From the NCBI GenBank assembly GCA_021787335.1, contig JAJYMC010000003.1:82892-146891 (forward strand): a stretch of DNA of 64,000 bases, given 5' to 3'. A program made the position numbers and the translations under genes. The DNA is from Bacillota bacterium (GTDB taxonomy: Bacteria > Bacillota > Sulfobacillia > JAJYWN01 > JAJZPE01). Position 1 is the first letter of the stretch; every line of letters starts with the position of its first letter. Positions 1-64,000 of the stretch are shown here, piece after piece. The notes beneath the pieces were generated by a model, which worked only from the letters and a program-made list of their open reading frames with translations, searched no databases and had not been told where the DNA came from.

Positions 1-2
1 TG

Positions 3-1559
3 GACGGTGTGACCTCGGGCCGCACGACCCTCGGCCACCGTTTCCTCCATCCAGAGGCCCTCAGCGTCGCCACGGCCGCCGACTACCTGGCGGTGGCCCG
101 CGTCGGACAGGTCATCGTCGACCCGGCGGAGCGCCGGGCGCAGATCATCGCCCAGCTACGGGCCCTGGCGACGAAGGCCGGAGGGAAGGCCATCGAGGAC
201 CCCGACCTTCTGACCGAGGTCACCCACCTGGTTGAGTACCCGACGGCCCTCATCGGCCGCTTCGCCCCCGAATACCTGCAGCTCCCGGCGGACGTCCTGA
301 TCACCTCGATGAAGCACCACCAGCGCTTCTTCCCGGTCCTCGACGACCAGGGGCGCCTGGCCCCGCTGTTCATCACCGTCCGCAACGGCGACGACTACGC
401 CCTCGACGTGGTCCGGGCGGGCAACGAGAAGGTCCTCCGGGCCCGCCTGGCCGACGCCAAGTTCTTCTATGACGACGACCTCAAGCGGCCCCTGGCCGAC
501 CGCGTCGCCGAGCTCGACCGGGTGGCCTTCCAGGAGCGCCTCGGGACCATGGGCGACAAGACCCGCCGCCTCGAGGCCCTGACCGCGGACATCCTGGGGC
601 TCGCCCACCGTCCCCTCGTCGAGACCGTCCGCAGGGCCGCCCACCTGGCCAAGGCCGACCTCGTCACCAGCATGGTCAAGGAGTTCCCCGAACTGCAGGG
701 CCGGATGGGCCAGGTCTACGCGGAGAAGTCCGGCGAGCCGGCCGAGGTCGCCGTGGCCGTCGGTGAGCAGTACCGCCCGGCCTTCGCCGGCGACGAGGTC
801 CCGTCGACCGTGGCCGGCAAGGTCCTGGCCCTCGCCGACAAGGTCGATACCCTGGCCGCCGCGTTCGGCATCGGCCTCGTCCCGACCGGTTCGCAGGACC
901 CCTACGGCCTGCGCCGCGCGGCTCAGGGCGTGGTCGCCATCCTCCTGGCCGCCGACTTCCGCCTGTCCCTCGGGCAGCTCATCGACCGGGCCTTCTCCCA
1001 CCTGGGCGACCTGGCCGCCAAGGCCGCCGAGGGCCGGCCCGCCCTGATGGACTTCCTCCGTGCCCGCCTGACCAACGCCATGGCCGAGGCCGGGCTGCGT
1101 TACGACGTGATCGAGGCGACGCTGGCGGCCGGCTTCGACGACCCGGCAAGGGCCTTCGAGCGGGCCCGGGCCCTGGCCTCCGTCCGCGACGAGGAGGCCT
1201 TCGCCGACGTGGTCACGGCCTTCACCCGCGCCGCCAACTTGGCCGGCAAGACCGCGGCCGTCCGTCCCGTCGACCCGGCCCTCTTTGAGCACGACGCCGA
1301 ACGCCGTCTTCTCGAGGCCTACGAGTCGGTCGCCGCCGAGGCCCTGGTCATGGAGAACGACGGGCGTTACACCGCCTTCCTCCGCGAACTCTCCAAGCTC
1401 CGTCCGGCCGTCGACGCCTTCTTCGACGCGGTCATGGTCATGGTCGACGACCAGCGGGTCAGGGAGAACCGGCTGAACCTGCTCCGGTCCGTGTCCGGCC
1501 TGGCGACCCGCGTCGCCGACCTGTCCAAACTCGTCGCCGCGCCCGCGGCCAAGGCCTGA
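3..1559 (+). CDS. glyS: Glycyl-tRNA synthetase beta subunit, 3' part
   Basis: Charges tRNA-Gly as part of the alpha2beta2 bacterial glycyl-tRNA synthetase in the cytoplasm. The frame is open at the left edge, so the gene starts outside the window; about 518 codons are visible against roughly 690 in the family, so about the first quarter is missing. Seen: the beta-subunit signature TTLGHRFLHP at the left edge, the stretch KVLALADKVDTLAAAFGIG in the middle, and a helical C-terminal third fitting the tRNA/anticodon-binding region that ends the family. Followed after 68 bases by ppsR, as in the Bacillus glyQ-glyS-yqfL order. The call is firm; only the 5' end is unseen. Confidence 0.96.
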   Translation, partial: DGVTSGRTTLGHRFLHPEALSVATAADYLAVARVGQVIVDPAERRAQIIAQLRALATKAGGKAIEDPDLLTEVTHLVEYPTALIGRFAPEYLQLPADVLITSMKHHQRFFPVLDDQGRLAPLFITVRNGDDYALDVVRAGNEKVLRARLADAKFFYDDDLKRPLADRVAELDRVAFQERLGTMGDKTRRLEALTADILGLAHRPLVETVRRAAHLAKADLVTSMVKEFPELQGRMGQVYAEKSGEPAEVAVAVGEQYRPAFAGDEVPSTVAGKVLALADKVDTLAAAFGIGLVPTGSQDPYGLRRAAQGVVAILLAADFRLSLGQLIDRAFSHLGDLAAKAAEGRPALMDFLRARLTNAMAEAGLRYDVIEATLAAGFDDPARAFERARALASVRDEEAFADVVTAFTRAANLAGKTAAVRPVDPALFEHDAERRLLEAYESVAAEALVMENDGRYTAFLRELSKLRPAVDAFFDAVMVMVDDQRVRENRLNLLRSVSGLATRVADLSKLVAAPAAKA

Positions 1560-1627
1560 CGGGCCGCCAAAGGGCTTGACGGGCAGGGAATTCCGGCGTT
1601 CCAGCGTATATGGTGGGGGGTGACCAG

Positions 1628-2438
1628 ATGAGCCCATCGGCGGCGGTCTTCGTCGTCTCGGACTCCGTCGGCGAGACCGCCGAACTAGTGGCCAGAGGCG
1701 CGCTGAGCCAGTTCGAAGAGGACTTCCAGGTCATCCGCGTGCCTTACGTCAGCGACAAAGCCCAGATCGCCGAGGTCGTCGCCCGGGCCGCCGCCCGTGG
1801 TCGCAGCGCCATCATCCACACCCTGCTCCTGCCGGAGCTGCGCGAGGCGCTGGCGGCCGAGGCCGCGGCCAGAGGCGTTCCCCAGGCCGACCTCTTCGGA
1901 CCGACCCTGGCCGCCCTGTCCGAGGTGGCCGGGGGCATGCCGCGGATGGAGCCCGGCCTCTTCCGCCGGGTCGATGAGGACTACTTCCGACGCGTCGAGG
2001 CGGTCGAGTTCGCCGTGTCCCACGACGACGGGCTCGACCCGCGAGGCCTCGACCGGGCCGACGTTGTCCTGGTCGGCATCTCCCGGACATCCAAGACGCC
2101 GGTCAGCATGTACCTGGCCAACCGGCGCCTGAAGGTGGCCAACGTCCCGCTGGTGCCCGAGGTCCCGCCGCCCCCGGAGCTGTTCGCGCTGCCCCAGGGT
2201 AAGATCGTTGGGCTGGTCATCGACCCCGACGCGCTGAACGACATCCGCGAGACGCGGCTCGAGACCCTCGGCCTTCCGGGCAAGGCGGCCTACGCCAGCC
2301 GGGAACGCATCATCGAGGAGCTCGAGTACGCCAAGGTCATAATGAGGAAGCTCGGGTGTCCGGTCATCGACGTCACCAACAAGGCCGTCGAAGAGACGGC
2401 CGGAGCCATCTCGCAGATGATCAACGGGAGGGAGACTC

Positions 2439-2452
<14 letters not shown>
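1628..2452 (+). CDS. ppsR: Pyruvate, phosphate dikinase regulatory protein (PPDK kinase/phosphorylase)
   Basis: Bifunctional enzyme of the DUF299/YqfL family that switches PPDK off by ADP-dependent phosphorylation of an active-site threonine and on by phosphate-dependent dephosphorylation. The 274-residue protein has the family start VFVVSDSVGETAE and the nucleotide loop GISRTSKTP beginning at about residue 150. I chose ATG 1628 because GGTGGGGGG lies just upstream; an in-frame ATG at 1610 lies before that site. The 3' end overlaps ppdK by 14 bases, so regulator and target are co-translated, which strengthens the PPDK rather than PEP synthetase assignment. Confidence 0.95.
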
Positions 2453-5122
<2,670 letters not shown>

Positions 5123-5123
<1 letters not shown>

Positions 5124-5884
5124 TGGCGCGCGTTCGTTTCGGGGCGGTCGTCCGCGAGGTCGACGCCATCCTCTTCGATAAGGACGGCACGCTCCTCGAC
5201 GCCTACGTCCTCTGGCACGCCATGGCCGACGGGCGCCTGCGGGCCCTGGGCGAGAGCGACCGGATCGGCCCGGAGGTCCTGGCCGCCTGTGAGGCGCAGC
5301 TCGGTTACGACCGGGCGACACGCCGGGTGGACCCCCGTGGGCCGCTGGCCGTGGCCCCGCAGACCGAGGAGATCGTCATCAACGCGGCCGTCGTCTACCG
5401 GATGACCGGCATCCCCTGGACCGAAGCCAAGGCCCTCGTCGAGGGGGCCTACGCCAGGGCCGAGGAGCGCCTGCGGGCCCGCATCGATGACGTCAGCAGC
5501 CCGCTCCCAGGCATCCGCGAGGCCCTCGTGGCACTCCGGGCGGCCGGCGTCAGGCTCGGCGTGGCCACCACCGACGTCATCCCCCGCAGCGAATCCATGC
5601 TCCGCGTGTCCGGCCTGCTCGAGCACTTCGATTTTCTCGGCGGGCGGGACCTGGTCAAGCGCGGCAAGCCCCATCCCGACCTGGCCCTCCTGGTCTGCGA
5701 GCGGCTTGGCGTCGAGCCGGGCCGCGTGGCCATCGTCGGGGACTCCCCCGAGGACCTTCTCCTCGGCCGGAACGCCGGGCTCGGCCTGCGGGTCGGCGTC
5801 CTGACCGGCAGCGGCACGCCTGAGAACCTCGGGCCGCTGGCCGACGTGGTCATTGGTTCGGTCGCCGAGATCAGGCCGGAGTAG
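5123..5884 (+). CDS. HAD-superfamily phosphatase, phosphoglycolate-phosphatase-like
   Basis: A 253-residue haloacid-dehalogenase hydrolase. Motif I is DKDGTLLD near residue 20 (nucleophile Asp), motif II is the Thr-Thr-Asp of VATTDV, the motif III lysine lies in KRGKPHP, and motif IV is VGDSPEDLL. The segment between motifs I and II is a helical cap of the Gph/PGMB type. The substrate cannot be read from sequence; a small phosphorylated metabolite is likely. The ATG overlaps the ppdK stop by one base, and an intrinsic terminator follows, so it is the last gene of the ppsR-ppdK operon. Confidence 0.82.
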
Positions 5885-5907
5885 GTCGGCCACGATCTCC
5901 AACAAAA

Positions 5908-5947
5908 AAGCCCCGGGGCCGCGTTGACGCGGTCCCGGGTTTTTCTT
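5908..5947 (+). terminator. Intrinsic terminator after the ppdK operon
   Basis: GC-rich hairpin with arms CCCGGGGCCGCG and CGCGGTCCCGGG around a TTGA loop (one mismatch), followed by TTTTTCTTCT. It closes the ppsR-ppdK-HAD unit. Confidence 0.85.
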
Positions 5948-6088
5948 CTCCCGGCAGATGACTCAACCGCTAGAGTGATTATTATGTTGACCAACTCCCG
6001 GCGAGTGAATCTTTTCGACGTCAGGAAGGAATGACGGGCCGCGGCTCGTATTAAGAACAGACGTGTCCTTTTGGGGGGATACAAGACC

Positions 6089-7192
6089 GTGCGCGCTGAC
6101 GACGGAGCGGGCGCCCCCGCGCCCGCGGCTCCCCGGCTCATCACCGAGGAGATAGAAGACAAGACCCTCTCGCGATTCGCCGTCCGCAGCGCCACTTCGC
6201 GCGGCCGAGAGCGGCCCGAGGAGCCGTGCCGAATCCGCACGGCCTTCCAGCGCGACCGCGACCGCATCATCCACTGCAAGGCCTTCCGCCGTCTGAAGGA
6301 CAAGACCCAGGTCTTCATCGCCGCGGCGGGCGACCACTACCGGACGCGCCTGACCCACACCCTGGAGGTCGCCCAGATCGCCCGGACCATGGCCCGGGCC
6401 CTGCGCCTGAACGAGGACCTGACCGAGGCCATCGCCCTCGGCCACGACCTCGGCCACACGCCCTTCGGGCACACTGGCGAGGCCGTCCTGGACGAGTGCC
6501 TGCGGCTCGACGGACACGACGGCTTCCGCCACAACGAGCAGAGCCTGCGCGTGGTCACCATCCTCGAGCGCCTCGAGCCGGGGCACCCGGCCGGCCCCGG
6601 GCTCAACCTCACATGGGAGGTCCGCGACGGCATCCGCCACCACACCGGGGACATCCGGGACGAGGATGGCCAGCCGGCGACCCTCGAGGGTCAGCTGGTG
6701 AAGTTGTCCGACCGGGTGGCTTATGTCAACCACGACATCGATGACGCCATCCGGGGCGGTATCATCACGCCCGACGAGCTCCCGCGGGGGCCGGTGGTCC
6801 TCCTCGGGGACACCCGCGCCCGACGCATCAACAGCCTCGTCAGCGACATCATCGACAGCAGCTACGACCGCCCGGCCGTGGCCATCAGCGGACCCGTGGC
6901 CGCGGCCCTGGACGGATTGCGGGACTTCCTCTTCGAACATGTCTATGTGGGCTCGGGGGCGAAGGCTGAGGAGGCGCACTCCAAGGCGATGGTGGTGGCC
7001 CTCTACAGTTTCTACCGCGATCACCCGGAGGAGATCCCCTGGGGCGAGGAGGGGACGTCCGACCCGGCCTGGCGCCGGTCGAGCGACTACGTCGCCGGGA
7101 TGACCGACCGTTACGCCGCGCAGCAGTACAATCGGCTTTTCTCCCAAACCCCTGGAAGTCCGGGGCCGAGGGAGGAAAAACCGAAGTCGTAG
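6089..7192 (+). CDS. dgt: Deoxyguanosinetriphosphate triphosphohydrolase-like protein (HD domain)
   Basis: HD-superfamily dNTP triphosphohydrolase that cleaves dNTP to deoxynucleoside plus triphosphate. The N-terminal half carries RLTHTLEVAQIAR and GHDLGHTPFGHTGE, which supply the metal-binding His and Asp residues, and FRHNEQSLRVV is typical of bacterial Dgt. I chose GTG 6089 (367 residues) because GGGGGGA lies about 10 bases upstream; an in-frame TTG at 6071 precedes that site. It sits just before dnaG, an order seen in many clostridia, which links it to replication and dNTP control. Substrate preference among dNTPs cannot be told. Confidence 0.92.
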   Translation: MRADDGAGAPAPAAPRLITEEIEDKTLSRFAVRSATSRGRERPEEPCRIRTAFQRDRDRIIHCKAFRRLKDKTQVFIAAAGDHYRTRLTHTLEVAQIARTMARALRLNEDLTEAIALGHDLGHTPFGHTGEAVLDECLRLDGHDGFRHNEQSLRVVTILERLEPGHPAGPGLNLTWEVRDGIRHHTGDIRDEDGQPATLEGQLVKLSDRVAYVNHDIDDAIRGGIITPDELPRGPVVLLGDTRARRINSLVSDIIDSSYDRPAVAISGPVAAALDGLRDFLFEHVYVGSGAKAEEAHSKAMVVALYSFYRDHPEEIPWGEEGTSDPAWRRSSDYVAGMTDRYAAQQYNRLFSQTPGSPGPREEKPKS

Positions 7193-7208
7193 CGAAAGCG
7201 TATAAAAG

Positions 7209-7230
7209 CCCAAGCGCCGTGGCGCTTGGG
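7209..7230 (+). promoter_or_regulatory. Perfect 10-bp hairpin directly before the dnaG ribosome binding site
   Basis: CCCAAGCGCC, a GT centre, then GGCGCTTGGG form a perfect inverted repeat that ends on the base before AGGAGCGAGG, the dnaG ribosome binding site. There is no T-tract. In mRNA it would stack next to the initiation region of dnaG. It may affect translation or be a 3' end for dgt mRNA. Confidence 0.55.
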
Positions 7231-7242
7231 AGGAGCGAGGAT

Positions 7243-9217
7243 GTGGGGACGGTGAGAGGGCTCTCCGACGAGTTCATCGAAGAGGTCCGCTCACGTAACG
7301 ACATCGTCGACGTCATCGGTGAGCATGTGGCCCTGCGCAAGACGGGCAAGAACTTCGTCGGGCTCTGCCCTTTCCACCACGAGAAGACGCCGTCGTTCTC
7401 GGTCGCCCCGGACAAGCAGATGTTCTACTGCTTCGGCTGCCACGCCGGGGGCAACGTCTTCCACTTCCTGATGAAGCGGGACAATCTCACCTTTCCCGAG
7501 GCTGTCGCCAAGCTGGCGGAACGCGTGGGTCTCCCGCTCCCGGAGCCTGAGCTTTCGCCCGAGGAAGCCCAGAGGCGCCAGGAACGCGAGGCCTATCTTA
7601 ATGCCCTCGAACTGGCCGCCGAGTTCTACAGCCTGGCCCTCCTGAAATCGCGCCAGGGGACCGCCGCCCGGGAATACCTTGGGAAGCGCGGGCTGACCGC
7701 CGAGACGGTCGACCATTTCCGCCTCGGATACGCCCCTGACGCTTGGGATCTGCTTTTCAAGGCCTTAAGTCGGCGGGGTCTTTCGCCGAAGGTTATGGAG
7801 GGGGCCGGGCTGGTCCTTCGCCGCAACGATGGCGATTCGTACTACGACCGGCTGCGCAACCGCGTGGTCTTCCCCATCCAGGACGCCCGCGGGCGGATCA
7901 TCGCCTTCGGCGGGCGCGTCCTCGACGACAGCCTCCCCAAGTACCTGAATTCGTCGGATACGGCCGTCTTTGCCAAGGGCCGTAACCTTTACGCCCTGAA
8001 CTTCGCCCGCCCGTCCATCCGCGAGAGCGGCCGGGCCGTCCTGGTCGAGGGTTACATGGACGCCATCGCCTGCCACCAGGCCGGCGTGACCAACGTCGTC
8101 GCCACCCTCGGCACGGCCCTCACCCGCGATCAGGGGGCCATCCTGTCGCGGTTGGCGCCCGAGACGGTCATCGCCTATGACGCCGACACGGCCGGCCAGA
8201 GCGCCACCATGCGCGGTCTGGAGATCCTCAGTGAGGCCGGCTGCAAGGTCAGGGTGGCCGTCATCGAAGAGGGCAAGGACCCCGACGAACTCATCCGCCG
8301 GCACGGCCCCGAAGCCTTCCGAGGGGCGGTGGCCAAGGCCCTACCCCTCGTGGACTACCGGTTCGCTCTGGCCATGAAGGCCGGCGACCCGGCCACCGTG
8401 GAGGGCAAGGTCGGGATTGCCGCGACCATGGCTCCAGTGCTGGCCGGATTGGACAACGCGGTCGAGCGAGAGGCATACATTCAGGACTTTGCGACCAAGT
8501 TAGGCCTGAGTGTCGAGGCCCTGCGCACGGAGGTGCGCAAGGCGGCCAGAGCCCGTCAGACGGGCGCCGCCGCCGCCGGCGCGACGGCCGGGCCGACCGG
8601 GAAAACGGCTGGCAGCCAGTATATTCCAGGGCCTGCCCGGAATAATAATGGGCATGACCTGATGAAAGCGGGCAAGGCGCGGCCTTCAGCCCGCCTGCTG
8701 GCTGAGCGGGGTCTCCTACGGGTGGTCCTGGAGCATCCCGAACTGACGCCGCGGGTGGCCGAGGCCCTCGCGCCCGAGGACTTCGCCGGAGGGGCCGAGC
8801 GGGCACTGGCCGAGGTGGTCTTCGGCGGGGCAGGCGAGGCGGGCGCGGCAGGCGAGGCGGGCGCGGCGGGCGCGGCGGGCGCGGCGGTCCAGACGGCCAC
8901 GGCGCTTGACGCGACTCAACTCATGGCCCACTTCCAAGCGACGGAACACGCCGAGGCGGTGGCGGAACTGCTGATGTCCGAACCTCCGCCGGGCGAACCC
9001 GATAAACTGGTGCAAGGTTATCTCAAGCGAATCCGCGAAGAGTCGGTGAAGTCCAAGGCCGAGCGCGTCCGGGCAGAGATGGAGCGCCTCGAGCGCGAAG
9101 GCCAACCGATTCCCGAAGCCATGCTCCGGGAATACCTTGAACTCCAGCAATTACGTTCAGCCGCGGGCACGGCCACCCCGCCGGCCCAACGGCCTGATTT
9201 TCGAAAGGGGAAACCGG

Positions 9218-9237
<20 letters not shown>
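7243..9237 (+). CDS. dnaG: DNA primase
   Basis: Synthesises RNA primers for chromosome replication. Order of domains: CHC2-type zinc finger ([12 protein letters not shown] ... [10 protein letters not shown], about residues 40-65), catalytic core with TOPRIM ([10 protein letters not shown] and AYDADTAGQ near residues 265-315), then a helicase-binding C-terminal region. The start is taken at GTG 7243, 7 bases after AGGAG; GTG 7252 is possible, and GTG 7219 lies inside the upstream hairpin. At about 664 residues it is slightly long because of an Ala/Gly/Glu tandem repeat near residues 530-548. It overlaps sigA by 20 bases (dnaG-sigA macromolecular synthesis operon). Confidence 0.96.
8830..8887 (+). 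repeat. In-frame GC-rich tandem repeat in the dnaG linker
   Basis: Units of 9 and 18 bases (GGCGAGGCGGGCGCGGCA and GGCGCGGCG variants) repeat without breaking the reading frame and encode a Gly-Glu-Ala run. The repeat lies in the flexible part between the polymerase core and the helicase-binding domain. Confidence 0.8.
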
Positions 9238-10339
<1,102 letters not shown>

Positions 10340-10376
10340 CGGCCATCGCTCCGTCCGCCGCCATAGGAGCCAACGA

Positions 10377-10409
10377 ACCAGCCCGGCCATGCGCCGGGCT
10401 GGTTTTTTG
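10377..10409 (+). terminator. Intrinsic terminator after sigA
   Basis: Perfect 11-bp stem ACCAGCCCGGC / GCCGGGCTGGT with loop CATGC and a run of six T. It ends the dnaG-sigA transcript. Confidence 0.93.
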
Positions 10410-10455
10410 TGGCCCAGTTCCTGATGGCTATGGCAAAGGAAGATTTCATTATTGG

Positions 10456-11040
10456 TCAGTCATCTGTTTTGCGTATGGCCAGAATGACTGAGGTGCGTGG
10501 AGTCACGCGTAGCTCACAAGCATACAGGCGAAGGTCATTCAGCCAAAACTCCCGCACCGGGTCAATTTTCCCTTGCCTCTCTGGTGGGAAGTACTCTTCG
10601 GGCGTCATGTCGTCTATGAGAATCGCCCCACCCGGCGCCATGGCTTGAAGCAGTGTTTCCGGTTCATTCTCCTTCGCCTTCCCGCCGTCAGCAAAGAGCA
10701 GCTGGAATGGCCCGCGACTGAGCAGTTCGTGCCAATCGCCTTGCAGCACGGTCACACCTGAAACTCCGCGTAGCACGGACCGAGCTGCTTCCGCCCGCTT
10801 CGGGTCGGCTTCAACGGTGATAAACGGGATCGAATCTCTCTTACCCTCGGAGATCCAGGCGGCTCCTACCCCGCACCCGGTCCCTATTTCTCCGATGACT
10901 CCGCTGGCTACTTGCGATGCCAACAGCGAAAGGAGCCGTCCTACTGGGGGCTCCGAAGAACTGGAGAACCCGAGCCGATGAGCTAGGTGTATGGCCTCGG
11001 CGACCCTGGTTGGGATCCACTGGTCCGAGCGATACGGCAT
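10456..11040 (-). CDS. Class I SAM-dependent O-methyltransferase-like protein
   Basis: A 194-residue Rossmann-fold methyltransferase of the catechol/caffeoyl-CoA O-methyltransferase type. The SAM loop is IGEIGTGCGVGAAW (about residues 48-61), the acidic residue after strand 2 is in TVEADP, then LLFADGGK and the metal-type pair in AILIDDMTP. A good ribosome site (AGGGAGATG) precedes ATG 11040. It is convergent with sigA and alone in its orientation, so there is no operon context, and the substrate is unknown. Confidence 0.8.
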   Translation of the reverse strand: MPYRSDQWIPTRVAEAIHLAHRLGFSSSSEPPVGRLLSLLASQVASGVIGEIGTGCGVGAAWISEGKRDSIPFITVEADPKRAEAARSVLRGVSGVTVLQGDWHELLSRGPFQLLFADGGKAKENEPETLLQAMAPGGAILIDDMTPEEYFPPERQGKIDPVREFWLNDLRLYACELRVTPRTSVILAIRKTDD

Positions 11041-11299
11041 GATAGCATCTCCCTATACCTGTCTCTACTTAGAAACACAGTTACTAGTTCACCATCCAAG
11101 GTACCATATTCCCCGCCTGCATAACAGTCCTGAATGAAAGAGCACCGACCGCTTGGGGTTGGACCTGTCGAACCGTGTCGAAGCAGGTCTGACGATTGGC
11201 CTTAAGTGGCAGCCCTTTCCATCCGACCTAAGGAGTAGAACCAAACGGCAAGCTCAACGGCCCAGTGAACGAAGCTCAAACGAAGCAAGGAGTGGAGCC
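11041..11299. other. Intergenic region, 259 bp
   Basis: Separates the minus-strand methyltransferase from the plus-strand small protein. It should hold divergent promoters. I saw no tRNA, riboswitch or clear operator. Confidence 0.4.
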
Positions 11300-11710
11300 A
11301 TGACCGAAGCAAGCCGACTCGCCGATCAGGTCCGCCAATCCCTGCCCCGCGTCAAGCGGGGAACCCCAAGCTTTTACGGGGACAGGCTGGACCTGCCGGC
11401 GGGTGAAACCCGTTCCGTGACCGAGGTCGACCTGGAAGACAATTGCGTCGTCCTCCGCTTCGAGACCGGGGAGATCATGCGGGTCTGGGACCCGGCCGGG
11501 TACGAGGTCGCCAACAACGCCTTCGTCGTCACGCGGGCCAGCCGGGTGGTCTGGGAGTGGTACCCGGACCTTCAACAGCAGTCCCCGGAGACCCACCGGT
11601 TCCGGGAATACGTCGCCCGCGACTCGGGCATCGAGGCCCGCACCAACGACGACCCATACATGGCGCGCCTGCGTCCCAAAGTCGGTTATCCGGCCGTAGA
11701 GATTTGTTAG
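11300..11710 (+). CDS. Conserved small protein of unknown function, 136 residues
   Basis: I do not recognise the family. The start is ATG 11300 with AAGGAG seven bases upstream; an in-frame start at 11153 has no such site. The protein is soluble, without signal peptide or membrane segment. It has a hydrophobic strand-rich middle (NCVVLRFETGEIMRVW) and an acidic/aromatic C-terminal half (VVWEWYPD). Codon use matches the core genes, so it looks like a resident gene. It is convergent with the amidinotransferase-family gene across a shared hairpin. Confidence 0.7.
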   Translation: MTEASRLADQVRQSLPRVKRGTPSFYGDRLDLPAGETRSVTEVDLEDNCVVLRFETGEIMRVWDPAGYEVANNAFVVTRASRVVWEWYPDLQQQSPETHRFREYVARDSGIEARTNDDPYMARLRPKVGYPAVEIC

Positions 11711-11751
11711 GAAGGTTGCCACGCGGTCGGCCGGCCGCGACAAACCAAACG

Positions 11752-11779
11752 CAAGAGACCCCGCCCGCGGGGTCTCTTG
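11752..11779. terminator. Shared hairpin between convergent genes
   Basis: Perfect 12-bp stem CAAGAGACCCCG / CGGGGTCTCTTG with a CCCG loop between two convergent genes. T-rich sequence follows only in the minus direction (GTTTGGTTTG), so it probably serves both transcripts but more strongly the minus one. Confidence 0.8.
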
Positions 11780-11788
11780 ACCGCTCCC

Positions 11789-12760
11789 TCATTGGACCGG
11801 GTCCCTCTTGAGGAATCCGGTCATGCAGTGGATTGAACCCCAACCCCTCCGGAGCTCGCTTATGTCGGCCTCGATCACGGTCAGGCCGGCCTTTTCGTAT
11901 ATCTCACGGCTTCGCGGGCAACCCGAGGGCATGACGATTTTCCCCGGTTCCAGGGCGACGAAGTTGATGGCCATGCCGAGCTTCGCTTCCTCTGGCCAGG
12001 CGACCTCCAGGATCCGATACCCGCGGTTTAGGAGGGCCTCGGCGGCGACGTGGGGCACCTGCCATGGGAACAGCACGGCCACATCCCGGTCGGCCAGGTT
12101 GCAGATGCCGTCGATGTGGGCCTGCCCGAAAGGAACCTGGAACTGGATGACTTCCTCGACGCCGACGTTCCGCAGCTCCTCTTCGACCTGCCGAGCGCCC
12201 TCGGCGTTGGTCCGGTTGCCGACCCCGAGGAAGACGGTCTTGCGGTCAATCCACAGGACGTTGGCTCCCTCGAAGGTCCCCTGCCCGCAGACCGTCTTGA
12301 TGATGGGTACACCGAGCTTCGCCAGCGCTCTCGCGGCGTAGGCCTCCTCGCCCCGCCGCGTGGCCATGGCCGGTCTGGCCAGGATGGCCCCCTCGGGGGT
12401 CATCAGGACGAGGTCGCGGACGAAAAAGGCGTTGGGCCGGTCCGGGCGCATCTCCTCGATGTAGTGGACGGCGACCCCGTTGTCGTGATATATCCCGGCC
12501 AGCGCGTCATGCTGAGCCCGAGCCTTCTCGGGGTCCATCACCTCAAGCCACCTCGGCCCGGCCGGGTCGGTGACCCCTTCGACCTCCTTGCCCGGACGCC
12601 GCATCAGTACCGCGCGCAGCCGACCGACCTCTGAGTCGACCCCCCAATCGCCCCACAGCTCAGCCAGGTCCTCGCGCATGGAGGTGGGTTTCTCGAACCA
12701 ACGCTCGCCGGCGCTCAGAAGTTCCCTCTTCGGGCTCTGTTCGGGTCCGTCCAAAGTCAA
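11789..12760 (-). CDS. Amidinotransferase/arginine deiminase superfamily enzyme (dimethylarginine-hydrolase-like)
   Basis: A 323-residue member of the guanidino-group-modifying superfamily that includes DDAH, arginine deiminase and amidinotransferases. Catalytic elements are visible: FFVRDLVLM, the Glu of GTFEGANVLW, the His of GQAHIDGI and the nucleophile Cys of GSIHCMTGFLKRD close to the C-terminus. Which guanidine is used (arginine, methylarginine or another) cannot be decided. The start is TTG 12760, right after GGGAGGTCA. It is transcribed divergently from the phosphotransferase at 12953. Confidence 0.82.
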   Translation of the reverse strand: MTLDGPEQSPKRELLSAGERWFEKPTSMREDLAELWGDWGVDSEVGRLRAVLMRRPGKEVEGVTDPAGPRWLEVMDPEKARAQHDALAGIYHDNGVAVHYIEEMRPDRPNAFFVRDLVLMTPEGAILARPAMATRRGEEAYAARALAKLGVPIIKTVCGQGTFEGANVLWIDRKTVFLGVGNRTNAEGARQVEEELRNVGVEEVIQFQVPFGQAHIDGICNLADRDVAVLFPWQVPHVAAEALLNRGYRILEVAWPEEAKLGMAINFVALEPGKIVMPSGCPRSREIYEKAGLTVIEADISELRRGWGSIHCMTGFLKRDPVQ

Positions 12761-12952
12761 TGACCTCCCGTGGTTTCAGTTTGGCCAAATTCAGGCTGAA
12801 TTCATCGTCCGGGCCGCAAGCCGGCTAGCGACCCTGAGAAGCGGTCTCTCCGCCTCCAGGGTCTCCTTGCCGTTCGGAAGGGATGTCCCACCCGCAGGTG
12901 GAATAGAGCAGAGCCTTCCGCCACCGACGGGAAGAGGAAAGGGTGCTACGTC

Positions 12953-13969
12953 TTGACCGATGACACGACGCTACTACGGGCACGGCTGAAAGAATTCGCG
13001 CGTTCCCAGCCCCCCTGGGCCGGCGCCGAGGTTTCCGACCTCAAACGCCTGACCGATGGCTGGGAATCGGACGTTTATTCGTTCTCTGTCCAGCCCGCCG
13101 ACGGCGGCGAGCCAAGGGAGCTCATCCTCCGGATGTTCCCCGGCGCGGCCGAGTCGGCTCCGGCGGCCAAGTGCGCCAAGGAGTACCGTGTCCTCAGAAA
13201 GCTATATGAGGCCGGTTACCCGGTACCCGAGATCCACGCCATCGACGCGGACGGTGCGGCCCTTGGAATGCCGTCGTTGGTGATGGAGAAGATCTCCGGC
13301 CCCACGCTGGACGCGACCTTCAACGCGACGCCACCCGAGCGGAAGCGCGGGCTGATCACCCTCTTCGCCGAACTCCTGGCCGACCTCCACGCGTTGGACG
13401 TGCGTCCGTTCGGGGCGGAGGCGCCGGCCTACGCGCCGAGTAGCCTGGACCCGGGCTGGAGCGGGCCCCTCCGTGGTTGGCTCGAGCGTTTCGGCCAACC
13501 GGGCTATGGTCCCGCGGCGGATTGGCTCGAACGACGGGCGGAGACCGTGCGACGCCGGCCTCCGGCGTTGATTCACCTCGACTATCACGGCAGCAACATC
13601 CTGATGCGAGATGGCCGGCCGTACGTCATCGACTGGACCTCGGCCGGCGTCTCCGACCCGCGGTTCGACCTGGCCTGGACCTCGCTTCTGGTGGGCGGGG
13701 GAGAAGTGTGGGCCATGGTCCGCCAGGACTATGAACGAACGGCCGGACCCGTCGAGGACTTCGACTTCTTCGAGGTCTTCGCCTGCCTGCGGCGGCTCTT
13801 CAGCGTCACCGCGTCGCTGGCCCACGGCGCCGACAAGCTCGGCATGCGTCCGGGGGCCGAGGCCACCATGAGGCGGGCCGCCGGCCAGATGAAGGCCATC
13901 TACCAACTGCTCCTCGACCGTTGCGGGGTGACCATCCCCGAGGTCGAGAGGATGCTGGCGCAGGCTTGA
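12953..13969 (+). CDS. Aminoglycoside/choline-kinase-like phosphotransferase
   Basis: A 338-residue protein of the APH/kinase-like fold. Seen: LTDGWESDVYSF (glycine-loop region), EYRVLRKLYEAGYPVPEI with the following hinge, the catalytic loop HLDYHGSNIL (Asp base and Asn), and VIDWTSAGVSDPRFDLAW with the metal-binding Asp. The substrate is unknown; such proteins act on antibiotics, small alcohols or sugars. The TTG start at 12953 is preceded by GAGGAAAGGG. The next gene is a GNAT acetyltransferase 37 bases on, so the two may form a small modifying-enzyme operon ending at the hairpin at 14464. Confidence 0.82.
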   Translation: MTDDTTLLRARLKEFARSQPPWAGAEVSDLKRLTDGWESDVYSFSVQPADGGEPRELILRMFPGAAESAPAAKCAKEYRVLRKLYEAGYPVPEIHAIDADGAALGMPSLVMEKISGPTLDATFNATPPERKRGLITLFAELLADLHALDVRPFGAEAPAYAPSSLDPGWSGPLRGWLERFGQPGYGPAADWLERRAETVRRRPPALIHLDYHGSNILMRDGRPYVIDWTSAGVSDPRFDLAWTSLLVGGGEVWAMVRQDYERTAGPVEDFDFFEVFACLRRLFSVTASLAHGADKLGMRPGAEATMRRAAGQMKAIYQLLLDRCGVTIPEVERMLAQA

Positions 13970-14006
13970 AGCCAGAGCCCAAGAACCCATGGAGGTCGTT
14001 GAGCCG

Positions 14007-14441
14007 ATGAGCGATTCTCTCGTGATCCGGGAGGCGTCCCCCGCCGACGCCACGGCGTTGGCCGAACTGCTGGAGGTCTTCAACAAAGTGCCGACGACCC
14101 CGGAGACGGCGGCCCGCCGCATGGAGGCCCTGAAGGCGACGGAGACCATCCTCCTTGCTTTCATGGGCGGGGCGGCCGTCGGTCTCTGCAGCGTCAGAGT
14201 CGTGCCGTTCCTGTCGGAGGACCGGCCCTATGCCGAGGTGACGGAGCTGTTCGTGCGGCCGGAGCAGAGGCGCAGGGGCATCGCCAGGGCTTTGATGGCC
14301 CGCGCGGAGGCGGTGGCCCTCCTCAAGGGGGCGACCGACGTCTTCCTGATGACCGGCTTCAAGAACGCCACCGCGCAGGCGTTCTACCGGGCGACCGGCT
14401 ACGGCGACTACGCCCTGGCCATGCGAAAGAAGCTGTCATAG
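14007..14441 (+). CDS. GNAT-family N-acetyltransferase
   Basis: A 144-residue Gcn5-related acetyltransferase. It begins with the typical VIREASPADATALAELL and carries the acetyl-CoA loop RPEQRRRGIARALM (about residues 88-101), then TGFKNATAQAFYRATGY near the C-terminus. ATG 14007 is favoured because GGAGGT at 13991 is correctly placed; the earlier ATG 13989 overlaps that site. The acceptor is unknown. It follows the phosphotransferase and is closed by a strong terminator. Confidence 0.85.
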   Translation: MSDSLVIREASPADATALAELLEVFNKVPTTPETAARRMEALKATETILLAFMGGAAVGLCSVRVVPFLSEDRPYAEVTELFVRPEQRRRGIARALMARAEAVALLKGATDVFLMTGFKNATAQAFYRATGYGDYALAMRKKLS

Positions 14442-14463
14442 CCCTGAGTCAACGCAGGAACAC

Positions 14464-14500
14464 GAGGGCGAGCGGGATATCCCGCTCGCCCTCTTCTTTT
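14464..14500 (+). terminator. Intrinsic terminator, 30-base perfect palindrome
   Basis: Arms GAGGGCGAGCGGGAT and ATCCCGCTCGCCCTC are exact complements, followed by TTCTTTT. It sits between convergent genes and ends the phosphotransferase-GNAT transcript. Confidence 0.9.
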
Positions 14501-14513
14501 CTCGCGATTCCCG

Positions 14514-15893
14514 TCATCTATCCCAGTCCGGGCCACCCGGGGGGAAGGGATGTTGCGGGGTGCACTGCTGCAGGAAGACATACGCATCGAAAGACCGGCC
14601 GACGAACCTGAGCTCGTGGTCGGTATCCAGGATCAGCGTTCGGAGCGGAAGGTTCTTGAACCTTTCCGGTATGAGACCCCTCGTAAAGGCCCGCTCGTCC
14701 TTGACCTCGTGGAGCCCGGCGTAGTAGAAGCTCCCCGAGACCGGCCAGATGGCCAGACTGCGCACCTTGCCTTTGGTCTGAGCGAAGTCCTCGTTCAGGA
14801 CGATGGCCAGGTTCCTGGGCTTCGCCGACGCGAACCCGGCGTGCACCGCCCCGCCGTAGACAAGAACCTTTCCGGTCCGCTCCGGGTGATAGCGATCCCA
14901 CAGGTACCGCCAGACGGCCATGCGAGTCTCTTCCCGGGTGGCCATCTGGCCGATGACGGTCTCTTTGCGGTTGGAGGTCTCGGTCTCCTTCAGGACCCTG
15001 ATGGTCATCGCCAGCTTGTCATAGTCGGGTATGGTGTCCTTGATGGTCGAGGTCTTGGCCAGGAAGGTCTCCTCGAATGTCTCCAGGTCCGGTGGCTTTT
15101 GGGTCAGTCCCGACACGGGCCGCCGCTTTTGGGTGGCCCGCCAGAAGAGGTCCTCGAGTTCCTTGGCCAGGGCCTGGTCGGGGATGGCCCGCAGCATCGC
15201 CTGAACCTGGGCTCGCCCCTGGAGGGGGGCGTAGGCGATATCCGTGCCCCAGACGGTTATCCGTTCGTCCTCGGGCAGCGTGCGGTTCCACGCCTGCAGG
15301 GCGCGCCAAAAGGCCAGTTGCTCCTCGGTGTTCAACCCCCAGGAGACCAGCCACATGTCGAGTTTCCGCAGGTGTTCCTCGTCACCCGTCCTGAGGTACT
15401 CATTGAGGGCGTCGGTGTAGGTGAAGTCGGTCTCCAGGGCCAGGTAGCGGTAGCCCAGACGGTGGAGGTAGGCCAACACCCTCAGGACCAGCTGCGGGTT
15501 CTCAGCGATGCCGTGGGACTCGCCGAGCATGAAGACGTCCGCTTGCGTGGCCAGGCCGTGCAAGGGCTCGAGGTCGCCGAAGTCCTCAAGGTCGCCCAGG
15601 CTGACCAGGGGGCGCTGGTTGGCTTCGATGAAGGCCATGGAGCCCTCGGGGTCCAGGCCCAGCTGAAGCCGGAGATCTCGGAGGCGCCCCTCGGTCTCCG
15701 CCTGTTGCTTGGCGAGGGCTTGCTCGGCCTGATCCAGCCAATCCCTCGGAGCTGAGCAGCCGGCCAACGACAGAAGGGCCACCAAGGCTAGGCAGACCGC
15801 GCCCCGACCGGCGATTCCCGGACCCCTTGCCGAGGACCGAGCCGTGGCGAAGCGACGCAAAGGGACCGCCCCCCGTCCCGGACATGCCATCAT
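14514..15893 (-). CDS. Erythromycin-esterase/ChaN-like lipoprotein
   Basis: A 459-residue predicted lipoprotein. After a basic N-terminus comes a hydrophobic segment ending in the lipobox LAGC (ALVALLSLAGCSAP), so it is probably anchored on the outer face of the membrane. The rest resembles the erythromycin-esterase/EreA-like fold: VFMLGESHGIAENP near the middle, YRYLALETDFTYTDALNEYL, WGTDIAYAP and VYGGAVHAG hold the conserved Glu/His residues. The start ATG 15893 lacks a strong ribosome site. Hydrolase activity is inferred from the fold; resistance to macrolides should not be assumed. Confidence 0.72.
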   Translation of the reverse strand: MMACPGRGAVPLRRFATARSSARGPGIAGRGAVCLALVALLSLAGCSAPRDWLDQAEQALAKQQAETEGRLRDLRLQLGLDPEGSMAFIEANQRPLVSLGDLEDFGDLEPLHGLATQADVFMLGESHGIAENPQLVLRVLAYLHRLGYRYLALETDFTYTDALNEYLRTGDEEHLRKLDMWLVSWGLNTEEQLAFWRALQAWNRTLPEDERITVWGTDIAYAPLQGRAQVQAMLRAIPDQALAKELEDLFWRATQKRRPVSGLTQKPPDLETFEETFLAKTSTIKDTIPDYDKLAMTIRVLKETETSNRKETVIGQMATREETRMAVWRYLWDRYHPERTGKVLVYGGAVHAGFASAKPRNLAIVLNEDFAQTKGKVRSLAIWPVSGSFYYAGLHEVKDERAFTRGLIPERFKNLPLRTLILDTDHELRFVGRSFDAYVFLQQCTPQHPFPPGGPDWDR

Positions 15894-15950
15894 CTGGGAG
15901 TTCGACGGTCCAGGAGCCAGCCCCTTCAGGCCTTCACTGCGACGGCGCGG

Positions 15951-16322
15951 TTGCTCGTCTCCACCCTTCGCGTCAATGACTCGTCCGTGGCTCTGGGCCT
16001 CATCCCGAAGCCCGGCACGGTCCTCGCCGGGGGCCATACCCTGCCCCGCGTCCAGACCAGCTTCGACAAGGGCAGGAACCAACTGACGCTGACCTTCAAG
16101 GACCTGGCCCTCGGCCCGAACTATTTCAACGGGCCGCAAGCGTGGGCGCCGGGCGAAGGGGCCATCGTCAAGTCCGTGGAGCTGCGGCAGGTCCAAGACG
16201 ACCTTCAACTGATCATCGGCCTGGACGGATCGCCTGTCTTCGCCTCGTCGACGGTCTACGCCGAAGCGGGGGTCCTCGGCGGACTGCTGACCTACGAACT
16301 GGAGTTCAGGGCGGGGAAGTGA
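15951..16322 (+). CDS. Unrecognised open frame, possible remnant of a longer protein
   Basis: A 123-codon frame with real-looking beta-strand rhythm (VSTLRVNDSSVALGLIP, LTYELEF). I do not recognise it. No good ribosome site precedes TTG 15951, and the frame stays open further upstream, running antisense over the signal-peptide region of the lipoprotein gene. It may be the 3' remnant of a secreted or cell-wall protein that lost its 5' end. It may also be a domain with an atypical start. Confidence 0.4.
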   Translation: MLVSTLRVNDSSVALGLIPKPGTVLAGGHTLPRVQTSFDKGRNQLTLTFKDLALGPNYFNGPQAWAPGEGAIVKSVELRQVQDDLQLIIGLDGSPVFASSTVYAEAGVLGGLLTYELEFRAGK

Positions 16323-16403
16323 GCGCTTCAGTGAGCAAAATCAAAGCCCAGGCGGCGGTGGCCGACCCGGGCTCTCTTGTCGTCGCGCCGGCTGGTGGCC
16401 GGC

Positions 16404-17777
16404 TCAGATTTTCATCGCCACGGCGCTCTGCGGGCAGGCGTAGGCGAACTCCTCGGACTCCTGAAGGGCCGCCGGGGCCGTGGCCCGCTCGGCGCGGCTG
16501 AAGCCGAAGCGCGGGAAGTAGTCGGCCGCGGTCTGGGTCAGGAGCCAGACGGACTTCAGGCCCCGCCCACTGGCCCAGGCCAGACGGTCGCGGACGAGGG
16601 CGTCCCCGATGCCCCGCCCGCGCCAGGCGGCGTCGGTCGCGACCGACCGCAGTAGCCCGTCATCCCCGTAGACCTCCACGCCGGCCACGCCGATGACCCG
16701 GCCGTCGGCCGCTGTGGCCACCTTGTACTGCGGCCCGAACTGCGCCTGGAAGGCGGCCTCGGCCAGAGCGGACTCCTTCAACAGACGGCTCACCGCCGGC
16801 ACGTCGGCGGCGGTCGCTTCGCGGATGGTGAATGGGCCCTCGCCCGGCTTGCGGGCGCGCACGAAGCCGCTCACCAGCCGGACGCCCGCGGGCAGGATGG
16901 TCCCGCCGCCGCAGCAGTTCTGGCCAGCCTTCTCTGAGTCGACTTTCTCTGAGTCGGCCTTCCCCGAATCGACCTTCCCTGTGGACCCGCAGCACAACCC
17001 CGATAGGCTCGCGACCGCGTCGCCTCCGCAACAGCTCTGCCCGGCTTCATCGGCTAGCCTGCCGGCGTAGACCTGCGTGACCTCCAGGGACTCGCCGATG
17101 AACCCCGCCTCTCGCAGGCCGGCCAGGTATTCGCGTTCCTCCAGGGCCCCGGAGACGCATTCGCACCAGGCGTCGATCGAGCGCCGAAGCCACGTCGGGA
17201 TGGCCGACAGGTCGCCCTGGAAGGCCATGTCCGACACGGCGAAGCGGCCGCCCGGCTTCAGCACACGAAAGGCCTCCCGGAAGACCTTTCCCTTGTCGGC
17301 GGACAGGTTGATGACGCAGTTGCTGATGATTAAGTCGACCGACGCGTCCGGGAGCGGGATGGCCTCGATCTCGCCCTTCAAGAACTCGACGTTGGTGGCT
17401 CCCGCCTTGGCCTGGTTCTGGCGGGCCATGGCGAGCATCTCGTCGGTCATGTCCAAGCCGTAGACCTTGCCCGTCGGCCCGACCCGCTTCGCCGACAGCA
17501 GCACGTCGATGCCACCGCCGCTCCCCAGGTCGAGGACAGTCTCGCCGGGGACGAGGTCGACCATCGCCGTCGGCACCCCGCAGCCCAGGCTGGCCTGGAC
17601 GGCCTCGGTCGGCAGCCCTTGCCGATCGTTGTTCGAATAGAGCTCGCCGCCGATGCCGGGCGTACTCGAACCGCAGCAACCGGCCGACTCGACCGCCTTG
17701 GCCGCGGCCGCGTAACGGCGGCGGACATGCTCCTTCATGTGTTCCTTCACCTGTTCGTTCAGATGGTTCACCCCCAT
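16404..17777 (-). CDS. arsM: Arsenite methyltransferase (ArsM) fused to arsinothricin-type N-acetyltransferase (ArsN2)
   Basis: A 457-residue two-enzyme fusion. Residues about 1-245 are Ars[16 protein letters not shown] (SAM loop), [11 protein letters not shown] and WCECVSGAL carry arsenic-binding cysteines. A roughly 50-residue linker has CC pairs ([21 protein letters not shown]) and short Val/Ala-Asp-Ser-Gly/Glu-Lys repeats. Residues about 310-457 are a GNAT domain of ArsN2 type ([43 protein letters not shown]). Methylation of As(III) plus acetylation of an organoarsenical such as arsinothricin would give broad resistance. The start ATG 17777 follows AGGGAA. It is divergent from arsR and its promoter contains an operator-like dyad. 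Confidence 0.88.
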
Positions 17778-17797
17778 GGCTGTTTCCCTGAGACCAG

Positions 17798-17825
17798 GAT
17801 ATATCAACGGAAGTTGATACGTCAA
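17798..17825 (-). promoter_or_regulatory. arsM promoter with ArsR-type operator in the spacer
   Basis: On the minus strand TTGACG (17820-17825), a 16-base spacer and TATATC (17798-17803) form a promoter. The spacer region holds the perfect dyad TATCAAC-GGAA-GTTGATA (17802-17819). A repressor bound there would block RNA polymerase. The same half sites recur at 17883-17900. Confidence 0.72.
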
Positions 17826-17880
17826 GACCCCTCAAGACCCCTCAAGACCCCTCAAGACCCCTCAAGACCCCTCAAGACCC
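17821..17880. repeat. Six tandem copies of a 10-bp unit between the two ars operators
   Basis: Unit CTCAAGACCC is repeated six times head to tail (the first copy begins with G). Sixty bases with a period near one DNA turn lie exactly between the operator in the arsM promoter and the one in the arsR promoter. Confidence 0.93.
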
Positions 17881-17882
17881 CA

Positions 17883-17923
17883 TATCAAAATTCGTTGAGA
17901 TGGACACCCGCCCGCGTTATACT
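17883..17923 (+). promoter_or_regulatory. arsR promoter with overlapping ArsR-type operator
   Basis: TTGAGA (17895-17900), a 17-base spacer and TATACT (17918-17923) make a good sigma-A promoter. An imperfect dyad TATCAAA-ATTC-GTTGAGA (17883-17900) covers the -35 box and matches the operator in the opposite promoter (TATCAA-N6-TTGA). Confidence 0.72.
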
Positions 17924-17942
17924 ATGATTGGAGGGATTGTCC

Positions 17943-18356
17943 ATGACCGACGCACCGTCGAGGATCGCACCGTCGAGGATCGCATCGTCGAGGACCGAAA
18001 CGGCGAGGACCGAAACCGACGACCAGATCGTCGAGCGCCTGACCGGGCTGGCCAAGGCCCTGTCGGACCCGACCCGGTTGCGCATGCTCAGGATGATGGC
18101 CGCCGGGCGGCCCTGCTGCGCCGACGCCACCTGCGCACCGACGGTCCCGGCCGACGACGCCACCAAGGGCATCTGCGTCTGCGAATTCCAGTACGTCTTC
18201 GGCCTCGGGCAGTCGCGCGTCTCCTACCACCTCAAGGTCCTGAAGGAGACCGGCCTCGTCGACGAAGAGACCCGGGGCAAATGGACCTTCTACTCGTTGA
18301 ACGAAAGGGCGGCCCGCGAGCTCGGCCGGTCGCTCGAAGCGTATCTGCGCGGTTAG
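17943..18356 (+). CDS. arsR: ArsR/SmtB-family transcriptional repressor
   Basis: A 137-residue winged-helix metalloid sensor. The core shows LTGLAKALSDPTRLRMLRMM, a CC pair (GRPCCADATC), ICVCEFQ (the CxC of As(III)-binding ArsR proteins) and the recognition helix GQSRVSYHLKVLKETGLV. The N-terminus is a low-complexity Ser/Arg/Thr segment encoded by three imperfect 15-base repeats. ATG 17943 is chosen because GGAGGGA lies seven bases before it. It faces the arsM-arsN2 fusion across twin operators, so it probably represses both until arsenite binds. Confidence 0.9.
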   Translation: MTDAPSRIAPSRIASSRTETARTETDDQIVERLTGLAKALSDPTRLRMLRMMAAGRPCCADATCAPTVPADDATKGICVCEFQYVFGLGQSRVSYHLKVLKETGLVDEETRGKWTFYSLNERAARELGRSLEAYLRG

Positions 18357-18443
18357 TTCAAGCGGATTACGCGGTAGCTCAAACAGGTTTTCGTGGCCGG
18401 TCCGATGCCGCCGGCTACCGGCGGCCCTCATCCGCGCAGTGTA

Positions 18444-18480
18444 AAGCGCCCGGCGGGGACCCAACCCCAGCCGGGCGCTT
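18444..18480 (+). terminator. Hairpin after arsR
   Basis: Arms AAGCGCCCGGC and GCCGGGCGCTT are exact complements around a 15-base loop. Only a short T-containing stretch follows. Confidence 0.65.
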
Positions 18481-18495
18481 CATGTTTCCTCGGTT

Positions 18496-18527
18496 CCCTA
18501 TGCGCCATCAATAGATAGCGCATAGGG
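18496..18527. terminator. Second hairpin between arsR and the anti-sigma gene
   Basis: Perfect 10-bp stem CCCTATGCGC / GCGCATAGGG with a 12-base AT-rich loop, followed by TCTTTCG. With the preceding hairpin it separates two convergent transcripts. Confidence 0.6.
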
Positions 18528-18594
18528 TCTTTCGAACCCCACACCGGCGACCTGGGCCGGTGCCCGCCACGCTGCTGCGGCCCCTGGAGCGCGC

Positions 18595-20091
18595 TCACCG
18601 CTTGTCGTACCCGACCACGGTCCAGATGCCCGTCTCGTCCTGGCGCACCAGCCGCTTCAGATAGACCCGGCGGACCGCGCTCTGGCTGACCTCGACCTCG
18701 GCCACGGCCCCGGTGTTGACCTTGACTGTGAAAGTCGGCTGGTTCCCGCCGGTCGTCCCCGAGCCCGGCAGGCTGCTGACAAAGGTCATCGCCACCTGCG
18801 CCGGGTCGAGCCACCACGGGCTGTGCCCGCCGTCGACCTGCTGTTGCTGCGCCCGGACCACGTTCAGGTCAACCGGGACCTTGACCTGGGCCTCATCCGA
18901 CGGGTCACCGGTCATGGTGCCATGGGGCATGGTCAGTTCCCCGGCCACCTGCGCCGCCAGCTCCTGGGCCCGCGGGCCCTTGGCGGTTATCTCCAGGCCG
19001 CCCTGGCGCCAGCGCAGGCTGTCCCACCAGACCTCCAGTGGGCCGCCGGCGGCGTGCCCCACGGCGCTGTTCGGGGCGGGCGTGAATGTTCCGACGGCCT
19101 TCTTCTCGGTCACCAGGGTCTCGCCGTAGTCGAGGACCACGCGGTCCTGAAAAGCCACGATGCGTGCCGGGGCCTCGCTCGGCATCAGGGCCTCGATTCC
19201 CGTGATGGCCGCCGCTTCAGGCACCGAGGCGACCACCCGTCCCGGGTCGTTCGAGACCACGGTGTAGCCCTTCTTGGCCGGGTCGGGGTAGGTGAACACG
19301 GACTGGTCCCCGACCTGGCCGGCCTCGAAGTTGACGAACGTGTAAGTCGTCTGGATGGCGTTCTGCATCGCGGTCGTCAGGCGCAGCGGTAGTTTGCTCT
19401 CATTGTTGATCCAGAGGTCATAGGGGAGACCGCCGGGCGGCTCGATCCTCAGGTGCGTGGCCTGGCGACCGGCCACCGACTCCTCACCGACGAGTTCGTG
19501 CGGGTACTTCAGGGCGCGGCCAGCCTCGGTCCGGAGGTCGAAGGTGCCCTCGCCAAGCCCGCCGACCATCGGCAGGAGGACGAGCTCCCGCTCCGACGGC
19601 CGTTCCTGCCAGCGCCGCGTCCCATCGTCGACGGTCAACGTGCCGTCCTCGAGCCGGAAGGCCGTCTTGGGCCCGGCCGACCAGACCTCCACGCGGCGGA
19701 TCAGCCACTCGTGTCCAGCCGCGTCGGTCATCCGCACTTCGACCACGCCGTGGTAGCCGGTCAGCTTGGCCACCGCCCGCTCCATGGCGTGGACGACGTC
19801 ACCTTTGAACAGGGCCGGCCACGCCCCGAAGACCATGACCAGGGCCAGACAGGCCGCCAGTCCGACGATGGCCAGCATGGTCACCGGGCGCCGTCTCCGC
19901 CAGAGCGGCCTGGCTCCGGCCGCACCGGCCCGGTCTGCCCCGGCCGCCGCCGGCCGACCGCCCAGCACCTTCACCGACCTGGCGACCGCCAGAAGCTCGG
20001 CCAGCTCGGGGTCCTTGGGCGGCTCCGGCCGGCGCTCGCGGTTGAGCGCGTCGATCATCCTATCCAGTTCTTCCTCAGAAGAGCGTTTCAA
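18595..20091 (-). CDS. Membrane-bound anti-sigma factor with LolA-like extracytoplasmic domain
   Basis: A 498-residue single-pass membrane protein. Residues 1-75 are cytoplasmic and charged (SSEEELDRMIDALNRERRPE), followed by one membrane segment (VTMLAIVGLAACLALVMVFG, about 70-90) and a large outside domain. The outside part starts like the outer-membrane-lipoprotein-sorting (LolA/LppX) fold, with KLTGYHGVVEVRMTDAAG and LPYDLWINNESKLPLRL. The last third is unassigned. It overlaps the upstream ECF sigma gene by four bases, the classic sigma/anti-sigma arrangement, so it probably holds that sigma factor until an envelope signal arrives. Confidence 0.78.
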   Translation of the reverse strand: MKRSSEEELDRMIDALNRERRPEPPKDPELAELLAVARSVKVLGGRPAAAGADRAGAAGARPLWRRRRPVTMLAIVGLAACLALVMVFGAWPALFKGDVVHAMERAVAKLTGYHGVVEVRMTDAAGHEWLIRRVEVWSAGPKTAFRLEDGTLTVDDGTRRWQERPSERELVLLPMVGGLGEGTFDLRTEAGRALKYPHELVGEESVAGRQATHLRIEPPGGLPYDLWINNESKLPLRLTTAMQNAIQTTYTFVNFEAGQVGDQSVFTYPDPAKKGYTVVSNDPGRVVASVPEAAAITGIEALMPSEAPARIVAFQDRVVLDYGETLVTEKKAVGTFTPAPNSAVGHAAGGPLEVWWDSLRWRQGGLEITAKGPRAQELAAQVAGELTMPHGTMTGDPSDEAQVKVPVDLNVVRAQQQQVDGGHSPWWLDPAQVAMTFVSSLPGSGTTGGNQPTFTVKVNTGAVAEVEVSQSAVRRVYLKRLVRQDETGIWTVVGYDKR

Positions 20092-20621
20092 AGGGAATCC
20101 TCCTCAGATTGCTGTCGCATCAGGCTTCTCAGGGCTTGCAGGGCTCGGTACTGGAGCCCCCGGACGGCGTCCTCGGTCTTGCGCATCAGGCGGGCTGTCT
20201 CGGCCCGCGAGCGGCCGTCGATCATGCGCAATTCCAGGACCGTCCGTTGTTCCTCCGGGAGCCGGGCCATCAACTCCTTGACCCAGGCGCGGAAGACCGC
20301 CCCGTCAGCCTCGTCGGCGTCATCGGGCCGCTGGAGCAAGGATTCCTCCAGGGGGACCTCGACGCCGTGGGCCCGGTGCCGGCGCCAGCGGTCGCGGATG
20401 AGGTTGAGGGCCACGGTCTGCAGGTACCAACGGGAGGGCGTCCCGTCGCCCAGACCGTCTTTCGCCGAGCCGGCCAAAGCGCGCGAATACGCCTCTTGCG
20501 TCAGGTCCTCGGCCTCCTCGCGGTTCTGGACCCGCGCGTAGACATAGCGATAGAGTTGTTGCCACGCCTCGCGATGGCGGGCTTCGTGGAGCGGTTTGTC
20601 AGCTGACTTCGGTTGGCTCAC
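20088..20621 (-). CDS. ECF-type RNA polymerase sigma factor
   Basis: A 177-residue extracytoplasmic-function sigma-70 factor with only regions 2 and 4. Region 2 shows YVYARVQNREEAEDLTQEAY; region 4 shows LPEEQRTVLELRMIDGRSRA and KTEDAVRGLQYRALQALR. GTG 20621 is chosen because GAGGTG lies about 11 bases before it and the frame upstream looks unlike sigma factor sequence. The following gene is translationally coupled and encodes the probable anti-sigma factor. Confidence 0.88.
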   Translation of the reverse strand: MSQPKSADKPLHEARHREAWQQLYRYVYARVQNREEAEDLTQEAYSRALAGSAKDGLGDGTPSRWYLQTVALNLIRDRWRRHRAHGVEVPLEESLLQRPDDADEADGAVFRAWVKELMARLPEEQRTVLELRMIDGRSRAETARLMRKTEDAVRGLQYRALQALRSLMRQQSEEDSL

Positions 20622-20759
20622 AGCGCTGTGTTCACCTCGTCTAGCGTGTAAGACGCGCGGGAGTACCCAAAAGTCACGCGCTTCGGCCGGGAAATCGTCC
20701 GCGGTAAAATCGAAAGCGCCTGACCATACGGTCAAGCGCTTCTCGTGTCTTTATGAGGT

Positions 20760-23570
20760 TCAGGCCGCGGGCTGACCCGCGGGCAGCCCCACCGGCTGTC
20801 CCGCCGGCCGGCCCACCGGCCGCAGGATGGCGATGGGCGTCTGCTGGTGGCCCTGGCCGAGCGGGTTGTCCCGCATGAGCCAGGTGACCAGCTCCGGGTC
20901 GACCCCGTGGGACCAGCCCAGGACCTTGGTCGATAGGTCACTCGAATCGATGATGGCCACCCCGACGCCGTCGCCGACGGCGGCCGACAGCTTCTCGGCC
21001 ACCCCCATCGGGTCCTTCGGGCCGAGTTTGGCCTGCTTGTTGTAGGGCGGCAGGGTGCCCGGCGTGGGGCCGTCGATGGCCTCGACCGTCGGACCGGCGA
21101 TGCGGTAGAAGATGCCGCGCCGCCCGACCAGCCGCCCGAGGGCGGTGGCCGCCGTCGCCAGCAGGATGCGCGGGGCGCCGGCCTCGTTCAGGGCCAGCTG
21201 CATCGTCTGGGGGATGCCCAGGCCGATGCCGTGCGGGGTCTTGGTGACCGCCTGGGTCAGCAGGCGCGCCAGCCACGTGACCTTGATCTCCTCGATCGGC
21301 CACGAGCGGCCCTGGCTGATGGCCACGGGCTTCTCGGCGATGACGGCGATGTCGCCCGGCTTGACGTGAGCGCCGATCGACTCCTTGAAGAAGGCCGCCA
21401 GGTCGTCGCCCCTGCGGACGACCTCGGTCCGGATGGGCAGGCGGGCGTAGGCCCGGCCACCACCCACGGCGAAGAGGTGCTTCGGCGGGTTGGGCCGGTA
21501 GGCGGCGACCAGCCGCGCGGCCTCGTCCGAGCGGTCGCCGGTGCCGCTCGAGCCGCCGGTGTCGCCCAGGTCGCCGGCCACGTTCACGCTGAGGGCGTCG
21601 CCCAGTTCAGCCAGGCTCCCGCGGTGCTTGGGCCCGGGGATGGCGCCCTTGACGTGCCCCTCGGCCCCGTCACTGACCACGGTGTCCCTGGCGTCGATGA
21701 ACTCACGCAGCCACAGCTCGACGTTGATGGCCCGCCAGAAGAACATGGACTGATCGATCCGGCCACTGTTGGCGGCCAGGAAGGCCCGGGCCACCGCCGG
21801 ACCGTCCCAGTATGGACGGGCGACGAAGGTGGGTGAATTGAACAGGCTCAGGAAGGCCGCCCGACGGGCTCTGATCCACCGGAACTCGGGCGTGGTGAAC
21901 CCGACCTTCCAGCGGCGCAGCCTGATCCTCTCCGGAATGACGCCCTTGAGGCCCTGGCGTAGGAGCCAGCGGCTCCAGCCGTGGCGAATGATGGCGTCCG
22001 ACGGCTGGCGGAGGATCCACTCGACCAGCTCCTGGTCCAAGTAGGGTACGCGGGACTCGATGGAATGGGCCATCGAGTTCTTGTCTTCGTAGCGCAGCAG
22101 GCACGGCAGGCTATAGGTGGTCAGGTCCTGCAGGAGCCGCTGCTTCAGGTCGTCGCGCGAACGGGTGTAGCCAGGGTCGGTGACCCGGCCGACGAACTCC
22201 GGACGCAGCAGGCTCTGGAGCGGGAAGCCCTTGCGACGGTCGCGCAGGCGGCGGGTCAGGAGCGGCTTCAAGACGTCCCTGGCCGCCCAGGCCTCGCTGA
22301 GGAAACGCCCGTACTGACGCCGCTTCCACAACTGGCTCAGGTAGACGAACTGGTAAGGCACGTAGCCGGCCAAGAGCTCGTCGCCGCCCTGGCCGTCCAG
22401 GACGACGGTGACGTGCTTCCGAGCCTCGCGCATGACGCACCACTGGGCGTAGGGGCCGGTGCTGATGAACGGCTCCTCCTGGTGCCAGATGAGGTCGCGC
22501 AGCTCGTCGACGAAGGTTTCGGACAGCGGCCGGACGTAGGACGTGTCGGCCCCGGTGGCCTTAACGGCCACGTCGATGTACTCGCGCTCATCGATGGGGT
22601 CGTTATCGAAGACGGCCGAGAAGGTCTTCAGCTGCCCGCGCATCGAGGACGCGTCGGGGTTCTGGTCCCGCATCAGGCCGCTCATGAAGCTGACGATGGA
22701 GGTCGAGTCGAGGCCGCCGGACAGGCATGAGCCGACCGGGACGTCGGCCACCAGCCGGCGCCGTACGGCCTTCTTGAACAGCTCGCGGAACTCGTCCGGG
22801 TCGCCGGAGCCGTCCTCGCTGAGGCGCGGCGCCCAGTAGGCGACGGGCTTCAGCGCGTCTGCGGCGTCCGCGGCGTCAGCGGCGTCGGTGCCCGCGCCGT
22901 CCGCGGTCGCTGAAGCGCTCGCGCCCTCCGCGGCCGCGCTCTCGCCGAGCTCGAGGACCATGTACGTGGCCGCCGGCAGATGGCGGACGCCTTCGAAGAA
23001 GGTCTCCGGCCGGTGGTCGTGCAGGCCGTGGAGCAGGTACTCGTAGACCATCTGGTCGTTCGGCCGGGCCGGCACGGCTGGATCCTGCAGAAGGGCCTTG
23101 ATCTCCGACGCGAAGAGGAGCCGCCCGCCGGCCTGCGCGTAGTACAGCGGCTTGATGCCGAAGTGGTCGCGGGCCAGGACCAGACGGTTCAGACGCCGGT
23201 CGGCGATGGCCACGGCCCACATGCCGTTGAAGCGGGCGAAGCACTCCGGCCCGTATTCCTCGTAGGCGTGGACGATGACCTCGCTGTCGGCGTTGGTCTT
23301 GAAGACATGGCCGCGCTGGATGAGTTCGGCGCGCAGTTCGCGATAGTTGTAGACCTCGCCGTTGAAGACCAGCCAGACCGAGCCGTCCTCGTTGCCGAGG
23401 GGCTGGTGTCCGGTCTCGAGGTCGATGATGGACAGGCGGCGGTGGCCCAGGCTGACTGACGGCCATTCGAGCGTGCCGAAGTCATCGGGCCCACGGTGAA
23501 GAAGGACCGCGCCCATCCGGTCGAGCAGTTCAGGATCCGGTTTTCCGGTGAATCCGTAGATACCGCACAT
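20760..23570 (-). CDS. asnB: Asparagine synthase (glutamine-hydrolysing) fused to an F420-0:gamma-glutamyl-ligase-like domain
   Basis: A 936-residue fusion. ATG 23570 follows GAGGAGGGA and gives MCGIYGFTG, so Cys2 is the glutaminase nucleophile after Met removal. The class II glutaminase (NGEVYNYRELR) is followed by the synthetase with PP-loop SGGLDSTSI; a DAADAADAADA run interrupts the linker between them. After about residue 640 and a variable linker comes a second domain (about 705-920) resembling PF01996, the CofE-type ligase: VKPGDIAVIAEKPVAISQGR, GIGLGIPQTMQLALNEAG, FYRIAGPTVEAIDGP and DPMGVAEKL. The first part makes asparagine or amidates a carboxylate. The second suggests amide or gamma-glutamyl bond formation, but its substrate is unknown. 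Confidence 0.88.
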   Translation of the reverse strand: MCGIYGFTGKPDPELLDRMGAVLLHRGPDDFGTLEWPSVSLGHRRLSIIDLETGHQPLGNEDGSVWLVFNGEVYNYRELRAELIQRGHVFKTNADSEVIVHAYEEYGPECFARFNGMWAVAIADRRLNRLVLARDHFGIKPLYYAQAGGRLLFASEIKALLQDPAVPARPNDQMVYEYLLHGLHDHRPETFFEGVRHLPAATYMVLELGESAAAEGASASATADGAGTDAADAADAADALKPVAYWAPRLSEDGSGDPDEFRELFKKAVRRRLVADVPVGSCLSGGLDSTSIVSFMSGLMRDQNPDASSMRGQLKTFSAVFDNDPIDEREYIDVAVKATGADTSYVRPLSETFVDELRDLIWHQEEPFISTGPYAQWCVMREARKHVTVVLDGQGGDELLAGYVPYQFVYLSQLWKRRQYGRFLSEAWAARDVLKPLLTRRLRDRRKGFPLQSLLRPEFVGRVTDPGYTRSRDDLKQRLLQDLTTYSLPCLLRYEDKNSMAHSIESRVPYLDQELVEWILRQPSDAIIRHGWSRWLLRQGLKGVIPERIRLRRWKVGFTTPEFRWIRARRAAFLSLFNSPTFVARPYWDGPAVARAFLAANSGRIDQSMFFWRAINVELWLREFIDARDTVVSDGAEGHVKGAIPGPKHRGSLAELGDALSVNVAGDLGDTGGSSGTGDRSDEAARLVAAYRPNPPKHLFAVGGGRAYARLPIRTEVVRRGDDLAAFFKESIGAHVKPGDIAVIAEKPVAISQGRSWPIEEIKVTWLARLLTQAVTKTPHGIGLGIPQTMQLALNEAGAPRILLATAATALGRLVGRRGIFYRIAGPTVEAIDGPTPGTLPPYNKQAKLGPKDPMGVAEKLSAAVGDGVGVAIIDSSDLSTKVLGWSHGVDPELVTWLMRDNPLGQGHQQTPIAILRPVGRPAGQPVGLPAGQPAA

Positions 23571-23972
23571 GGCTTGTCCCTCCTCGGGCCGTGCCCCCAG
23601 AATTCGTCGCGACCAGCCGTCGGGCCTCTTTTCGAGGCCATCCAGCCGTATCTTCATAAGATTCGACGTTCAACTAGTCATTCTAACACAACAACAAGCT
23701 GCGGACAAAAAGAGATTTCGCACCAAGTCAGGCAGCCGGAGCCGCGTCGCGCGGTCGGGCGAAAATGCCAGAAAGACTCGGTGTTTACGCAATCTCACCA
23801 TCGAAGTTTCCTGAGATATGCCGTCGCCCGCCAAATCTGGAAGGAATAGTCTGGCCGGACGGAGAAGGGTTGGGCGCCGAGAAGCACCATCGTCGTTCAG
23901 ACCTAGCAGGGGAGACAGCCATGAGGCAGGTCTCCCTTTTTTCTCGTAAGGGCCGGTGGGGGGGGTGGGCGG
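23571..23972. other. 402-bp divergent intergenic region: asnB promoter and ABC-exporter leader
   Basis: On the minus strand TTGTCC (23703-23708), a 17-base gap and TAGAAT (23680-23685) fit an asnB promoter. On the plus strand about 150 bases of leader precede a hairpin at 23909-23942 just upstream of the exporter start. I recognise no known riboswitch or T-box motif in the leader. Confidence 0.5.
23909..23942 (+). terminator. Terminator-like hairpin in the leader of the ABC exporter
   Basis: GGGAGAC (23910-23916) pairs with GTCTCCC (23930-23936), with an inner GCC/GGC pairing and ATGA loop, followed by six T. It lies 30 bases before the TTG start of the permease. AGACCT at about 23900 could pair with AGGTCT inside the 3' arm, giving an alternative structure. 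Confidence 0.75.
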
Positions 23973-26579
23973 TTGAAACGGTTCAAGTCGAGGTCCGTTG
24001 ACGCCCGGAAAGCCCTGCTGTTCCTCGGCCTGCTCCTCGTGAGCGTGGCCTTCGGCCTCTTCCTGTCGAGCGCCAGGACCCTGTCCGCGGTGGCCGTCGC
24101 CGACCTGGACAGGCAGTGGCGGACGGGCTACGACCTCTTGGTCCTGCCGCCGGAGGTGCAACTCCCCGTCGAGCAGGGGAAGGTTCCGCCGAACGCCCTC
24201 ACCGGCTGGTCCGGGGGGATCACCTTCACCCAGTGGGAGACCGTCAGGAGCATCCCGGACGTCGAGGTGGCCGCGCCGGCCGCCGTCCTCGGACGGGTGT
24301 TCGGCGCCCTGCCGCAGAGACACATGCTCAAGCCTCCGGTTATCAGTGAGCCGGGGCTCTACCGGCTGACCAATGACTCAGCCATCCTGGGGTCAATCTG
24401 GCCCCGGCGAGGGACGTCGGTCAGCTACATGTTCATCTTCCGGGGTGCCGGAAGCGTGCCGGCCGACGTGGAAACAGCGGGAAAGGCCGCGGCCCACGTC
24501 CCCGGTGTCTACTTCCGGTCCTACCCGTGGTCCGCCGGGGAGATGGTCTGGCAGTGGATCGATGTCCTGCTGATGGCCGTGGACTCTGGAAGCGAGGATG
24601 CCCTGGTCAACCTGGAGGGTGCCTTCGTCTGGGGGCGGCTCGATGAGAGCTATAAGTCAGAGGTCGTCCAGCTCGATCGATACCACTCGCGCGAGAAGGG
24701 TCAGGCCTTCCAGATCCCGGTTGTCCTCAACCGGCACCGCTATACCCAGCGGGCGGAAGGCGTACTCATCGAGCGGTTGACCCCTGACGGCGTGTCCCGG
24801 ACGGACCCTCTGGCGGCGGCGGATCTGATCGCCCGGCGAGGTGGGAAGGATTATCTGAACTCGCTCCCGGGTTCGCCCGTCCTCTCCCTGACACTGGAGC
24901 CCGAGGCCTACCACCAGGCCTATTGGGAGGGCTTGGAGACCGCCGTGGGCCCGGGCCGGAACGAAGTCAGCCTGTTCGAACCCAGCGGCCCGGTGACCTA
25001 CCAGCCGGGCGTAGATCTTGCCGGCATGAAGGTGATCGCCGCCGTGCCGGTTCCCGGCAACATCCCCTTCTTGGTCAGCTTCAGAAAAGCGCCGGCGCCG
25101 AGCGACCCGCCCAAAGCCAAGATCGTCTTCAAGTTGACCGGGGTCTTCGACATCGAGGCCTTGGGGCTGGCGTCGGCTGAGGGTGGCCCGGCGGCCGTGC
25201 CGGTTGACATCTACGCCCCGCCCAGCGCGACGCTGGTCTATGACCCTTCCGGGCATCGCCTCGATGAACCCAGGTCCCTCTTACCAAATGGAGACCCCCA
25301 AAGCTACATCCAGGAACCGCCGCTGATGCTGACGACCATGGAGGCCGCCCGCCTCATCGCCGGGGAAAAGAGCATCTCGTCAATCCGGGTCCGCGTGGCC
25401 GGGGTCGAGAGGTACTCGCCCGAGGCCCAACAGAAACTGGAGCGGGTGGCGGCGGAGATCGTCCATCGGACGGGCCTTCAGGTGGTCATCACCGCCGGGG
25501 CTTCGCCCGAAAGGACCCTCGTCTTCCTGCCCGGTATTGGAAGCATTCCCCCGGCTGGGTACGTCGAGGAGTGGTGGACCAAGGCCGGGGTCAACCTGGC
25601 CATCCGGGAGAAGGTGCAGTGGGAGAACCTGGCCTTCTTCCTCATCGTGCTGGTTGTCGCCGGCCTCTACGTGGGCAACACGGCCCTGGTGACGACCCTA
25701 CAGCGGCGGGCCGAGTTGGGGCTGTTGAAAGCCCTCGGCTGGCGCGACGCCAGCGTCGCCGGGCGGGTACTGGGGCAGTTCCTCGGACCGGCGCTGGTCG
25801 CCGGTGGGCTGGGCGTCTTTCTGTCGCAGGGGGTGGCCTGGGCGATGCGCCTCAGGCTCTCGTTTTGGCAGGCCCTCATCGTCTTGCCAGTGAGCCTGGC
25901 CCTGGCCCTCATCGGCGGTGCCGCCGGGCTCGGCGTGGCCCACCGGGCGACGCCGGTCTCGGCCCTGAGGAGCGGCGACGTCAGCACCCGGGCCGGGCGA
26001 CGAACGCGCCCCCATCGCAGCGGCGCCGGTCTTCTAAGCCTAGCGTGGAGCGGGCTGGCCGGGCGTCCCGGGACGACCGCGGTGAACGTCCTCATCACCG
26101 CGATGGCCACGGGCTTCCTGGTCCTGCTGGTGGTCCTCCTGCGGACCACCCGCGGCTACCTCGGTGGGACCCTCCTCGGGCGCTACATCCTCTTGCACAT
26201 CGAAGGCTACCACGTGGCCATGGCCGTGGTGGCTCTGTTGGTGGCCGCTGTGGCCGCGGCGGACTCGGCCCTGCTCGGCATCATGCAGCGGCGGGCCCAG
26301 CTCGGGCTGCTCTCGGCGGTCGGCTGGGCGCCGGGCCACGTCTCTCGTCTCGTCCTGACCGAAGGGCTACTGCTAGGCGCCCTGGGAGCCTTGGGCGGGC
26401 TCATCATCGGCGGGGTCGCGGCCATTGCCCTGACGGCGGGCCGGGCCGCCACGCTCCAGGTCTTGGCCACGGGCGGGTTCGCGGTGCTGGTCCCGCTGAT
26501 CATCATCCCGTTGTCCGTCCTCGGCGCGGCGAGACAGGCCGGGCGGCTGGCGCCTAGTCACGTCCTGCGCAACGAATGA
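23973..26579 (+). CDS. FtsX/MacB-type ABC transporter permease, 868 residues
   Basis: A large permease with one N-terminal membrane segment (ALLFLGLLLVSVAFGLFLSS), an extracellular domain of about 500 residues, and about seven further membrane segments. It contains two FtsX-type units: ELGLLKALGWRDASVAGRVL near residue 580 and QLGLLSAVGWAPGHVSRLVL near 775, where the ATPase coupling helices lie. The start is TTG 23973 after a G-rich ribosome site. The ATPase gene follows 39 bases downstream. Such pairs move lipids, lipoproteins or peptides out of the membrane rather than importing substrates. Confidence 0.88.
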   Translation: MKRFKSRSVDARKALLFLGLLLVSVAFGLFLSSARTLSAVAVADLDRQWRTGYDLLVLPPEVQLPVEQGKVPPNALTGWSGGITFTQWETVRSIPDVEVAAPAAVLGRVFGALPQRHMLKPPVISEPGLYRLTNDSAILGSIWPRRGTSVSYMFIFRGAGSVPADVETAGKAAAHVPGVYFRSYPWSAGEMVWQWIDVLLMAVDSGSEDALVNLEGAFVWGRLDESYKSEVVQLDRYHSREKGQAFQIPVVLNRHRYTQRAEGVLIERLTPDGVSRTDPLAAADLIARRGGKDYLNSLPGSPVLSLTLEPEAYHQAYWEGLETAVGPGRNEVSLFEPSGPVTYQPGVDLAGMKVIAAVPVPGNIPFLVSFRKAPAPSDPPKAKIVFKLTGVFDIEALGLASAEGGPAAVPVDIYAPPSATLVYDPSGHRLDEPRSLLPNGDPQSYIQEPPLMLTTMEAARLIAGEKSISSIRVRVAGVERYSPEAQQKLERVAAEIVHRTGLQVVITAGASPERTLVFLPGIGSIPPAGYVEEWWTKAGVNLAIREKVQWENLAFFLIVLVVAGLYVGNTALVTTLQRRAELGLLKALGWRDASVAGRVLGQFLGPALVAGGLGVFLSQGVAWAMRLRLSFWQALIVLPVSLALALIGGAAGLGVAHRATPVSALRSGDVSTRAGRRTRPHRSGAGLLSLAWSGLAGRPGTTAVNVLITAMATGFLVLLVVLLRTTRGYLGGTLLGRYILLHIEGYHVAMAVVALLVAAVAAADSALLGIMQRRAQLGLLSAVGWAPGHVSRLVLTEGLLLGALGALGGLIIGGVAAIALTAGRAATLQVLATGGFAVLVPLIIIPLSVLGAARQAGRLAPSHVLRNE

Positions 26580-26618
26580 TCGCTGTGGACGGGGTAAACG
26601 ACGAATGGGGGTTGCGTC

Positions 26619-27320
26619 ATGGCTGTGACCCAAATCGAATTGGACAGCGCCCAGGTGGTCGAGGCGAGGGGGCTCCGCAAGGTCTATCCGAGCGGCGAGG
26701 GACAGGTCGTCGCCGTCGACGGGGCCGACCTCGAGGTCCGGCCGGGCGAGTTCGTCAGCATCATGGGGCCGTCCGGTTCCGGCAAGTCGACCCTCCTGTA
26801 CCTCGCCGGTACGCTGGAGCGGCCCGATTCCGGGTCCCTGCGGCTGGGCGGCCGGGACGTGTCTGGACTCAACCCCAAGGAGTTGGCCGACCTGCGCCGC
26901 CGCCTCATCGGCTTCGTCTTTCAGCAGTTCCATCTGATCCCGACGCTGACCGCGCTGGACAACGTGATGATTCCGCTGACCCCCTATATGGCCCGTCGAC
27001 AGCTTCGTGACCGGGCGATATCCCTGCTGGCCGAGGTTGGCCTCGAGGGGCGAACGCACCACCTGCCCAGCCAGCTGTCCGGAGGCGAGCAGCAGCGGGT
27101 GGCCATCGCCCGGGCCCTCATTGCCGAGCCGCGGCTCATTCTGGCCGATGAGCCCACCGGCAACCTCGACTCGGCCTCGGGACAGCAAGTGATGTCCATC
27201 TTGGTGGAACTGGTCAGGCAACAGGGCGTGGCCCTGATGGTCGCCACCCACGACCCTGAACTGGCCGGTCAAGCCTCGAAGCGCCTGTATATGAGGGACG
27301 GCATGTTGACGACTGATTGA
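26619..27320 (+). CDS. ABC transporter ATP-binding protein, LolD/MacB type
   Basis: A 233-residue ATPase with every motif of the class: Walker [10 protein letters not shown] (about residue 50), Q-loop [18 protein letters not shown], signature [15 protein letters not shown], Walker [13 protein letters not shown] and H-loop ATHDPEL. The sequence belongs to the LolD/MacB/FtsE-like group that powers FtsX-type permeases, matching the gene directly upstream. No terminator is obvious before the tRNA-Asn gene. Confidence 0.93.
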
Positions 27321-27382
27321 CGGTTGGTTGACAGCCAATTCTACCTGCGAAATACGCCCTGTTATCACGGCCGCGGGCGTGC

Positions 27383-27388
27383 TATAAT
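27383..27388 (+). promoter_or_regulatory. -10 box of the tRNA-Asn promoter
   Basis: Consensus TATAAT sits 15 bases before the mature tRNA 5' end. The best -35 candidate 17 bases upstream (TGTTAT) is weak. Confidence 0.6.
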
Positions 27389-27403
27389 AGCTCGCACAAA
27401 CAT

Positions 27404-27475
27404 TCCTCGGTAGCTCAATGGTAGAGCATCCGGCTGTTAACCGGAGGGTTGTAGGTTCGAGCCCTACCCGAGGAG
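27404..27475 (+). tRNA. tRNA-Asn (anticodon GTT)
   Basis: Full cloverleaf: acceptor TCCTCGG / CCGAGGA with discriminator G, D-arm AGCTCAATGGTAGAGC, anticodon stem TCCGG/CCGGA with loop CTGTTAA (GTT at 27436-27438), and T-arm GTAGGTTCGAGCCCTAC. CCA is not encoded. A terminator follows. Confidence 0.97.
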
Positions 27476-27481
27476 CATGGA

Positions 27482-27536
27482 AAGACCCCGGCGGACCAAC
27501 CCCGGACCCCGACCCCGCGGACCGGGGTCTTTTTTG
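27482..27536 (+). terminator. Intrinsic terminator after tRNA-Asn
   Basis: AAGACCCCGG pairs with CCGGGGTCTT across a GC-rich loop, with a T run after it. Confidence 0.85.
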
Positions 27537-27564
27537 GTTTGCCCAAAAACCTTCGGCCAGCCTC

Positions 27565-27596
27565 TTGACAACAATAATAGTAATGATTACTATAAA
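27565..27596 (+). promoter_or_regulatory. perR operon promoter with a Per/Fur-type box between -35 and -10
   Basis: TTGACA (27565-27570), a 17-base spacer and TACTAT (27588-27593). The interval holds ATAGTAAT-G-ATTACTAT (27577-27593), a perfect inverted repeat whose inner 7-1-7 core matches the geometry of the PerR/Fur box. This AT-rich block stands out in GC-rich surroundings and precedes a Fur-family gene, which points to autoregulation of the whole operon. Confidence 0.82.
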
Positions 27597-27702
27597 GAAT
27601 AGGAACGATCACTGCTTACCAAGACGAGGAAACGGATAACTTAACAAGGCGGTCCGGCGCGACTGCGGGCCGGCCCGCGAGGAGGTGAAGGGGCGACCGG
27701 AC

Positions 27703-28161
27703 ATGAAGAAGCGTGAAGTGACTACGAGCCAACGCCGAGACGACCAGGCCGAGCGACCGTTGAGGACCACGCGGCAACGCCAGGTCATCCTGGAAGAACT
27801 GCGCAAGGTGACCTCCCACCCGACGGCCGACGAGGTCTACGAGATGGTCCGCAAACGACTACCCCACATCAGCCTGGGAACCGTCTACCGGAACCTCGAA
27901 CTCCTCTCGGCCGCCGGTGAGATCCAGACCCTTGGACTGGCCGGTACCCAGAAGCGCTTCGACGGCAACCCGGCCAACCACTACCACGCCAGGTGTCTCA
28001 AGTGCGGCCGGGTCATCGATCTGGACCTGCCGGTCAAGGCCCTGAACGGCCTGGAGGACGCGGTCGCCGAGACGAGCGGGTTCAAAGTCGTCGGGCACCG
28101 CCTGAAGTTCCTCGGCCTCTGCCCCAGGTGCCAGAAGGAAGAGCAGAAGCAGGACCGCTGA
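27703..28161 (+). CDS. perR: Fur-family repressor, PerR type
   Basis: A 152-residue metal-dependent repressor. The winged helix shows TTRQRQVILEELRKVTSHPTADEVY and ISLGTVYRNLELLSAAGEI. The C-terminal domain has NHYHARCLKCGRVID and LCPRC, the two CxxC pairs of the structural zinc site. PerR rather than Fur is inferred from the context: the genes after it are all oxygen and peroxide defences. The start is taken at ATG 27703 after AAGGGG; an upstream GTG at 27685 overlaps a GGAGGTG and cannot be excluded. Confidence 0.88.
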   Translation: MKKREVTTSQRRDDQAERPLRTTRQRQVILEELRKVTSHPTADEVYEMVRKRLPHISLGTVYRNLELLSAAGEIQTLGLAGTQKRFDGNPANHYHARCLKCGRVIDLDLPVKALNGLEDAVAETSGFKVVGHRLKFLGLCPRCQKEEQKQDR

Positions 28162-28257
28162 ACAGAAGCAAGCCCGCTGAACAGAAACAGGGCCGCTGAG
28201 CCCAAGCGCGCAAACTCGCGCGCAGCACCAAAACCGCCATCCACAGGAGGGAACATC
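28162..28257 (+). repeat. Short imperfect tandem repeats across the perR stop
   Basis: Units like CGCTGAACAGAAGCAAGCC recur about three times from the end of perR, each carrying TGA in the perR frame. They then give way to the ribosome site AGGAGGG of the next gene. No hairpin or promoter is obvious. Confidence 0.55.
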
Positions 28258-28830
28258 GTGGAACTCAAAGGAAGCCGCACCGAGAAGAACATCATGACCG
28301 CCTTCGCCGGCGAGTCGCAGGCCCGCAACCGCTACACCTTCTTCGCCAGCCAGGCCAGGAACGAGGGCTTCGTCCAGATCGCCGACATCTTCGAGGACAC
28401 CGCCAACAACGAGCGTGAGCACGCCAAGCGCCTCTTCAAGCTGCTCAGGGGCGGCCAGGTGGCCATCCAGGCCGACTTCCCGGCCGGGGTCATCGGGAGC
28501 ACCGCGGACAACCTCAAGGCGGCCGCCGGAGGCGAGCACTTCGAGTGGGAAGAGATGTATCCCGGCTACGCCAAGGTGGCCGAGGAAGAGGGCTTCACGG
28601 ACATCGCCAAGATCCTCCGGTCCATCGCCGTGGCTGAGAAGCAGCATGAGAAGCGCTTCCTCGGGCTCCTCGGGAACGTCAAGGCCGGTACGGTCTTCAA
28701 GAAAGATGAGGTCGTCGTCTGGCGCTGCCGCAACTGCGGTTACCTCCATACGGGCAAAGAGGCCCCGGAGCGCTGCCCGGCCTGCGACCATCCCCAGGCC
28801 CACTTCGAACTCCTCGCGGAGAACTGGTGA
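28258..28830 (+). CDS. rbr: Rubrerythrin
   Basis: A 190-residue cytoplasmic peroxidase that reduces H2O2 in anaerobes. The N-terminal four-helix domain carries the di-iron ligands ([52 protein letters not shown]). The C-terminal rubredoxin domain supplies the Fe(Cys)4 site with [10 protein letters not shown] and [12 protein letters not shown]. The GTG start follows AGGAGGG. It is the second gene of the PerR-headed operon, and the desulfoferrodoxin gene begins 14 bases after its stop. Confidence 0.96.
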
Positions 28831-28844
28831 AGGAGGCCCCCCAA

Positions 28845-29219
28845 GTGACCAACGTCTTCGAAATCTACAAGTGCGAGGTCTGCGGCAACACCGTCGAACT
28901 GGTTCATGCCGGCCAGGGGCAACTGGTCTGCTGCAACCAACCGATGAAGCTTCTCACCGAGAACACCGTCGACGCCTCGAAAGAGAAGCACGTCCCGGTG
29001 GTCGAGAAGACCGCCAATGGAGTCAAGGTGAAGGTCGGCTCGGTGGCCCACCCCATGGAGGAGAAGCACTTCATCGAGTGGATAGAAGTCATCGCCGGCG
29101 ACAAAGCTTATCGCCGCTTCCTCAAGCCGGGCGAGGCCCCGGAGGCTGTCTTCGAGATCGACGCCCAGGACGTCACGGCCCGCGAGCTCTGCAACATCCA
29201 CGGCCTCTGGAAGGCGTGA
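28845..29219 (+). CDS. dfx: Desulfoferrodoxin / superoxide reductase
   Basis: Reduces superoxide to H2O2 without making O2. The 124-residue protein has the N-terminal desulforedoxin domain ([13 protein letters not shown] and [11 protein letters not shown], giving the Cys4 iron of 2Fe-SOR) and the catalytic neelaredoxin domain with [23 protein letters not shown] and CNIHGLWKA (His4Cys site). The start is GTG 28845, eight bases after AAGGAGG; an in-frame GTG 28827 overlaps the rubrerythrin stop. Its product H2O2 is the substrate of the rubrerythrin encoded next door. Confidence 0.96.
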
Positions 29220-29262
29220 GCGCCGCCTGAAGTCAACACCGCCACCTGAAGACCACTCACCG

Positions 29263-30468
29263 ATGCGCAGACCGTTCAAGGCCGTCAAGGTCTCCGAGCA
29301 CGTCCACTGGGTCGGGGCCATCGACTGGGGTCTCCGTGACTTCCACGGCTACTCCACCGAGCGCGGCTCGACCTACAATGCCTACCTGGTGCTGGCCGAC
29401 AAGCCGACCCTCATCGACACGGTCAAGGCCCCCTTCGCCGACGAGCTGCTGGCCCGCGTGGCCTCGGTCATCGACCCGGCCAGCATCGAGTATATCGTCT
29501 CGAACCACGCCGAGATGGACCACTCCGGCTCACTGCCGCGGGTCATCGAGGCCGTCCGGCCGAAAAAGGTCTTCGCCTCGACCGTCGGGGCCAGGGTCCT
29601 GGCCGAGCACCTCGACCTGGGGCTGGAGGTCCAGCCGGTCAAGGACGGCGAGCGGATCAGCCTCGGGAACATGGAGCTGCAGGCGCTGGAAGCCCGCATG
29701 CTGCATTGGCCGGATAGCATGTTCACCCACCTCGCCGCCGACCGCGTCCTCTTCTCGAGCGACACCTTTGGGATGCACCTGGCCTCGACCGAGCGCTTCG
29801 TCGATGAGCTGACGGGCTGGCGATACCAGGCCGCCAAGTACTTCGCCAACATCCTCCTGCCCTACGCCGCGCTGGTCCCCAAGCAACTGGCCAAGCTCGA
29901 GCCGGCGGGGCTGGGCATCGACATCATCGCCCCGGACCACGGACCCGTCTGGCGCCACGACCGCCACGAAATCCTCGGTCTCTACGCCGCCTGGGCCGAG
30001 CAGAAGCCGACAATGAAGGCCGTCGTCTTCTACGGGACCATGTGGCAGAGCACGGCGGCCATGGCCAGAGCCATCGTCGAGGGGCTGGTCGCCGGCGGGG
30101 CCACGGCCAAGCTTTTCCCGATGGACTCGAGCCACCGCAGCGATATCGTCACCGAACTGCTCGACGCCGGGGCGCTTCTGGTCGGCTCGCCGACCCTGAA
30201 CAACAACATGCTGCCCTCGGTGGCCGACGTGATGACCTACCTCAAGGGGCTCAAGCCGAAGAACCTCGTCGGCACGGCCTTCGGGTCATACGGCTGGAGC
30301 GGCGAGGCCGTCGGGCAGCTCAGGGACATCCTGGCCGAGATGAAGGTCGAGCCGGCCGGGGAGGGCATCAAGGTCAAGCACGTCCCCGGCCAGGAGGATC
30401 TCGAACGCTGCTTCAACCTGGGCCTCCAGGTGGCCGAGAAACTGAAGGAGGTGGCCGTCGGTGTTTGA
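29263..30468 (+). CDS. fprA: Flavodiiron protein (FprA-type oxygen/NO reductase)
   Basis: A 401-residue A-type flavodiiron protein that reduces O2 to water or NO to N2O. The N-terminal beta-lactamase-fold domain carries [10 protein letters not shown] (di-iron ligands H-x-E-x-D-H), a later [18 protein letters not shown], and APDHGPVWR. The C-terminal flavodoxin domain begins [15 protein letters not shown] and includes [13 protein letters not shown]. It overlaps the next gene, a rubredoxin/flavin reductase, by eight bases. That gene probably supplies the electrons, as in Moorella. Confidence 0.95.
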
Positions 30469-31219
30469 TCCCAAGGCCCTGTGGAGCATCACCTACGGGC
30501 TCTATGTCGTCACCGCGCGTTCCGGCGACAAGCTCAATGGGCAGATCGCCAACACCGTCTTCCAGGCAACGGCCGAGCCGGCCCGCGTCGCCGTGAGCAT
30601 CAACCGCAACAACCTGACCCATGAGTACATCGAAAAGAGCCGCGCCTTCGCCGTCTCCTGCCTCGACGAGACGACGCCGATGGAGTTCATCGGGCTCTTC
30701 GGCTTCAAGAGCGGCCGCGAGGTCGATAAGCTGGGCCAGGCCAAGCACCGTGAGGGCGCGACCGGCAGCCCGGTGGTCACCGAGAACGCCCTGTCCGTCA
30801 TCGAAGCCAGGGTGGCCGACAAGCTCGACGTCGGCACGCACACCATCTTCGTCGGCGAGGTTGTCGCCGCTGAGGTCCTGCGACCGGGCAAGCCGATGAC
30901 CTACGCTTACTACCAAGAGGTGAAGAGAGGCCGCGCGCCGAGGGCCGCGCCGACCTATCACGCGCCGGAGGGCGGCGCCGGCGAGGCCGCGAAGCCGGCG
31001 CCGCCCAGCGCACCGGACGAGGCCGCCAAGCCCGCGGCGCCCGTCCCGGGCCCGACGATGAAGAAATACGTCTGCGACGTTTGCGGCTACGTCTACGATC
31101 CCGCGGCTGGCGACCCCGACGGCAAGGTCCCGCCGGGGACGCCGTTTGAGAACCTGCCGACCGACTGGAAATGCCCGGTCTGCGGCGCGAGCAAGGACGA
31201 GTTCTCGCCGCAGGACTGA
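30461..31219 (+). CDS. hrb: High-molecular-weight rubredoxin (flavin reductase domain plus rubredoxin)
   Basis: A 252-residue electron carrier. Residues about 1-160 form an FMN-binding split barrel of the flavin-reductase type ([39 protein letters not shown]). A Pro/Ala-rich linker follows, then a C-terminal rubredoxin with [18 protein letters not shown] and [13 protein letters not shown] binding one iron. This is the Hrb architecture known to pass electrons from NAD(P)H to flavodiiron protein. The GTG start overlaps fprA. It completes an operon that removes superoxide, peroxide and oxygen. Confidence 0.93.
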
Positions 31220-31284
31220 AGCTTCAACCGCAAGCAGACCGGCCGCGGTCGAGGAGCGCGGCCTGGCAACAAATGGGCCTTTTC

Positions 31285-31312
31285 TTGACGTAACATGACC
31301 GTGTGTTATAAT
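31285..31312 (+). promoter_or_regulatory. Promoter of the CAU tRNA gene
   Basis: TTGACG (31285-31290), 16-base spacer, consensus TATAAT (31307-31312), about 40 bases before the tRNA. Confidence 0.82.
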
Positions 31313-31352
31313 TGAGACTGCTTGAGCATACGTCAAGAGCGCACCTTTGCGC

Positions 31353-31428
31353 GGGCCCATAGCTCAGCGGTTAGAGCTACCGGCTCATAACCGGTTGGTC
31401 CCTGGTTCAAATCCAGGTGGGCCCACCA
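31353..31428 (+). tRNA. tRNA with anticodon CAT (elongator Met or Ile2)
   Basis: Cloverleaf with acceptor GGGCCCA / TGGGCCC, D-arm AGCTCAGCGGTTAGAGC, anticodon stem ACCGG/CCGGT with loop CTCATAA (CAT at 31386-31388), T-arm CCTGGTTCAAATCCAGG, and encoded ACCA end. The G-C first pair and lack of three G-C pairs in the anticodon stem exclude initiator tRNA. Elongator Met and lysidine-modified Ile2 cannot be separated safely by eye; the variable and T-arm regions recall Ile2. Confidence 0.93.
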
Positions 31429-31437
31429 GCGAAAAAC

Positions 31438-31476
31438 GAACCCCATGGTCGTGCGACCCTGGGGTTTTCTTTTTCC
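31438..31476 (+). terminator. Intrinsic terminator after the CAU tRNA
   Basis: AACCCCA pairs with TGGGGTT, and inside it GGTCG pairs with CGACC; TTTTC and more T follow. Confidence 0.8.
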
Positions 31477-31690
31477 ACCGTTGCCTGTTCAACCAGCGGC
31501 GGCCACCCCCGCGTCGCCCCAGCGATGGCGACTTGGCGGGACTTCCGTGCGCGTCAGTGATTTTCCTTCGCCAGCGCCCGGGGCCGCCGCCGGCGGGTTG
31601 AGTCAAATCGCTAGCAGCGGCTCATACTGATATTGACCACGGAGGCGTGGCACGAACCAGGTCTTTAGCTGGACACAGGAGGTAACGCGA

Positions 31691-32089
31691 ATGGCTACAA
31701 AGTCTAGAGTCGGGTCGGGTAATATAAGTGGCACGGGTGTCACCGTGCGCATCGTCGTCGGCATCATCCTCTTGGCCCTGGCCATCTTCCGGTTCGTCGT
31801 CGGGTTCTGGGCGGGCGTCTTCGTGACCGCGGGCATCGTCGCGTTCATGACGGCCTTCACCCGGACCTGTCCGGCCACGACGGCATGGAATCTATGGTTC
31901 GGCGGCGGCAGCAGCCCTGCGCCCAAGCGCCTGACCGGCGGCGGACCCGAGCCGGGGCAAAGCTCCGCGTCCGCGAAGGGCTCGAGCGGCGGGCACGGGC
32001 GATCTGAGTCCGAGAAGCGCGACGCGTCCGGGGCCGAGAGCGGCAGCGGCGGCGGCAAGCACGGCGGCGACAGCGACAAGGACCAGTGA
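31691..32089 (+). CDS. YgaP/DUF2892-like membrane protein with a low-complexity tail
   Basis: A 132-residue protein. Two hydrophobic stretches (VRIVVGIILLALAIFRFVVG and VFVTAGIVAFMTAFTRTCP) and a short Cys/Trp segment resemble the small DUF2892 transmembrane family found in YgaP-like proteins. The last 55 residues are a Gly/Ser/Lys/Glu-rich disordered tail (GSGGGKHGGDSDKDQ). ATG 31691 has AGGAGGT upstream. Function unknown. Confidence 0.65.
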   Translation: MATKSRVGSGNISGTGVTVRIVVGIILLALAIFRFVVGFWAGVFVTAGIVAFMTAFTRTCPATTAWNLWFGGGSSPAPKRLTGGGPEPGQSSASAKGSSGGHGRSESEKRDASGAESGSGGGKHGGDSDKDQ

Positions 32090-32242
32090 TCGGGTCCCGC
32101 CCATTCCTGACGAGGTAGGAAGCGGGCGGGGGGGCGTGGAATCACTTCTATGACCGGTCGGTGGCCCCACGCGCCGGCCGACGGTCCGGCCGCCATGAGC
32201 GCCGGGCCGGCCATCCTGACCCTGGACGGAGGACGCGCGGCG

Positions 32243-32977
32243 GTGGCCTTCGGAGTCCTGCCCCCCCGTCTCAACTGCATCGCCGATAAGGTCCCGCCCG
32301 GAAGCGTGGTCGCCGACATCGGCACCGACCACGCTTATTTGCCTATCGGCCTCGTTCTCAGCGGCCGTTCACCGCGGGCCATCGGGAGCGACACCAAGCG
32401 GGCCCCGCTGGCGGCGGCGGCCGCCAACATCGTCGACGCCGGGGTGGCCGGTCAGGTCGAAATCCGGGAGGGCACCGGGCTCTCGGTCCTGACGCCCGGA
32501 GAGGTCGACGTGGTCGTCATTGCCGGCCTGGGTGGCGTGCTCACCTGTCGCATCCTCGAAGCCGACCCGGCCGTACGCTTCAGCGTCGAGCGCTTCATCC
32601 TTCAGCCGATGATCGGGGTCGAGGTCGTCCGGCGCTGGATTGACGACAATCAGCTGAAGCTGGCCGACGAGGACCTCGTCGAGGACGAGGGGCGGCTCTA
32701 CGAGGTCATCGTGGCCGAGCCGCGGACGGGCAGCCTTCCCGCGCCGGATGACCCGCACGGGCTCGGGCCCGAGGTCATCGACCTCGTCGGCCCGCTACTC
32801 CTCAAGCGGGGGCACCCGTTGTTGCGCCGCCATGTGGAGACGAAGCTCGGCCAGTTCCGTAAGGCTCTGGAGGAGTTGCGTCAGGCAAAGGCGCCGCGAT
32901 CGGCCGAGGTCCGCGCGCGTTACCAGAGGATCGCCGACGGGCTGGCAGAGGTGCTCCGGTGCCTGCCAAAGTCGTAG
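32243..32977 (+). CDS. trmK: tRNA (adenine(22)-N1)-methyltransferase
   Basis: Makes m1A22 in the D-arm region of tRNA (TrmK/YqfN family). The 244-residue protein begins LPPRLNCIADKVPPGSVV, then VADIGTDHAYLP (SAM loop), VVIAGLGGVLTCRIL and FILQPMIGVEVVRRWI, followed by a coiled-coil-like C-terminal tail. GTG 32243 is chosen because GGAGGAC sits about eight bases upstream and the resulting length matches B. subtilis TrmK; ATG 32150 would add 31 atypical residues. In Bacillus this gene directly follows sigA; here it is about 22 kb away. Confidence 0.9.
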   Translation: MAFGVLPPRLNCIADKVPPGSVVADIGTDHAYLPIGLVLSGRSPRAIGSDTKRAPLAAAAANIVDAGVAGQVEIREGTGLSVLTPGEVDVVVIAGLGGVLTCRILEADPAVRFSVERFILQPMIGVEVVRRWIDDNQLKLADEDLVEDEGRLYEVIVAEPRTGSLPAPDDPHGLGPEVIDLVGPLLLKRGHPLLRRHVETKLGQFRKALEELRQAKAPRSAEVRARYQRIADGLAEVLRCLPKS

Positions 32978-33053
32978 ACGTGGCCGGGGTATTCTGTTAA
33001 GCTTGAACAGGGCGCCCGCCGCCCCACAGGCGATTACGGGGGAGGAAGAGGAT

Positions 33054-33545
33054 TTGCCGGCCAATCAACGCGCGGCCCGACCGCTCGTGGTCTACATCGA
33101 CGGTGGGTCGCGCAACAACCCGGGCCCGGCGGCCATCGGCGTGGCCGTCTTCGAGCGGGAGGCGCTCAGTCGCGGCCAAGCGGCCGCGGAAGAGGGGCCC
33201 AAGCCGTTGAGCGAGGTGGGCCTGTACATCGGCCGGGCCACCAACAACGTCGCCGAGTACACGGCCCTCCTGCGCGGCCTCGAGGAGTGCCTGGCTGTCG
33301 GGGCCAGTGAGATCGAGGTCCGCTCCGATAGCGAACTTCTGGTCAAACAAATGAAGGGCGAGTATAAGGTAAAGAGCGAGGGGCTGCAACCCCTCCACGG
33401 ACGGGCCCGGTCCCTGAGCCTGACCGTGCCCACGCGGTACGTCCACGTGCCGCGGGAGAAGAACCGGCTCGCCGACGCGCTCGTCAACCGGGCCCTCGAC
33501 GAGTGGGAGAGAAGGAACCGCGATGCAGCCAATGGGGAGAAGTAG
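33054..33545 (+). CDS. RNase H-like protein (RNase HI family)
   Basis: A 163-residue RNase H fold. It begins VVYIDGGSRNNPGPAAIGV (first catalytic Asp), then NVAEYTALLRGLEEC (Glu), VRSDSELLVKQMKGEYKVK (second Asp) and VPREKNRLADALVN (last Asp). Removal of RNA from RNA-DNA hybrids is the likely role, though some members have other substrates. TTG 33054 follows GGGGGAGG with eight bases between. Its 3' end overlaps the TPM-domain gene by 23 bases. Confidence 0.87.
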   Translation: MPANQRAARPLVVYIDGGSRNNPGPAAIGVAVFEREALSRGQAAAEEGPKPLSEVGLYIGRATNNVAEYTALLRGLEECLAVGASEIEVRSDSELLVKQMKGEYKVKSEGLQPLHGRARSLSLTVPTRYVHVPREKNRLADALVNRALDEWERRNRDAANGEK

Positions 33546-34539
33546 GGCCGTCAGGGCGGCCGCCCTGGTCCTTGCCGCTGTGGTGGTTCTGGCCCTGGCG
33601 ACGGCCTTCGCACCATTGCCGTCCCTGGCCGCGGCGGCCTCGACCGAGCCGGTCTACCCGGCCCGACCCGAAGGCTACGTCAGCGACCTGGCCGGGGTCT
33701 TCACCGCGAGCCAGCTGGCCGACCTCGAGGCGATGCTCCGCGACCTCGACCGGGCGACCACGGCCGAGCTGGCCGTCGTCACGGTCAAGACCACCCAGCC
33801 GGTCACCGTCGAGGAGTATGCCGTCAAGCTCTTCGAGAAGTGGGGCATCGGCAAGAAGGGCCGTGACAACGGCGTCCTGATGCTCCTCGCCACGGACGAC
33901 CGGGCGGTCAAGATCGAGGTCGGGTACGGCCTCGAGCCGGTCATCACCGACGGCACGGCCGGCTCCATCCTCGACCGTTACGTGGTGCCCCGCTTCAAGC
34001 AGAACGACTATGCCGGCGGCCTGACCGACGGGGCCAAGGCCATCGCCAACCTCATCGCCCGCGATGCCCAGTCCCAGCTATCGCCCCAGTACCAGATCAA
34101 GGGGCGGGTCGTCGGCGGCATCCTGCCCGATTTCGTCCAGCGTGACGTGGTCATCCTGCTCGTCCTGGGCGTCCTCGGAGTCATCGTCATCGCCGCCGGG
34201 CTCAGCGGCCTCATCACCCGGCGCTGCCCCAAATGCGGCGGACGGATGTGGCGCTTCGACCGGGTGGCCGTCCACGCCACGGAGCACGAGGCCGGCCGCG
34301 GCGAGCGCGTCTACCAGTGCCGCAAGTGCGGGTACGAGACGACCAAGGACTTCGTCATCCCGCCCCTCGGGCACCCGCGCGGCGGGTCGGGCGCGGGCGG
34401 CGCCGGCGGCATGGGCCCGGGCTGGTTCGGCGGTATGGGCGGCTTCGGCGGCGGAGCCGGCGGAGGCAAGCGCGGCGGCGGTTTCGGAGGCTTCGGCGGC
34501 GGCCGCAGCGGCGGCGGCGGGGCCTCGCGGAAATGGTGA
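33523..34539 (+). CDS. Secreted/membrane TPM-domain protein with zinc ribbon and Gly-rich tail
   Basis: A 338-residue protein of the YgcG/TPM type. A signal peptide (AAALVLAAVVVLALATAFA) leads to a TPM domain (about residues 45-185: GYVSDLAGVFTASQLADLE, GKKGRDNGVLMLLATDDR, KIEVGYGLEPVITDG). A membrane segment follows (VVILLVLGVLGVIVIAAG, about 208-225), then a four-Cys zinc ribbon (RRCPKCGGRMW, YQCRKCGYE) and a Gly/Ser-rich tail. TPM domains occur in membrane-protein turnover and cell-envelope roles; the exact job is unknown. A LemA gene, a frequent partner, lies at 39176. Confidence 0.83.
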   Translation: MQPMGRSRAVRAAALVLAAVVVLALATAFAPLPSLAAAASTEPVYPARPEGYVSDLAGVFTASQLADLEAMLRDLDRATTAELAVVTVKTTQPVTVEEYAVKLFEKWGIGKKGRDNGVLMLLATDDRAVKIEVGYGLEPVITDGTAGSILDRYVVPRFKQNDYAGGLTDGAKAIANLIARDAQSQLSPQYQIKGRVVGGILPDFVQRDVVILLVLGVLGVIVIAAGLSGLITRRCPKCGGRMWRFDRVAVHATEHEAGRGERVYQCRKCGYETTKDFVIPPLGHPRGGSGAGGAGGMGPGWFGGMGGFGGGAGGGKRGGGFGGFGGGRSGGGGASRKW

Positions 34540-34596
34540 AAGGCCGCGGGTTTGGGGCGGCTCAGGTGTATCGGAGTGATTGGTGAAAGATGACCG

Positions 34597-34626
34597 GGGA
34601 GCCGTCGTTTGACGGCTCCCTTTCTT
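34597..34626 (+). terminator. Intrinsic terminator after the TPM gene
   Basis: Perfect 10-bp stem GGGAGCCGTC / GACGGCTCCC with a GTTT loop, followed by TTTCTT. Confidence 0.88.
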
Positions 34627-34674
34627 GCTATCCGTTGGGGCCCGGACTGACCAAAAGTGGTCCAGTCTAGTCAC

Positions 34675-34704
34675 TTGACACATTCCAATTGGGAAGTGTA
34701 TAGT
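34675..34704 (+). promoter_or_regulatory. Promoter with MerR-type operator in a long spacer
   Basis: Consensus TTGACA (34675-34680), an 18-base spacer and TATAGT (34699-34704). The spacer holds a 22-base imperfect palindrome at 34678-34699 (ACACATTCC and GGGAAGTGT, 18 of 22 positions symmetrical). This geometry is typical for MerR-family activators, and the gene it drives starts with a MerR domain. Confidence 0.68.
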
Positions 34705-34748
34705 GGAAACCACAAACCGCCACCCGGCCGGGAGGAGGGCCCACCGCT

Positions 34749-36227
34749 GTGCTCAGAGGCCTTACCGCCAAGGAAGTCATCGCTCGCGCCCGCGAAACGG
34801 GCCTCGACATGAGCGCCAGGACCTTTCGCCTTTATGTCGACTTGGGTCTGGTGCCCCGGCCGTCCGTGCGCAGCAATCCGCGTGGCGGCCGGTCGGGTTA
34901 CTACGAATCCCGTGTCGTTGGCCTTCTGCGGGCCATCGTGCAGCTGCAGGCGCAGGGGCAGACCCTCCAACAGGTCAAGGCTTTCCTGGACCGGCTGGCG
35001 GACATCGCTCGTTCCGGCGGCCGCGACCCACTGGAGGTGCAGTTGGAGGCGGCCGAAGCCCTTGCGGACGGCGATCACGCCGGCGCGGGCGGCCCCAAAG
35101 GCGGCCAAGACCCGCTCATCTGGCGTTCCGTCGGAGGCCCGCTGATGGCTGAGTTGATGCGGCACGGCCATCGGCCCGACCCTTCAGCGGTGGCCGAACT
35201 CAGGCTGCAGGCGGTCCTGCGCGACGGCGAGCGGGTGGAGGTGCCGTTGTTCCTGTCCCCGGCCGCGGTCGTCCATCGTCACCCGACGCGTCGAGACGAC
35301 GCCGCCCTCGGGTTCATCACCGCTGCGCACGAGACTGAAGTCGAGGGCAAGGACCGGCCGCCGGTTTCCGCCACCCGGATGCGCGACTGGCTGGAGCACT
35401 CTACCGATATCTCCCGGCCGAACTTCTTCGTCGCGGCGCGGGCGGCGCAGTCGCGACGGCCCACGGACGAAGCTTCCACCCTCCTGGGTTTCGCCGCCCT
35501 GGGCGTCGAGCCCGAGCGCCTGCGGGCCGGTCAGGTCCGCCTGGAGGGGCCGTACGTGGTCCCCGAATACCGGGGGCAGGGGCTGGGACGGGCGCTCCTG
35601 GAACAGGCCGAGGCCCGGGCCCTCGAACTCGGCGCGGGCCACATCGACGCCTCCATCGACGCCAGCGCCGCCAGGGCGGCGGCCTTCCTGAGGCACTTCG
35701 GCTATCACCCCGCGTTCTTCTACTGGGTGGCCGAGATGGATCTGGCCCGGACGGCCGCCGAGCGCCTCGAACATCGCCTTCCGAAACGCGCGACCTCCCG
35801 ATTGGAGATCAGACCGGTCGGCGACCGCGTCGAGCTCGATGCCCACCTGGTTTTCAACGCCCGGGTCCGCGCCGGGACGCCCGGCTTCTACCCGCTGACG
35901 GTCGCGGACCTCGCCGGCCTGTCTCTCCCGAGCACCCACCTCTTCGATGCCTACCTGGACGGCCGCCTTGTCGGCGTCTCCTGGCACAGCCTGGGCGGCC
36001 CGCGCGTCTACGTCAATGTCCTGCCCGAGTACGGCGGCACCTGGGTCGAGACCGCCCTGTGGGCTCACCTGCTGCGGTACGCCGCGGGCCAGGGCCTCAA
36101 GCGGGTCAGGACCGAGGCGGCCGGGGCTTCCGAGGCGGCCGCTCAGATCGTCATCTCGGTCGGCTTCGCCATCGACAGCATGCGAGTCTGTTATCGGAAG
36201 CGCTTCAAGGAGGCGGGTTCGCCGTGA
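34749..36227 (+). CDS. MerR-type DNA-binding domain fused to GNAT acetyltransferase domains
   Basis: A 492-residue fusion. Residues about 1-80 are a MerR winged helix (LTAKEVIARARETGLDMSA, FRLYVDLGLVPRP, GGRSGYYESRVVGLLRAI) with dimerisation helix (QGQTLQQVKAFLDRL). Residues about 190-340 form a GNAT domain (VRLEGPYVVPEYRGQGLGRA). Residues about 345-485 look like a second, more degenerate GNAT-like unit. The GTG start follows GGAGGAGGG. It overlaps the next ABC ATPase by four bases, so it heads an exporter operon. It may sense and acetylate the exported compound; this is inference. Confidence 0.78.
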   Translation: MLRGLTAKEVIARARETGLDMSARTFRLYVDLGLVPRPSVRSNPRGGRSGYYESRVVGLLRAIVQLQAQGQTLQQVKAFLDRLADIARSGGRDPLEVQLEAAEALADGDHAGAGGPKGGQDPLIWRSVGGPLMAELMRHGHRPDPSAVAELRLQAVLRDGERVEVPLFLSPAAVVHRHPTRRDDAALGFITAAHETEVEGKDRPPVSATRMRDWLEHSTDISRPNFFVAARAAQSRRPTDEASTLLGFAALGVEPERLRAGQVRLEGPYVVPEYRGQGLGRALLEQAEARALELGAGHIDASIDASAARAAAFLRHFGYHPAFFYWVAEMDLARTAAERLEHRLPKRATSRLEIRPVGDRVELDAHLVFNARVRAGTPGFYPLTVADLAGLSLPSTHLFDAYLDGRLVGVSWHSLGGPRVYVNVLPEYGGTWVETALWAHLLRYAAGQGLKRVRTEAAGASEAAAQIVISVGFAIDSMRVCYRKRFKEAGSP

Positions 36228-37339
36228 AGGCCGCCCCGCGGCTCGTCAAGCCGACGCTTGACCATGAGCCGGTGATCAAGGTCGAAGGTCTCATCAAAGA
36301 CTACATCATCCCGGCCCCGCCCACCCGGCGGGGCCTGACTTCCTCGCTCCGCGCGGTCTTCGCCACGCGAAAGGCCATCCGGCGGGCCCTCGAGGGCATC
36401 AGCTTCACCGTTCCGAGCGGCCAGGTCCTTGGCTTCATCGGGCCGAACGGGGCCGGCAAGACGACCACCATCAAGCTCCTGACCGGCATCCTCACCCCGA
36501 CCGCGGGCACGGTCCGTCTCCTCGGCTTCGACCCCCAGCGCGACCGCTATCGCTACACCTACCACATCGGCCTCGTCTTCGGCCAGCGGTCGCTGTTGTG
36601 GTACGACATCCCGGTCATCGAGTCGCTACGCCTTTACGCGGACATCTATGAGATCGACCGGGCCGCCCTCAAGCGGCGCCTCGACTGGTTCTCCGAACTC
36701 CTCGGCATCGGGGAGTTCCTCCACGTCCCCGTCCGCAAGCTGTCCCTGGGCCAGCGGATGCGGGCCGAGATCGCCGCCTCGCTCCTCCATGACCCCGAGG
36801 TGCTCTTCCTCGACGAACCCACGCTGGGGCTGGACGCCGTGGCCAAGGAGCGCGTCCGCGACTTCCTGCGCCAGGTCAACCGGGAGCAAGGGACGACCAT
36901 CATCCTGACCACCCACGACATGACCGACATCGAGGCCCTTAGCGACCGCGTCCTCATCATCGACCACGGCCGGCTCATCTACGACGGGGCCGTCGAGCCG
37001 CTCAAGCGCCTTGACGACGTGCGGGTCATCCAGGCCGAGCTGGCCACCGGGGCGGACGTCGCGGCTGTCGCCGCCTCGCTGGGAGACCTGCGGGAGTACC
37101 TGGCCGAGCCGGGGTCCCTGACCGAACGTGGCACCGCCGAACCCGGCACCGCCGAACCCGGCACCGCGGAGTCCGGGACCGGCCCGCCACGCCTGGTCCT
37201 CCGCGTCCCGCGCGACCGCTCCGTCGAAGCCGTCGGCCGGCTCATGGCCGTCGCCGACCTGGCCGACCTGAGCGTCCAGCCCCCGCGGCTCGACGCGGTC
37301 ATCCGTCGGGTCTACGAAAGGGGCGTGGGGGCCGGATGA
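36224..37339 (+). CDS. ABC-2 type exporter, ATP-binding protein
   Basis: A 371-residue ATPase of the drug/lipid export type. Walker A GPNGAGKTTT, Q-loop GLVFGQRSLLWYDIPV, signature KLSLGQRMRAEIAASLL, Walker B VLFLDEPTLGLDAV and H-loop TTHDMTD. The GTG start overlaps the previous stop (GTGA) and follows AAGGAGG. A C-terminal region after residue 250 contains three 15-base in-frame repeats coding GTAEP units. The signature helix and size fit the group partnered with DUF990-type permeases, which follow here. Confidence 0.9.
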   Translation: MKAAPRLVKPTLDHEPVIKVEGLIKDYIIPAPPTRRGLTSSLRAVFATRKAIRRALEGISFTVPSGQVLGFIGPNGAGKTTTIKLLTGILTPTAGTVRLLGFDPQRDRYRYTYHIGLVFGQRSLLWYDIPVIESLRLYADIYEIDRAALKRRLDWFSELLGIGEFLHVPVRKLSLGQRMRAEIAASLLHDPEVLFLDEPTLGLDAVAKERVRDFLRQVNREQGTTIILTTHDMTDIEALSDRVLIIDHGRLIYDGAVEPLKRLDDVRVIQAELATGADVAAVAASLGDLREYLAEPGSLTERGTAEPGTAEPGTAESGTGPPRLVLRVPRDRSVEAVGRLMAVADLADLSVQPPRLDAVIRRVYERGVGAG

Positions 37340-38166
37340 GCCGCTTCGTGGATCCGCCGAGCCGCTCTCTTGCCGCCAAGCACCTGCGCCTGCTGGCCCG
37401 CTACTGGGTCATCACCTTCAAGGAATTCACCGCCTACACCTGGGACGTCTACCTGTCACTGGTGCAGTTCGGGCTGTACATGGCTAGGTCGTTCGTCTTC
37501 TGGTGGGCCGTCCTCGGCACGGCCGGGGCCTTCGGCGGCTGGGGCCTGCCGGAAATCGCCCTCTTCACGGCCGTCTCCTACCTACCGGGGGCCCATGAGT
37601 TGGTCTGGAACTTCTGGAACCGGGCCTCGCTCTCCGATAAGGTCCTCCGCGGCGACCTAGACAAGTACCTGGCCCGCCCGGTCCACCCGTTGTTCGCCCT
37701 GGCCGCCGAAGACGTCAACCTCGCCGTCTTCATCCGCTATGGGCTGCCGCCGCTGGCCTTGGTGGTCGTCGTCGCCAGGGTCTATCACCTCCCGGTCGGG
37801 GCCGGGTCGTTCGTTCTCGGCTACCTCGTCCTTAGCCTGGGCAAGTTCGCCCTCGTCCTCATCCGCGCCACCGTGTCCATGCTGGCCTTCCGCCACGGCG
37901 AGGTATCCCAGGTGCAACGCTTCTTCTTCCAACTGACCGCCTTCGGCGGATACCCCGTGACCGCCTATCCCGCCGCTCTGCGAGCCTTCCTGAGCTATGT
38001 CCTGCCGGTGGGTTTCGTCGCCACCTACCCGACCCTGATCATGCTCGGCCGGTCGCCGACCGCCCCCGTCCTGGCCTTGGCCGCCGCCCTGGCCCTGGCC
38101 TGGTTGGCCGTCCTGACACGAGCCTGGCGCGCCGCCGTGGCCGGATACGATTCACCTGGGGGCTGA
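37336..38166 (+). CDS. ABC-2 type exporter permease, first subunit
   Basis: A 276-residue membrane protein with about six membrane segments, starting LLARYWVITFKEFTAYTWDVYL. It resembles the ABC2_membrane/DUF990 group, with KVLRGDLDKYLARPVHPLFA as the characteristic cytosolic loop. The ATG overlaps the ATPase stop by four bases and its own stop overlaps the next ATG. With the next gene it forms a heterodimeric membrane channel. Substrate unknown. Confidence 0.85.
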   Translation: MSRFVDPPSRSLAAKHLRLLARYWVITFKEFTAYTWDVYLSLVQFGLYMARSFVFWWAVLGTAGAFGGWGLPEIALFTAVSYLPGAHELVWNFWNRASLSDKVLRGDLDKYLARPVHPLFALAAEDVNLAVFIRYGLPPLALVVVVARVYHLPVGAGSFVLGYLVLSLGKFALVLIRATVSMLAFRHGEVSQVQRFFFQLTAFGGYPVTAYPAALRAFLSYVLPVGFVATYPTLIMLGRSPTAPVLALAAALALAWLAVLTRAWRAAVAGYDSPGG

Positions 38167-39026
38167 TGCGGATGAACACCACGACTTCGCGGCCGGCCCG
38201 CCGCCGGGCCGCCACTCCCGTCGTCGCCGCGGTCCGTGTCGCCCTCCGCGTCTACCTCCTCCAGCTCCGAAGGATGCGCGAGTACGGGGCCAACTTCCTG
38301 GCCGCGCTGCTCAACATCCCCGTGCTGATGGTGGTGACCTTCTTCGTCTGGAAGATCGTCTTCGGCGGTCGCCGCGAGGTCAACGGCTACAGCTTCGCGC
38401 AGGTCATCGCCTACTATATCTTGCTGCGTCTGGTCTGGCTGGTCGTCGAGAACGCCGGGACCGTGTCCGGCCAGATATGGCGGGATATCAACTCCGGCGA
38501 CCTCGGCACGTACCTCGCCCGCCCGCTCGACTACCAGCTTTACGGCTTCGCCCGAACGGCCGGACCGGCCTCCCTGTTCTTGGCCGCCGGGCTGGTCGCC
38601 TACGCCGGCGTCGCCTGGGTCTTCGGCCTGCCGCACGCTTTCACCGCCGACCGTCTGGCCTTCTTCCTGGCCTCCGTCGCGGGAGGGTTCGCCCTCTGGT
38701 ACCTCTTTCAGTCCCTCCTCGGGCTGGCCGCTTTCTGGATCGGTCGCCCCGACACCCTGCGTGACTTGGCCTGGGAGTTCTACGCCCTGTTCTCCGGCCT
38801 GATCGTCCCGAATGACTTCCTGCCCGGTTTGCTGCGCGCCGCCGCCGACGCCCTGCCTTTCAAGTACCTTTATTATCTGCCCGTCGCGGGCCTCCTCGGG
38901 CGGTTGACCGCGGCCGAGATGGCCCGCGCGGCGGCAGGCCAGGCGGCCTGGGTCGTCGGCCTCTTCCTGGCCACGCGTATCGTTTGGGCCAGAGGAGTCC
39001 GGCGTTTCGAGGCCCAGGGCGGGTGA
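38166..39026 (+). CDS. ABC-2 type exporter permease, second subunit
   Basis: A 286-residue membrane protein with about six membrane segments (LLNIPVLMVVTFFVWKIVFGG first). The loop DINSGDLGTYLARPLDYQLY mirrors the one in the preceding permease, marking them as paralogues that pair. Its start codon overlaps the preceding stop by one base. It closes the MerR-GNAT/ABC operon. Confidence 0.85.
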   Translation: MRMNTTTSRPARRRAATPVVAAVRVALRVYLLQLRRMREYGANFLAALLNIPVLMVVTFFVWKIVFGGRREVNGYSFAQVIAYYILLRLVWLVVENAGTVSGQIWRDINSGDLGTYLARPLDYQLYGFARTAGPASLFLAAGLVAYAGVAWVFGLPHAFTADRLAFFLASVAGGFALWYLFQSLLGLAAFWIGRPDTLRDLAWEFYALFSGLIVPNDFLPGLLRAAADALPFKYLYYLPVAGLLGRLTAAEMARAAAGQAAWVVGLFLATRIVWARGVRRFEAQGG

Positions 39027-39175
39027 AGCGCCCCTGCCCGGGCCCGACCGTGAAACCGGGCCGACCGCCCCGCTTGCCAAAAAGCGGCGCAGGCAATAGA
39101 ATTGAACCGGTCGACCCGGCCGGGGAGCTCACCACGACCCGGCCGAGGCGTTGAACGGGAGGCGGAGAACTAACG

Positions 39176-39748
39176 ATGCGCAATACCCCTCTGATGATCC
39201 TCGGCGTCATCGTACTGGTCTTGGTCCTGGCCATCGGCTGGGGCGTTTCCACGTATAACGGGCTCGTCCGGGCCGACCAGGCGGTCAAGGGCCAGTGGGC
39301 GCAGGTCGAGACGCAGTTGCAGCGCCGCTACGACCTCATCCCCAACCTGGCCAACTCGGTGGCCAGCTACAATCAGCACGAAGCGGGCGTTTTCACGTCC
39401 ATCGCCGAGTCGCGGGCCAAGATCGGCGGCGGCATCACCCCGGAGAACGCGGCCACCCTCGACAAGCAGTATTACAGCGCGTTGTCGCGGCTGCTCGTCA
39501 TCACCGAGGCCTATCCGCAGCTGAAATCGAACGAGAATTACATCAGGCTAATGGACAATCTGGAGGGCACCGAGAACCGGATCAGCACTGAGCGCCAACG
39601 CTACAACCAGGCCGTGACCGACTTCAATGCGCGCATCAAGACCGTGCCGACCGTCTTCGTTGCCCGCTTTGGCGGGTTTGGCGAGAAAACGTTCTTCCAG
39701 GCGCCACCTGAAGCGCAGTCCGCGCCGCAGGTCTTTCCCCCCAAATAG
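39176..39748 (+). CDS. lemA: LemA-family protein
   Basis: A 190-residue protein with one N-terminal membrane segment (LMILGVIVLVLVLAIGWGV) and the LemA signature YNGLVRADQAVKGQWAQVE followed by LQRRYDLIPNLANSV and YPQLKSNENYIRLMDNLEG. The rest is a helical bundle. Start ATG 39176 after GGAGGCGGAG. LemA proteins often travel with TPM-domain proteins in envelope-related modules; here the TPM gene is about 5 kb upstream. Confidence 0.92.
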   Translation: MRNTPLMILGVIVLVLVLAIGWGVSTYNGLVRADQAVKGQWAQVETQLQRRYDLIPNLANSVASYNQHEAGVFTSIAESRAKIGGGITPENAATLDKQYYSALSRLLVITEAYPQLKSNENYIRLMDNLEGTENRISTERQRYNQAVTDFNARIKTVPTVFVARFGGFGEKTFFQAPPEAQSAPQVFPPK

Positions 39749-39907
39749 CGGCGGATTTGCGCCAACCTTTGTCGCCGCGGCACGTCAGAACCCGCTGCAA
39801 TGGTCGGAACCCGATGCAATTTGACTTCCATCATGTTCGCGTGTTATTATGTTCTTCCGAAGTCCGCCACGACAATATTTCGCGGCGGGCGACCGGCGAA
39901 AAAGCAT

Positions 39908-39916
39908 GATATAATC
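39908..39916 (+). promoter_or_regulatory. Extended -10 promoter of the RNase P RNA gene
   Basis: TGATATAAT (extended -10 TGnTATAAT) lies eight bases before the RNA 5' end. No good -35 box is seen, consistent with an extended -10 promoter. Confidence 0.6.
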
Positions 39917-39924
39917 TGGCTTTG

Positions 39925-40325
39925 AGTGAGTCGGATGGTCGCGAGCGCAATGGCCGCAAGGCCGCGTTCGAGGAAAGTCCGAGCTCCATAGGGCAGGGTG
40001 CTGGGTAACGCCCAGTGGGGGTAACCCCAAGGAAAGTGCCACAGAAACAAACCGCTCGGTGTACCAGCGGCTCAAGCACGCGTAGCGACTCGAGACCGCG
40101 CGGGGGCCGCGAGGCCCGCTACCGAGCAAGGGTGCAAAGGTGCGGTAAGAGCGCACCAGCGTCCGGGCAACCGGACGGCTAGGCAAACCCCACCCGGAGC
40201 AAGACCAAATAGGGGAAGGTTGATGTGGCCCGCGTACTTCCCGGGTTGGTCGCTGGAGGACGGCGGTAACGCTGCCCCTAGATAGATGACCGTTCTTGAC
40301 TGAACTCGGCTTACAGACTCACTCG
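39925..40325 (+). ncRNA. rnpB: RNase P RNA, type A
   Basis: Catalytic RNA that trims tRNA 5' leaders. Universal segments are present in order: GAGGAAAGTCCGAGCTCC, ATAGGGCAGGGTGCTGGGTA, AAGTGCCACAGAAA, GTAAGAGCGCACCAGC, and CTAGATAGATGACCG near the 3' end. The ends pair (GAGTGAGTC with GACTCACTC), defining the limits. The layout is ancestral type A, not the type B of Bacillus subtilis, which argues for a deep branch of the Bacillota. Confidence 0.96.
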
Positions 40326-40343
40326 AAGCCCATGCAGACGAAA

Positions 40344-40378
40344 CCCGCCTTCGCGGAAACGCGAAGGCGGGTTTTTTA
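40344..40378 (+). terminator. Intrinsic terminator after rnpB
   Basis: Perfect 11-bp stem CCCGCCTTCGC / GCGAAGGCGGG with GGAAAC loop and six T. Confidence 0.93.
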
Positions 40379-40529
40379 TTATCGGTGCGCCCCTGAGATT
40401 CAAAAAGGACCGCAGCTCAGCGGCCTTGTGATGTCGAAAGCAAGGCAATCCTGTCGAGCGATATGGGTTAACCGGCTCTAGATAACAACCGATTACAGGG
40501 GTGGAACCATATGGCAGGAGGTCTGAAAG

Positions 40530-43500
40530 GTGATAAGGCTGGCTCGTTCCCGCTTGATCGCCCTGCTGATAGTGGTGGCCACGTTACTGGCCTCAAGCCC
40601 CGCCTACGCAGGGAGCAAGGGCGGTACCATAACACCCTTGTCAACCACCGGGGTAACGGTAAGCCCGAACCCCTATGACCCGACATCAGGGCAGTCACTG
40701 ACCGTCTACTGGTCTTACGATACCGTGGCGCACTCGACCCTGATTACGGTGTCGGGGCCGATGAGCCTGTCCTATCTAACCTATGGCTCAGTAGGGCTGA
40801 ACAGTTTTTCCTTCGGCAGTCCACAATGGCCGGACGGATATTACACCATCACCGTGGCTCCCAACGATGAATGGAGTAGCTATTCAGGGTCGACCGGACT
40901 GTTCTGTCAAGAGACCTGCTCCCCCGCCCCCGCCGCCGCCTCCCCCTCATCCCGCCCCGGCCTGGATTAGTCTTCAGAGTAACCCACTATACAGCCCGCC
41001 TCAGGTGGCCAGGGTTCCGGTTCCCAGCTTCCCGGGCAACGTGCCGCCGGTGGTGGGCGCGAGAATCTCTGTCGACGCCTCGGGCAAGTTCCTCAGTCAG
41101 GTTTCCACGACCTCCTCTGGAGGAGAATATGTCTTTACCTTTGATCCCCCGGGCGTCGGCACGGTGACCGTATACGCCCAATACGTATTTGCTGATGGAC
41201 TTCCTGGCGATTACGCAACGACCAACTTCGAAGTCGTTCCTCCACCGGGCCCCCCAACCATAAATCACCTTCCCTCGACAACTGGCGACCACCTGATAGC
41301 GGTTTCCGGAACGGTCCCCACAAGCGGAACCCAAGCTGCCTGGGTAGAGCTTCTCGACGGTGGTTCCCCGGTGGCCACCCTGGTTCCATCTAACGGTCGC
41401 TGGTCTACGACGGTGACTTTGGTTGAGGGGCGCCACCGTTTCGTAGCCTACTCCGTCAGCAACAGAAACGTCAAATCATCGGAGTCTAACATAGAAGAAG
41501 TCCAGTATAGCGCCGCCGACAAACTCCCGGGATATCTTGACCTCAGGACCGCGTTAAGCACCGCTGGCGGTTCGACGCAGTCCGGCTACCTGAGGGATCC
41601 CATTAACACGGCCACCGGTAACTTCGTGCACACGGAAACAGATCTGGCCTACTCAACCAGTTTTCCGATCGTATTCGAGCGCACCTACAACTCCCTGGAC
41701 CCATATTACGGGCCCCTTGGGAACGGGTGGAGGCACAGCTATGAGTACGCTTTGGACCTGAGCCAGGCGGGGTACGTGATCGTCTGCCGACCGGATGGCC
41801 GGCGTGACTTCCATACCGTTGCGGGCAACACGATCAAGGCGCCGCCGGGCGTTGGCGACACTCTGATGAAGGAGTCTGACGGCACCTATTCTTTGAAGAT
41901 TTCCGGGGAAATGACCTACCGGTTTTCTTCCTCGGGAGTCCTCACCTCGGTCGCCGACAGGGATGGGCGTGCGCTGACAGTAGAGTACGCAACCGTCGCC
42001 GGCCTCAAACGGGTTTCAACGGTCAAGGACGCCAAGGGCCGGGGGTTCACTCTGACTTACGATGGTCGGGGAAGGGTCACAAAGGTCACCGACCATACCG
42101 GACGCAAGGTTTCCTACGAATATGACGACCGCGACAACCTGGTGGCAGCCACATCTGTCATCGGTTACACCATCAGATACAGATATGACAGCCATGACCA
42201 AATGACTGAAATCCTTGCTCCCGACGGGCGGAGCATCGTTCGCAACGTCTATGATGATCACTTCCAGGTAGTTGAACAGTACGACCCATTGGGCGGCAAG
42301 ACCACTCTCGATTATGACCGGCCTAACAAGATCGTGACGGTCACCGACCCCTCTGGAAACCGGACAATCGACCGCTATGACGACCGGTTCCGCCTGCTGG
42401 AGCGGACTGACGGGGACGGCCAGAGCTTCAGCTACGGATATGACCAGTTTGGCTACAGGAGCCAGACCACCTTCAAGGACGGTATCGCCTCGACCGTCCA
42501 CCACGACGCCCAAGGACACGTCACCGGGCTGACCGCCAGGAACGGCGTCTCATGGGACTTGGTCTATAGTGGCGACGGAAATCTCACATCGCTGACCAAT
42601 CCAAACGGGAGCAAGTGGAATCTCGAGTATGACGCCAGGGGGCACGTGTCCAGGTACACTGACCCAACAGGCGAGTCAACGGCCTATGAGTACGATGACC
42701 ATGGGAACCTGCTCAAGGTCGTCGGCCCTTCGGGGCACGTCGTGAACTACGAGTATGACTCGAACGATCAACTCAAACGGGTCTGGGACGACGTCGGAAC
42801 CCTGGCCGCCTACATGTATGACGCAATCGGCCGCAAGACGACCGCCACCGACGCCCGCGGAGGGGTGACCCGTTACGAGTACGACGCGGCCGGACATCCC
42901 ACCGCCATCGTGGACCCAATTGGGCGGGTAACGCGCCTGACCTACGACTGGCGAGGTCAGGTCACCACCTGCACCCTGCCGAGCGGTAACGTTGTCAACT
43001 ACGAGTATGATGCCGCCGGTCTGCTCACCAGGGAGAGAGACTCCTTGGGCCGGGGCGTGACGTACACGTATGACGCCATGGGCAACGTCGCCACGCAAAC
43101 CGACGCCCTCGACCACGAGACGGTCTTCACCCGCGACGCAATGGGGCGAATCACGAGCGTCGAGGATCCATCCGGCGCCGTAGCCAGGTACGCCTATGAC
43201 GTGAACGGTCGCGTGCGGTCTGTCAGGAGTCCGGCCGGCGGCGAGACATCATTCGAGTATGATGCAGCGGGGAATGTCGTCACTGTCAGGAACCCAGTGG
43301 GTGGTTCGACGAGCTACGAATACGACGTGGCCGGCAACCTTCTGCGGGCCACCGACGCGCATGGACTGACCACCGAATACACTTACGACGCCTCGAATCG
43401 CATCCTCGGAGTGCGCCTGCCTTCGGGCGCCGACTGCGCCTATGAATATGACCAGGCCGGTCGCCTGGCGCGCTACAGAGATATCCGTAATGGCTGGTTG

Positions 43501-46479
43501 ACCTATGCCTATGATGAGCGGGACAACCCCGCAGCGGTCACCGACGCTCTTGGGCGCACGGCCCGCTTCGACCGAAACGGCGCGGGTGACGTTACGGCCC
43601 TCCTTGATCCCAAAGGAAAGCTGTGGACGTATGCCTACGACCCGATCGGTCGGCTGACCGCCACCGTTGACCCTCTCGGGAACAAAGTGACGGCCGCTTA
43701 TTCCGTCACGGGTGACATGGCCGAGGAGGTCGATGCCCTCGGTCGAAAGACCGCCTATCAGTATGACGCCGCTGGACGGCTCACTTCCAAGACTGATGCG
43801 CTCAGCCAGACCACGACGTTCACCTATGATGCCGCCGATAGGCTGCTCTCGGTGACCGATCCGCGCGGAGCCGTCACCAGCTACGCATATGACGCCAGGG
43901 ATCTTCTGGCCAATGTCATTGATCCGCTCGGAAGGGCAACGGCATACGGCTACACTCAAGACGGCCAGCTAGAGAGCAAGACCACTCCGGATTGTAAAAC
44001 GACGCGCTACCAGTACAACCCCGCCGGCTGGCTGACGGACGTGAACTACGCCGATGGTACGTCAGTACGCTATGGGTATGACCCCGCGGGCACCAGATAC
44101 TGGATGGACGACCCGACTGGATCGACCATCTTCAGCTATGACGATATGTTCCGCCTCTCCGCTGTAACGGCTCCGGACGGTCGGAAAGTCTCGTATTCGT
44201 ACAACCAAGCCGGTGACCTAGCTCGGCTCACCTATCCGGACGGCCAGTCAGCGTCCTATGAGTATGACGAGATTGGTCGCCTCAAGTCGGTCATCGATTG
44301 GTACGGTGTTACCTCCTACAGCTATGACGAATTGGACCGCCCGACACGGCTGGACCGGCCAAACAACGATAGCACGACATACTATTACGACGACGCCGGC
44401 CGCCTGATGCTGCTTGAGAATACCCGCCCGAACGGCGATCTCATCTCCTCCTACCTGTACGGGTATGACCAGACCGGACAGGTGACATCGGCAACAGAGG
44501 GGTACTCCGACCGCACCGACTATGCCTATGACGCGGCGGGACGGCTGATTTCAGCCAGTCGTCCGAACGGCGAGTATTACCGGTATGTCTACGACCCCGC
44601 GGGTAACCTCGCCCAAGAGGTGCGGGCCGAGTATCAAGACGGCGCCCTGGCGACGTCAGATACAACGTATCAACTGGACCTCGCCGGGCAACTGCTTTCC
44701 AGCATCACGACCAAGGCCGGGGTCTCGTTGACGACCGGATATGCCTATGACGCCAACGGGCGACTCATAGGCGTTGTCGCCCCCCGAGAAGACCTCGAGG
44801 AAGGCGAAGGAGGAGAGGTCGAGGAACCCAGCGAAGCCTCCCAAGACAGTGACCCAGTCTCAGGGGATGGACAGGGCAGTGTCAAGGGCCGACCCGATGG
44901 TCAGACCCAAGATGGGGACTCGGCTGAAGACATTGCGACCGAAGACCAATGGCTGGTAACCGAATACTCCTATAACGCTGCCGGCCTGCTGTCCGAAGTC
45001 TACCAAGAAGGCGGGCCGAACTACCTCAAGTGGGTCACGTATGCTTACGATGGAGACGGCCGCCGAGTCGCTCTGGATGCCTATGTGGAGGCCCCCGGCA
45101 ACGGAAAGCACCTTGGCTGGACGTCGGCCTCTGCCCCCGACAAGGATAACGGTCATCCAGGAAGCGGCAATGGGAACGGGAACACTGGGGGGAACGGGAA
45201 CGCTGGCGGAAACGGGAACGCCGGCCGGAACGGGAACGGTGGCGGGAACGACGGGAACGCCCAAGGCGCCCCGGGCCATGATACCGGCAAGGGGGGCAAC
45301 CCCAATGGAGAAGCGCCAGGGCTGGCCAAGGACAAAGACACCCGTCAGAACGATGCTGAGCGGAACCGCCTGCTGGACAAGATCAAGAACAACAACGGCC
45401 ACGCCTATGGCCGTGAGACTTTCAAAGGCAAGGGAAAGGGACGAGACAAGGCCAATAAGAGCAATAAGAACAAGGTCTATACACTTGGCGTGTCCTACGT
45501 CAATGATGTCGTTTCCCCGATTACCCAGGTCCTAGCAACCTATGATGACAAGGGACAGCCGCGGGACGACTTTATGTACGGACTCAACCGAATCGCTGCT
45601 TACAGCGCCGCCGGTGAGCCTACGTATTACCTCTACGATGGCCTCGGCAGCGTCCGACAGCTGACAGATGCAGCGGGTGCAGTTACGCAGCGGTATGCCT
45701 ACAGTCCGTATGGAGATCCCAAAGCCAACGGCCGTCTGGACCCGCCAAAGAAGCTTAATGATGGCAACACCTTTGGCTTCACCGGAGAAGATCACGACCC
45801 TGTCTTCGGGCTGCTGTACCTGAGGGCGAGGTACTATCAGCCGGGGTTGGCCAGGTTTGCTACCCCGGACCCTTTCTTATCTTTGGGGTTGGAGTTCCCC
45901 TTCATGGGGGCGTATGTGTACGGGCTCGACAACCCACTTTCGTACACCGACCCTTTAGGGTTGACAGGCGAGCGGATATCGAATGATGGTTCAGCAGCGG
46001 CTTCGACGTCGGCGGACGAACCTCGGGATATAACGGCAGAGTTCAACGCGCTGCTCGAACAGGCTGCGGCTGAGGCCGAGCAACATTCCGAGAGTCCTTT
46101 GGGCCTCTTGTGGTTCCGAAATATGGTCAAGAGTGGCGGACCGTGGGATCTTAAGTCGCAACCCGGATGGAAAGGGCGGTCCTTTATCTACGAGGGTCAG
46201 GAGATTCCGTATGACGCCCCGGGTAACATCCTATATGGGTATGCGGGCCACGCAATGGGGATTCCCCTGATAGTCCTGCACGTGATGGCTGGCTTATACC
46301 AGATCAGTCAAGGAACTAGCGACATTGAGTGGTATTTCCCGCCATACTGGGGCGATGACCCCAGAGATTACAATTGGGTTAATTACGGTTACAACAAATA
46401 CACTGAACCTCCCCCCCAACCAGAGCCCGTTATCCCTCCGCCAGCGGATCCCCTTGCCCCGCGCATTCGCGAGCCCTAA
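40530..46479 (+). CDS. Secreted Rhs/YD-repeat protein with toxin-44-like C-terminal tip (frame broken near the N-terminus)
   Basis: Two frames together make one protein of about 1,980 residues. GTG 40530 (after GCAGGAGGTC) encodes a signal peptide (RLIALLIVVATLLASSPAYA) and a domain that runs to a stop at 40970. The second frame is open from 40867 to 46479 and carries a Pro-rich linker, the Rhs N-terminal segment (DPINTATGNFVHTETDLAY), many YD repeats (about 42.1-44.6 kb), an acidic insert, an Asn/Gly-rich insert (about 45.16-45.26 kb), and the Rhs core end YGLDNPLSYTDPLGL (about 45.93 kb). The last 170 residues are the tip: MVKSGGPWDLK, NILYGYAGHAMGIP and GDDPRDYNWVNYGYN resemble polymorphic toxin type 44. 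Removing one C from the run at 40921-40925 would join the frames. Confidence 0.85.
45160..45260 (+). repeat. Asn/Gly-coding repeat in the Rhs shell
   Basis: Units of GGGAACGGGAACGCTGGC type code for NGNGN/GGNGN runs. Similar runs sit at the same place in the minus-strand Rhs copies (about 53.75, 58.4 and 61.7 kb). Confidence 0.85.
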
Positions 46480-46518
46480 GGACTGTACAAGCCTTCCCTA
46501 GACTGGAGGTTCTGCCGT

Positions 46519-47094
46519 ATGGACCATGGTAACGCAACTCTTAATGCCAAGCTGGCCGTCAGAACGCCAATTATCATTATCTGCAGTGCTGCTCTTGCGT
46601 CAATACTGTCCATGCTGCCCTTTGGAGGCACCGAGTACCTGTCTCTGGTCTCCGTTCTGGTAATACTGGCGGTGGCCCTCAGAAGGGCTGTCTTATGGCC
46701 GGTTGTCGCTCTGGGTATGACGGCCTCGGCCTACTATGCCTTTCATGACTATGTTTTGTTAAGGCTTGCCCCCGGAAACAACGCCCTGGACTCGGCCATG
46801 ATTGTTGCGGGGCTGGCCTCTTATACCATCCTTGCATGGCGCTTGTCATTCAGCGGTAAGTGGCGGATGACTTCCTACGTGCTTCTCCCGCTAGTCGCTT
46901 TCACAAGCGGCTCTATACTTGTGATGCACTTCTTCATTTTGATCACTCCACTTCGCGAGAGGGACCTCGGATACGGTGTGGTTATGGTTACTAATCAGTT
47001 CATAGCGGGAAGCTCGCTGGCACTAGGTACCATACTCGGCCGGGTAATAGCCAGATTACAGTTGCACATGACCGAACGTAGACGTCACCCTTAA
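46519..47094 (+). CDS. Small multi-pass membrane protein next to the toxin tip
   Basis: A 191-residue hydrophobic protein with about five or six membrane segments (IIIICSAALASILSMLPFGG, LVSVLVILAVALRRAVLW, YVLLPLVAFTSGSILVMHFF). I do not recognise the family. ATG 46519 follows CTGGAGG, only 39 bases after the Rhs stop. Its position directly behind a toxin tip is where an immunity gene is expected, and its base composition is lower in GC than the core genes. Immunity is a guess from position only. Confidence 0.6.
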   Translation: MDHGNATLNAKLAVRTPIIIICSAALASILSMLPFGGTEYLSLVSVLVILAVALRRAVLWPVVALGMTASAYYAFHDYVLLRLAPGNNALDSAMIVAGLASYTILAWRLSFSGKWRMTSYVLLPLVAFTSGSILVMHFFILITPLRERDLGYGVVMVTNQFIAGSSLALGTILGRVIARLQLHMTERRRHP

Positions 47095-47132
47095 CGGGTT
47101 CGTAGAGGCCAACGGCTTGGCAGCTAGACCTT

Positions 47133-47160
47133 GCGCCCCTCTCTCGGGGGCGCTTCGTTC
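47133..47160 (+). terminator. Weak terminator hairpin
   Basis: GCGCCCC pairs with GGGGCGC around a short loop, followed by TTCGTTC. It lies between the membrane protein and the next gene. Confidence 0.5.
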
Positions 47161-47217
47161 ATACGGTTTTTGAGGTCGGGCATTCGAGCCGGGTCCTTTC
47201 ATAGGGGGCGTTCTTGG

Positions 47218-48486
47218 GTGAGAAGTCTAGCGTTTGAGACATATACCTACGCGGGTGTCAGTCCGGAGGAATGGCTGGACCAAGCCCTCAAGTGCTTTCA
47301 AGGTCTTGGCCTGCCTTTGGACAACGTCCAACTCTATTGGATGACCCCCGCCCTTTCGTTCCGATCTGGAGTTCCGAATGAGAAGACTCTTGCCAGGCTA
47401 AAGCAAGCACTCGCCAAGAGCACGATAATGGAGTTCGGACTGGACATTTTCCCTCGCGGCCAGGATTATGCGACCATGGGTGCCAGAGCGGTTGCCAGTG
47501 CCCATGCCCTGGTCAAGCCGGATAATCCTAGAGCTGAAAGACGGTTCGGAGGATTCATTAACGGACAGTTTTTCGAGATAGAAGACGGTGCCATCCAGGA
47601 TAGGGTGGTTGCCGCAGCCTGCGCTAACTGGCGTGAGTTGGCCGCTTCGCATGGCTGGATTGTTAGGGAGGCCATCAGTGCCTGGGCCGGCGGGAAATCG
47701 CCATTTGAGTCGCGCCGGCCTATCCCTGGTCCCATACCAGAAGGTCATTACAAGGGCCATGTGAGCGGGTACTACTGGGGCAATCTGTTGAACCAGCAAC
47801 AAGTGGCCATCCTCGGAGGGCTCCAAAGAGTCGAGCGGGAAGCCCCCGTGGAGAAAGTCCAAGTGCTCCAGACCAATCCGTTGTTGGTCTACCTGCAGCT
47901 CACGCGGGACGTCGGAGAAATGCCCAGGGAGAGACTGATCGAACTGCGGCGGTTCTTAACCCCGCTCCTTGCGAGGAGCCCTTACTACGATTGGGTCCGC
48001 TTGCCCCAGGACCTCGTCGAGGACGCCTTCATCGAAGAGGAAGGGGCGAAGCCGTTTGACCTTTTCACGCCGGGGAAGCCGGCCGGCCAGCGTGAGCCGG
48101 TAAGCCCGCCGGCGCCGCCCGTGGACTATAAAGCTTTCACAATAGAGCAGGGCACGATCTCCGACCCGGACGTCCTCTTCACCATCACCTTCGCCGCCCC
48201 CCTGACCGATGAGCAACAGAAGTTCTTCGAACGCCTGCTCGTCGCCTGGTACGACGTCGGGGCCTTTAGCGGGTTCGGTGGGCTGCTCCACAGCATGGAC
48301 TACATCAAGCTCGAGGATGACCGTTCGTGGGACGTCCAGGTCGACCTGGGCTCGGCCGGAAAGGGGGCCCAGGATGCCTTCTGGACCGTCGTCCGCGAGT
48401 TCTGCGAGGCCTACAAGGTGCGGGTCGAGCGGGCCCGCATCGGAGACTTCGGCAGAGATGACGAGGATTCGGGCGACAACTATTGA
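47218..48486 (+). CDS. Unknown two-part protein in the toxin island
   Basis: A 422-residue soluble protein. GTG 47218 follows AGGGGGC. The N-terminal two thirds (VSPEEWLDQALKCFQGLG, GHVSGYYWGNLLNQQQ) have no motif I know. The C-terminal third (FTITFAAPLTDEQQKFFERL, WYDVGAFSGFGG, WDVQVDLGSAGKGAQDAFW) is compact and acidic, and could be a separate domain. The 5' part is lower in GC than the 3' part, hinting at a composite origin. Position downstream of a Rhs toxin suggests immunity or an accessory role; unproven. Confidence 0.55.
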   Translation: MRSLAFETYTYAGVSPEEWLDQALKCFQGLGLPLDNVQLYWMTPALSFRSGVPNEKTLARLKQALAKSTIMEFGLDIFPRGQDYATMGARAVASAHALVKPDNPRAERRFGGFINGQFFEIEDGAIQDRVVAAACANWRELAASHGWIVREAISAWAGGKSPFESRRPIPGPIPEGHYKGHVSGYYWGNLLNQQQVAILGGLQRVEREAPVEKVQVLQTNPLLVYLQLTRDVGEMPRERLIELRRFLTPLLARSPYYDWVRLPQDLVEDAFIEEEGAKPFDLFTPGKPAGQREPVSPPAPPVDYKAFTIEQGTISDPDVLFTITFAAPLTDEQQKFFERLLVAWYDVGAFSGFGGLLHSMDYIKLEDDRSWDVQVDLGSAGKGAQDAFWTVVREFCEAYKVRVERARIGDFGRDDEDSGDNY

Positions 48487-48532
48487 CGGCTTCCCGACCA
48501 CATCAAGCCTCGTGGTCAGCCGACCTCCAAAG

Positions 48533-48560
48533 GCGCCCCCCATCGTACGGGGCGCTTTTT
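48533..48560 (+). terminator. Intrinsic terminator
   Basis: GCGCCCC pairs with GGGGCGC around CCATCGTAC, followed by TTTTT. It ends the transcript of the unknown 422-residue protein. Confidence 0.8.
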
Positions 48561-48672
48561 CGTGTGCAGGAAATCCCAGTGCCCCGCAGAAAGTACGCAG
48601 CGAGAGGCGGCACAGCCACGAAGAGACGGCTCCGGCCCGCCGCCCCGCCAGACCCGCGAAGGAGGCTTTCGC

Positions 48673-49140
48673 ATGGCCGTCACCCCGGCCCCCAGAGACG
48701 AACTCTGGACCGCGGCCAAGGGGCTCAGCCCCCGCGTCCGCAAGCTGCGCGACGAGTTCTTCTCGTTCCGCGACCGGGAGTACTTCCGCAACGAGGTCCG
48801 CGCCTACACGACGGGGGCCCCGTGGGACTTCGTCTTCTCCCCGCACAACTGGGGCGTGGTCCCGGAGACCTTCGTCTTCCTCCCGGCCTTCAGCGACTCG
48901 CTCCTGGCCATGGCCGAGCGGGTCGAGGTGCCGGCGGACTTCTTCGAGCGGCCCGTCCCCGTGCGCCGGGCCGTCTTCTTCAACCTCGTCCTCGAAAAAC
49001 ACCTGCCGGTGCAGATCCTCGATGGTGAGCTCATCGTCGGCGGCCAGTTCAACACGGCCCTCTCGCGGGCCCTGGCCAAGCCAGAGGCGGCCGAATGGCG
49101 CAAGGCCGAGGACACCTTCGTCAAGCACGTCGTCGACAGG
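48673..49140 (+). pseudogene. Truncated glycyl-radical enzyme (pyruvate-formate-lyase-like), N-terminal piece only
   Basis: ATG 48673 has AAGGAGG upstream and starts a GC-rich frame typical of the core genome. LSPRVRKLRDEFFSFRDREY and VRRAVFFNLVLEKHLPVQIL with DGELIVGGQF match the N-terminal part of glycyl-radical enzymes of the PFL/dehydratase class. Only about 155 residues of some 780 remain, without the active-site Cys or radical Gly. At about 49137-49142 the sequence switches to the reverse complement of a DUF4279-like gene, leaving a 23-codon nonsense tail to 49209. This is a recombination scar at the edge of the toxin island. Confidence 0.75.
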
Positions 49141-49475
49141 TTAGGTCAAACCCACCTTGGGCGAGACTGGTGGTGTAGCTGCACCAAATGCGCGCATCAT
49201 AGCTCGTAGGCAGCTTCCGTAAGTTTGCCGCTTTATTGCCCAGTATGGCCTCCAATCTGTCTATCATCTCTGACAGGGGTTGTTCTTTCTCTAGGCCAAC
49301 CGTGCAAGACCAAACATCGGTTATAGCTCTTTCCCGAGACCTTGTCGACACACGTTCGCCTTTCTTGTTGCACTTGGGTGGGACCCAGGCCCAGGGTCTT
49401 AGCGATGAGGTCAAAGTCCAGGGCCTCTCCGGTTACGCGTATACCCACAAAGCAAGACACAAATCCCTTCGTCAC
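49138..49475 (-). pseudogene. Decayed DUF4279-like immunity gene, copy 1
   Basis: Two overlapping frames form one gene. GTG 49475 begins GFVSCFVGIRVTGEALDFDL and IAKTLGLGPTQV; after about 49410 the match continues in another frame with ITDVWSCTVGLEKEQPLSEM, IDRLEAILGNKAANLRKL and DARIWCSYTTSLAQGGFDLT. The pattern fits DUF4279, a family seen beside polymorphic toxins. The 3' end is lost at the junction with the glycyl-radical-enzyme fragment, so it is both frameshifted and truncated. Confidence 0.68.
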
Positions 49476-49553
49476 TCAGCGCACCCCATTCTTCCAGTCT
49501 CTGGCCATCTCTAGGAGCTCCTGGCACTCTAATCGGTAGCTCTAGGGGCCCCC

Positions 49554-49998
49554 CTAGTCCCCGTTCCTAACCACCGGATCTTCTCCATCCGCTACCTCAC
49601 CCCAGGACAGGATTGAAAAGGTGCATGAGATCTCGGCCCTGCTTAGAAAGGCAAGGTTGGATGGCGTCAGATCAAATCCACCTTGGGCAAAGTTTGAGGT
49701 GTAACTGCACCATATGCAGACCTCATAGCCAGCAGCCAGGTCCTTCAGCTTGGCAACTCTGTCGCCCAAGGCTGCCTCCAGCCTTGTGAGCATCTCGGCC
49801 ATGGTCGCCTGACGGTCCCGTGGAATGTCATATAGCCAGACGTCTTTGACGGCTGGGTGCTTCGAGTTTGCGAAGACCGGATGCCCCTTTCGAACCTCAC
49901 TAACCGCCTTAAGGCCAAGCTGTCTGGAAATATGGTCAAAATCGAGGTTGCTCTCCAGTCACCCGTACGCTGACCACGCACGACACGAAGCCCTCCAT
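49554..49998 (-). pseudogene. DUF4279-like immunity gene, copy 2, with one N-terminal frameshift
   Basis: ATG 49998 (AAGGAG upstream) reads MEGFVSCVVSVRVTGE and then hits a stop. One missing base after the Glu codon restores NLDFDHISRQLGLKAVSEV, RKGHPVFANSKHPAVKDVWL and MAEMLTRLEAALGDRVAKL, ending with CIWCSYTSNFAQGGFDLTPS and a further 30 residues. It parallels copy 1 along its length and keeps the natural C-terminus. A remade protein starting at the internal ATG 49802 would lack half the domain. Confidence 0.68.
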
Positions 49999-50000
49999 GG

Positions 50001-50038
50001 TTATCTCGCTCCTTCATCTGGGCTCGCAGCGGTCACCT
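50001..50038 (-). repeat. Leader repeat before DUF4279 copy 2
   Basis: About 35 bases here, containing CTTCATCTGGGCTCGCAGCGG, recur with few changes at about 51625-51662 (CTTTCATCTGAGCTCGCAACG). Both lie directly upstream of an immunity-type frame on the minus strand and include its ribosome-site region. Confidence 0.65.
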
Positions 50039-50078
50039 GCTCCTGTTGAGGGTCTGTGGCGTAGCGCGACGTCGAAGG

Positions 50079-50870
50079 TCAATGCCTTTCGGAAATGCCC
50101 CCGGGCGGCGATAACACGGTCCGCAGGTACGGAGGCCCTGCAGACAAGCGGCGTAGACGATCTCGTTTGGACCAGAAGGCAGTGACCATCCTGAGAGGGG
50201 CGGCTACCAGCGAAGGCTTGCCGCCAATTCCGAGTATGGCGCCTGTCTTAAGGTTGGCGTCCCAGCCCCATTCCCCTCCGAACTGTCTCCGGATGAGCTC
50301 GCCTACAAACGCCGCGCATTCGAGCAACAGGTCCCAGTCAGGATTCCCCTGAACCTCCGCATGCCGTTTGAGAAGCTGTCTCTCTATGGCGGCAAGGGAA
50401 TCCTCGTCTTCGAGGCTCAGCCCCAGACGGATGGCTAGCCCCTTTGCCCGGCCTTGTGGATCCACTAGTAGCTCTTGGCCATGCCTCTCAGGCGGCCAAA
50501 GGAGAGGGCCGCCGCTGTTCTCAAGCCATGGAATTCCGAACTTCACCGTGAGATGGACCAGTTCAATCAAAACTGCATCCAATGAAGCACTGTCATGATA
50601 GGTCCACCAACCCGCTATTCCTGTGGGTCTGATGATCTCTGCGACTTGGTCAAGCGCCAGCCCCATCTGGTCTTGCGACGTTGATAGAGTCACCCTCAGA
50701 GAATTATCAGCAGTGAAGCTCTTCTCGAACGTAACGAAATGGTCGACCCCATCCATTCGGCGCTTGAACTGCCATGACAATGTATCGGGTTTACCATCAT
50801 ACGCAAATGCAAACTTACCGAGGCTGGGTTCTACAAGTCTAAGGATTCTTTCTTTCAGTTGGGTGCGCAT
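50079..50870 (-). CDS. Immunity-like protein of unknown family, 263 residues
   Basis: ATG 50870 follows GGGAGGGAAA. The soluble protein starts RTQLKERILRLVEPSLGKFA and has a GGEWGWDANLKTGAILGIGG block near the C-terminus. I do not recognise the family. A second, truncated copy of the last 85 residues lies at 51352-51637. It sits in the run of small genes downstream of Rhs tips, so immunity is the likely role by position. Confidence 0.65.
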   Translation of the reverse strand: MRTQLKERILRLVEPSLGKFAFAYDGKPDTLSWQFKRRMDGVDHFVTFEKSFTADNSLRVTLSTSQDQMGLALDQVAEIIRPTGIAGWWTYHDSASLDAVLIELVHLTVKFGIPWLENSGGPLLWPPERHGQELLVDPQGRAKGLAIRLGLSLEDEDSLAAIERQLLKRHAEVQGNPDWDLLLECAAFVGELIRRQFGGEWGWDANLKTGAILGIGGKPSLVAAPLRMVTAFWSKRDRLRRLSAGPPYLRTVLSPPGGISERH

Positions 50871-50960
50871 CGAGTTTCCCTCCCCTTGGGCCCCCGGGAG
50901 TATTCCAGCGCAGACGTAGCTGAAAGCGAGACGGACTTGGCCGTTTCTCGTTGACAACCC

Positions 50961-51338
50961 TCATCGTTTCCAGCGAAGGGACATCCTGATATCATCCAGT
51001 GCATCCTCGGCATAGCCCCGGGTTTCCGGGTCTTCGAGGAGCTTCCTCAAAACAGGGAGGACCTTCTCATTGTCCAGAGCCCCATGGATACGCGCCAGAT
51101 GGCCGAGACATGTTGCCGAAATAGCCCTGACGGATGCACGCTGGTCTAAGGATAGGCATATGCACTGATCCTGAACCCAACGCCAGTCCGAATCGTGAAA
51201 GGCCACCCGAACAAGCGCGTCACACACCCTGTTCCCGTCGTCGGAACCCAGGGAGGCTATTGCTTCGCGCCGGCTGATGGGTGTTACCTCTTCATACTTC
51301 AGCTCTCGCCTGACCCTTTCCATAGCCCTCGGAGCCAT
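50961..51338 (-). CDS. HEAT-repeat-like small protein, candidate immunity protein
   Basis: A 125-residue helical protein. SRREAIASLGSDDGNRVCDA, SVRAISATCLGHLARIH and VLPVLRKLLEDPETRGYAED have the spacing of HEAT-like repeats that occur as immunity proteins next to contact-dependent toxins. ATG 51338 is chosen; the frame upstream to 51503 overlaps the fragment of another gene and looks non-coding. The ribosome site is weak. Confidence 0.65.
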   Translation of the reverse strand: MAPRAMERVRRELKYEEVTPISRREAIASLGSDDGNRVCDALVRVAFHDSDWRWVQDQCICLSLDQRASVRAISATCLGHLARIHGALDNEKVLPVLRKLLEDPETRGYAEDALDDIRMSLRWKR

Positions 51339-51351
51339 CGGGGCGCCTTCT

Positions 51352-51637
51352 TCAGTGCCGCATCCCCGTTGCACTCGGCGGATAGAGCAGATTCCGCAGC
51401 CCCACATAGCCAAGCAGCAAACTTCGCACTCGATCACGTTTTGACCATAGACCTTCAATGGCGGATAGGGGACGTGCCTTTGCGGCTGGGTCACCTCCGA
51501 CACCGATGATTGCCGGTGTCTTCAATTGCGCGTCCCAGCCCCACTCTCCCCCAAGTTCCTGCCGGTAGAACTCCCCTACAAACGCTGAAGCGTCTAGGAG
51601 CAAAGGCCAGTCGGGTCCTACCGATCCGCTCTTTCAT
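51352..51637 (-). pseudogene. C-terminal fragment of a paralogue of the 263-residue immunity-like protein
   Basis: VGPDWPLLLDASAFVGEFYR, GGEWGWDAQLKTPAIIGVGG and LWSKRDRVRSLLLGY match the C-terminal 85 residues encoded at 50079-50330. The 5' part is missing and replaced by the repeated leader with ATGAAAGAGCGG, whose frame is one base off. This records a past recombination in which an immunity gene was cut. Confidence 0.7.
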
Positions 51638-51639
51638 CT

Positions 51640-51791
51640 GAGCTCGCAACGGTCATCCTTCTTTCAGGCAGCTTTTCGTCCAGTCACGGGACGAGTATCA
51701 ATACGGGGATTAGCAGACCCAGCCCGAAGAGCGCCGTTGCTGAGGAAGTGGCTGTCGACTATTGATCCGACCCAAAGACCGGGCTTTAGTC
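51640..51791. other. Spacer in the immunity cluster
   Basis: 152 bases without a credible gene. The left edge holds the leader repeat described at 50001; I see nothing else of note. Confidence 0.4.
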
Positions 51792-52337
51792 TCAGTAGCG
51801 CGGTCGATCGGTCTTAAGAATGACCGGGGGGGTAAAGCTTGCGGCAACTTGCTCAATGAGCTTGCGCACCTCACTGATGCTTTCTGGGCTGCCGTTGAAG
51901 GCAAAGCCTTTTCCCTCGGCAAACCCTGTCACGATGACGGGTTCGGAAGCCTCGGGTTGATCAGACGGAGTACGGAACCAGAGAAAGGCCCCGTTGTACG
52001 AGTTCCAGACGCTATCATCGACTAATGCCCGCCAAAGCTTCTCCCCCTGTATCTCGTCAGCCGGACGAATCTTCAAGGCCACATCGTCTTGGTCGGCCGG
52101 CTTCTTTTCGAATGGGATGAAGTTGGCCTCGCAGAACTCGCTTATCCAGTCGGATTTGTCCGGCAATATGGCAGTCACGATCAGCACTCGACCTCTGCTA
52201 TACCTAGAGAAGAACTCCTGCATGAAGATGCTTATATCCGGATCGGGGTACCGTTGGCTCAGGGGACACATCAGACATTCAAGCGATTCTGTTATGGCCA
52301 TCGGTTTCAAAGTGATGCATAGTTCAAGGGCCGGCAC
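51792..52337 (-). CDS. Immunity-like protein paired with Rhs cassette 4
   Basis: A 181-residue soluble protein (SISEVRKLIEQVAASFTPPV near the end, GRVLIVTAILPDKSDWISEF in the first half) of no family I know. GTG 52337 has AAAGGA 11 bases upstream. In the frame-restored reading of the Rhs tip the toxin stop lies at 52357-52359, so this gene starts 19 bases after it, a typical toxin-immunity spacing. An in-frame ATG at 52301 is a weaker start. Confidence 0.65.
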   Translation of the reverse strand: MPALELCITLKPMAITESLECLMCPLSQRYPDPDISIFMQEFFSRYSRGRVLIVTAILPDKSDWISEFCEANFIPFEKKPADQDDVALKIRPADEIQGEKLWRALVDDSVWNSYNGAFLWFRTPSDQPEASEPVIVTGFAEGKGFAFNGSPESISEVRKLIEQVAASFTPPVILKTDRPRY

Positions 52338-54515
52338 TTATAACCACATCCTTTGGTCATTCTTCTAGTCTGCGCTCGTGCGACCCCGTTCCAGCTTCGG
52401 TCGCCTCCGCGATTGCCTCTCCCGCGAGTCGCCCCCCCAGGGCCCCAATAATCCCTCCAACCACTCCCCCGACGACCCCCCCCTATCGCAGTACCCACCC
52501 CGGGGAGGATTGCTGTTCCTATGGCTGAGCCAACCTGCGCCCCCACTTCCGCACCAGCTAGTCCACCAGCCCACGAACCAGCAATGCCGCTGGCTTCCTT
52601 AACCGTATTAGGACCTATCGTCCCGTTGTCTTCCTTAACCGCCCGAGCCAAATCGGCGGCATCCAGACCAATGCCGACTCCAACCAAGACGGTGCCTATC
52701 CCCTTGGCAATCGGCTCCGCGTTCTTGGCAATCTTCAAGACTACCTCCGGAACTCGGATGTGGGGATTCTTCTTCCCTTCTACGATGGCCCTAATGACTA
52801 CGTGTGGCGAATCCTTCATTCCCTTGTCGGGGACGTCAACCTTGAAGACCCAATCGCCCACGGGCTTACCATTCTTGACCCGTCCCAGAGTTGAGTCATT
52901 TATCTCTAATACGGCCGACCCTCTTGGGGTTTCCCAATAATACTGTGTACCTTTGAGAGGGTCACGAAGGAAGCCAATTCCCGTTCCTCCGGAGACCGAG
53001 GCTATGACGCCAAAGCCCGCATCGCTGATCTCTGCGTCGTGCGTGCCACCATAACTAGAGCTCCCCGTGGGTTGGCCAACAAGCCCCGTTCTATCGGAAT
53101 ATGAAAGGGGGTTGTCATTTGCGTATGCATACTGACTGGGGCTAGGGAATCCGAGCCCAGCCAGCACCAGCGGGTCAGGCGCTGCAAACCGCCCGAGGCT
53201 CGCGGAGTAGTACCGCGCCCTTAGGTAGACCTGCCCGAAGACCGGGTCATGGTCCTGCCCGCCGAAGCCGAAGGTGTTGCCGTCGTTCAGCTTGTGGGAC
53301 GGGTTCAGGCGGCCGTTGGCGGCCGGAAGCCCGTAGGGGCTGTATGTGTATCTGTCAAAGATCGCACCTTGGGCATCGGCGAGTTGCCGGACACTACCCA
53401 GACCGTCGTAGACGTAGACCGTCGACTGGCCGTCCGGTCCGATGCCGGCCAGGCGCTGCAGGCCGTAGAGGAAGGTGTCCCTCGGCTTGCCCTCACCGTC
53501 ATAGGTGGCTAGGACCTCAGGCAACTGGGCCAGGACGTCGTTGACGTAGTTCAGTTCCAGGTCGTAGACCTTGTTCTTGTTGCTCTTGTCCTTGCCTTTG
53601 GCCTTGCCCTTGCCATGGGCTTCGCCGGAGCGGCCTGGGACGTCGGGCCTGCCGCCCTTTGCGTGCCCCTTGGCGTTGCCTTTCGTGCCATCAGGAGCAT
53701 CTTTCTTTGCCTGGCCGGGTGGAACGTTGGCCGGTCCGTCGCCCTGGCCATTGCCACTCCCGTTCCCGCCGGCGTTACCGTTACCGCCACCGTTGCCTCC
53801 GCCGTTCCCGTTGTCATGTCCGTTGCCGGGGGGGTCTCCGTCCTTTACCTTGTCGGCCTTGTACCAGCCGAGGTGTAGGCCGTTGTCGCCGGGCTCCTCG
53901 ACATGGGCCACGAGCCCGACGCGGTTGCCGTCGCCGTCGTAAGTATAGTCGACGTACTTCTCGTGGTTGGGCCCGCCGTCCTGATATACCTCGACCAGCC
54001 GGCCGGCGGCGTCGTAGGTGTACTCGGTGGTGACCCATTCGTCTCCGGCGGACTCGTCTTCAGCGAGCTGGTCCTCGGTGTCAGTGGCGGGCTCGTCGGC
54101 CTGTGTGCCCGCCGACCCCTTACCCGCGCCCTTCCCGTTGGAGGACGGAGCACCGTTTCCGCTCGAAGTTTCGTCGGTGCCCTCGGGCTTACCTTCTTCT
54201 TCCTGGTCTTCCTCGTCTCCCCGGGGAGCTACGGTGTAGACCAGGCGGCCGTTCCTGTCGTACTCATAGGTCGTCACCACGGGGCCCTTCTCGCCGGTCC
54301 GGGTGCTCGTCACGATCTGCCCGGCCGCGTCGACGTCATAGGTCGTCTCGGAGACCTTGAAGATCCCGTCCTTGGCGTATTCGCCGCGGGCTTCGGAGAT
54401 GAGGTTCCCGGACGCGTCATAGGTGTAACGGTAGAACTCGCCGTTCGGCCGGACGGCCGAGATGAGGCGCCCGGCGGCGTCGTAGGCGTAGTCCGTCCGG
54501 TCGGTGTAGTTCTCT
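52307..54515 (-). CDS. Orphan Rhs 3' cassette 4 with glycine-zipper tip (frameshift at a G8 run)
   Basis: Rhs shell homology begins abruptly at about 54515 (TDRTDYAYDAAGRLIS) without promoter, start or ribosome site, so this is a silent cassette. It carries the acidic insert (DEEDQEEEGKPEGTDE), the Asn/Gly insert, SPYGLPAANGRLNPSHKLND and the core end YANDNPLSYSDRTGL (about 53.1 kb). The tip of about 250 residues starts GTHDAEISDAGFGV and ends in Gly-rich helices (AGAEVGAQVGSAIGTAILPG). The eight C at 52476-52483 shift the frame; with seven, the tip would read IGGVVGGVVGGIIGALGGRL and stop at 52357. Confidence 0.75.
52476..52483 (-). repeat. Homopolymer C8/G8 in the tip of cassette 4
   Basis: Eight C on the plus strand. 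Loss of one base restores a natural hydrophobic Gly-rich C-terminus and puts the stop just before the next gene. Confidence 0.75.
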
Positions 54516-54773
54516 ACCCTCGTAAGGGCTTAGTCCGGCCATAAGAGTGGGAATCCATTGGAGCGACGCCCCCGACACTTCATCAGGGAATCTACATCAG
54601 GAACCCATGTGTCCTCAGCTATTGGCAAGATTTCTCCCCGTCCTCACTTTCCGGTCTACCCCAACGTCGCCCCAGATCGAGACTGACACTGTATAGCTCG
54701 GGTGGCCTACAAGGTGTACTGGGCCACTCGACGCCTCTCAATACTCCCCTGACTCAAGAGCCTTCGCACGCGC
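54516..54773. repeat. Inter-cassette spacer A, partly repeated at 59286-59420
   Basis: Begins with CCCTCGTAAGGGCTTAGTCCGG, half of the palindrome that is complete at 59286-59319, then about 100 bases clearly related to 59321-59420 (CAGGAACCCATGTGTCCTCA against TAGGAACCTATGTGCACCTA). No gene is seen. It joins one Rhs cassette to the immunity gene of the next. Confidence 0.65.
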
Positions 54774-55139
54774 TCACCGCACCGGCCTCCACTTCTCCAT
54801 CTCCTCCAACAGGTGCCCAGTAATGGGCCCCATCAAGGGCCGTGCTGTCTCCAGGATTTTGGGGTCATCACTCAGTCTCTCAAGGACAGTCACGACCAGT
54901 ACCTCCTGCACCAGTTCTTCGCTGCTGCCCATGTCTTCCAGGAAAGCGAAAATCCGCTGTAGCAGGTCATCTTGCGGCGGCTTGGCCAGTAGTCGGAAAA
55001 GAAGAGGGTCAAGAAGATCACCGAAGACCACATGCGGTCCGGGAGCGCCTTCGCCCCACCATTCGATGTACTTCAAATACGAATCTCTAAGCTCTGGTAT
55101 GGCTGTCAACAGGTCCTCAATCAAGGTTGAGTAGTCCAT
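54774..55139 (-). CDS. Candidate immunity protein paired with Rhs cassette 3
   Basis: A 121-residue acidic helical protein: PHVVFGDLLDPLLFRLLAKP, DLLQRIFAFLEDMGSSEELV, VLVVTVLERLSDDPKILETA. It resembles a small family I know as a frequent neighbour of Rhs/WapA tips in Gram-positive bacteria, though I cannot name it with certainty. ATG 55139 follows GGAGG and lies 15 bases after the end of the Rhs cassette 3 frame, the standard toxin-immunity order. Confidence 0.72.
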   Translation of the reverse strand: MDYSTLIEDLLTAIPELRDSYLKYIEWWGEGAPGPHVVFGDLLDPLLFRLLAKPPQDDLLQRIFAFLEDMGSSEELVQEVLVVTVLERLSDDPKILETARPLMGPITGHLLEEMEKWRPVR

Positions 55140-55154
55140 ATGATTCCTCCATCG

Positions 55155-56620
55155 CTATTTTCGCACTCTAGAGAGGGCGTCCCGCAAGTCATCAGCTAAC
55201 GCTTCCGCTATAGCGCGGTCAGAGGGGCTCAAGTCTTCGCTTGCTAGGATCCGCTCCAGATTACGAAGGCGGTCCATGCCTTTTTGGGTATGGAACTTGC
55301 CTTTCACTGGAAGACCCGTTTCGGCCTCATACCTAATGGCGTCCGCTGTCGATCCCGAACCGATCTCTCCGCCCGGGTGGTAGAGTTGGTCGGCGGCTTC
55401 CTGTAACTTAAGGTTGGTCACCGTCGGTTTTGAACGGATTCCAGCCGCTTCCTGGCCCTCCACGCCCTTGACCATCCCAGCCGGTCTGGCTTCAGTCTCT
55501 TGAGTCAGAGCGGTCGCCCGCCCTCCCGCCGAGCTACTGGCGAGCCCTCCCCAGGCCACGAGTTCAACCGCCATGAGAGCGTATGTGCCGGCCGGCCCTG
55601 CTCGCTCTGCCATTTTGTACAGCGGATCCGAGTTGCCTATCCTGGCGTAATCACCCTCGGCAAACGCAGCCACATCCCCAACTGCGCCAATGACATGGCT
55701 AGCGGTTAGGATGGTAGCCACTCCGAAAGCGACCCATCCTATAGGGGTCGCGACGGTGAGCGTGGCCAACATGGCTACTGAAGCGCCAGCCCCGAAGACA
55801 CTTAACCCCGTTTCGAAAGCCGCAGCTGCAACGGTGAGCCCTTTGCCGACCTCTTCCGCCACCAGGCCGCTTGGATCAAGATACGACAACGGGTTATCTT
55901 CACCATACGCATACGGGCTCATCCCCGGAAGCTCGAGACCAGCCATCACCAGCGGGTCGGGGGCCGTGAAGCGCCCGAGCCCCGGTGTGTAATACCTCGC
56001 GCGTAGGTAGACCTGCCCGAAGACCGGATCGTGGTCCTGGCCGCCGAAGCCGAAAGTGTTGCCATCGTTCAGCTTGTGGGACGGGTTCAGGCGGCCGTTC
56101 GCGGCCGGGAGCCCATAGGGACTGTATGTGTACCTGTCAAAGACCGAACCCTGGGCGTCGGCGAGTTGCCTAACACTGCCTAGGCCGTCGTAGACGTAGA
56201 CCGTCGACTGGCCATCCGGCCCGATGCCGGTCAGCCGCTGCAGGCCGTAGACGAAGGTGTCCCTCGGCTGGCCCTGTTCGTCATAGGTGGCCAGGATCTC
56301 TGGCAGCGGGGCCAGGATGTCGTTGACGTAGCTAAGCTCAAGGTCGTAGACCTTGTTCTTGTTGCTCTTATCCTTGCCTTTGGCCTTACCCTTGCCGTGG
56401 ACTTCGCCGGAGCGGCCCCGGCTGCCGGAGCTGCCACCGTTCGCCTGGTCCTTCCCGTTGCCCTTCGAGCCATCTAGGGCATCTTTCTTTGCCTGGCCTG
56501 GCGGGACGTTGGCTGAGCCATCGCCCTGGCCATTATCACCACAGTTCCCCGGTGGGCTCCGTCCCGCACCTTGTCAGGCTTGTACCATCGGAGGTCCTCC
56601 CCAATGTCACCGGGCTCCTC
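55155..56620 (-). CDS. Orphan Rhs 3' cassette 3 with toxin-28-like tip
   Basis: No start codon or promoter serves this frame; shell homology is clear to about 56540 and degenerates by 56620. It includes a shortened Asn/Gly insert, GDGSANVPPGQAKKDALD, and the core end YGEDNPLSYLDPSGL (about 55.9 kb). A hydrophobic pre-tip module follows (AAAFETGLSVFGAGASVAML), shared with cassettes 1 and 2. The tip reads LKLQEAADQLYHPGGEIGSG, STADAIRYEAETGLPVKGKF and SPSDRAIAEALADDLRDALS, a pattern I associate with bacterial toxin type 28. Silent donor cassette by structure. Confidence 0.72.
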
Positions 56621-56653
56621 GAATGGTGTTGTCGCAAGGCCGGCGACCGGACT

Positions 56654-56938
56654 TCATCCTCCGCGATATGCGTTTCCTAGAACTGCATCAATCGTTCTTA
56701 TTGCAGAGTCTAGGGTCTTGACCTCGCTGGTGAGCTGTTTCGCAACCAACGGTTTGATCTCGAGAAGTGCGATTCGTAGTTCCCCCAGAGCTTCGCTTGA
56801 AGTGGTCCAGGCGGACCGAAAGTACCTCTCGAGTCTCAGACTTATGCCTGTTACTCCTGAGGCCAGGGCGAAGTCCTTAAGGTAAAACGCATAGTCGAGG
56901 ACATCCCTGCTGGAACTGAAATTCCTTATTTGGTGCAC
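56654..56938 (-). CDS. Candidate immunity protein paired with Rhs cassette 2
   Basis: A 94-residue helical protein (VLDYAFYLKDFALASGVTGI, LGELRIALLEIKPLVAKQL) of no family I recognise. The GTG start at 56938 is preceded by GAGGGGG and lies 13 bases after the Rhs cassette 2 stop. Size, order and spacing fit an immunity gene. Confidence 0.6.
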   Translation of the reverse strand: MHQIRNFSSSRDVLDYAFYLKDFALASGVTGISLRLERYFRSAWTTSSEALGELRIALLEIKPLVAKQLTSEVKTLDSAIRTIDAVLGNAYRGG

Positions 56939-56950
56939 TGAGCAACCCCC

Positions 56951-59265
56951 TCAATCTGGCATGTGGAAGAACCTGAGTCTGACGGCCCTCGGCTCAGTTA
57001 CTACCTCAATCCCGCCACCCGGGTTAGGGTATATTGGAGGTGCCTCTCTTGTGATGAATGGTTCGTTGGGCCTGAGTTCCCCTCCGACTATGTAGTCTGC
57101 CTTGCCCGTATAGGGGACCCCGTATATGCTATCGTATTCGGGATTGGAAGGGTTCTCCATGGCCCAATGTTGCGCTTCCAACACTCGCTGCTCTCCGAAG
57201 TTACCTTTGCGATACAACAATTCGCCTTGATCCACCTGCTGCCGTGCAGCTAGCGCTGCCGCAGAATCCTCCTGAGCCGCCGGCCCATACGGGGTGGATA
57301 TCGCGGAGTTTCGTGGAACCCTGGACCCAGGGGGAGCTGCACTCACTGACCCCATCCAAGCAAGGCCTTCCGTTCCCGCGAGGATGTATTCTCCTGCCGC
57401 ACCCCCCACCTCGCCTGCCCATTTGTACAGTGGGTCGCCAGTCCCAATCTCGTCGTAGTTCCCCTGTGAGAACGCCGATACGTCGTGAACCGCTCCGATG
57501 AAGTGACTGGCCGTCAGAACGGCGAGTACTGCGAAGCCAGCCCAGCCAACGGGCGTTGTAGCCAACATGACTACGGACATCGCGGCCCCAACCACACTCA
57601 GTCCAGTTACCATCGCCGCATATGTGAAGTCTAGACCTCTATTAAGCTTCTGCCCAATAAGCCCACTTGGGTCAAGATAGGATAGCGGGTTGTCTTGGGC
57701 ATAGGCGTAAGGGCTCATTCCCGGTAGGTCGAGACCCGTGACCACCAGCGGGTCAGGCGCGGTGAATCGCCCGAGCCCCGGTGTATAGTACCTCGCCCGG
57801 AGGTAGACCTGCCCAAAAACGGGATCGTGGTCCTGGCCGCCGAAGCCGAAGGTGTTCCCGTCGTTCAGCTTCTGTGATGGGTTCAGGCGGCCGTTAGCGG
57901 CCGGGAGCCCATAGGGGCTATAGGCGTACCTGTCAAAGACCGCGCCCTGGGCGTCGGCGAGTTGCCTGACGTTGCCCAGGCCGTCGTAGACGTAGACTAT
58001 AGAGTTACCGTCCGACGCGATGCCGGTCAGGCGCTGCAGGCCGTAGACGAAGGTGTCCCTCGGCTGACCCTGTTCGTCGTAGGTGGCCAGGACCTCGGGC
58101 AGCGGGGCCAGGATGTCGTTGACGTAGTTCAGTTCAAGGTCGTAGACCTTGTTCTTATTGTTCCTATTGCTCTTCTCATGGCCCTTGGCTTTGCCCTTGC
58201 CATGGATTTCGCCGGAGCGGCCCGGGATGTCGGACTTGCCGCCCTTCGCCTGGCCCTTGCCGTTGCCCTTCGAGCCTTCGGGGGCATCTTTCTTTGCCTG
58301 GCCGGGCGGGACGTTGGCCGACCCACTGTTGTCCTGACCATTGCCATTTCCACCGGCATTGCCATTCCCGTTCACGCCTGCGTTGCCGTTTCCACCGCTA
58401 TTGCCGTTTCCGTTCCCGCCGGCGTTGCCGTTACCGCCGCCGTTCCCGTTGCCATGTCCGTTGCCGGGGAGGTCCCCGTCCTTTACCTTGTCGGCCTTGT
58501 ACCAGCCGAGGTGCAAGCCGTTGTCACCGGGCTCCTCGACGTGAGCCACGAGCCCGACGCGGTTGCCGTCGCCGTCGTAGGTGTAGTCGGTGTACTTCTC
58601 GCGGTTCGGCCCGCCGTCCTGATACACCTCGACCAGCCGCCCGGCGGCGTCGTGGATGTACTCGGTGGTGAGCCACTCGTCTTCGGCGGACTCCTCTTCA
58701 GCGGTCTGGCTCTCAGCGTCAGAGGAGGTCTCATCGGCCGATGTGGCCGACGAACCCTTACCCGCTCCCTTGCCGTTGGGCGACGGGGCAGTGTTCTCGC
58801 CCGTAGCTTCGTCGGTGCCCTCGGGCTTCCCTTCTTCTTCCTGGTCCTCCTCATCCCCGCGGGGGCCCTCGGCGTAGACTAGGCGCCCGTTGGCGTCATA
58901 TTCGTAGGTCGTTACGATAGGGCCCTTCTCGCCGGTCCGGGTGCTCGTCACGAGCTGCCCGGCCGTATCCACATCATAGGTCGTCTCGGAGACGAGGTCT
59001 CCCTTGGGCTTGGTGTTCTCAACGAGGCTCAGGTTCCCGGCCGGGTCGTAACCGTAGGTGGTAGTCAGGCCGTTCGGCCGGTTCAGCTTGGCCGGGCGGT
59101 CAAGGTCGCCGTAGGCGTATGTGTAGTTCCCCTCGGGGCTGTAGACGGTGTCGAGGCGGGTGAGCTCCGTTCTAAGAGTAAGCGTGACCCCGGTCAGATC
59201 CTTCATCCACTGGCAGGAGTTCGCCTGATCGTAGCCATAGGCCCATGTCGTCAGCCAGCCCCCAA
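56951..59265 (-). CDS. Orphan Rhs 3' cassette 2 with an unassigned tip
   Basis: Shell homology begins at about 59265 (GWLTTWAYGYDQANSCQWMK), next to a palindrome; the open frame has no ribosome site. Compared with cassette 1 it has internal deletions (TGVTLTLRTELTRLDTVY joins two distant repeat units). The full set of inserts is present and the core end is YAQDNPLSYLDPSGL (about 57.68 kb). After the hydrophobic pre-tip module (TGLSVVGAAMSVVMLA) comes a tip of about 110 residues: QGELLYRKGNFGEQRVLEAQ, YGVPYTGKADYIVGG, FITREAPPIYPNPGGGIEVV, RLRFFHMPD. I have seen this type on Rhs proteins but know no activity for it. Confidence 0.75.
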
Positions 59266-59285
59266 TTGAAGGTCTTGACAGTGAA

Positions 59286-59319
59286 GCCGGACTCTGCCCT
59301 CGCGAGGGCTTGGTCCGGC
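59286..59319. repeat. 34-base palindrome at the 5' border of Rhs cassette 2
   Basis: GCCGGAC-TCT-GCCCTCGCGAGGGC-TTG-GTCCGGC: two nested inverted arms around one centre. One half of the same sequence (CCCTCGTAAGGGCTTAGTCCGG) borders cassette 4 at about 54517-54540. The homologous spacer continues to about 59420. Confidence 0.8.
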
Positions 59320-59389
59320 CTTAGGATTGGAATCAATACACTAGGGGCAATGCCACAGAGACTTCACTGGAGAATCCGCCTCTAGGAAC

Positions 59390-59722
59390 CTATGTGCACC
59401 TAGCTACTGACCCCTCCCCGCCCCCGTCGCCCCATGACAAGACTGGCAACCTGCAAGGTATCCCGGTCCTGCTCAGCAAGGTCAAGGTTTTCTGATTGTG
59501 TGACTCGAGTCTTGTTGTCATCTCCGACCTGGTTCCTTGCGGTTCCCGCGGTGCGTCGCAGAGCCAGATGTCCGTGGCTGCAAGATATCTTGCGTTCCCC
59601 AAGACTGGCTGCCCCTTTCTCATCGAGTAGGGTTAAGGCCTAGCTTGTTCGGAGACATAGTCGAAATCCATGTCCTCTCCAGTCACTCGTACGCTTGCCA
59701 CACCCGACACGAAACTCTGCAC
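59390..59722 (-). pseudogene. Decayed DUF4279-like immunity gene, copy 3
   Basis: GTG 59722 (GAGGTCAC upstream) begins QSFVSGVASVRVTGEDMDFD, parallel to copies 1 and 2, then loses frame near 59655. Another frame continues RKGQPVLGNARYLAATDIWL and ends RTGIPCRLPVLSWGDGGGEG, matching the start and end of copy 2 but lacking the middle. Frameshift plus internal deletion make it a pseudogene. Confidence 0.65.
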
Positions 59723-59729
59723 AGTGACC

Positions 59730-60179
59730 TCATCCCATCGTCACACTTTCCGGCTTCAGGATCTTGACCTCGACCACCAAGTCTTCGAAATCCACCTCTC
59801 CAATACCGTTGCTGCAGTGTAACACGTAGACGTCCGGGCTGGTTTTCTCGACGTACATCCCAGCGTTGCCCATTCGAGATTCGATCCCATCTGTCCCCGG
59901 GTACCGCCAGATGTTCCAGAAACCGACGGCCCCTCGTTCCCGACGGGTATGGCATATTAGCCTGACCCTTTGGGGTGCCGTATGGGTCCAGAAGACAGGA
60001 TGAGCGAAACGCTCCTTTCCTATTTCGGGAACCTCCACCTTCCCCTTGCCGCGGTCAACCTCAAACTCAATACCCTGTTCGATCGAGCCTTTGCGCCCGA
60101 GGAATCTGAACTCTACCATCTGCCCGTTGACAATCGGGACCTCCGAGAAGAGACGAACGCTGTGTCCTTTGAAGTCCAA
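59730..60179 (-). CDS. Candidate immunity protein paired with the HNH-tipped Rhs gene
   Basis: A 149-residue soluble, strand-rich protein (LFSEVPIVNGQMVEFRFLG, VYVLHCSNGIGEVDFEDLVV) of no family I recognise. TTG 60179 follows a near-perfect AGGAGGTGAT. It starts 70 bases after the Rhs stop, the first gene downstream of the only Rhs copy in this array that may be expressed, which makes it the probable cognate immunity protein. Confidence 0.65.
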   Translation of the reverse strand: MDFKGHSVRLFSEVPIVNGQMVEFRFLGRKGSIEQGIEFEVDRGKGKVEVPEIGKERFAHPVFWTHTAPQRVRLICHTRRERGAVGFWNIWRYPGTDGIESRMGNAGMYVEKTSPDVYVLHCSNGIGEVDFEDLVVEVKILKPESVTMG

Positions 60180-60249
60180 CGAATCACCTCCTATTTTCCG
60201 TAAGCCAGCTGACCCGATTTCTGTTCATTGCTCTCAGCCCCAAGTCAAT

Positions 60250-63200
60250 TCAAGGTTGCGGCAGCCTTCTGTATGGGTCCACTCTTGCATGGTCTTCGGG
60301 CCACCTCGGAACGAACTCCGTTCCTCCCAATCGACGCGGGATGGGTTCGTGACTGAGTTCCTTGGACTCCATTCCACTCGATGTCTCTCTCTGCGGCGCC
60401 AGCCCTTGTTTCATCCGGGCAACGTTTTTCGATCCGTATTTCTCTGCGGCTCCCGGCGTCGCAGCTTCGTTCTTCCAATACCTCTCCCTGACTGTCGTCC
60501 AGGACGGTTCGTGACCCGCGGCAGTGGGCTTGTAGACGTGATCCCCAACCTGCCAACCCTTGGTGCTGACTTGGCCCTCGGTTGGGACCCGTATCTCAGT
60601 GCTTGTGGCACCAACGCTATTCTCCGCGGTGGCCTCGGTTGCCCCAACCACACTTCTTATTGAGGGGAACCCGAAGACTGCGGTCTCAAATGCCATGAGT
60701 CCATATTGGCCCGCAACCCCAGCGTCCCCCGCCAGATTATAGAGCGGGTCGCCTCCCCCAACTTCGTCATAGTCGCCTTGTGCTAGGGCCGCAACGTCGT
60801 GAACTGCACCAATGAAGTGGCTGGCTGTCAGAATGGCGGCTGCTGCGAAGGCTATCCAGCCAATCGGCGTCGCGACAGTCATTGTGGCCAACATGACAGC
60901 CGACATCGCCGCCCCGACGACACTCAAGCCGGTCTCGGAAACCGCGAGAGCGGCAGTCAGGCCTCTGTTGACCTTCTCTACCACTAGCCCGCTCGGGTCA
61001 AGATAGGCCAATGGGTTATCTTGGCCATATGCGTACGGACTCATCCGCGGAAGATCGAGACCGGCCGCCACCAACGGGTCAGGCGCGGTGAATCGCCCCA
61101 GTCCCGGCGTGTAATACCTCGCCCGGAGGTAGACTTGCCCGAAGACCGGGTCATGGTCCTGGCCGCCGAAGCCGAAGGTGTTGCCGTCGTTCAGCTTGTG
61201 GGACGGGTTCAGGCGGCCGTTCGCGGCCGGGAGGCCATAGGGGCTGTATGTATACCTGTCAAAGACCGCGCCCTGGGCGTCGGCAAGCTGCCTGACGCTG
61301 CCCAGGCCGTCGTAGACGTAGACCGTGGCCTTGCCAGCTGGCCCCATACCGGCCAGGCGCTGCAGGCCATAGACGAAGGTATCCCTCGGCTGGCCCTGTT
61401 CGTCATAGGTCGCCAGAACCTCGGGCAACGGGGCCAGGATGTCGTTGACGTAGCTCAGCTCAAGGTCGTACACCTTGTTCTTGCTGCTCTTGTCCTGCCC
61501 CTTGGCCTTGCCCTTGCCGTGGGCTTCGCCTGAACGGCCACGGCTTCCAGACTTGCCGCCCTTCTCTTGGTTCTTGCCGTTGTCCTTCGCGCCGTCAGAG
61601 GCATCTTTCTTTGCCTGGCCGGGCGGGACGTTGGCTGACCCATTGTTGCCCTGGCCGTTGCCATTGCCATTCCCGCCAGCGTTGCCGTTACCGCCACGGT
61701 TCCCGCTACCTCCACCGTTACCGGGGAGGTCGCCGTCCTTAACCTTGTCAGCCTTGTACCAGCCGAGGTGCAACCCATTGTCGCCGGGCTCCTCGACGTG
61801 GGCCACAAGCCGGACGCGGTTGCCGTCGCCGTCGTATGTGTAGTCGACGTACTTCTCGCTGTTGGGCCCACCGTCCTGATACACCTCGACCAGCCGCCCA
61901 GCCGCGTCGTAGATGTACTCGGTCGTGAGCCAGTCGTTCTCGGGCTCCTCTTCAGCGGTCTGCCCGTCGGCGTCAACGGCCGGCTCGTCGGCCGGCGAGG
62001 TCGACGAGCCCTTCCCCGCTCCCTTGCCGTTGGATGAAGGGCCACCATTCCCGCTCGAAGCTTCGTCGGTGCCCTCGGGCTTCCCTTCTTCTTCCTGATC
62101 TTCCTCGTCCCCGCGGGGGCCCTCGGTGTAGACCAGGCGGCCATTGGCGTCATACTCGTAGCTCGTGACAATGGGGTCCTTCCCGCCGGTCCGGGTGCTC
62201 GCCACGATCTGCCCGGCCACGTCCACGTCCACGTCGTAGGTGGTCTCGGAGACCTTGAAGGTCCCGTCCTTGGCGTATTCGCCGCGGGCTTCGGAGATGA
62301 GGTTCCCGGACGCGTCATAGGTGTAACGGTAGAACTCGCCGTTCGGCCGGACGGCCGATATTAGGCGTCCGGCGGCGTCGTAGGCGTAGTCCGTCCGATC
62401 GGTGTAGTCCTCGGTGACGGTGGCCACCTGGCCGGCGGCGTCATAGTCGTAGACGTAGCTGGAAGCGAGGTCCCCGTTGGGCTTGGTGTTCTCGATCAGG
62501 CTCAGGTCCCCGGCCTGGTCGTAGCCGTAGGTGGTCGTCAGACCGTTCGGCCGGTAGAGCTTTACTGGTCGGTCCAGGTCGTCGTAGGTGTAAGTATAGT
62601 CCCCCTGGGGGCCGTAGACGGTCGACAAGCGCCCGAGGCTGTCATAGCCGTACCTCACGGCGTGCCCTTCGGGATAGGTGACCCCGGTCACCGCGCCCGT
62701 CTGGTCGTACTCGTACCCGACCTTGCGCCCGCTGGGGTCGGTGACCCCGGCCAGGCGGGCGAGGTCGTCATAGGTGTAGAGCGTCACCCCGGTCGGGTCC
62801 TTCATCCACTGGCGCAGGCCGGCCTGGTCGTAACCGTAGGAGACGGTCGTCCCGTCGCCGTAGGCGATGTCGGTCAGCCAGCCGGCCGGGTTATAGGCAT
62901 AGGCGGTCATCGAGCCGTCGGGCGTCGTCTTGGCGGCCATCCGGCCGTCCGGGTTGTAGGCGTAGGAGGTCTGGCGCCCAAGCGGGTCGGCCACGCCGGT
63001 CAGGAGACCACGGGCGTCATAGGAGTAGCGAGTGACGCCGCCTCGCGGGTCGGTGGCCGTCCGTAGGTTGTCTGCGGCGTCGTAGGTCAGCTCCAGGACC
63101 TGGCCGAGCGGGTCGGTCTTGGCCAGGAGGCGTCCGGCCGGGTCGTAGTCGTAAGTCGTCTTGCGGTTGAGTGGGTCGATGACGCTGGCAAGGTTGCCCG

Positions 63201-64000
63201 CCTCGTCGTAGCCCGTGGCCTGGCGGTGGCCGAGGGGGTCGATGGCGGCGGTCAGCCGGTTGAGGGCGTCGTAGTCATAGACCCAGAGCTGCTTGAGTGG
63301 GTCGATGAGCCGGGTGACGTTGCCCGCGGCGTCGCGCTCGTACCGGGTGATCCGGCCGAGCGGGTCGGTGACTGCCGACAGGTTGTCACGCCCGTCATAC
63401 TCATAGACGGTCCAGCCCCCGCGCATGTCCCTGGCCCGGCCAACGCGGCCCGCCTGGTCATACTCGTAGGCGATCGTGGCGCCGGACGGGTAGGTGACGG
63501 TCATCGGCCGATTGGCGGAGTCGTAGGTGATAGCCGTCGTCAGGTCGTTGGCGTCGGTTGCCCGGAGGAGGTTCCCGGCGACGTCGTACTCATAACGGTT
63601 GCCGCCACCGACGGCGTTCCTGGCCACGGTGACGTGACCGGCCGCGTCGTACTCGAAGGAGCTCCTGCCGCCGGACGGGCTCTGGACGGCGGTCAGCCGA
63701 CCGTTGATGTCGTATTCATAACGGGTCACGGCCCCGGTCGGGTCCTTGACGTCCGTGACGTTCCCCTCGGCGTCACGCTCGTAGGTCGTGGTGTTCCCGA
63801 GGGCGTCCGTCTCGGTGAGGACGTTGCCCATGAAGTCATAGGTGTAGAACGCGCCCCGCCCCAAGGAGTCGTGGACCCGGGCCAGGGTGCTGTCGACGTT
63901 GTACTCGTAGGTGACGACGTTTCCGCCCGGCAGCGTCTGCGAGGTTACCTGGCCGCGCCAGTTATAGGCCATGGCCTGGACGCGCCCCAGCGCGTCGGTG
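60250..64000 (-). CDS. Long Rhs/YD-repeat protein with HNH-nuclease-like tip, 5' end outside the window
   Basis: The frame runs unbroken from the right edge, so at least 1,249 codons are visible and the N-terminus is unseen. YD repeats fill 62.4-64 kb. Then come the acidic insert (DEEDQEEEGKPEGTDE, about 62.1 kb), the Asn/Gly insert (about 61.7 kb), and the core end YGQDNPLAYLDPSGL (about 61.0 kb). The hydrophobic pre-tip module is TGLSVVGAAMSAVMLATMTV. The tip ends NVARMKQGLAPQR, SKELSHEPIPRRLGGTEFVP and RWPEDHARVDPYRRLP; the SHE...GG...DHA..DP pattern fits the HNH/endonuclease VII toxin group, hence a probable DNase. Confidence 0.83.
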   Translation of the reverse strand, partial: TDALGRVQAMAYNWRGQVTSQTLPGGNVVTYEYNVDSTLARVHDSLGRGAFYTYDFMGNVLTETDALGNTTTYERDAEGNVTDVKDPTGAVTRYEYDINGRLTAVQSPSGGRSSFEYDAAGHVTVARNAVGGGNRYEYDVAGNLLRATDANDLTTAITYDSANRPMTVTYPSGATIAYEYDQAGRVGRARDMRGGWTVYEYDGRDNLSAVTDPLGRITRYERDAAGNVTRLIDPLKQLWVYDYDALNRLTAAIDPLGHRQATGYDEAGNLASVIDPLNRKTTYDYDPAGRLLAKTDPLGQVLELTYDAADNLRTATDPRGGVTRYSYDARGLLTGVADPLGRQTSYAYNPDGRMAAKTTPDGSMTAYAYNPAGWLTDIAYGDGTTVSYGYDQAGLRQWMKDPTGVTLYTYDDLARLAGVTDPSGRKVGYEYDQTGAVTGVTYPEGHAVRYGYDSLGRLSTVYGPQGDYTYTYDDLDRPVKLYRPNGLTTTYGYDQAGDLSLIENTKPNGDLASSYVYDYDAAGQVATVTEDYTDRTDYAYDAAGRLISAVRPNGEFYRYTYDASGNLISEARGEYAKDGTFKVSETTYDVDVDVAGQIVASTRTGGKDPIVTSYEYDANGRLVYTEGPRGDEEDQEEEGKPEGTDEASSGNGGPSSNGKGAGKGSSTSPADEPAVDADGQTAEEEPENDWLTTEYIYDAAGRLVEVYQDGGPNSEKYVDYTYDGDGNRVRLVAHVEEPGDNGLHLGWYKADKVKDGDLPGNGGGSGNRGGNGNAGGNGNGNGQGNNGSANVPPGQAKKDASDGAKDNGKNQEKGGKSGSRGRSGEAHGKGKAKGQDKSSKNKVYDLELSYVNDILAPLPEVLATYDEQGQPRDTFVYGLQRLAGMGPAGKATVYVYDGLGSVRQLADAQGAVFDRYTYSPYGLPAANGRLNPSHKLNDGNTFGFGGQDHDPVFGQVYLRARYYTPGLGRFTAPDPLVAAGLDLPRMSPYAYGQDNPLAYLDPSGLVVEKVNRGLTAALAVSETGLSVVGAAMSAVMLATMTVATPIGWIAFAAAAILTASHFIGAVHDVAALAQGDYDEVGGGDPLYNLAGDAGVAGQYGLMAFETAVFGFPSIRSVVGATEATAENSVGATSTEIRVPTEGQVSTKGWQVGDHVYKPTAAGHEPSWTTVRERYWKNEAATPGAAEKYGSKNVARMKQGLAPQRETSSGMESKELSHEPIPRRLGGTEFVPRWPEDHARVDPYRRLPQP

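What the first reader, a model, noticed from the sequence alone, without database searches (positions are those of the whole stretch)
49138..64000. Rhs toxin array: one expressed gene feeding on three silent tip cassettes
All four minus-strand Rhs copies end in the same order (acidic insert, Asn/Gly insert, the segment SPYGLPAANGRLNP, DPVFGQVYLRARYY, core end), then each has a different tip followed by a different small gene. Only the rightmost has a long upstream shell; the others begin mid-shell with no start or ribosome site. The shared shell gives long homology for recombination, so the expressed gene could swap its tip and the immunity gene with it. Tip exchange is known for Rhs and CDI loci; a compact four-tip store with immunity genes in a GC-rich, probably anaerobic Bacillota is less described.
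Basis: partly seen in the sequence, partly recalled or inferred. Interest (0 to 1): 0.82.

Follow-up and report, generated by a model that had tools for sequence, protein, structure and literature searches.

The report
Toxin gene with spare toxin tips
A bacterium, likely an uncultured member of the Bacillota, carries a large predicted toxin gene followed by three headless spare toxin ends, each with its own likely antidote gene; this layout is already known from other bacteria, and here the pieces were likely exchanged among several copies spread over the genome rather than only next door.

Summary
Window 49138-64000 (minus strand) holds one Rhs gene and three 5'-truncated Rhs cassettes with four tips and four unrelated small downstream genes. 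Two of the four tip/small-gene pairs (2 and 4) recur side by side elsewhere, so they are very likely toxin-immunity pairs. Corrections: the contig ends at base 64000, inside the rightmost gene, so its start is unseen and 'the expressed gene' is unverified; cassette 2 lacks the acidic insert; tip 1 is frame-broken. The genome has 15 Rhs matches on five contigs. Array shells are 82-85% identical in DNA, and each is closer to a copy at another locus than to its neighbours, so they are not tandem duplicates. Shells look mosaic (PHI p 0.001 for 7 copies, but 0.23 for 8 and 0.86 for the four array copies). Private changes in the three silent shells are as constrained as in two full copies. No 500-bp stretch shared with the head gene exceeds 0.89 identity, which argues against frequent local switching today. 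This is tip displacement with orphan tip-immunity cassettes, known from Enterobacteriaceae and already reported in Bacillota (S. suis WapA, Listeria LrhA): a new member of a known kind.

The parts
60250..64000 (-). Head Rhs gene, 3' part (1249 codons open; cut by the contig end at 64000). Shell about 60952-64000, tip 4 about 60250-60951. Tip 4 is predicted to be an HNH DNase of colicin E7 type
   Evidence: ORF; contig end; RHS_repeat E 1.9e-111; colicin E7 DNase match of a two-sequence profile E 6e-7; Pfam matches of the tip alone are below cut-off
59730..60179 (-). Likely immunity gene for tip 4 (149 aa, TTG start, GGAGGTG just upstream by eye)
   Evidence: a homologue (40%) follows a tip-4 homologue (55%) in L075
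59242..59729 (-). Spacer with a decayed DUF4279-like remnant (by eye) and a palindrome at 59286-59319; 59292-59409 resembles the spacer before cassette 1
   Evidence: a 29-base pattern of the palindrome occurs at two places in the genome with up to 3 mismatches
57662..59241 (-). Cassette 3 shell: 5'-truncated, in-frame internal deletions of 126 and 213 nt, no start signal
56951..57661 (-). Tip 3 (no Pfam family, NCBIfam matches far below cut-off; homologue P0121 46%)
56654..56938 (-). Likely immunity gene for tip 3 (94 aa), by position only
   Evidence: no family
55865..56622 (-). Cassette 2 shell: starts after the acidic insert, 5' end frame-broken
55155..55864 (-). Tip 2
   Evidence: homologues in L072 and L073
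54774..55139 (-). Likely immunity gene for tip 2 (121 aa), DUF7674
   Evidence: PF24722 E 3.7e-12; homologues directly after tip-2 homologues in L072 (49%) and L073 (43%)
54512..54773 (-). Spacer; 54512-54624 resembles the spacer before cassette 3 (71% over 118 columns)
53099..54512 (-). Cassette 1 shell: 5'-truncated; the 478-codon piece examined has no in-frame stop
52307..53098 (-). Tip 1, with a frame break near 52470-52490
   Evidence: homologue P0123 40% over 74% of the stretch searched
51792..52337 (-). Likely immunity gene for tip 1 (181 aa), by position; a homologue (43%) stands without that tip in the C52 locus
49139..51791 (-). Orphan immunity-like block: gene 50079-50957, a partial copy of it at 51355-51618 (55% over 88 residues), HEAT-like ORF 50961-51503 (just below Pfam cut-off), DUF4279 copy 49124-49414 (above cut-off) and a weaker one at 49557-49802 (below cut-off)
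48548..49138 (+). Truncated glycyl-radical-enzyme gene (N-terminal part), the left border of the array; 90.5% DNA identity to the 5' end of the intact gene beside the C27 Rhs gene
40867..46479 (+). Second, more distant Rhs gene (Ntox44 tip) with DUF6531; its signal-peptide stretch upstream (by eye) is in another frame

Best explanation
This is an array of one Rhs polymorphic-toxin gene, whose 5' part is lost at the contig end, and three 5'-truncated Rhs cassettes, each with a different predicted toxin tip and a likely cognate immunity gene, most likely built by repeated displacement of tips through homologous recombination between Rhs shells that lie on several contigs of this genome. Shown: anatomy, shell homology, lack of visible start signals, independent co-occurrence of two of the four tip-immunity pairs elsewhere, statistical traces of recombination across loci, and constraint on the silent shells. 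Inferred: each new tip would have entered an Rhs gene by crossover in the conserved shell and pushed the old tip with its immunity gene downstream; the small genes (ribosome sites clear by eye for 2 and 4, weaker for 1 and 3) would keep protecting the cell; and because silent shells look as constrained as full copies, the cassettes were likely part of working genes until recently on the scale of their divergence. Untested: which gene is expressed, and whether any cassette is ever moved back onto a full-length gene.
For: Shell clade: 82-85% DNA identity within the array, 64-69% to the window's plus-strand Rhs gene. Pairs: tip 2 + DUF7674 homologues are adjacent in L072 and L073; tip 4 + imm 4 homologues are adjacent in L075. 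Fifteen matches on five contigs. Each array member's nearest copy is at another locus in 0.88-1.00 of 1000 bootstraps on the 722 columns shared by 8 copies; within-array minus array-to-other identity is -0.021 (95% -0.032 to -0.011). Mosaicism: PHI p 0.001 for 7 copies and for 5 long copies; 25 of 336 triplets at the floor p of 0.0005; identical runs of 97 bp (cassette 1-head gene) and 95 bp (cassette 3-C44 full, gap columns dropped; 84 bp) against shuffle means of 32 and 38. Constraint: private changes nonsynonymous 31 of 70 in cassettes 1-3 and 29 of 67 in the head gene plus C27; neutral expectation 0.72 at ts/tv 2. GC falls from 0.63-0.66 in the array shells to 0.58-0.60 in tips and 0.51-0.55 in the small genes, a drop also shown for the Serratia tip array of PMC2935791.
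Against: PHI is not significant for all 8 copies (p 0.23) or for the 4 array copies (p 0.86), with 117 and 35 informative sites. Uneven conservation along the shell can also make runs of identity. Recombination between shells need not have moved tips. No near-identical shell tract with the head gene and no sister-strain comparison, so no exchange event is seen directly. Tips 1 and 3 and their small genes are paired by position only. In the published Serratia and E. coli arrays the fragment cores match the gene next door (PMC2935791); here they do not.
Confidence: 0.8

Rival explanations
1. Local reservoir: the head gene regularly swaps its tip and immunity gene with the three cassettes next to it, as a switch.
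For: Shared shells and a 97-bp identical run between cassette 1 and the head gene; evidence for the mechanism exists in Salmonella (PMC3967940, passages).
Against: Best 500-bp identity of cassettes 1, 2 and 3 to the head gene is 0.868, 0.886 and 0.868; array members are closer to other loci than to each other; the head gene's start is not in the assembly.
Confidence: 0.15
2. Immunity bank: the array is kept because its four likely immunity genes plus the orphan block protect against relatives' toxins; the headless tips are passengers.
For: Small genes 2 and 4 have clear ribosome sites by eye while the tips have no start; DUF4279 and other immunity-like genes without tips follow; tip 1 is frame-broken.
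Against: Silent shells are as constrained as full copies and tips 2 and 3 have open frames, so the tip parts show little decay yet. Not exclusive with the best explanation.
Confidence: 0.35
3. Tandem duplication of one Rhs gene followed by divergence of the tips in place.
For: Head-to-tail arrangement of homologous shells; tips 2, 3 and 4 share a pre-toxin stretch.
Against: Array members are less alike to each other (0.835) than to copies at other loci (0.856); DNA identity of tips 2, 3 and 4 falls to 0.29-0.45 beyond the pre-toxin stretch, and two pairs occur elsewhere.
Confidence: 0.04
4. Assembly artefact: the array is a mis-joined set of reads from repeated shells of several loci or strains.
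For: Draft genome of 65 contigs with 2.93% contamination; contigs C8, C27, C42 and C52 begin or end in or beside Rhs copies.
Against: The eight shell copies differ by 10-18%, well above read-error level; the protein database lists cassette 3's 751-aa protein on 2 contigs, the longer of 251455 bases, longer than C8, which suggests a second assembly of it.
Confidence: 0.06
5. Each cassette is a separate small expressed toxin gene with its own promoter.
For: Open frames of 668, 264 and 751 codons (cassettes 1, 2, 3) from internal start codons.
Against: No ribosome site by eye at the possible starts, stops upstream near the junctions, promoter-like matches at chance level and none just before a cassette. 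The promoter scan covers sigma-70 type only.
Confidence: 0.05

Closest known systems
Rhs C-terminal tip displacement arrays of Enterobacteriaceae (Serratia marcescens Db11, E. coli clade IV; PMC2935791, passages and section 10 read)
   Same: One rhs gene followed by fragments with partial cores of varying length and dissimilar tips; in Serratia three fragments, only one with a start and two degenerated; GC drop in tips
   [quoted passage not shown] coli); here cassette shells align to the head gene at 76-86% amino acid identity and are closer to copies at other loci
Salmonella Typhimurium LT2 rhs main / rhs-CT orphan (PMC3967940, passages read)
   Same: Headless orphan tip with its immunity gene downstream of a main rhs gene; evidence for recombination with the main gene was given there
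   Different: 95% identity over 522 bp there; here 0.87-0.89 at best over 500 bp with the head gene, and no switching observed
Streptococcus suis wapA loci with truncated duplications (PMC12704120, passages and section 23 read)
   Same: Bacillota; full-length Rhs/WapA plus two truncated duplications per locus in strain WUSS351, each with a CT/immunity pair; in strain K56-WJ the downstream truncated copy could not be delivered
   Different: Here three cassettes follow one gene and related copies lie on further contigs
Listeria seeligeri truncated lrhA genes (PMC10327511, passages and section 21 read)
   Same: Bacillota; truncated Rhs copies lacking DUF6531, conserved repeats, divergent toxin ends, proposed as a template for diversification
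   Different: Each stands behind an essC type VII secretion variant; no such array was described in the section read
Neisseria mafB-CT silent cassettes (PMC4287609, passages read)
   Same: Full-length toxin gene followed by CT cassettes, some without initiation codon, each with an immunity gene
   Different: MafB toxins are predicted to be globular, unlike Rhs and CdiA (passage)

Membership tests
Rhs polymorphic toxin genes | RHS/YD repeats | tested here: met
   PF05593: head gene 1.9e-111, cassette 3 2.7e-14, cassette 1 3.7e-7; cassette 2 by DNA homology only (no Pfam hit in the piece given)
Rhs polymorphic toxin genes | N-terminal DUF6531 and export signal on the head gene | not testable with these tools
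   Contig C8 ends inside the head gene. Four DUF6531 matches in the genome: C8 plus strand, C27, C44, C42. Signal peptides judged by eye, no predictor run
Rhs polymorphic toxin genes | Variable tip after a conserved core end | tested here: met
   Core ends in DPSGL (DRTGL in cassette 1), then four different tips
Rhs polymorphic toxin genes | Cognate immunity gene directly downstream of the tip | tested here: inconclusive
   Pairs 2 and 4 recur side by side elsewhere; pairs 1 and 3 by position only; protection not assayed
Orphan/displaced rhs-CT arrays | Downstream fragments with partial core, tip and likely immunity gene, without translation start | tested here: met
Orphan/displaced rhs-CT arrays | Fragment cores match the core of the adjacent main gene better than other rhs genes of the genome (true of the Serratia and E. 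coli examples, not required of every array) | tested here: not met
   Nearest copy lies at another locus for all four array members
Orphan/displaced rhs-CT arrays | Tips seen attached in one strain and displaced in another | not testable with these tools
   No sister strain found. Besides the own genome, of 397 genomes tips 1 and 3 matched 0, tip 2 matched 2, tip 4 matched 1
Silent-cassette switching system | Near-identical shared tracts allowing frequent exchange with the expressed gene | tested here: not met
   Maximum 500-bp identity of cassettes 1-3 to the head gene 0.868-0.886; to any of three full copies up to 0.916

The most novel reading that the evidence does not exclude
The genome runs a dispersed tip-shuffling network: headless cassettes at several loci are not dead relics but cycle through full-length genes anywhere in the genome, so their shells stay under full selection while silent, and the array acts as one node of a genome-wide toxin repertoire.
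Probability: 0.2. Interest if true: 0.6.

Novelty: new member of a known kind. Interest (0 to 1): 0.32.

Why it matters
If the constraint on silent shells is real, it gives a simple sequence test that separates fresh or cycling cassettes from decaying relics in tip arrays: compare private nonsynonymous changes in silent and full copies. The array also adds two tip-immunity pairs with independent support (tip 2 with DUF7674; a colicin-E7-like DNase tip with its partner) and a genome in which exchange seems to cross loci.

Tried and rejected
Tried without result: Pfam and NCBIfam give no family above cut-off for the four tips or for small genes 1, 3 and 4; PADLOC gives none for the 8 proteins tried, which did not include tips 1 and 3. 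The structure model of tip 2 (mean pLDDT 71) has no PDB match with E <= 0.001. The model of tip 3 (mean pLDDT 53) was too poor to search. The genome-contig scan gave 5 loci, 3 of them from one MAG, SKS1.bin113, too distant to show tip swaps. The palindrome before cassette 3 was considered as a recombination site: a 29-base pattern of it occurs only before cassettes 1 and 3, and before cassette 1 its second outer arm is missing (by eye), so it looks like shared old spacer. A common 5' break point was considered: three shells (C52, cassette 3, C44 cassette) start within about 60 bp of one another by BLAST, but two share a change not seen in the full copies (by eye) and may share ancestry. Left out of the shell statistics: the scrambled partial copy at the end of C27, the C42 N-terminal piece, and the plus-strand gene (other clade). 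C44 full was in the alignments but not pooled, being frame-broken; its private changes were 9 synonymous and 10 nonsynonymous.

Full report
What was checked. The window is G000:C8:82892-146891 and contig C8 ends at base 146891, the window's last base. The genome is a 3.55-Mb draft of 65 contigs, 96.88% complete, 2.93% contaminated, likely a metagenome bin; the best matches in the named genome collection are from a Bacillota MAG, SKS1.bin113 (3 of 5 loci). So the rightmost Rhs gene is cut by the assembly, and its start cannot be read here. The genome has 15 matches to the window's plus-strand Rhs protein, on contigs C8, C27, C42, C44 and C52, and four DUF6531 matches. Three of these belong to genes seen to their 3' side (C8 plus strand, C27, C44); the fourth, on C42, runs off the contig start. 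It is the natural candidate for the head gene's N-terminus, but the two parts were not joined.

Anatomy. On the minus strand, from 64000 leftwards: head gene shell, tip 4, small gene 4; spacer; cassette 3 (shell, tip 3, small gene 3); cassette 2; spacer; cassette 1; then an orphan immunity-like block down to 49139. Cassette shells start at different points of the shell. Cassette 3 has in-frame deletions of 126 and 213 nt, cassette 2 starts after the acidic insert with a frame-broken 5' end, and cassette 1's shell piece is open over 478 codons while its tip is frame-broken near 52470-52490. No cassette has a usable start by eye, and promoter-like matches are at chance level, 3 against 3.2. At 49138 the array meets the truncated 5' part of a glycyl-radical-enzyme gene, 90.5% identical in DNA to the intact gene that lies divergently beside the C27 Rhs gene: a rearrangement scar.

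Tips and immunity. Tip 2 and its DUF7674 neighbour recur together in L072, at the end of a 467-aa protein without visible Rhs repeats (not family-scanned), and in L073, after an Rhs core end recognised by eye (no Pfam hit); these are 2 of the 397 other genomes searched. Tip 4 and small gene 4 recur together in L075, beside an Rhs gene though the tip's ORF is in another frame than that gene; this is 1 of 397 other genomes. A two-sequence profile of tip 4 matches colicin E7 DNase structures at E 6e-7. Tips 1 and 3 matched none of the 397 other genomes, but have protein-database homologues at 40% and 46%. Tips 2, 3 and 4 share a pre-toxin stretch; DNA identity among them falls from 0.77-0.80 in the first 60 columns of the alignment, inside the shell end, to 0.29-0.45 in columns 421-480.

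Where the shells come from. Eight shell copies were aligned: head gene, cassettes 1-3, C44 full, C44 cassette, C27 full, C52. On the 722 columns shared by all, identity within the array is 0.835, array to other loci 0.856, among other loci 0.869; the head gene and cassettes 1, 2 and 3 have their nearest copy at another locus in 1.00, 0.92, 0.88 and 0.99 of 1000 bootstraps. This speaks against simple tandem duplication and differs from the Serratia and E. coli arrays, where fragment cores match the adjacent gene (PMC2935791, section 10). PHI gives p 0.001 for seven copies and for the five long ones, but 0.23 for all eight and 0.86 for the four array copies, where informative sites are fewer than in the seven-copy test. 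Of 336 triplet tests, 25 reach the floor of 0.0005 and 141 are below 0.05, uncorrected and not independent. Of 15 silent-full pairs, 8 have a longest identical run with shuffle p <= 0.05 and 11 a best 200-bp window with p <= 0.05, uncorrected; uneven conservation may add to both. Cassettes 1, 2 and 3 share with the head gene at best 0.868, 0.886 and 0.868 identity over 500 bp.

Are the silent shells dead? Pairwise dN/dS in the structured shell is 0.05-0.22 for all 28 pairs, silent or not. For changes private to one copy, cassettes 1-3 have 31 nonsynonymous of 70, the head gene and C27 together 29 of 67, and the neutral expectation is 0.72 at an assumed ts/tv of 2 (binomial 6e-7 and 5e-7; Fisher between them 1.0); C52 added to the silent set gives 38 of 89. 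No stop was seen in the shell pieces of cassettes 1-3, but only 2.2 would be expected under neutrality (P of none 0.12). The C44 cassette, which has lost its tip, has 22 of 36, not different from neutral (p 0.09), and one in-frame stop; its contrast with the other silent copies is only suggestive (p 0.08). So cassettes 1-3 have probably not been ageing as junk for most of their divergence: they were parts of working genes until recently, or they cycle through them. These data do not separate the two.

Other full-length copies. C27 carries an open 2028-codon gene with DUF6531 and a Tox-REase-7 tip. The C44 full-length gene changes frame twice in the core end. In the plus-strand gene of this window the signal-peptide stretch (by eye) lies in another frame than the main ORF. 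So the one gene seen open from end to end is on C27, not in this array.

Known background. Displaced tips in arrays were described in 2009 (PMC2935791), expression of an orphan tip after recombination in 2014 (PMC3967940), silent CT cassettes in Neisseria (PMC4287609), truncated Rhs genes as a possible template in Listeria (PMC10327511), and truncated WapA duplications with CT/immunity pairs in Streptococcus suis (PMC12704120). Passages of all five were read, and one section each of PMC2935791, PMC10327511 and PMC12704120. The array is a further member of this kind. What stands out is the spread over loci and the constraint on silent shells.

Noticed in passing
window 48548-49138: Truncated 5' part of a glycyl-radical-enzyme gene (90.5% DNA identity to the intact gene beside the C27 Rhs gene) abuts the array: a duplication or rearrangement scar at an Rhs locus.
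   Followed up: partly
window 40400-46479 (+): Second Rhs gene with Ntox44 tip; its signal-peptide stretch (by eye) is out of frame with the main ORF.
   Followed up: partly
L026 (C44:224000-240000): Full-length Rhs gene with frame changes in the core end, followed by a cassette whose tip is gone and whose shell runs into a DUF4279-like gene start (by eye).
   Followed up: partly
window 60670-60987, 55521-55865, 57293-57661 (-): Hydrophobic pre-toxin stretch shared by tips 2, 3 and 4, also recognisable by eye in P0005 and P0006; no Pfam family above cut-off in the window's three tips.
   Followed up: partly
L027 (C52) 3436-4988: Relatives of the window's orphan block (gene fragment, HEAT-like gene by eye, small gene 1 homologue) in another order behind another Rhs cassette.
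   Followed up: no
L066 (SKS1.bin113): This Rhs locus lies between an acylase-like stretch resembling the one beside C42's Rhs N-terminus and an S8 peptidase like that beside the C44 copy, suggesting rearrangements around Rhs loci (by eye).
   Followed up: no
P0001 (cassette 3 protein): The protein database lists it on 2 contigs, the longer of 251455 bases; that contig could show the missing 5' end of the head gene.
   Followed up: no
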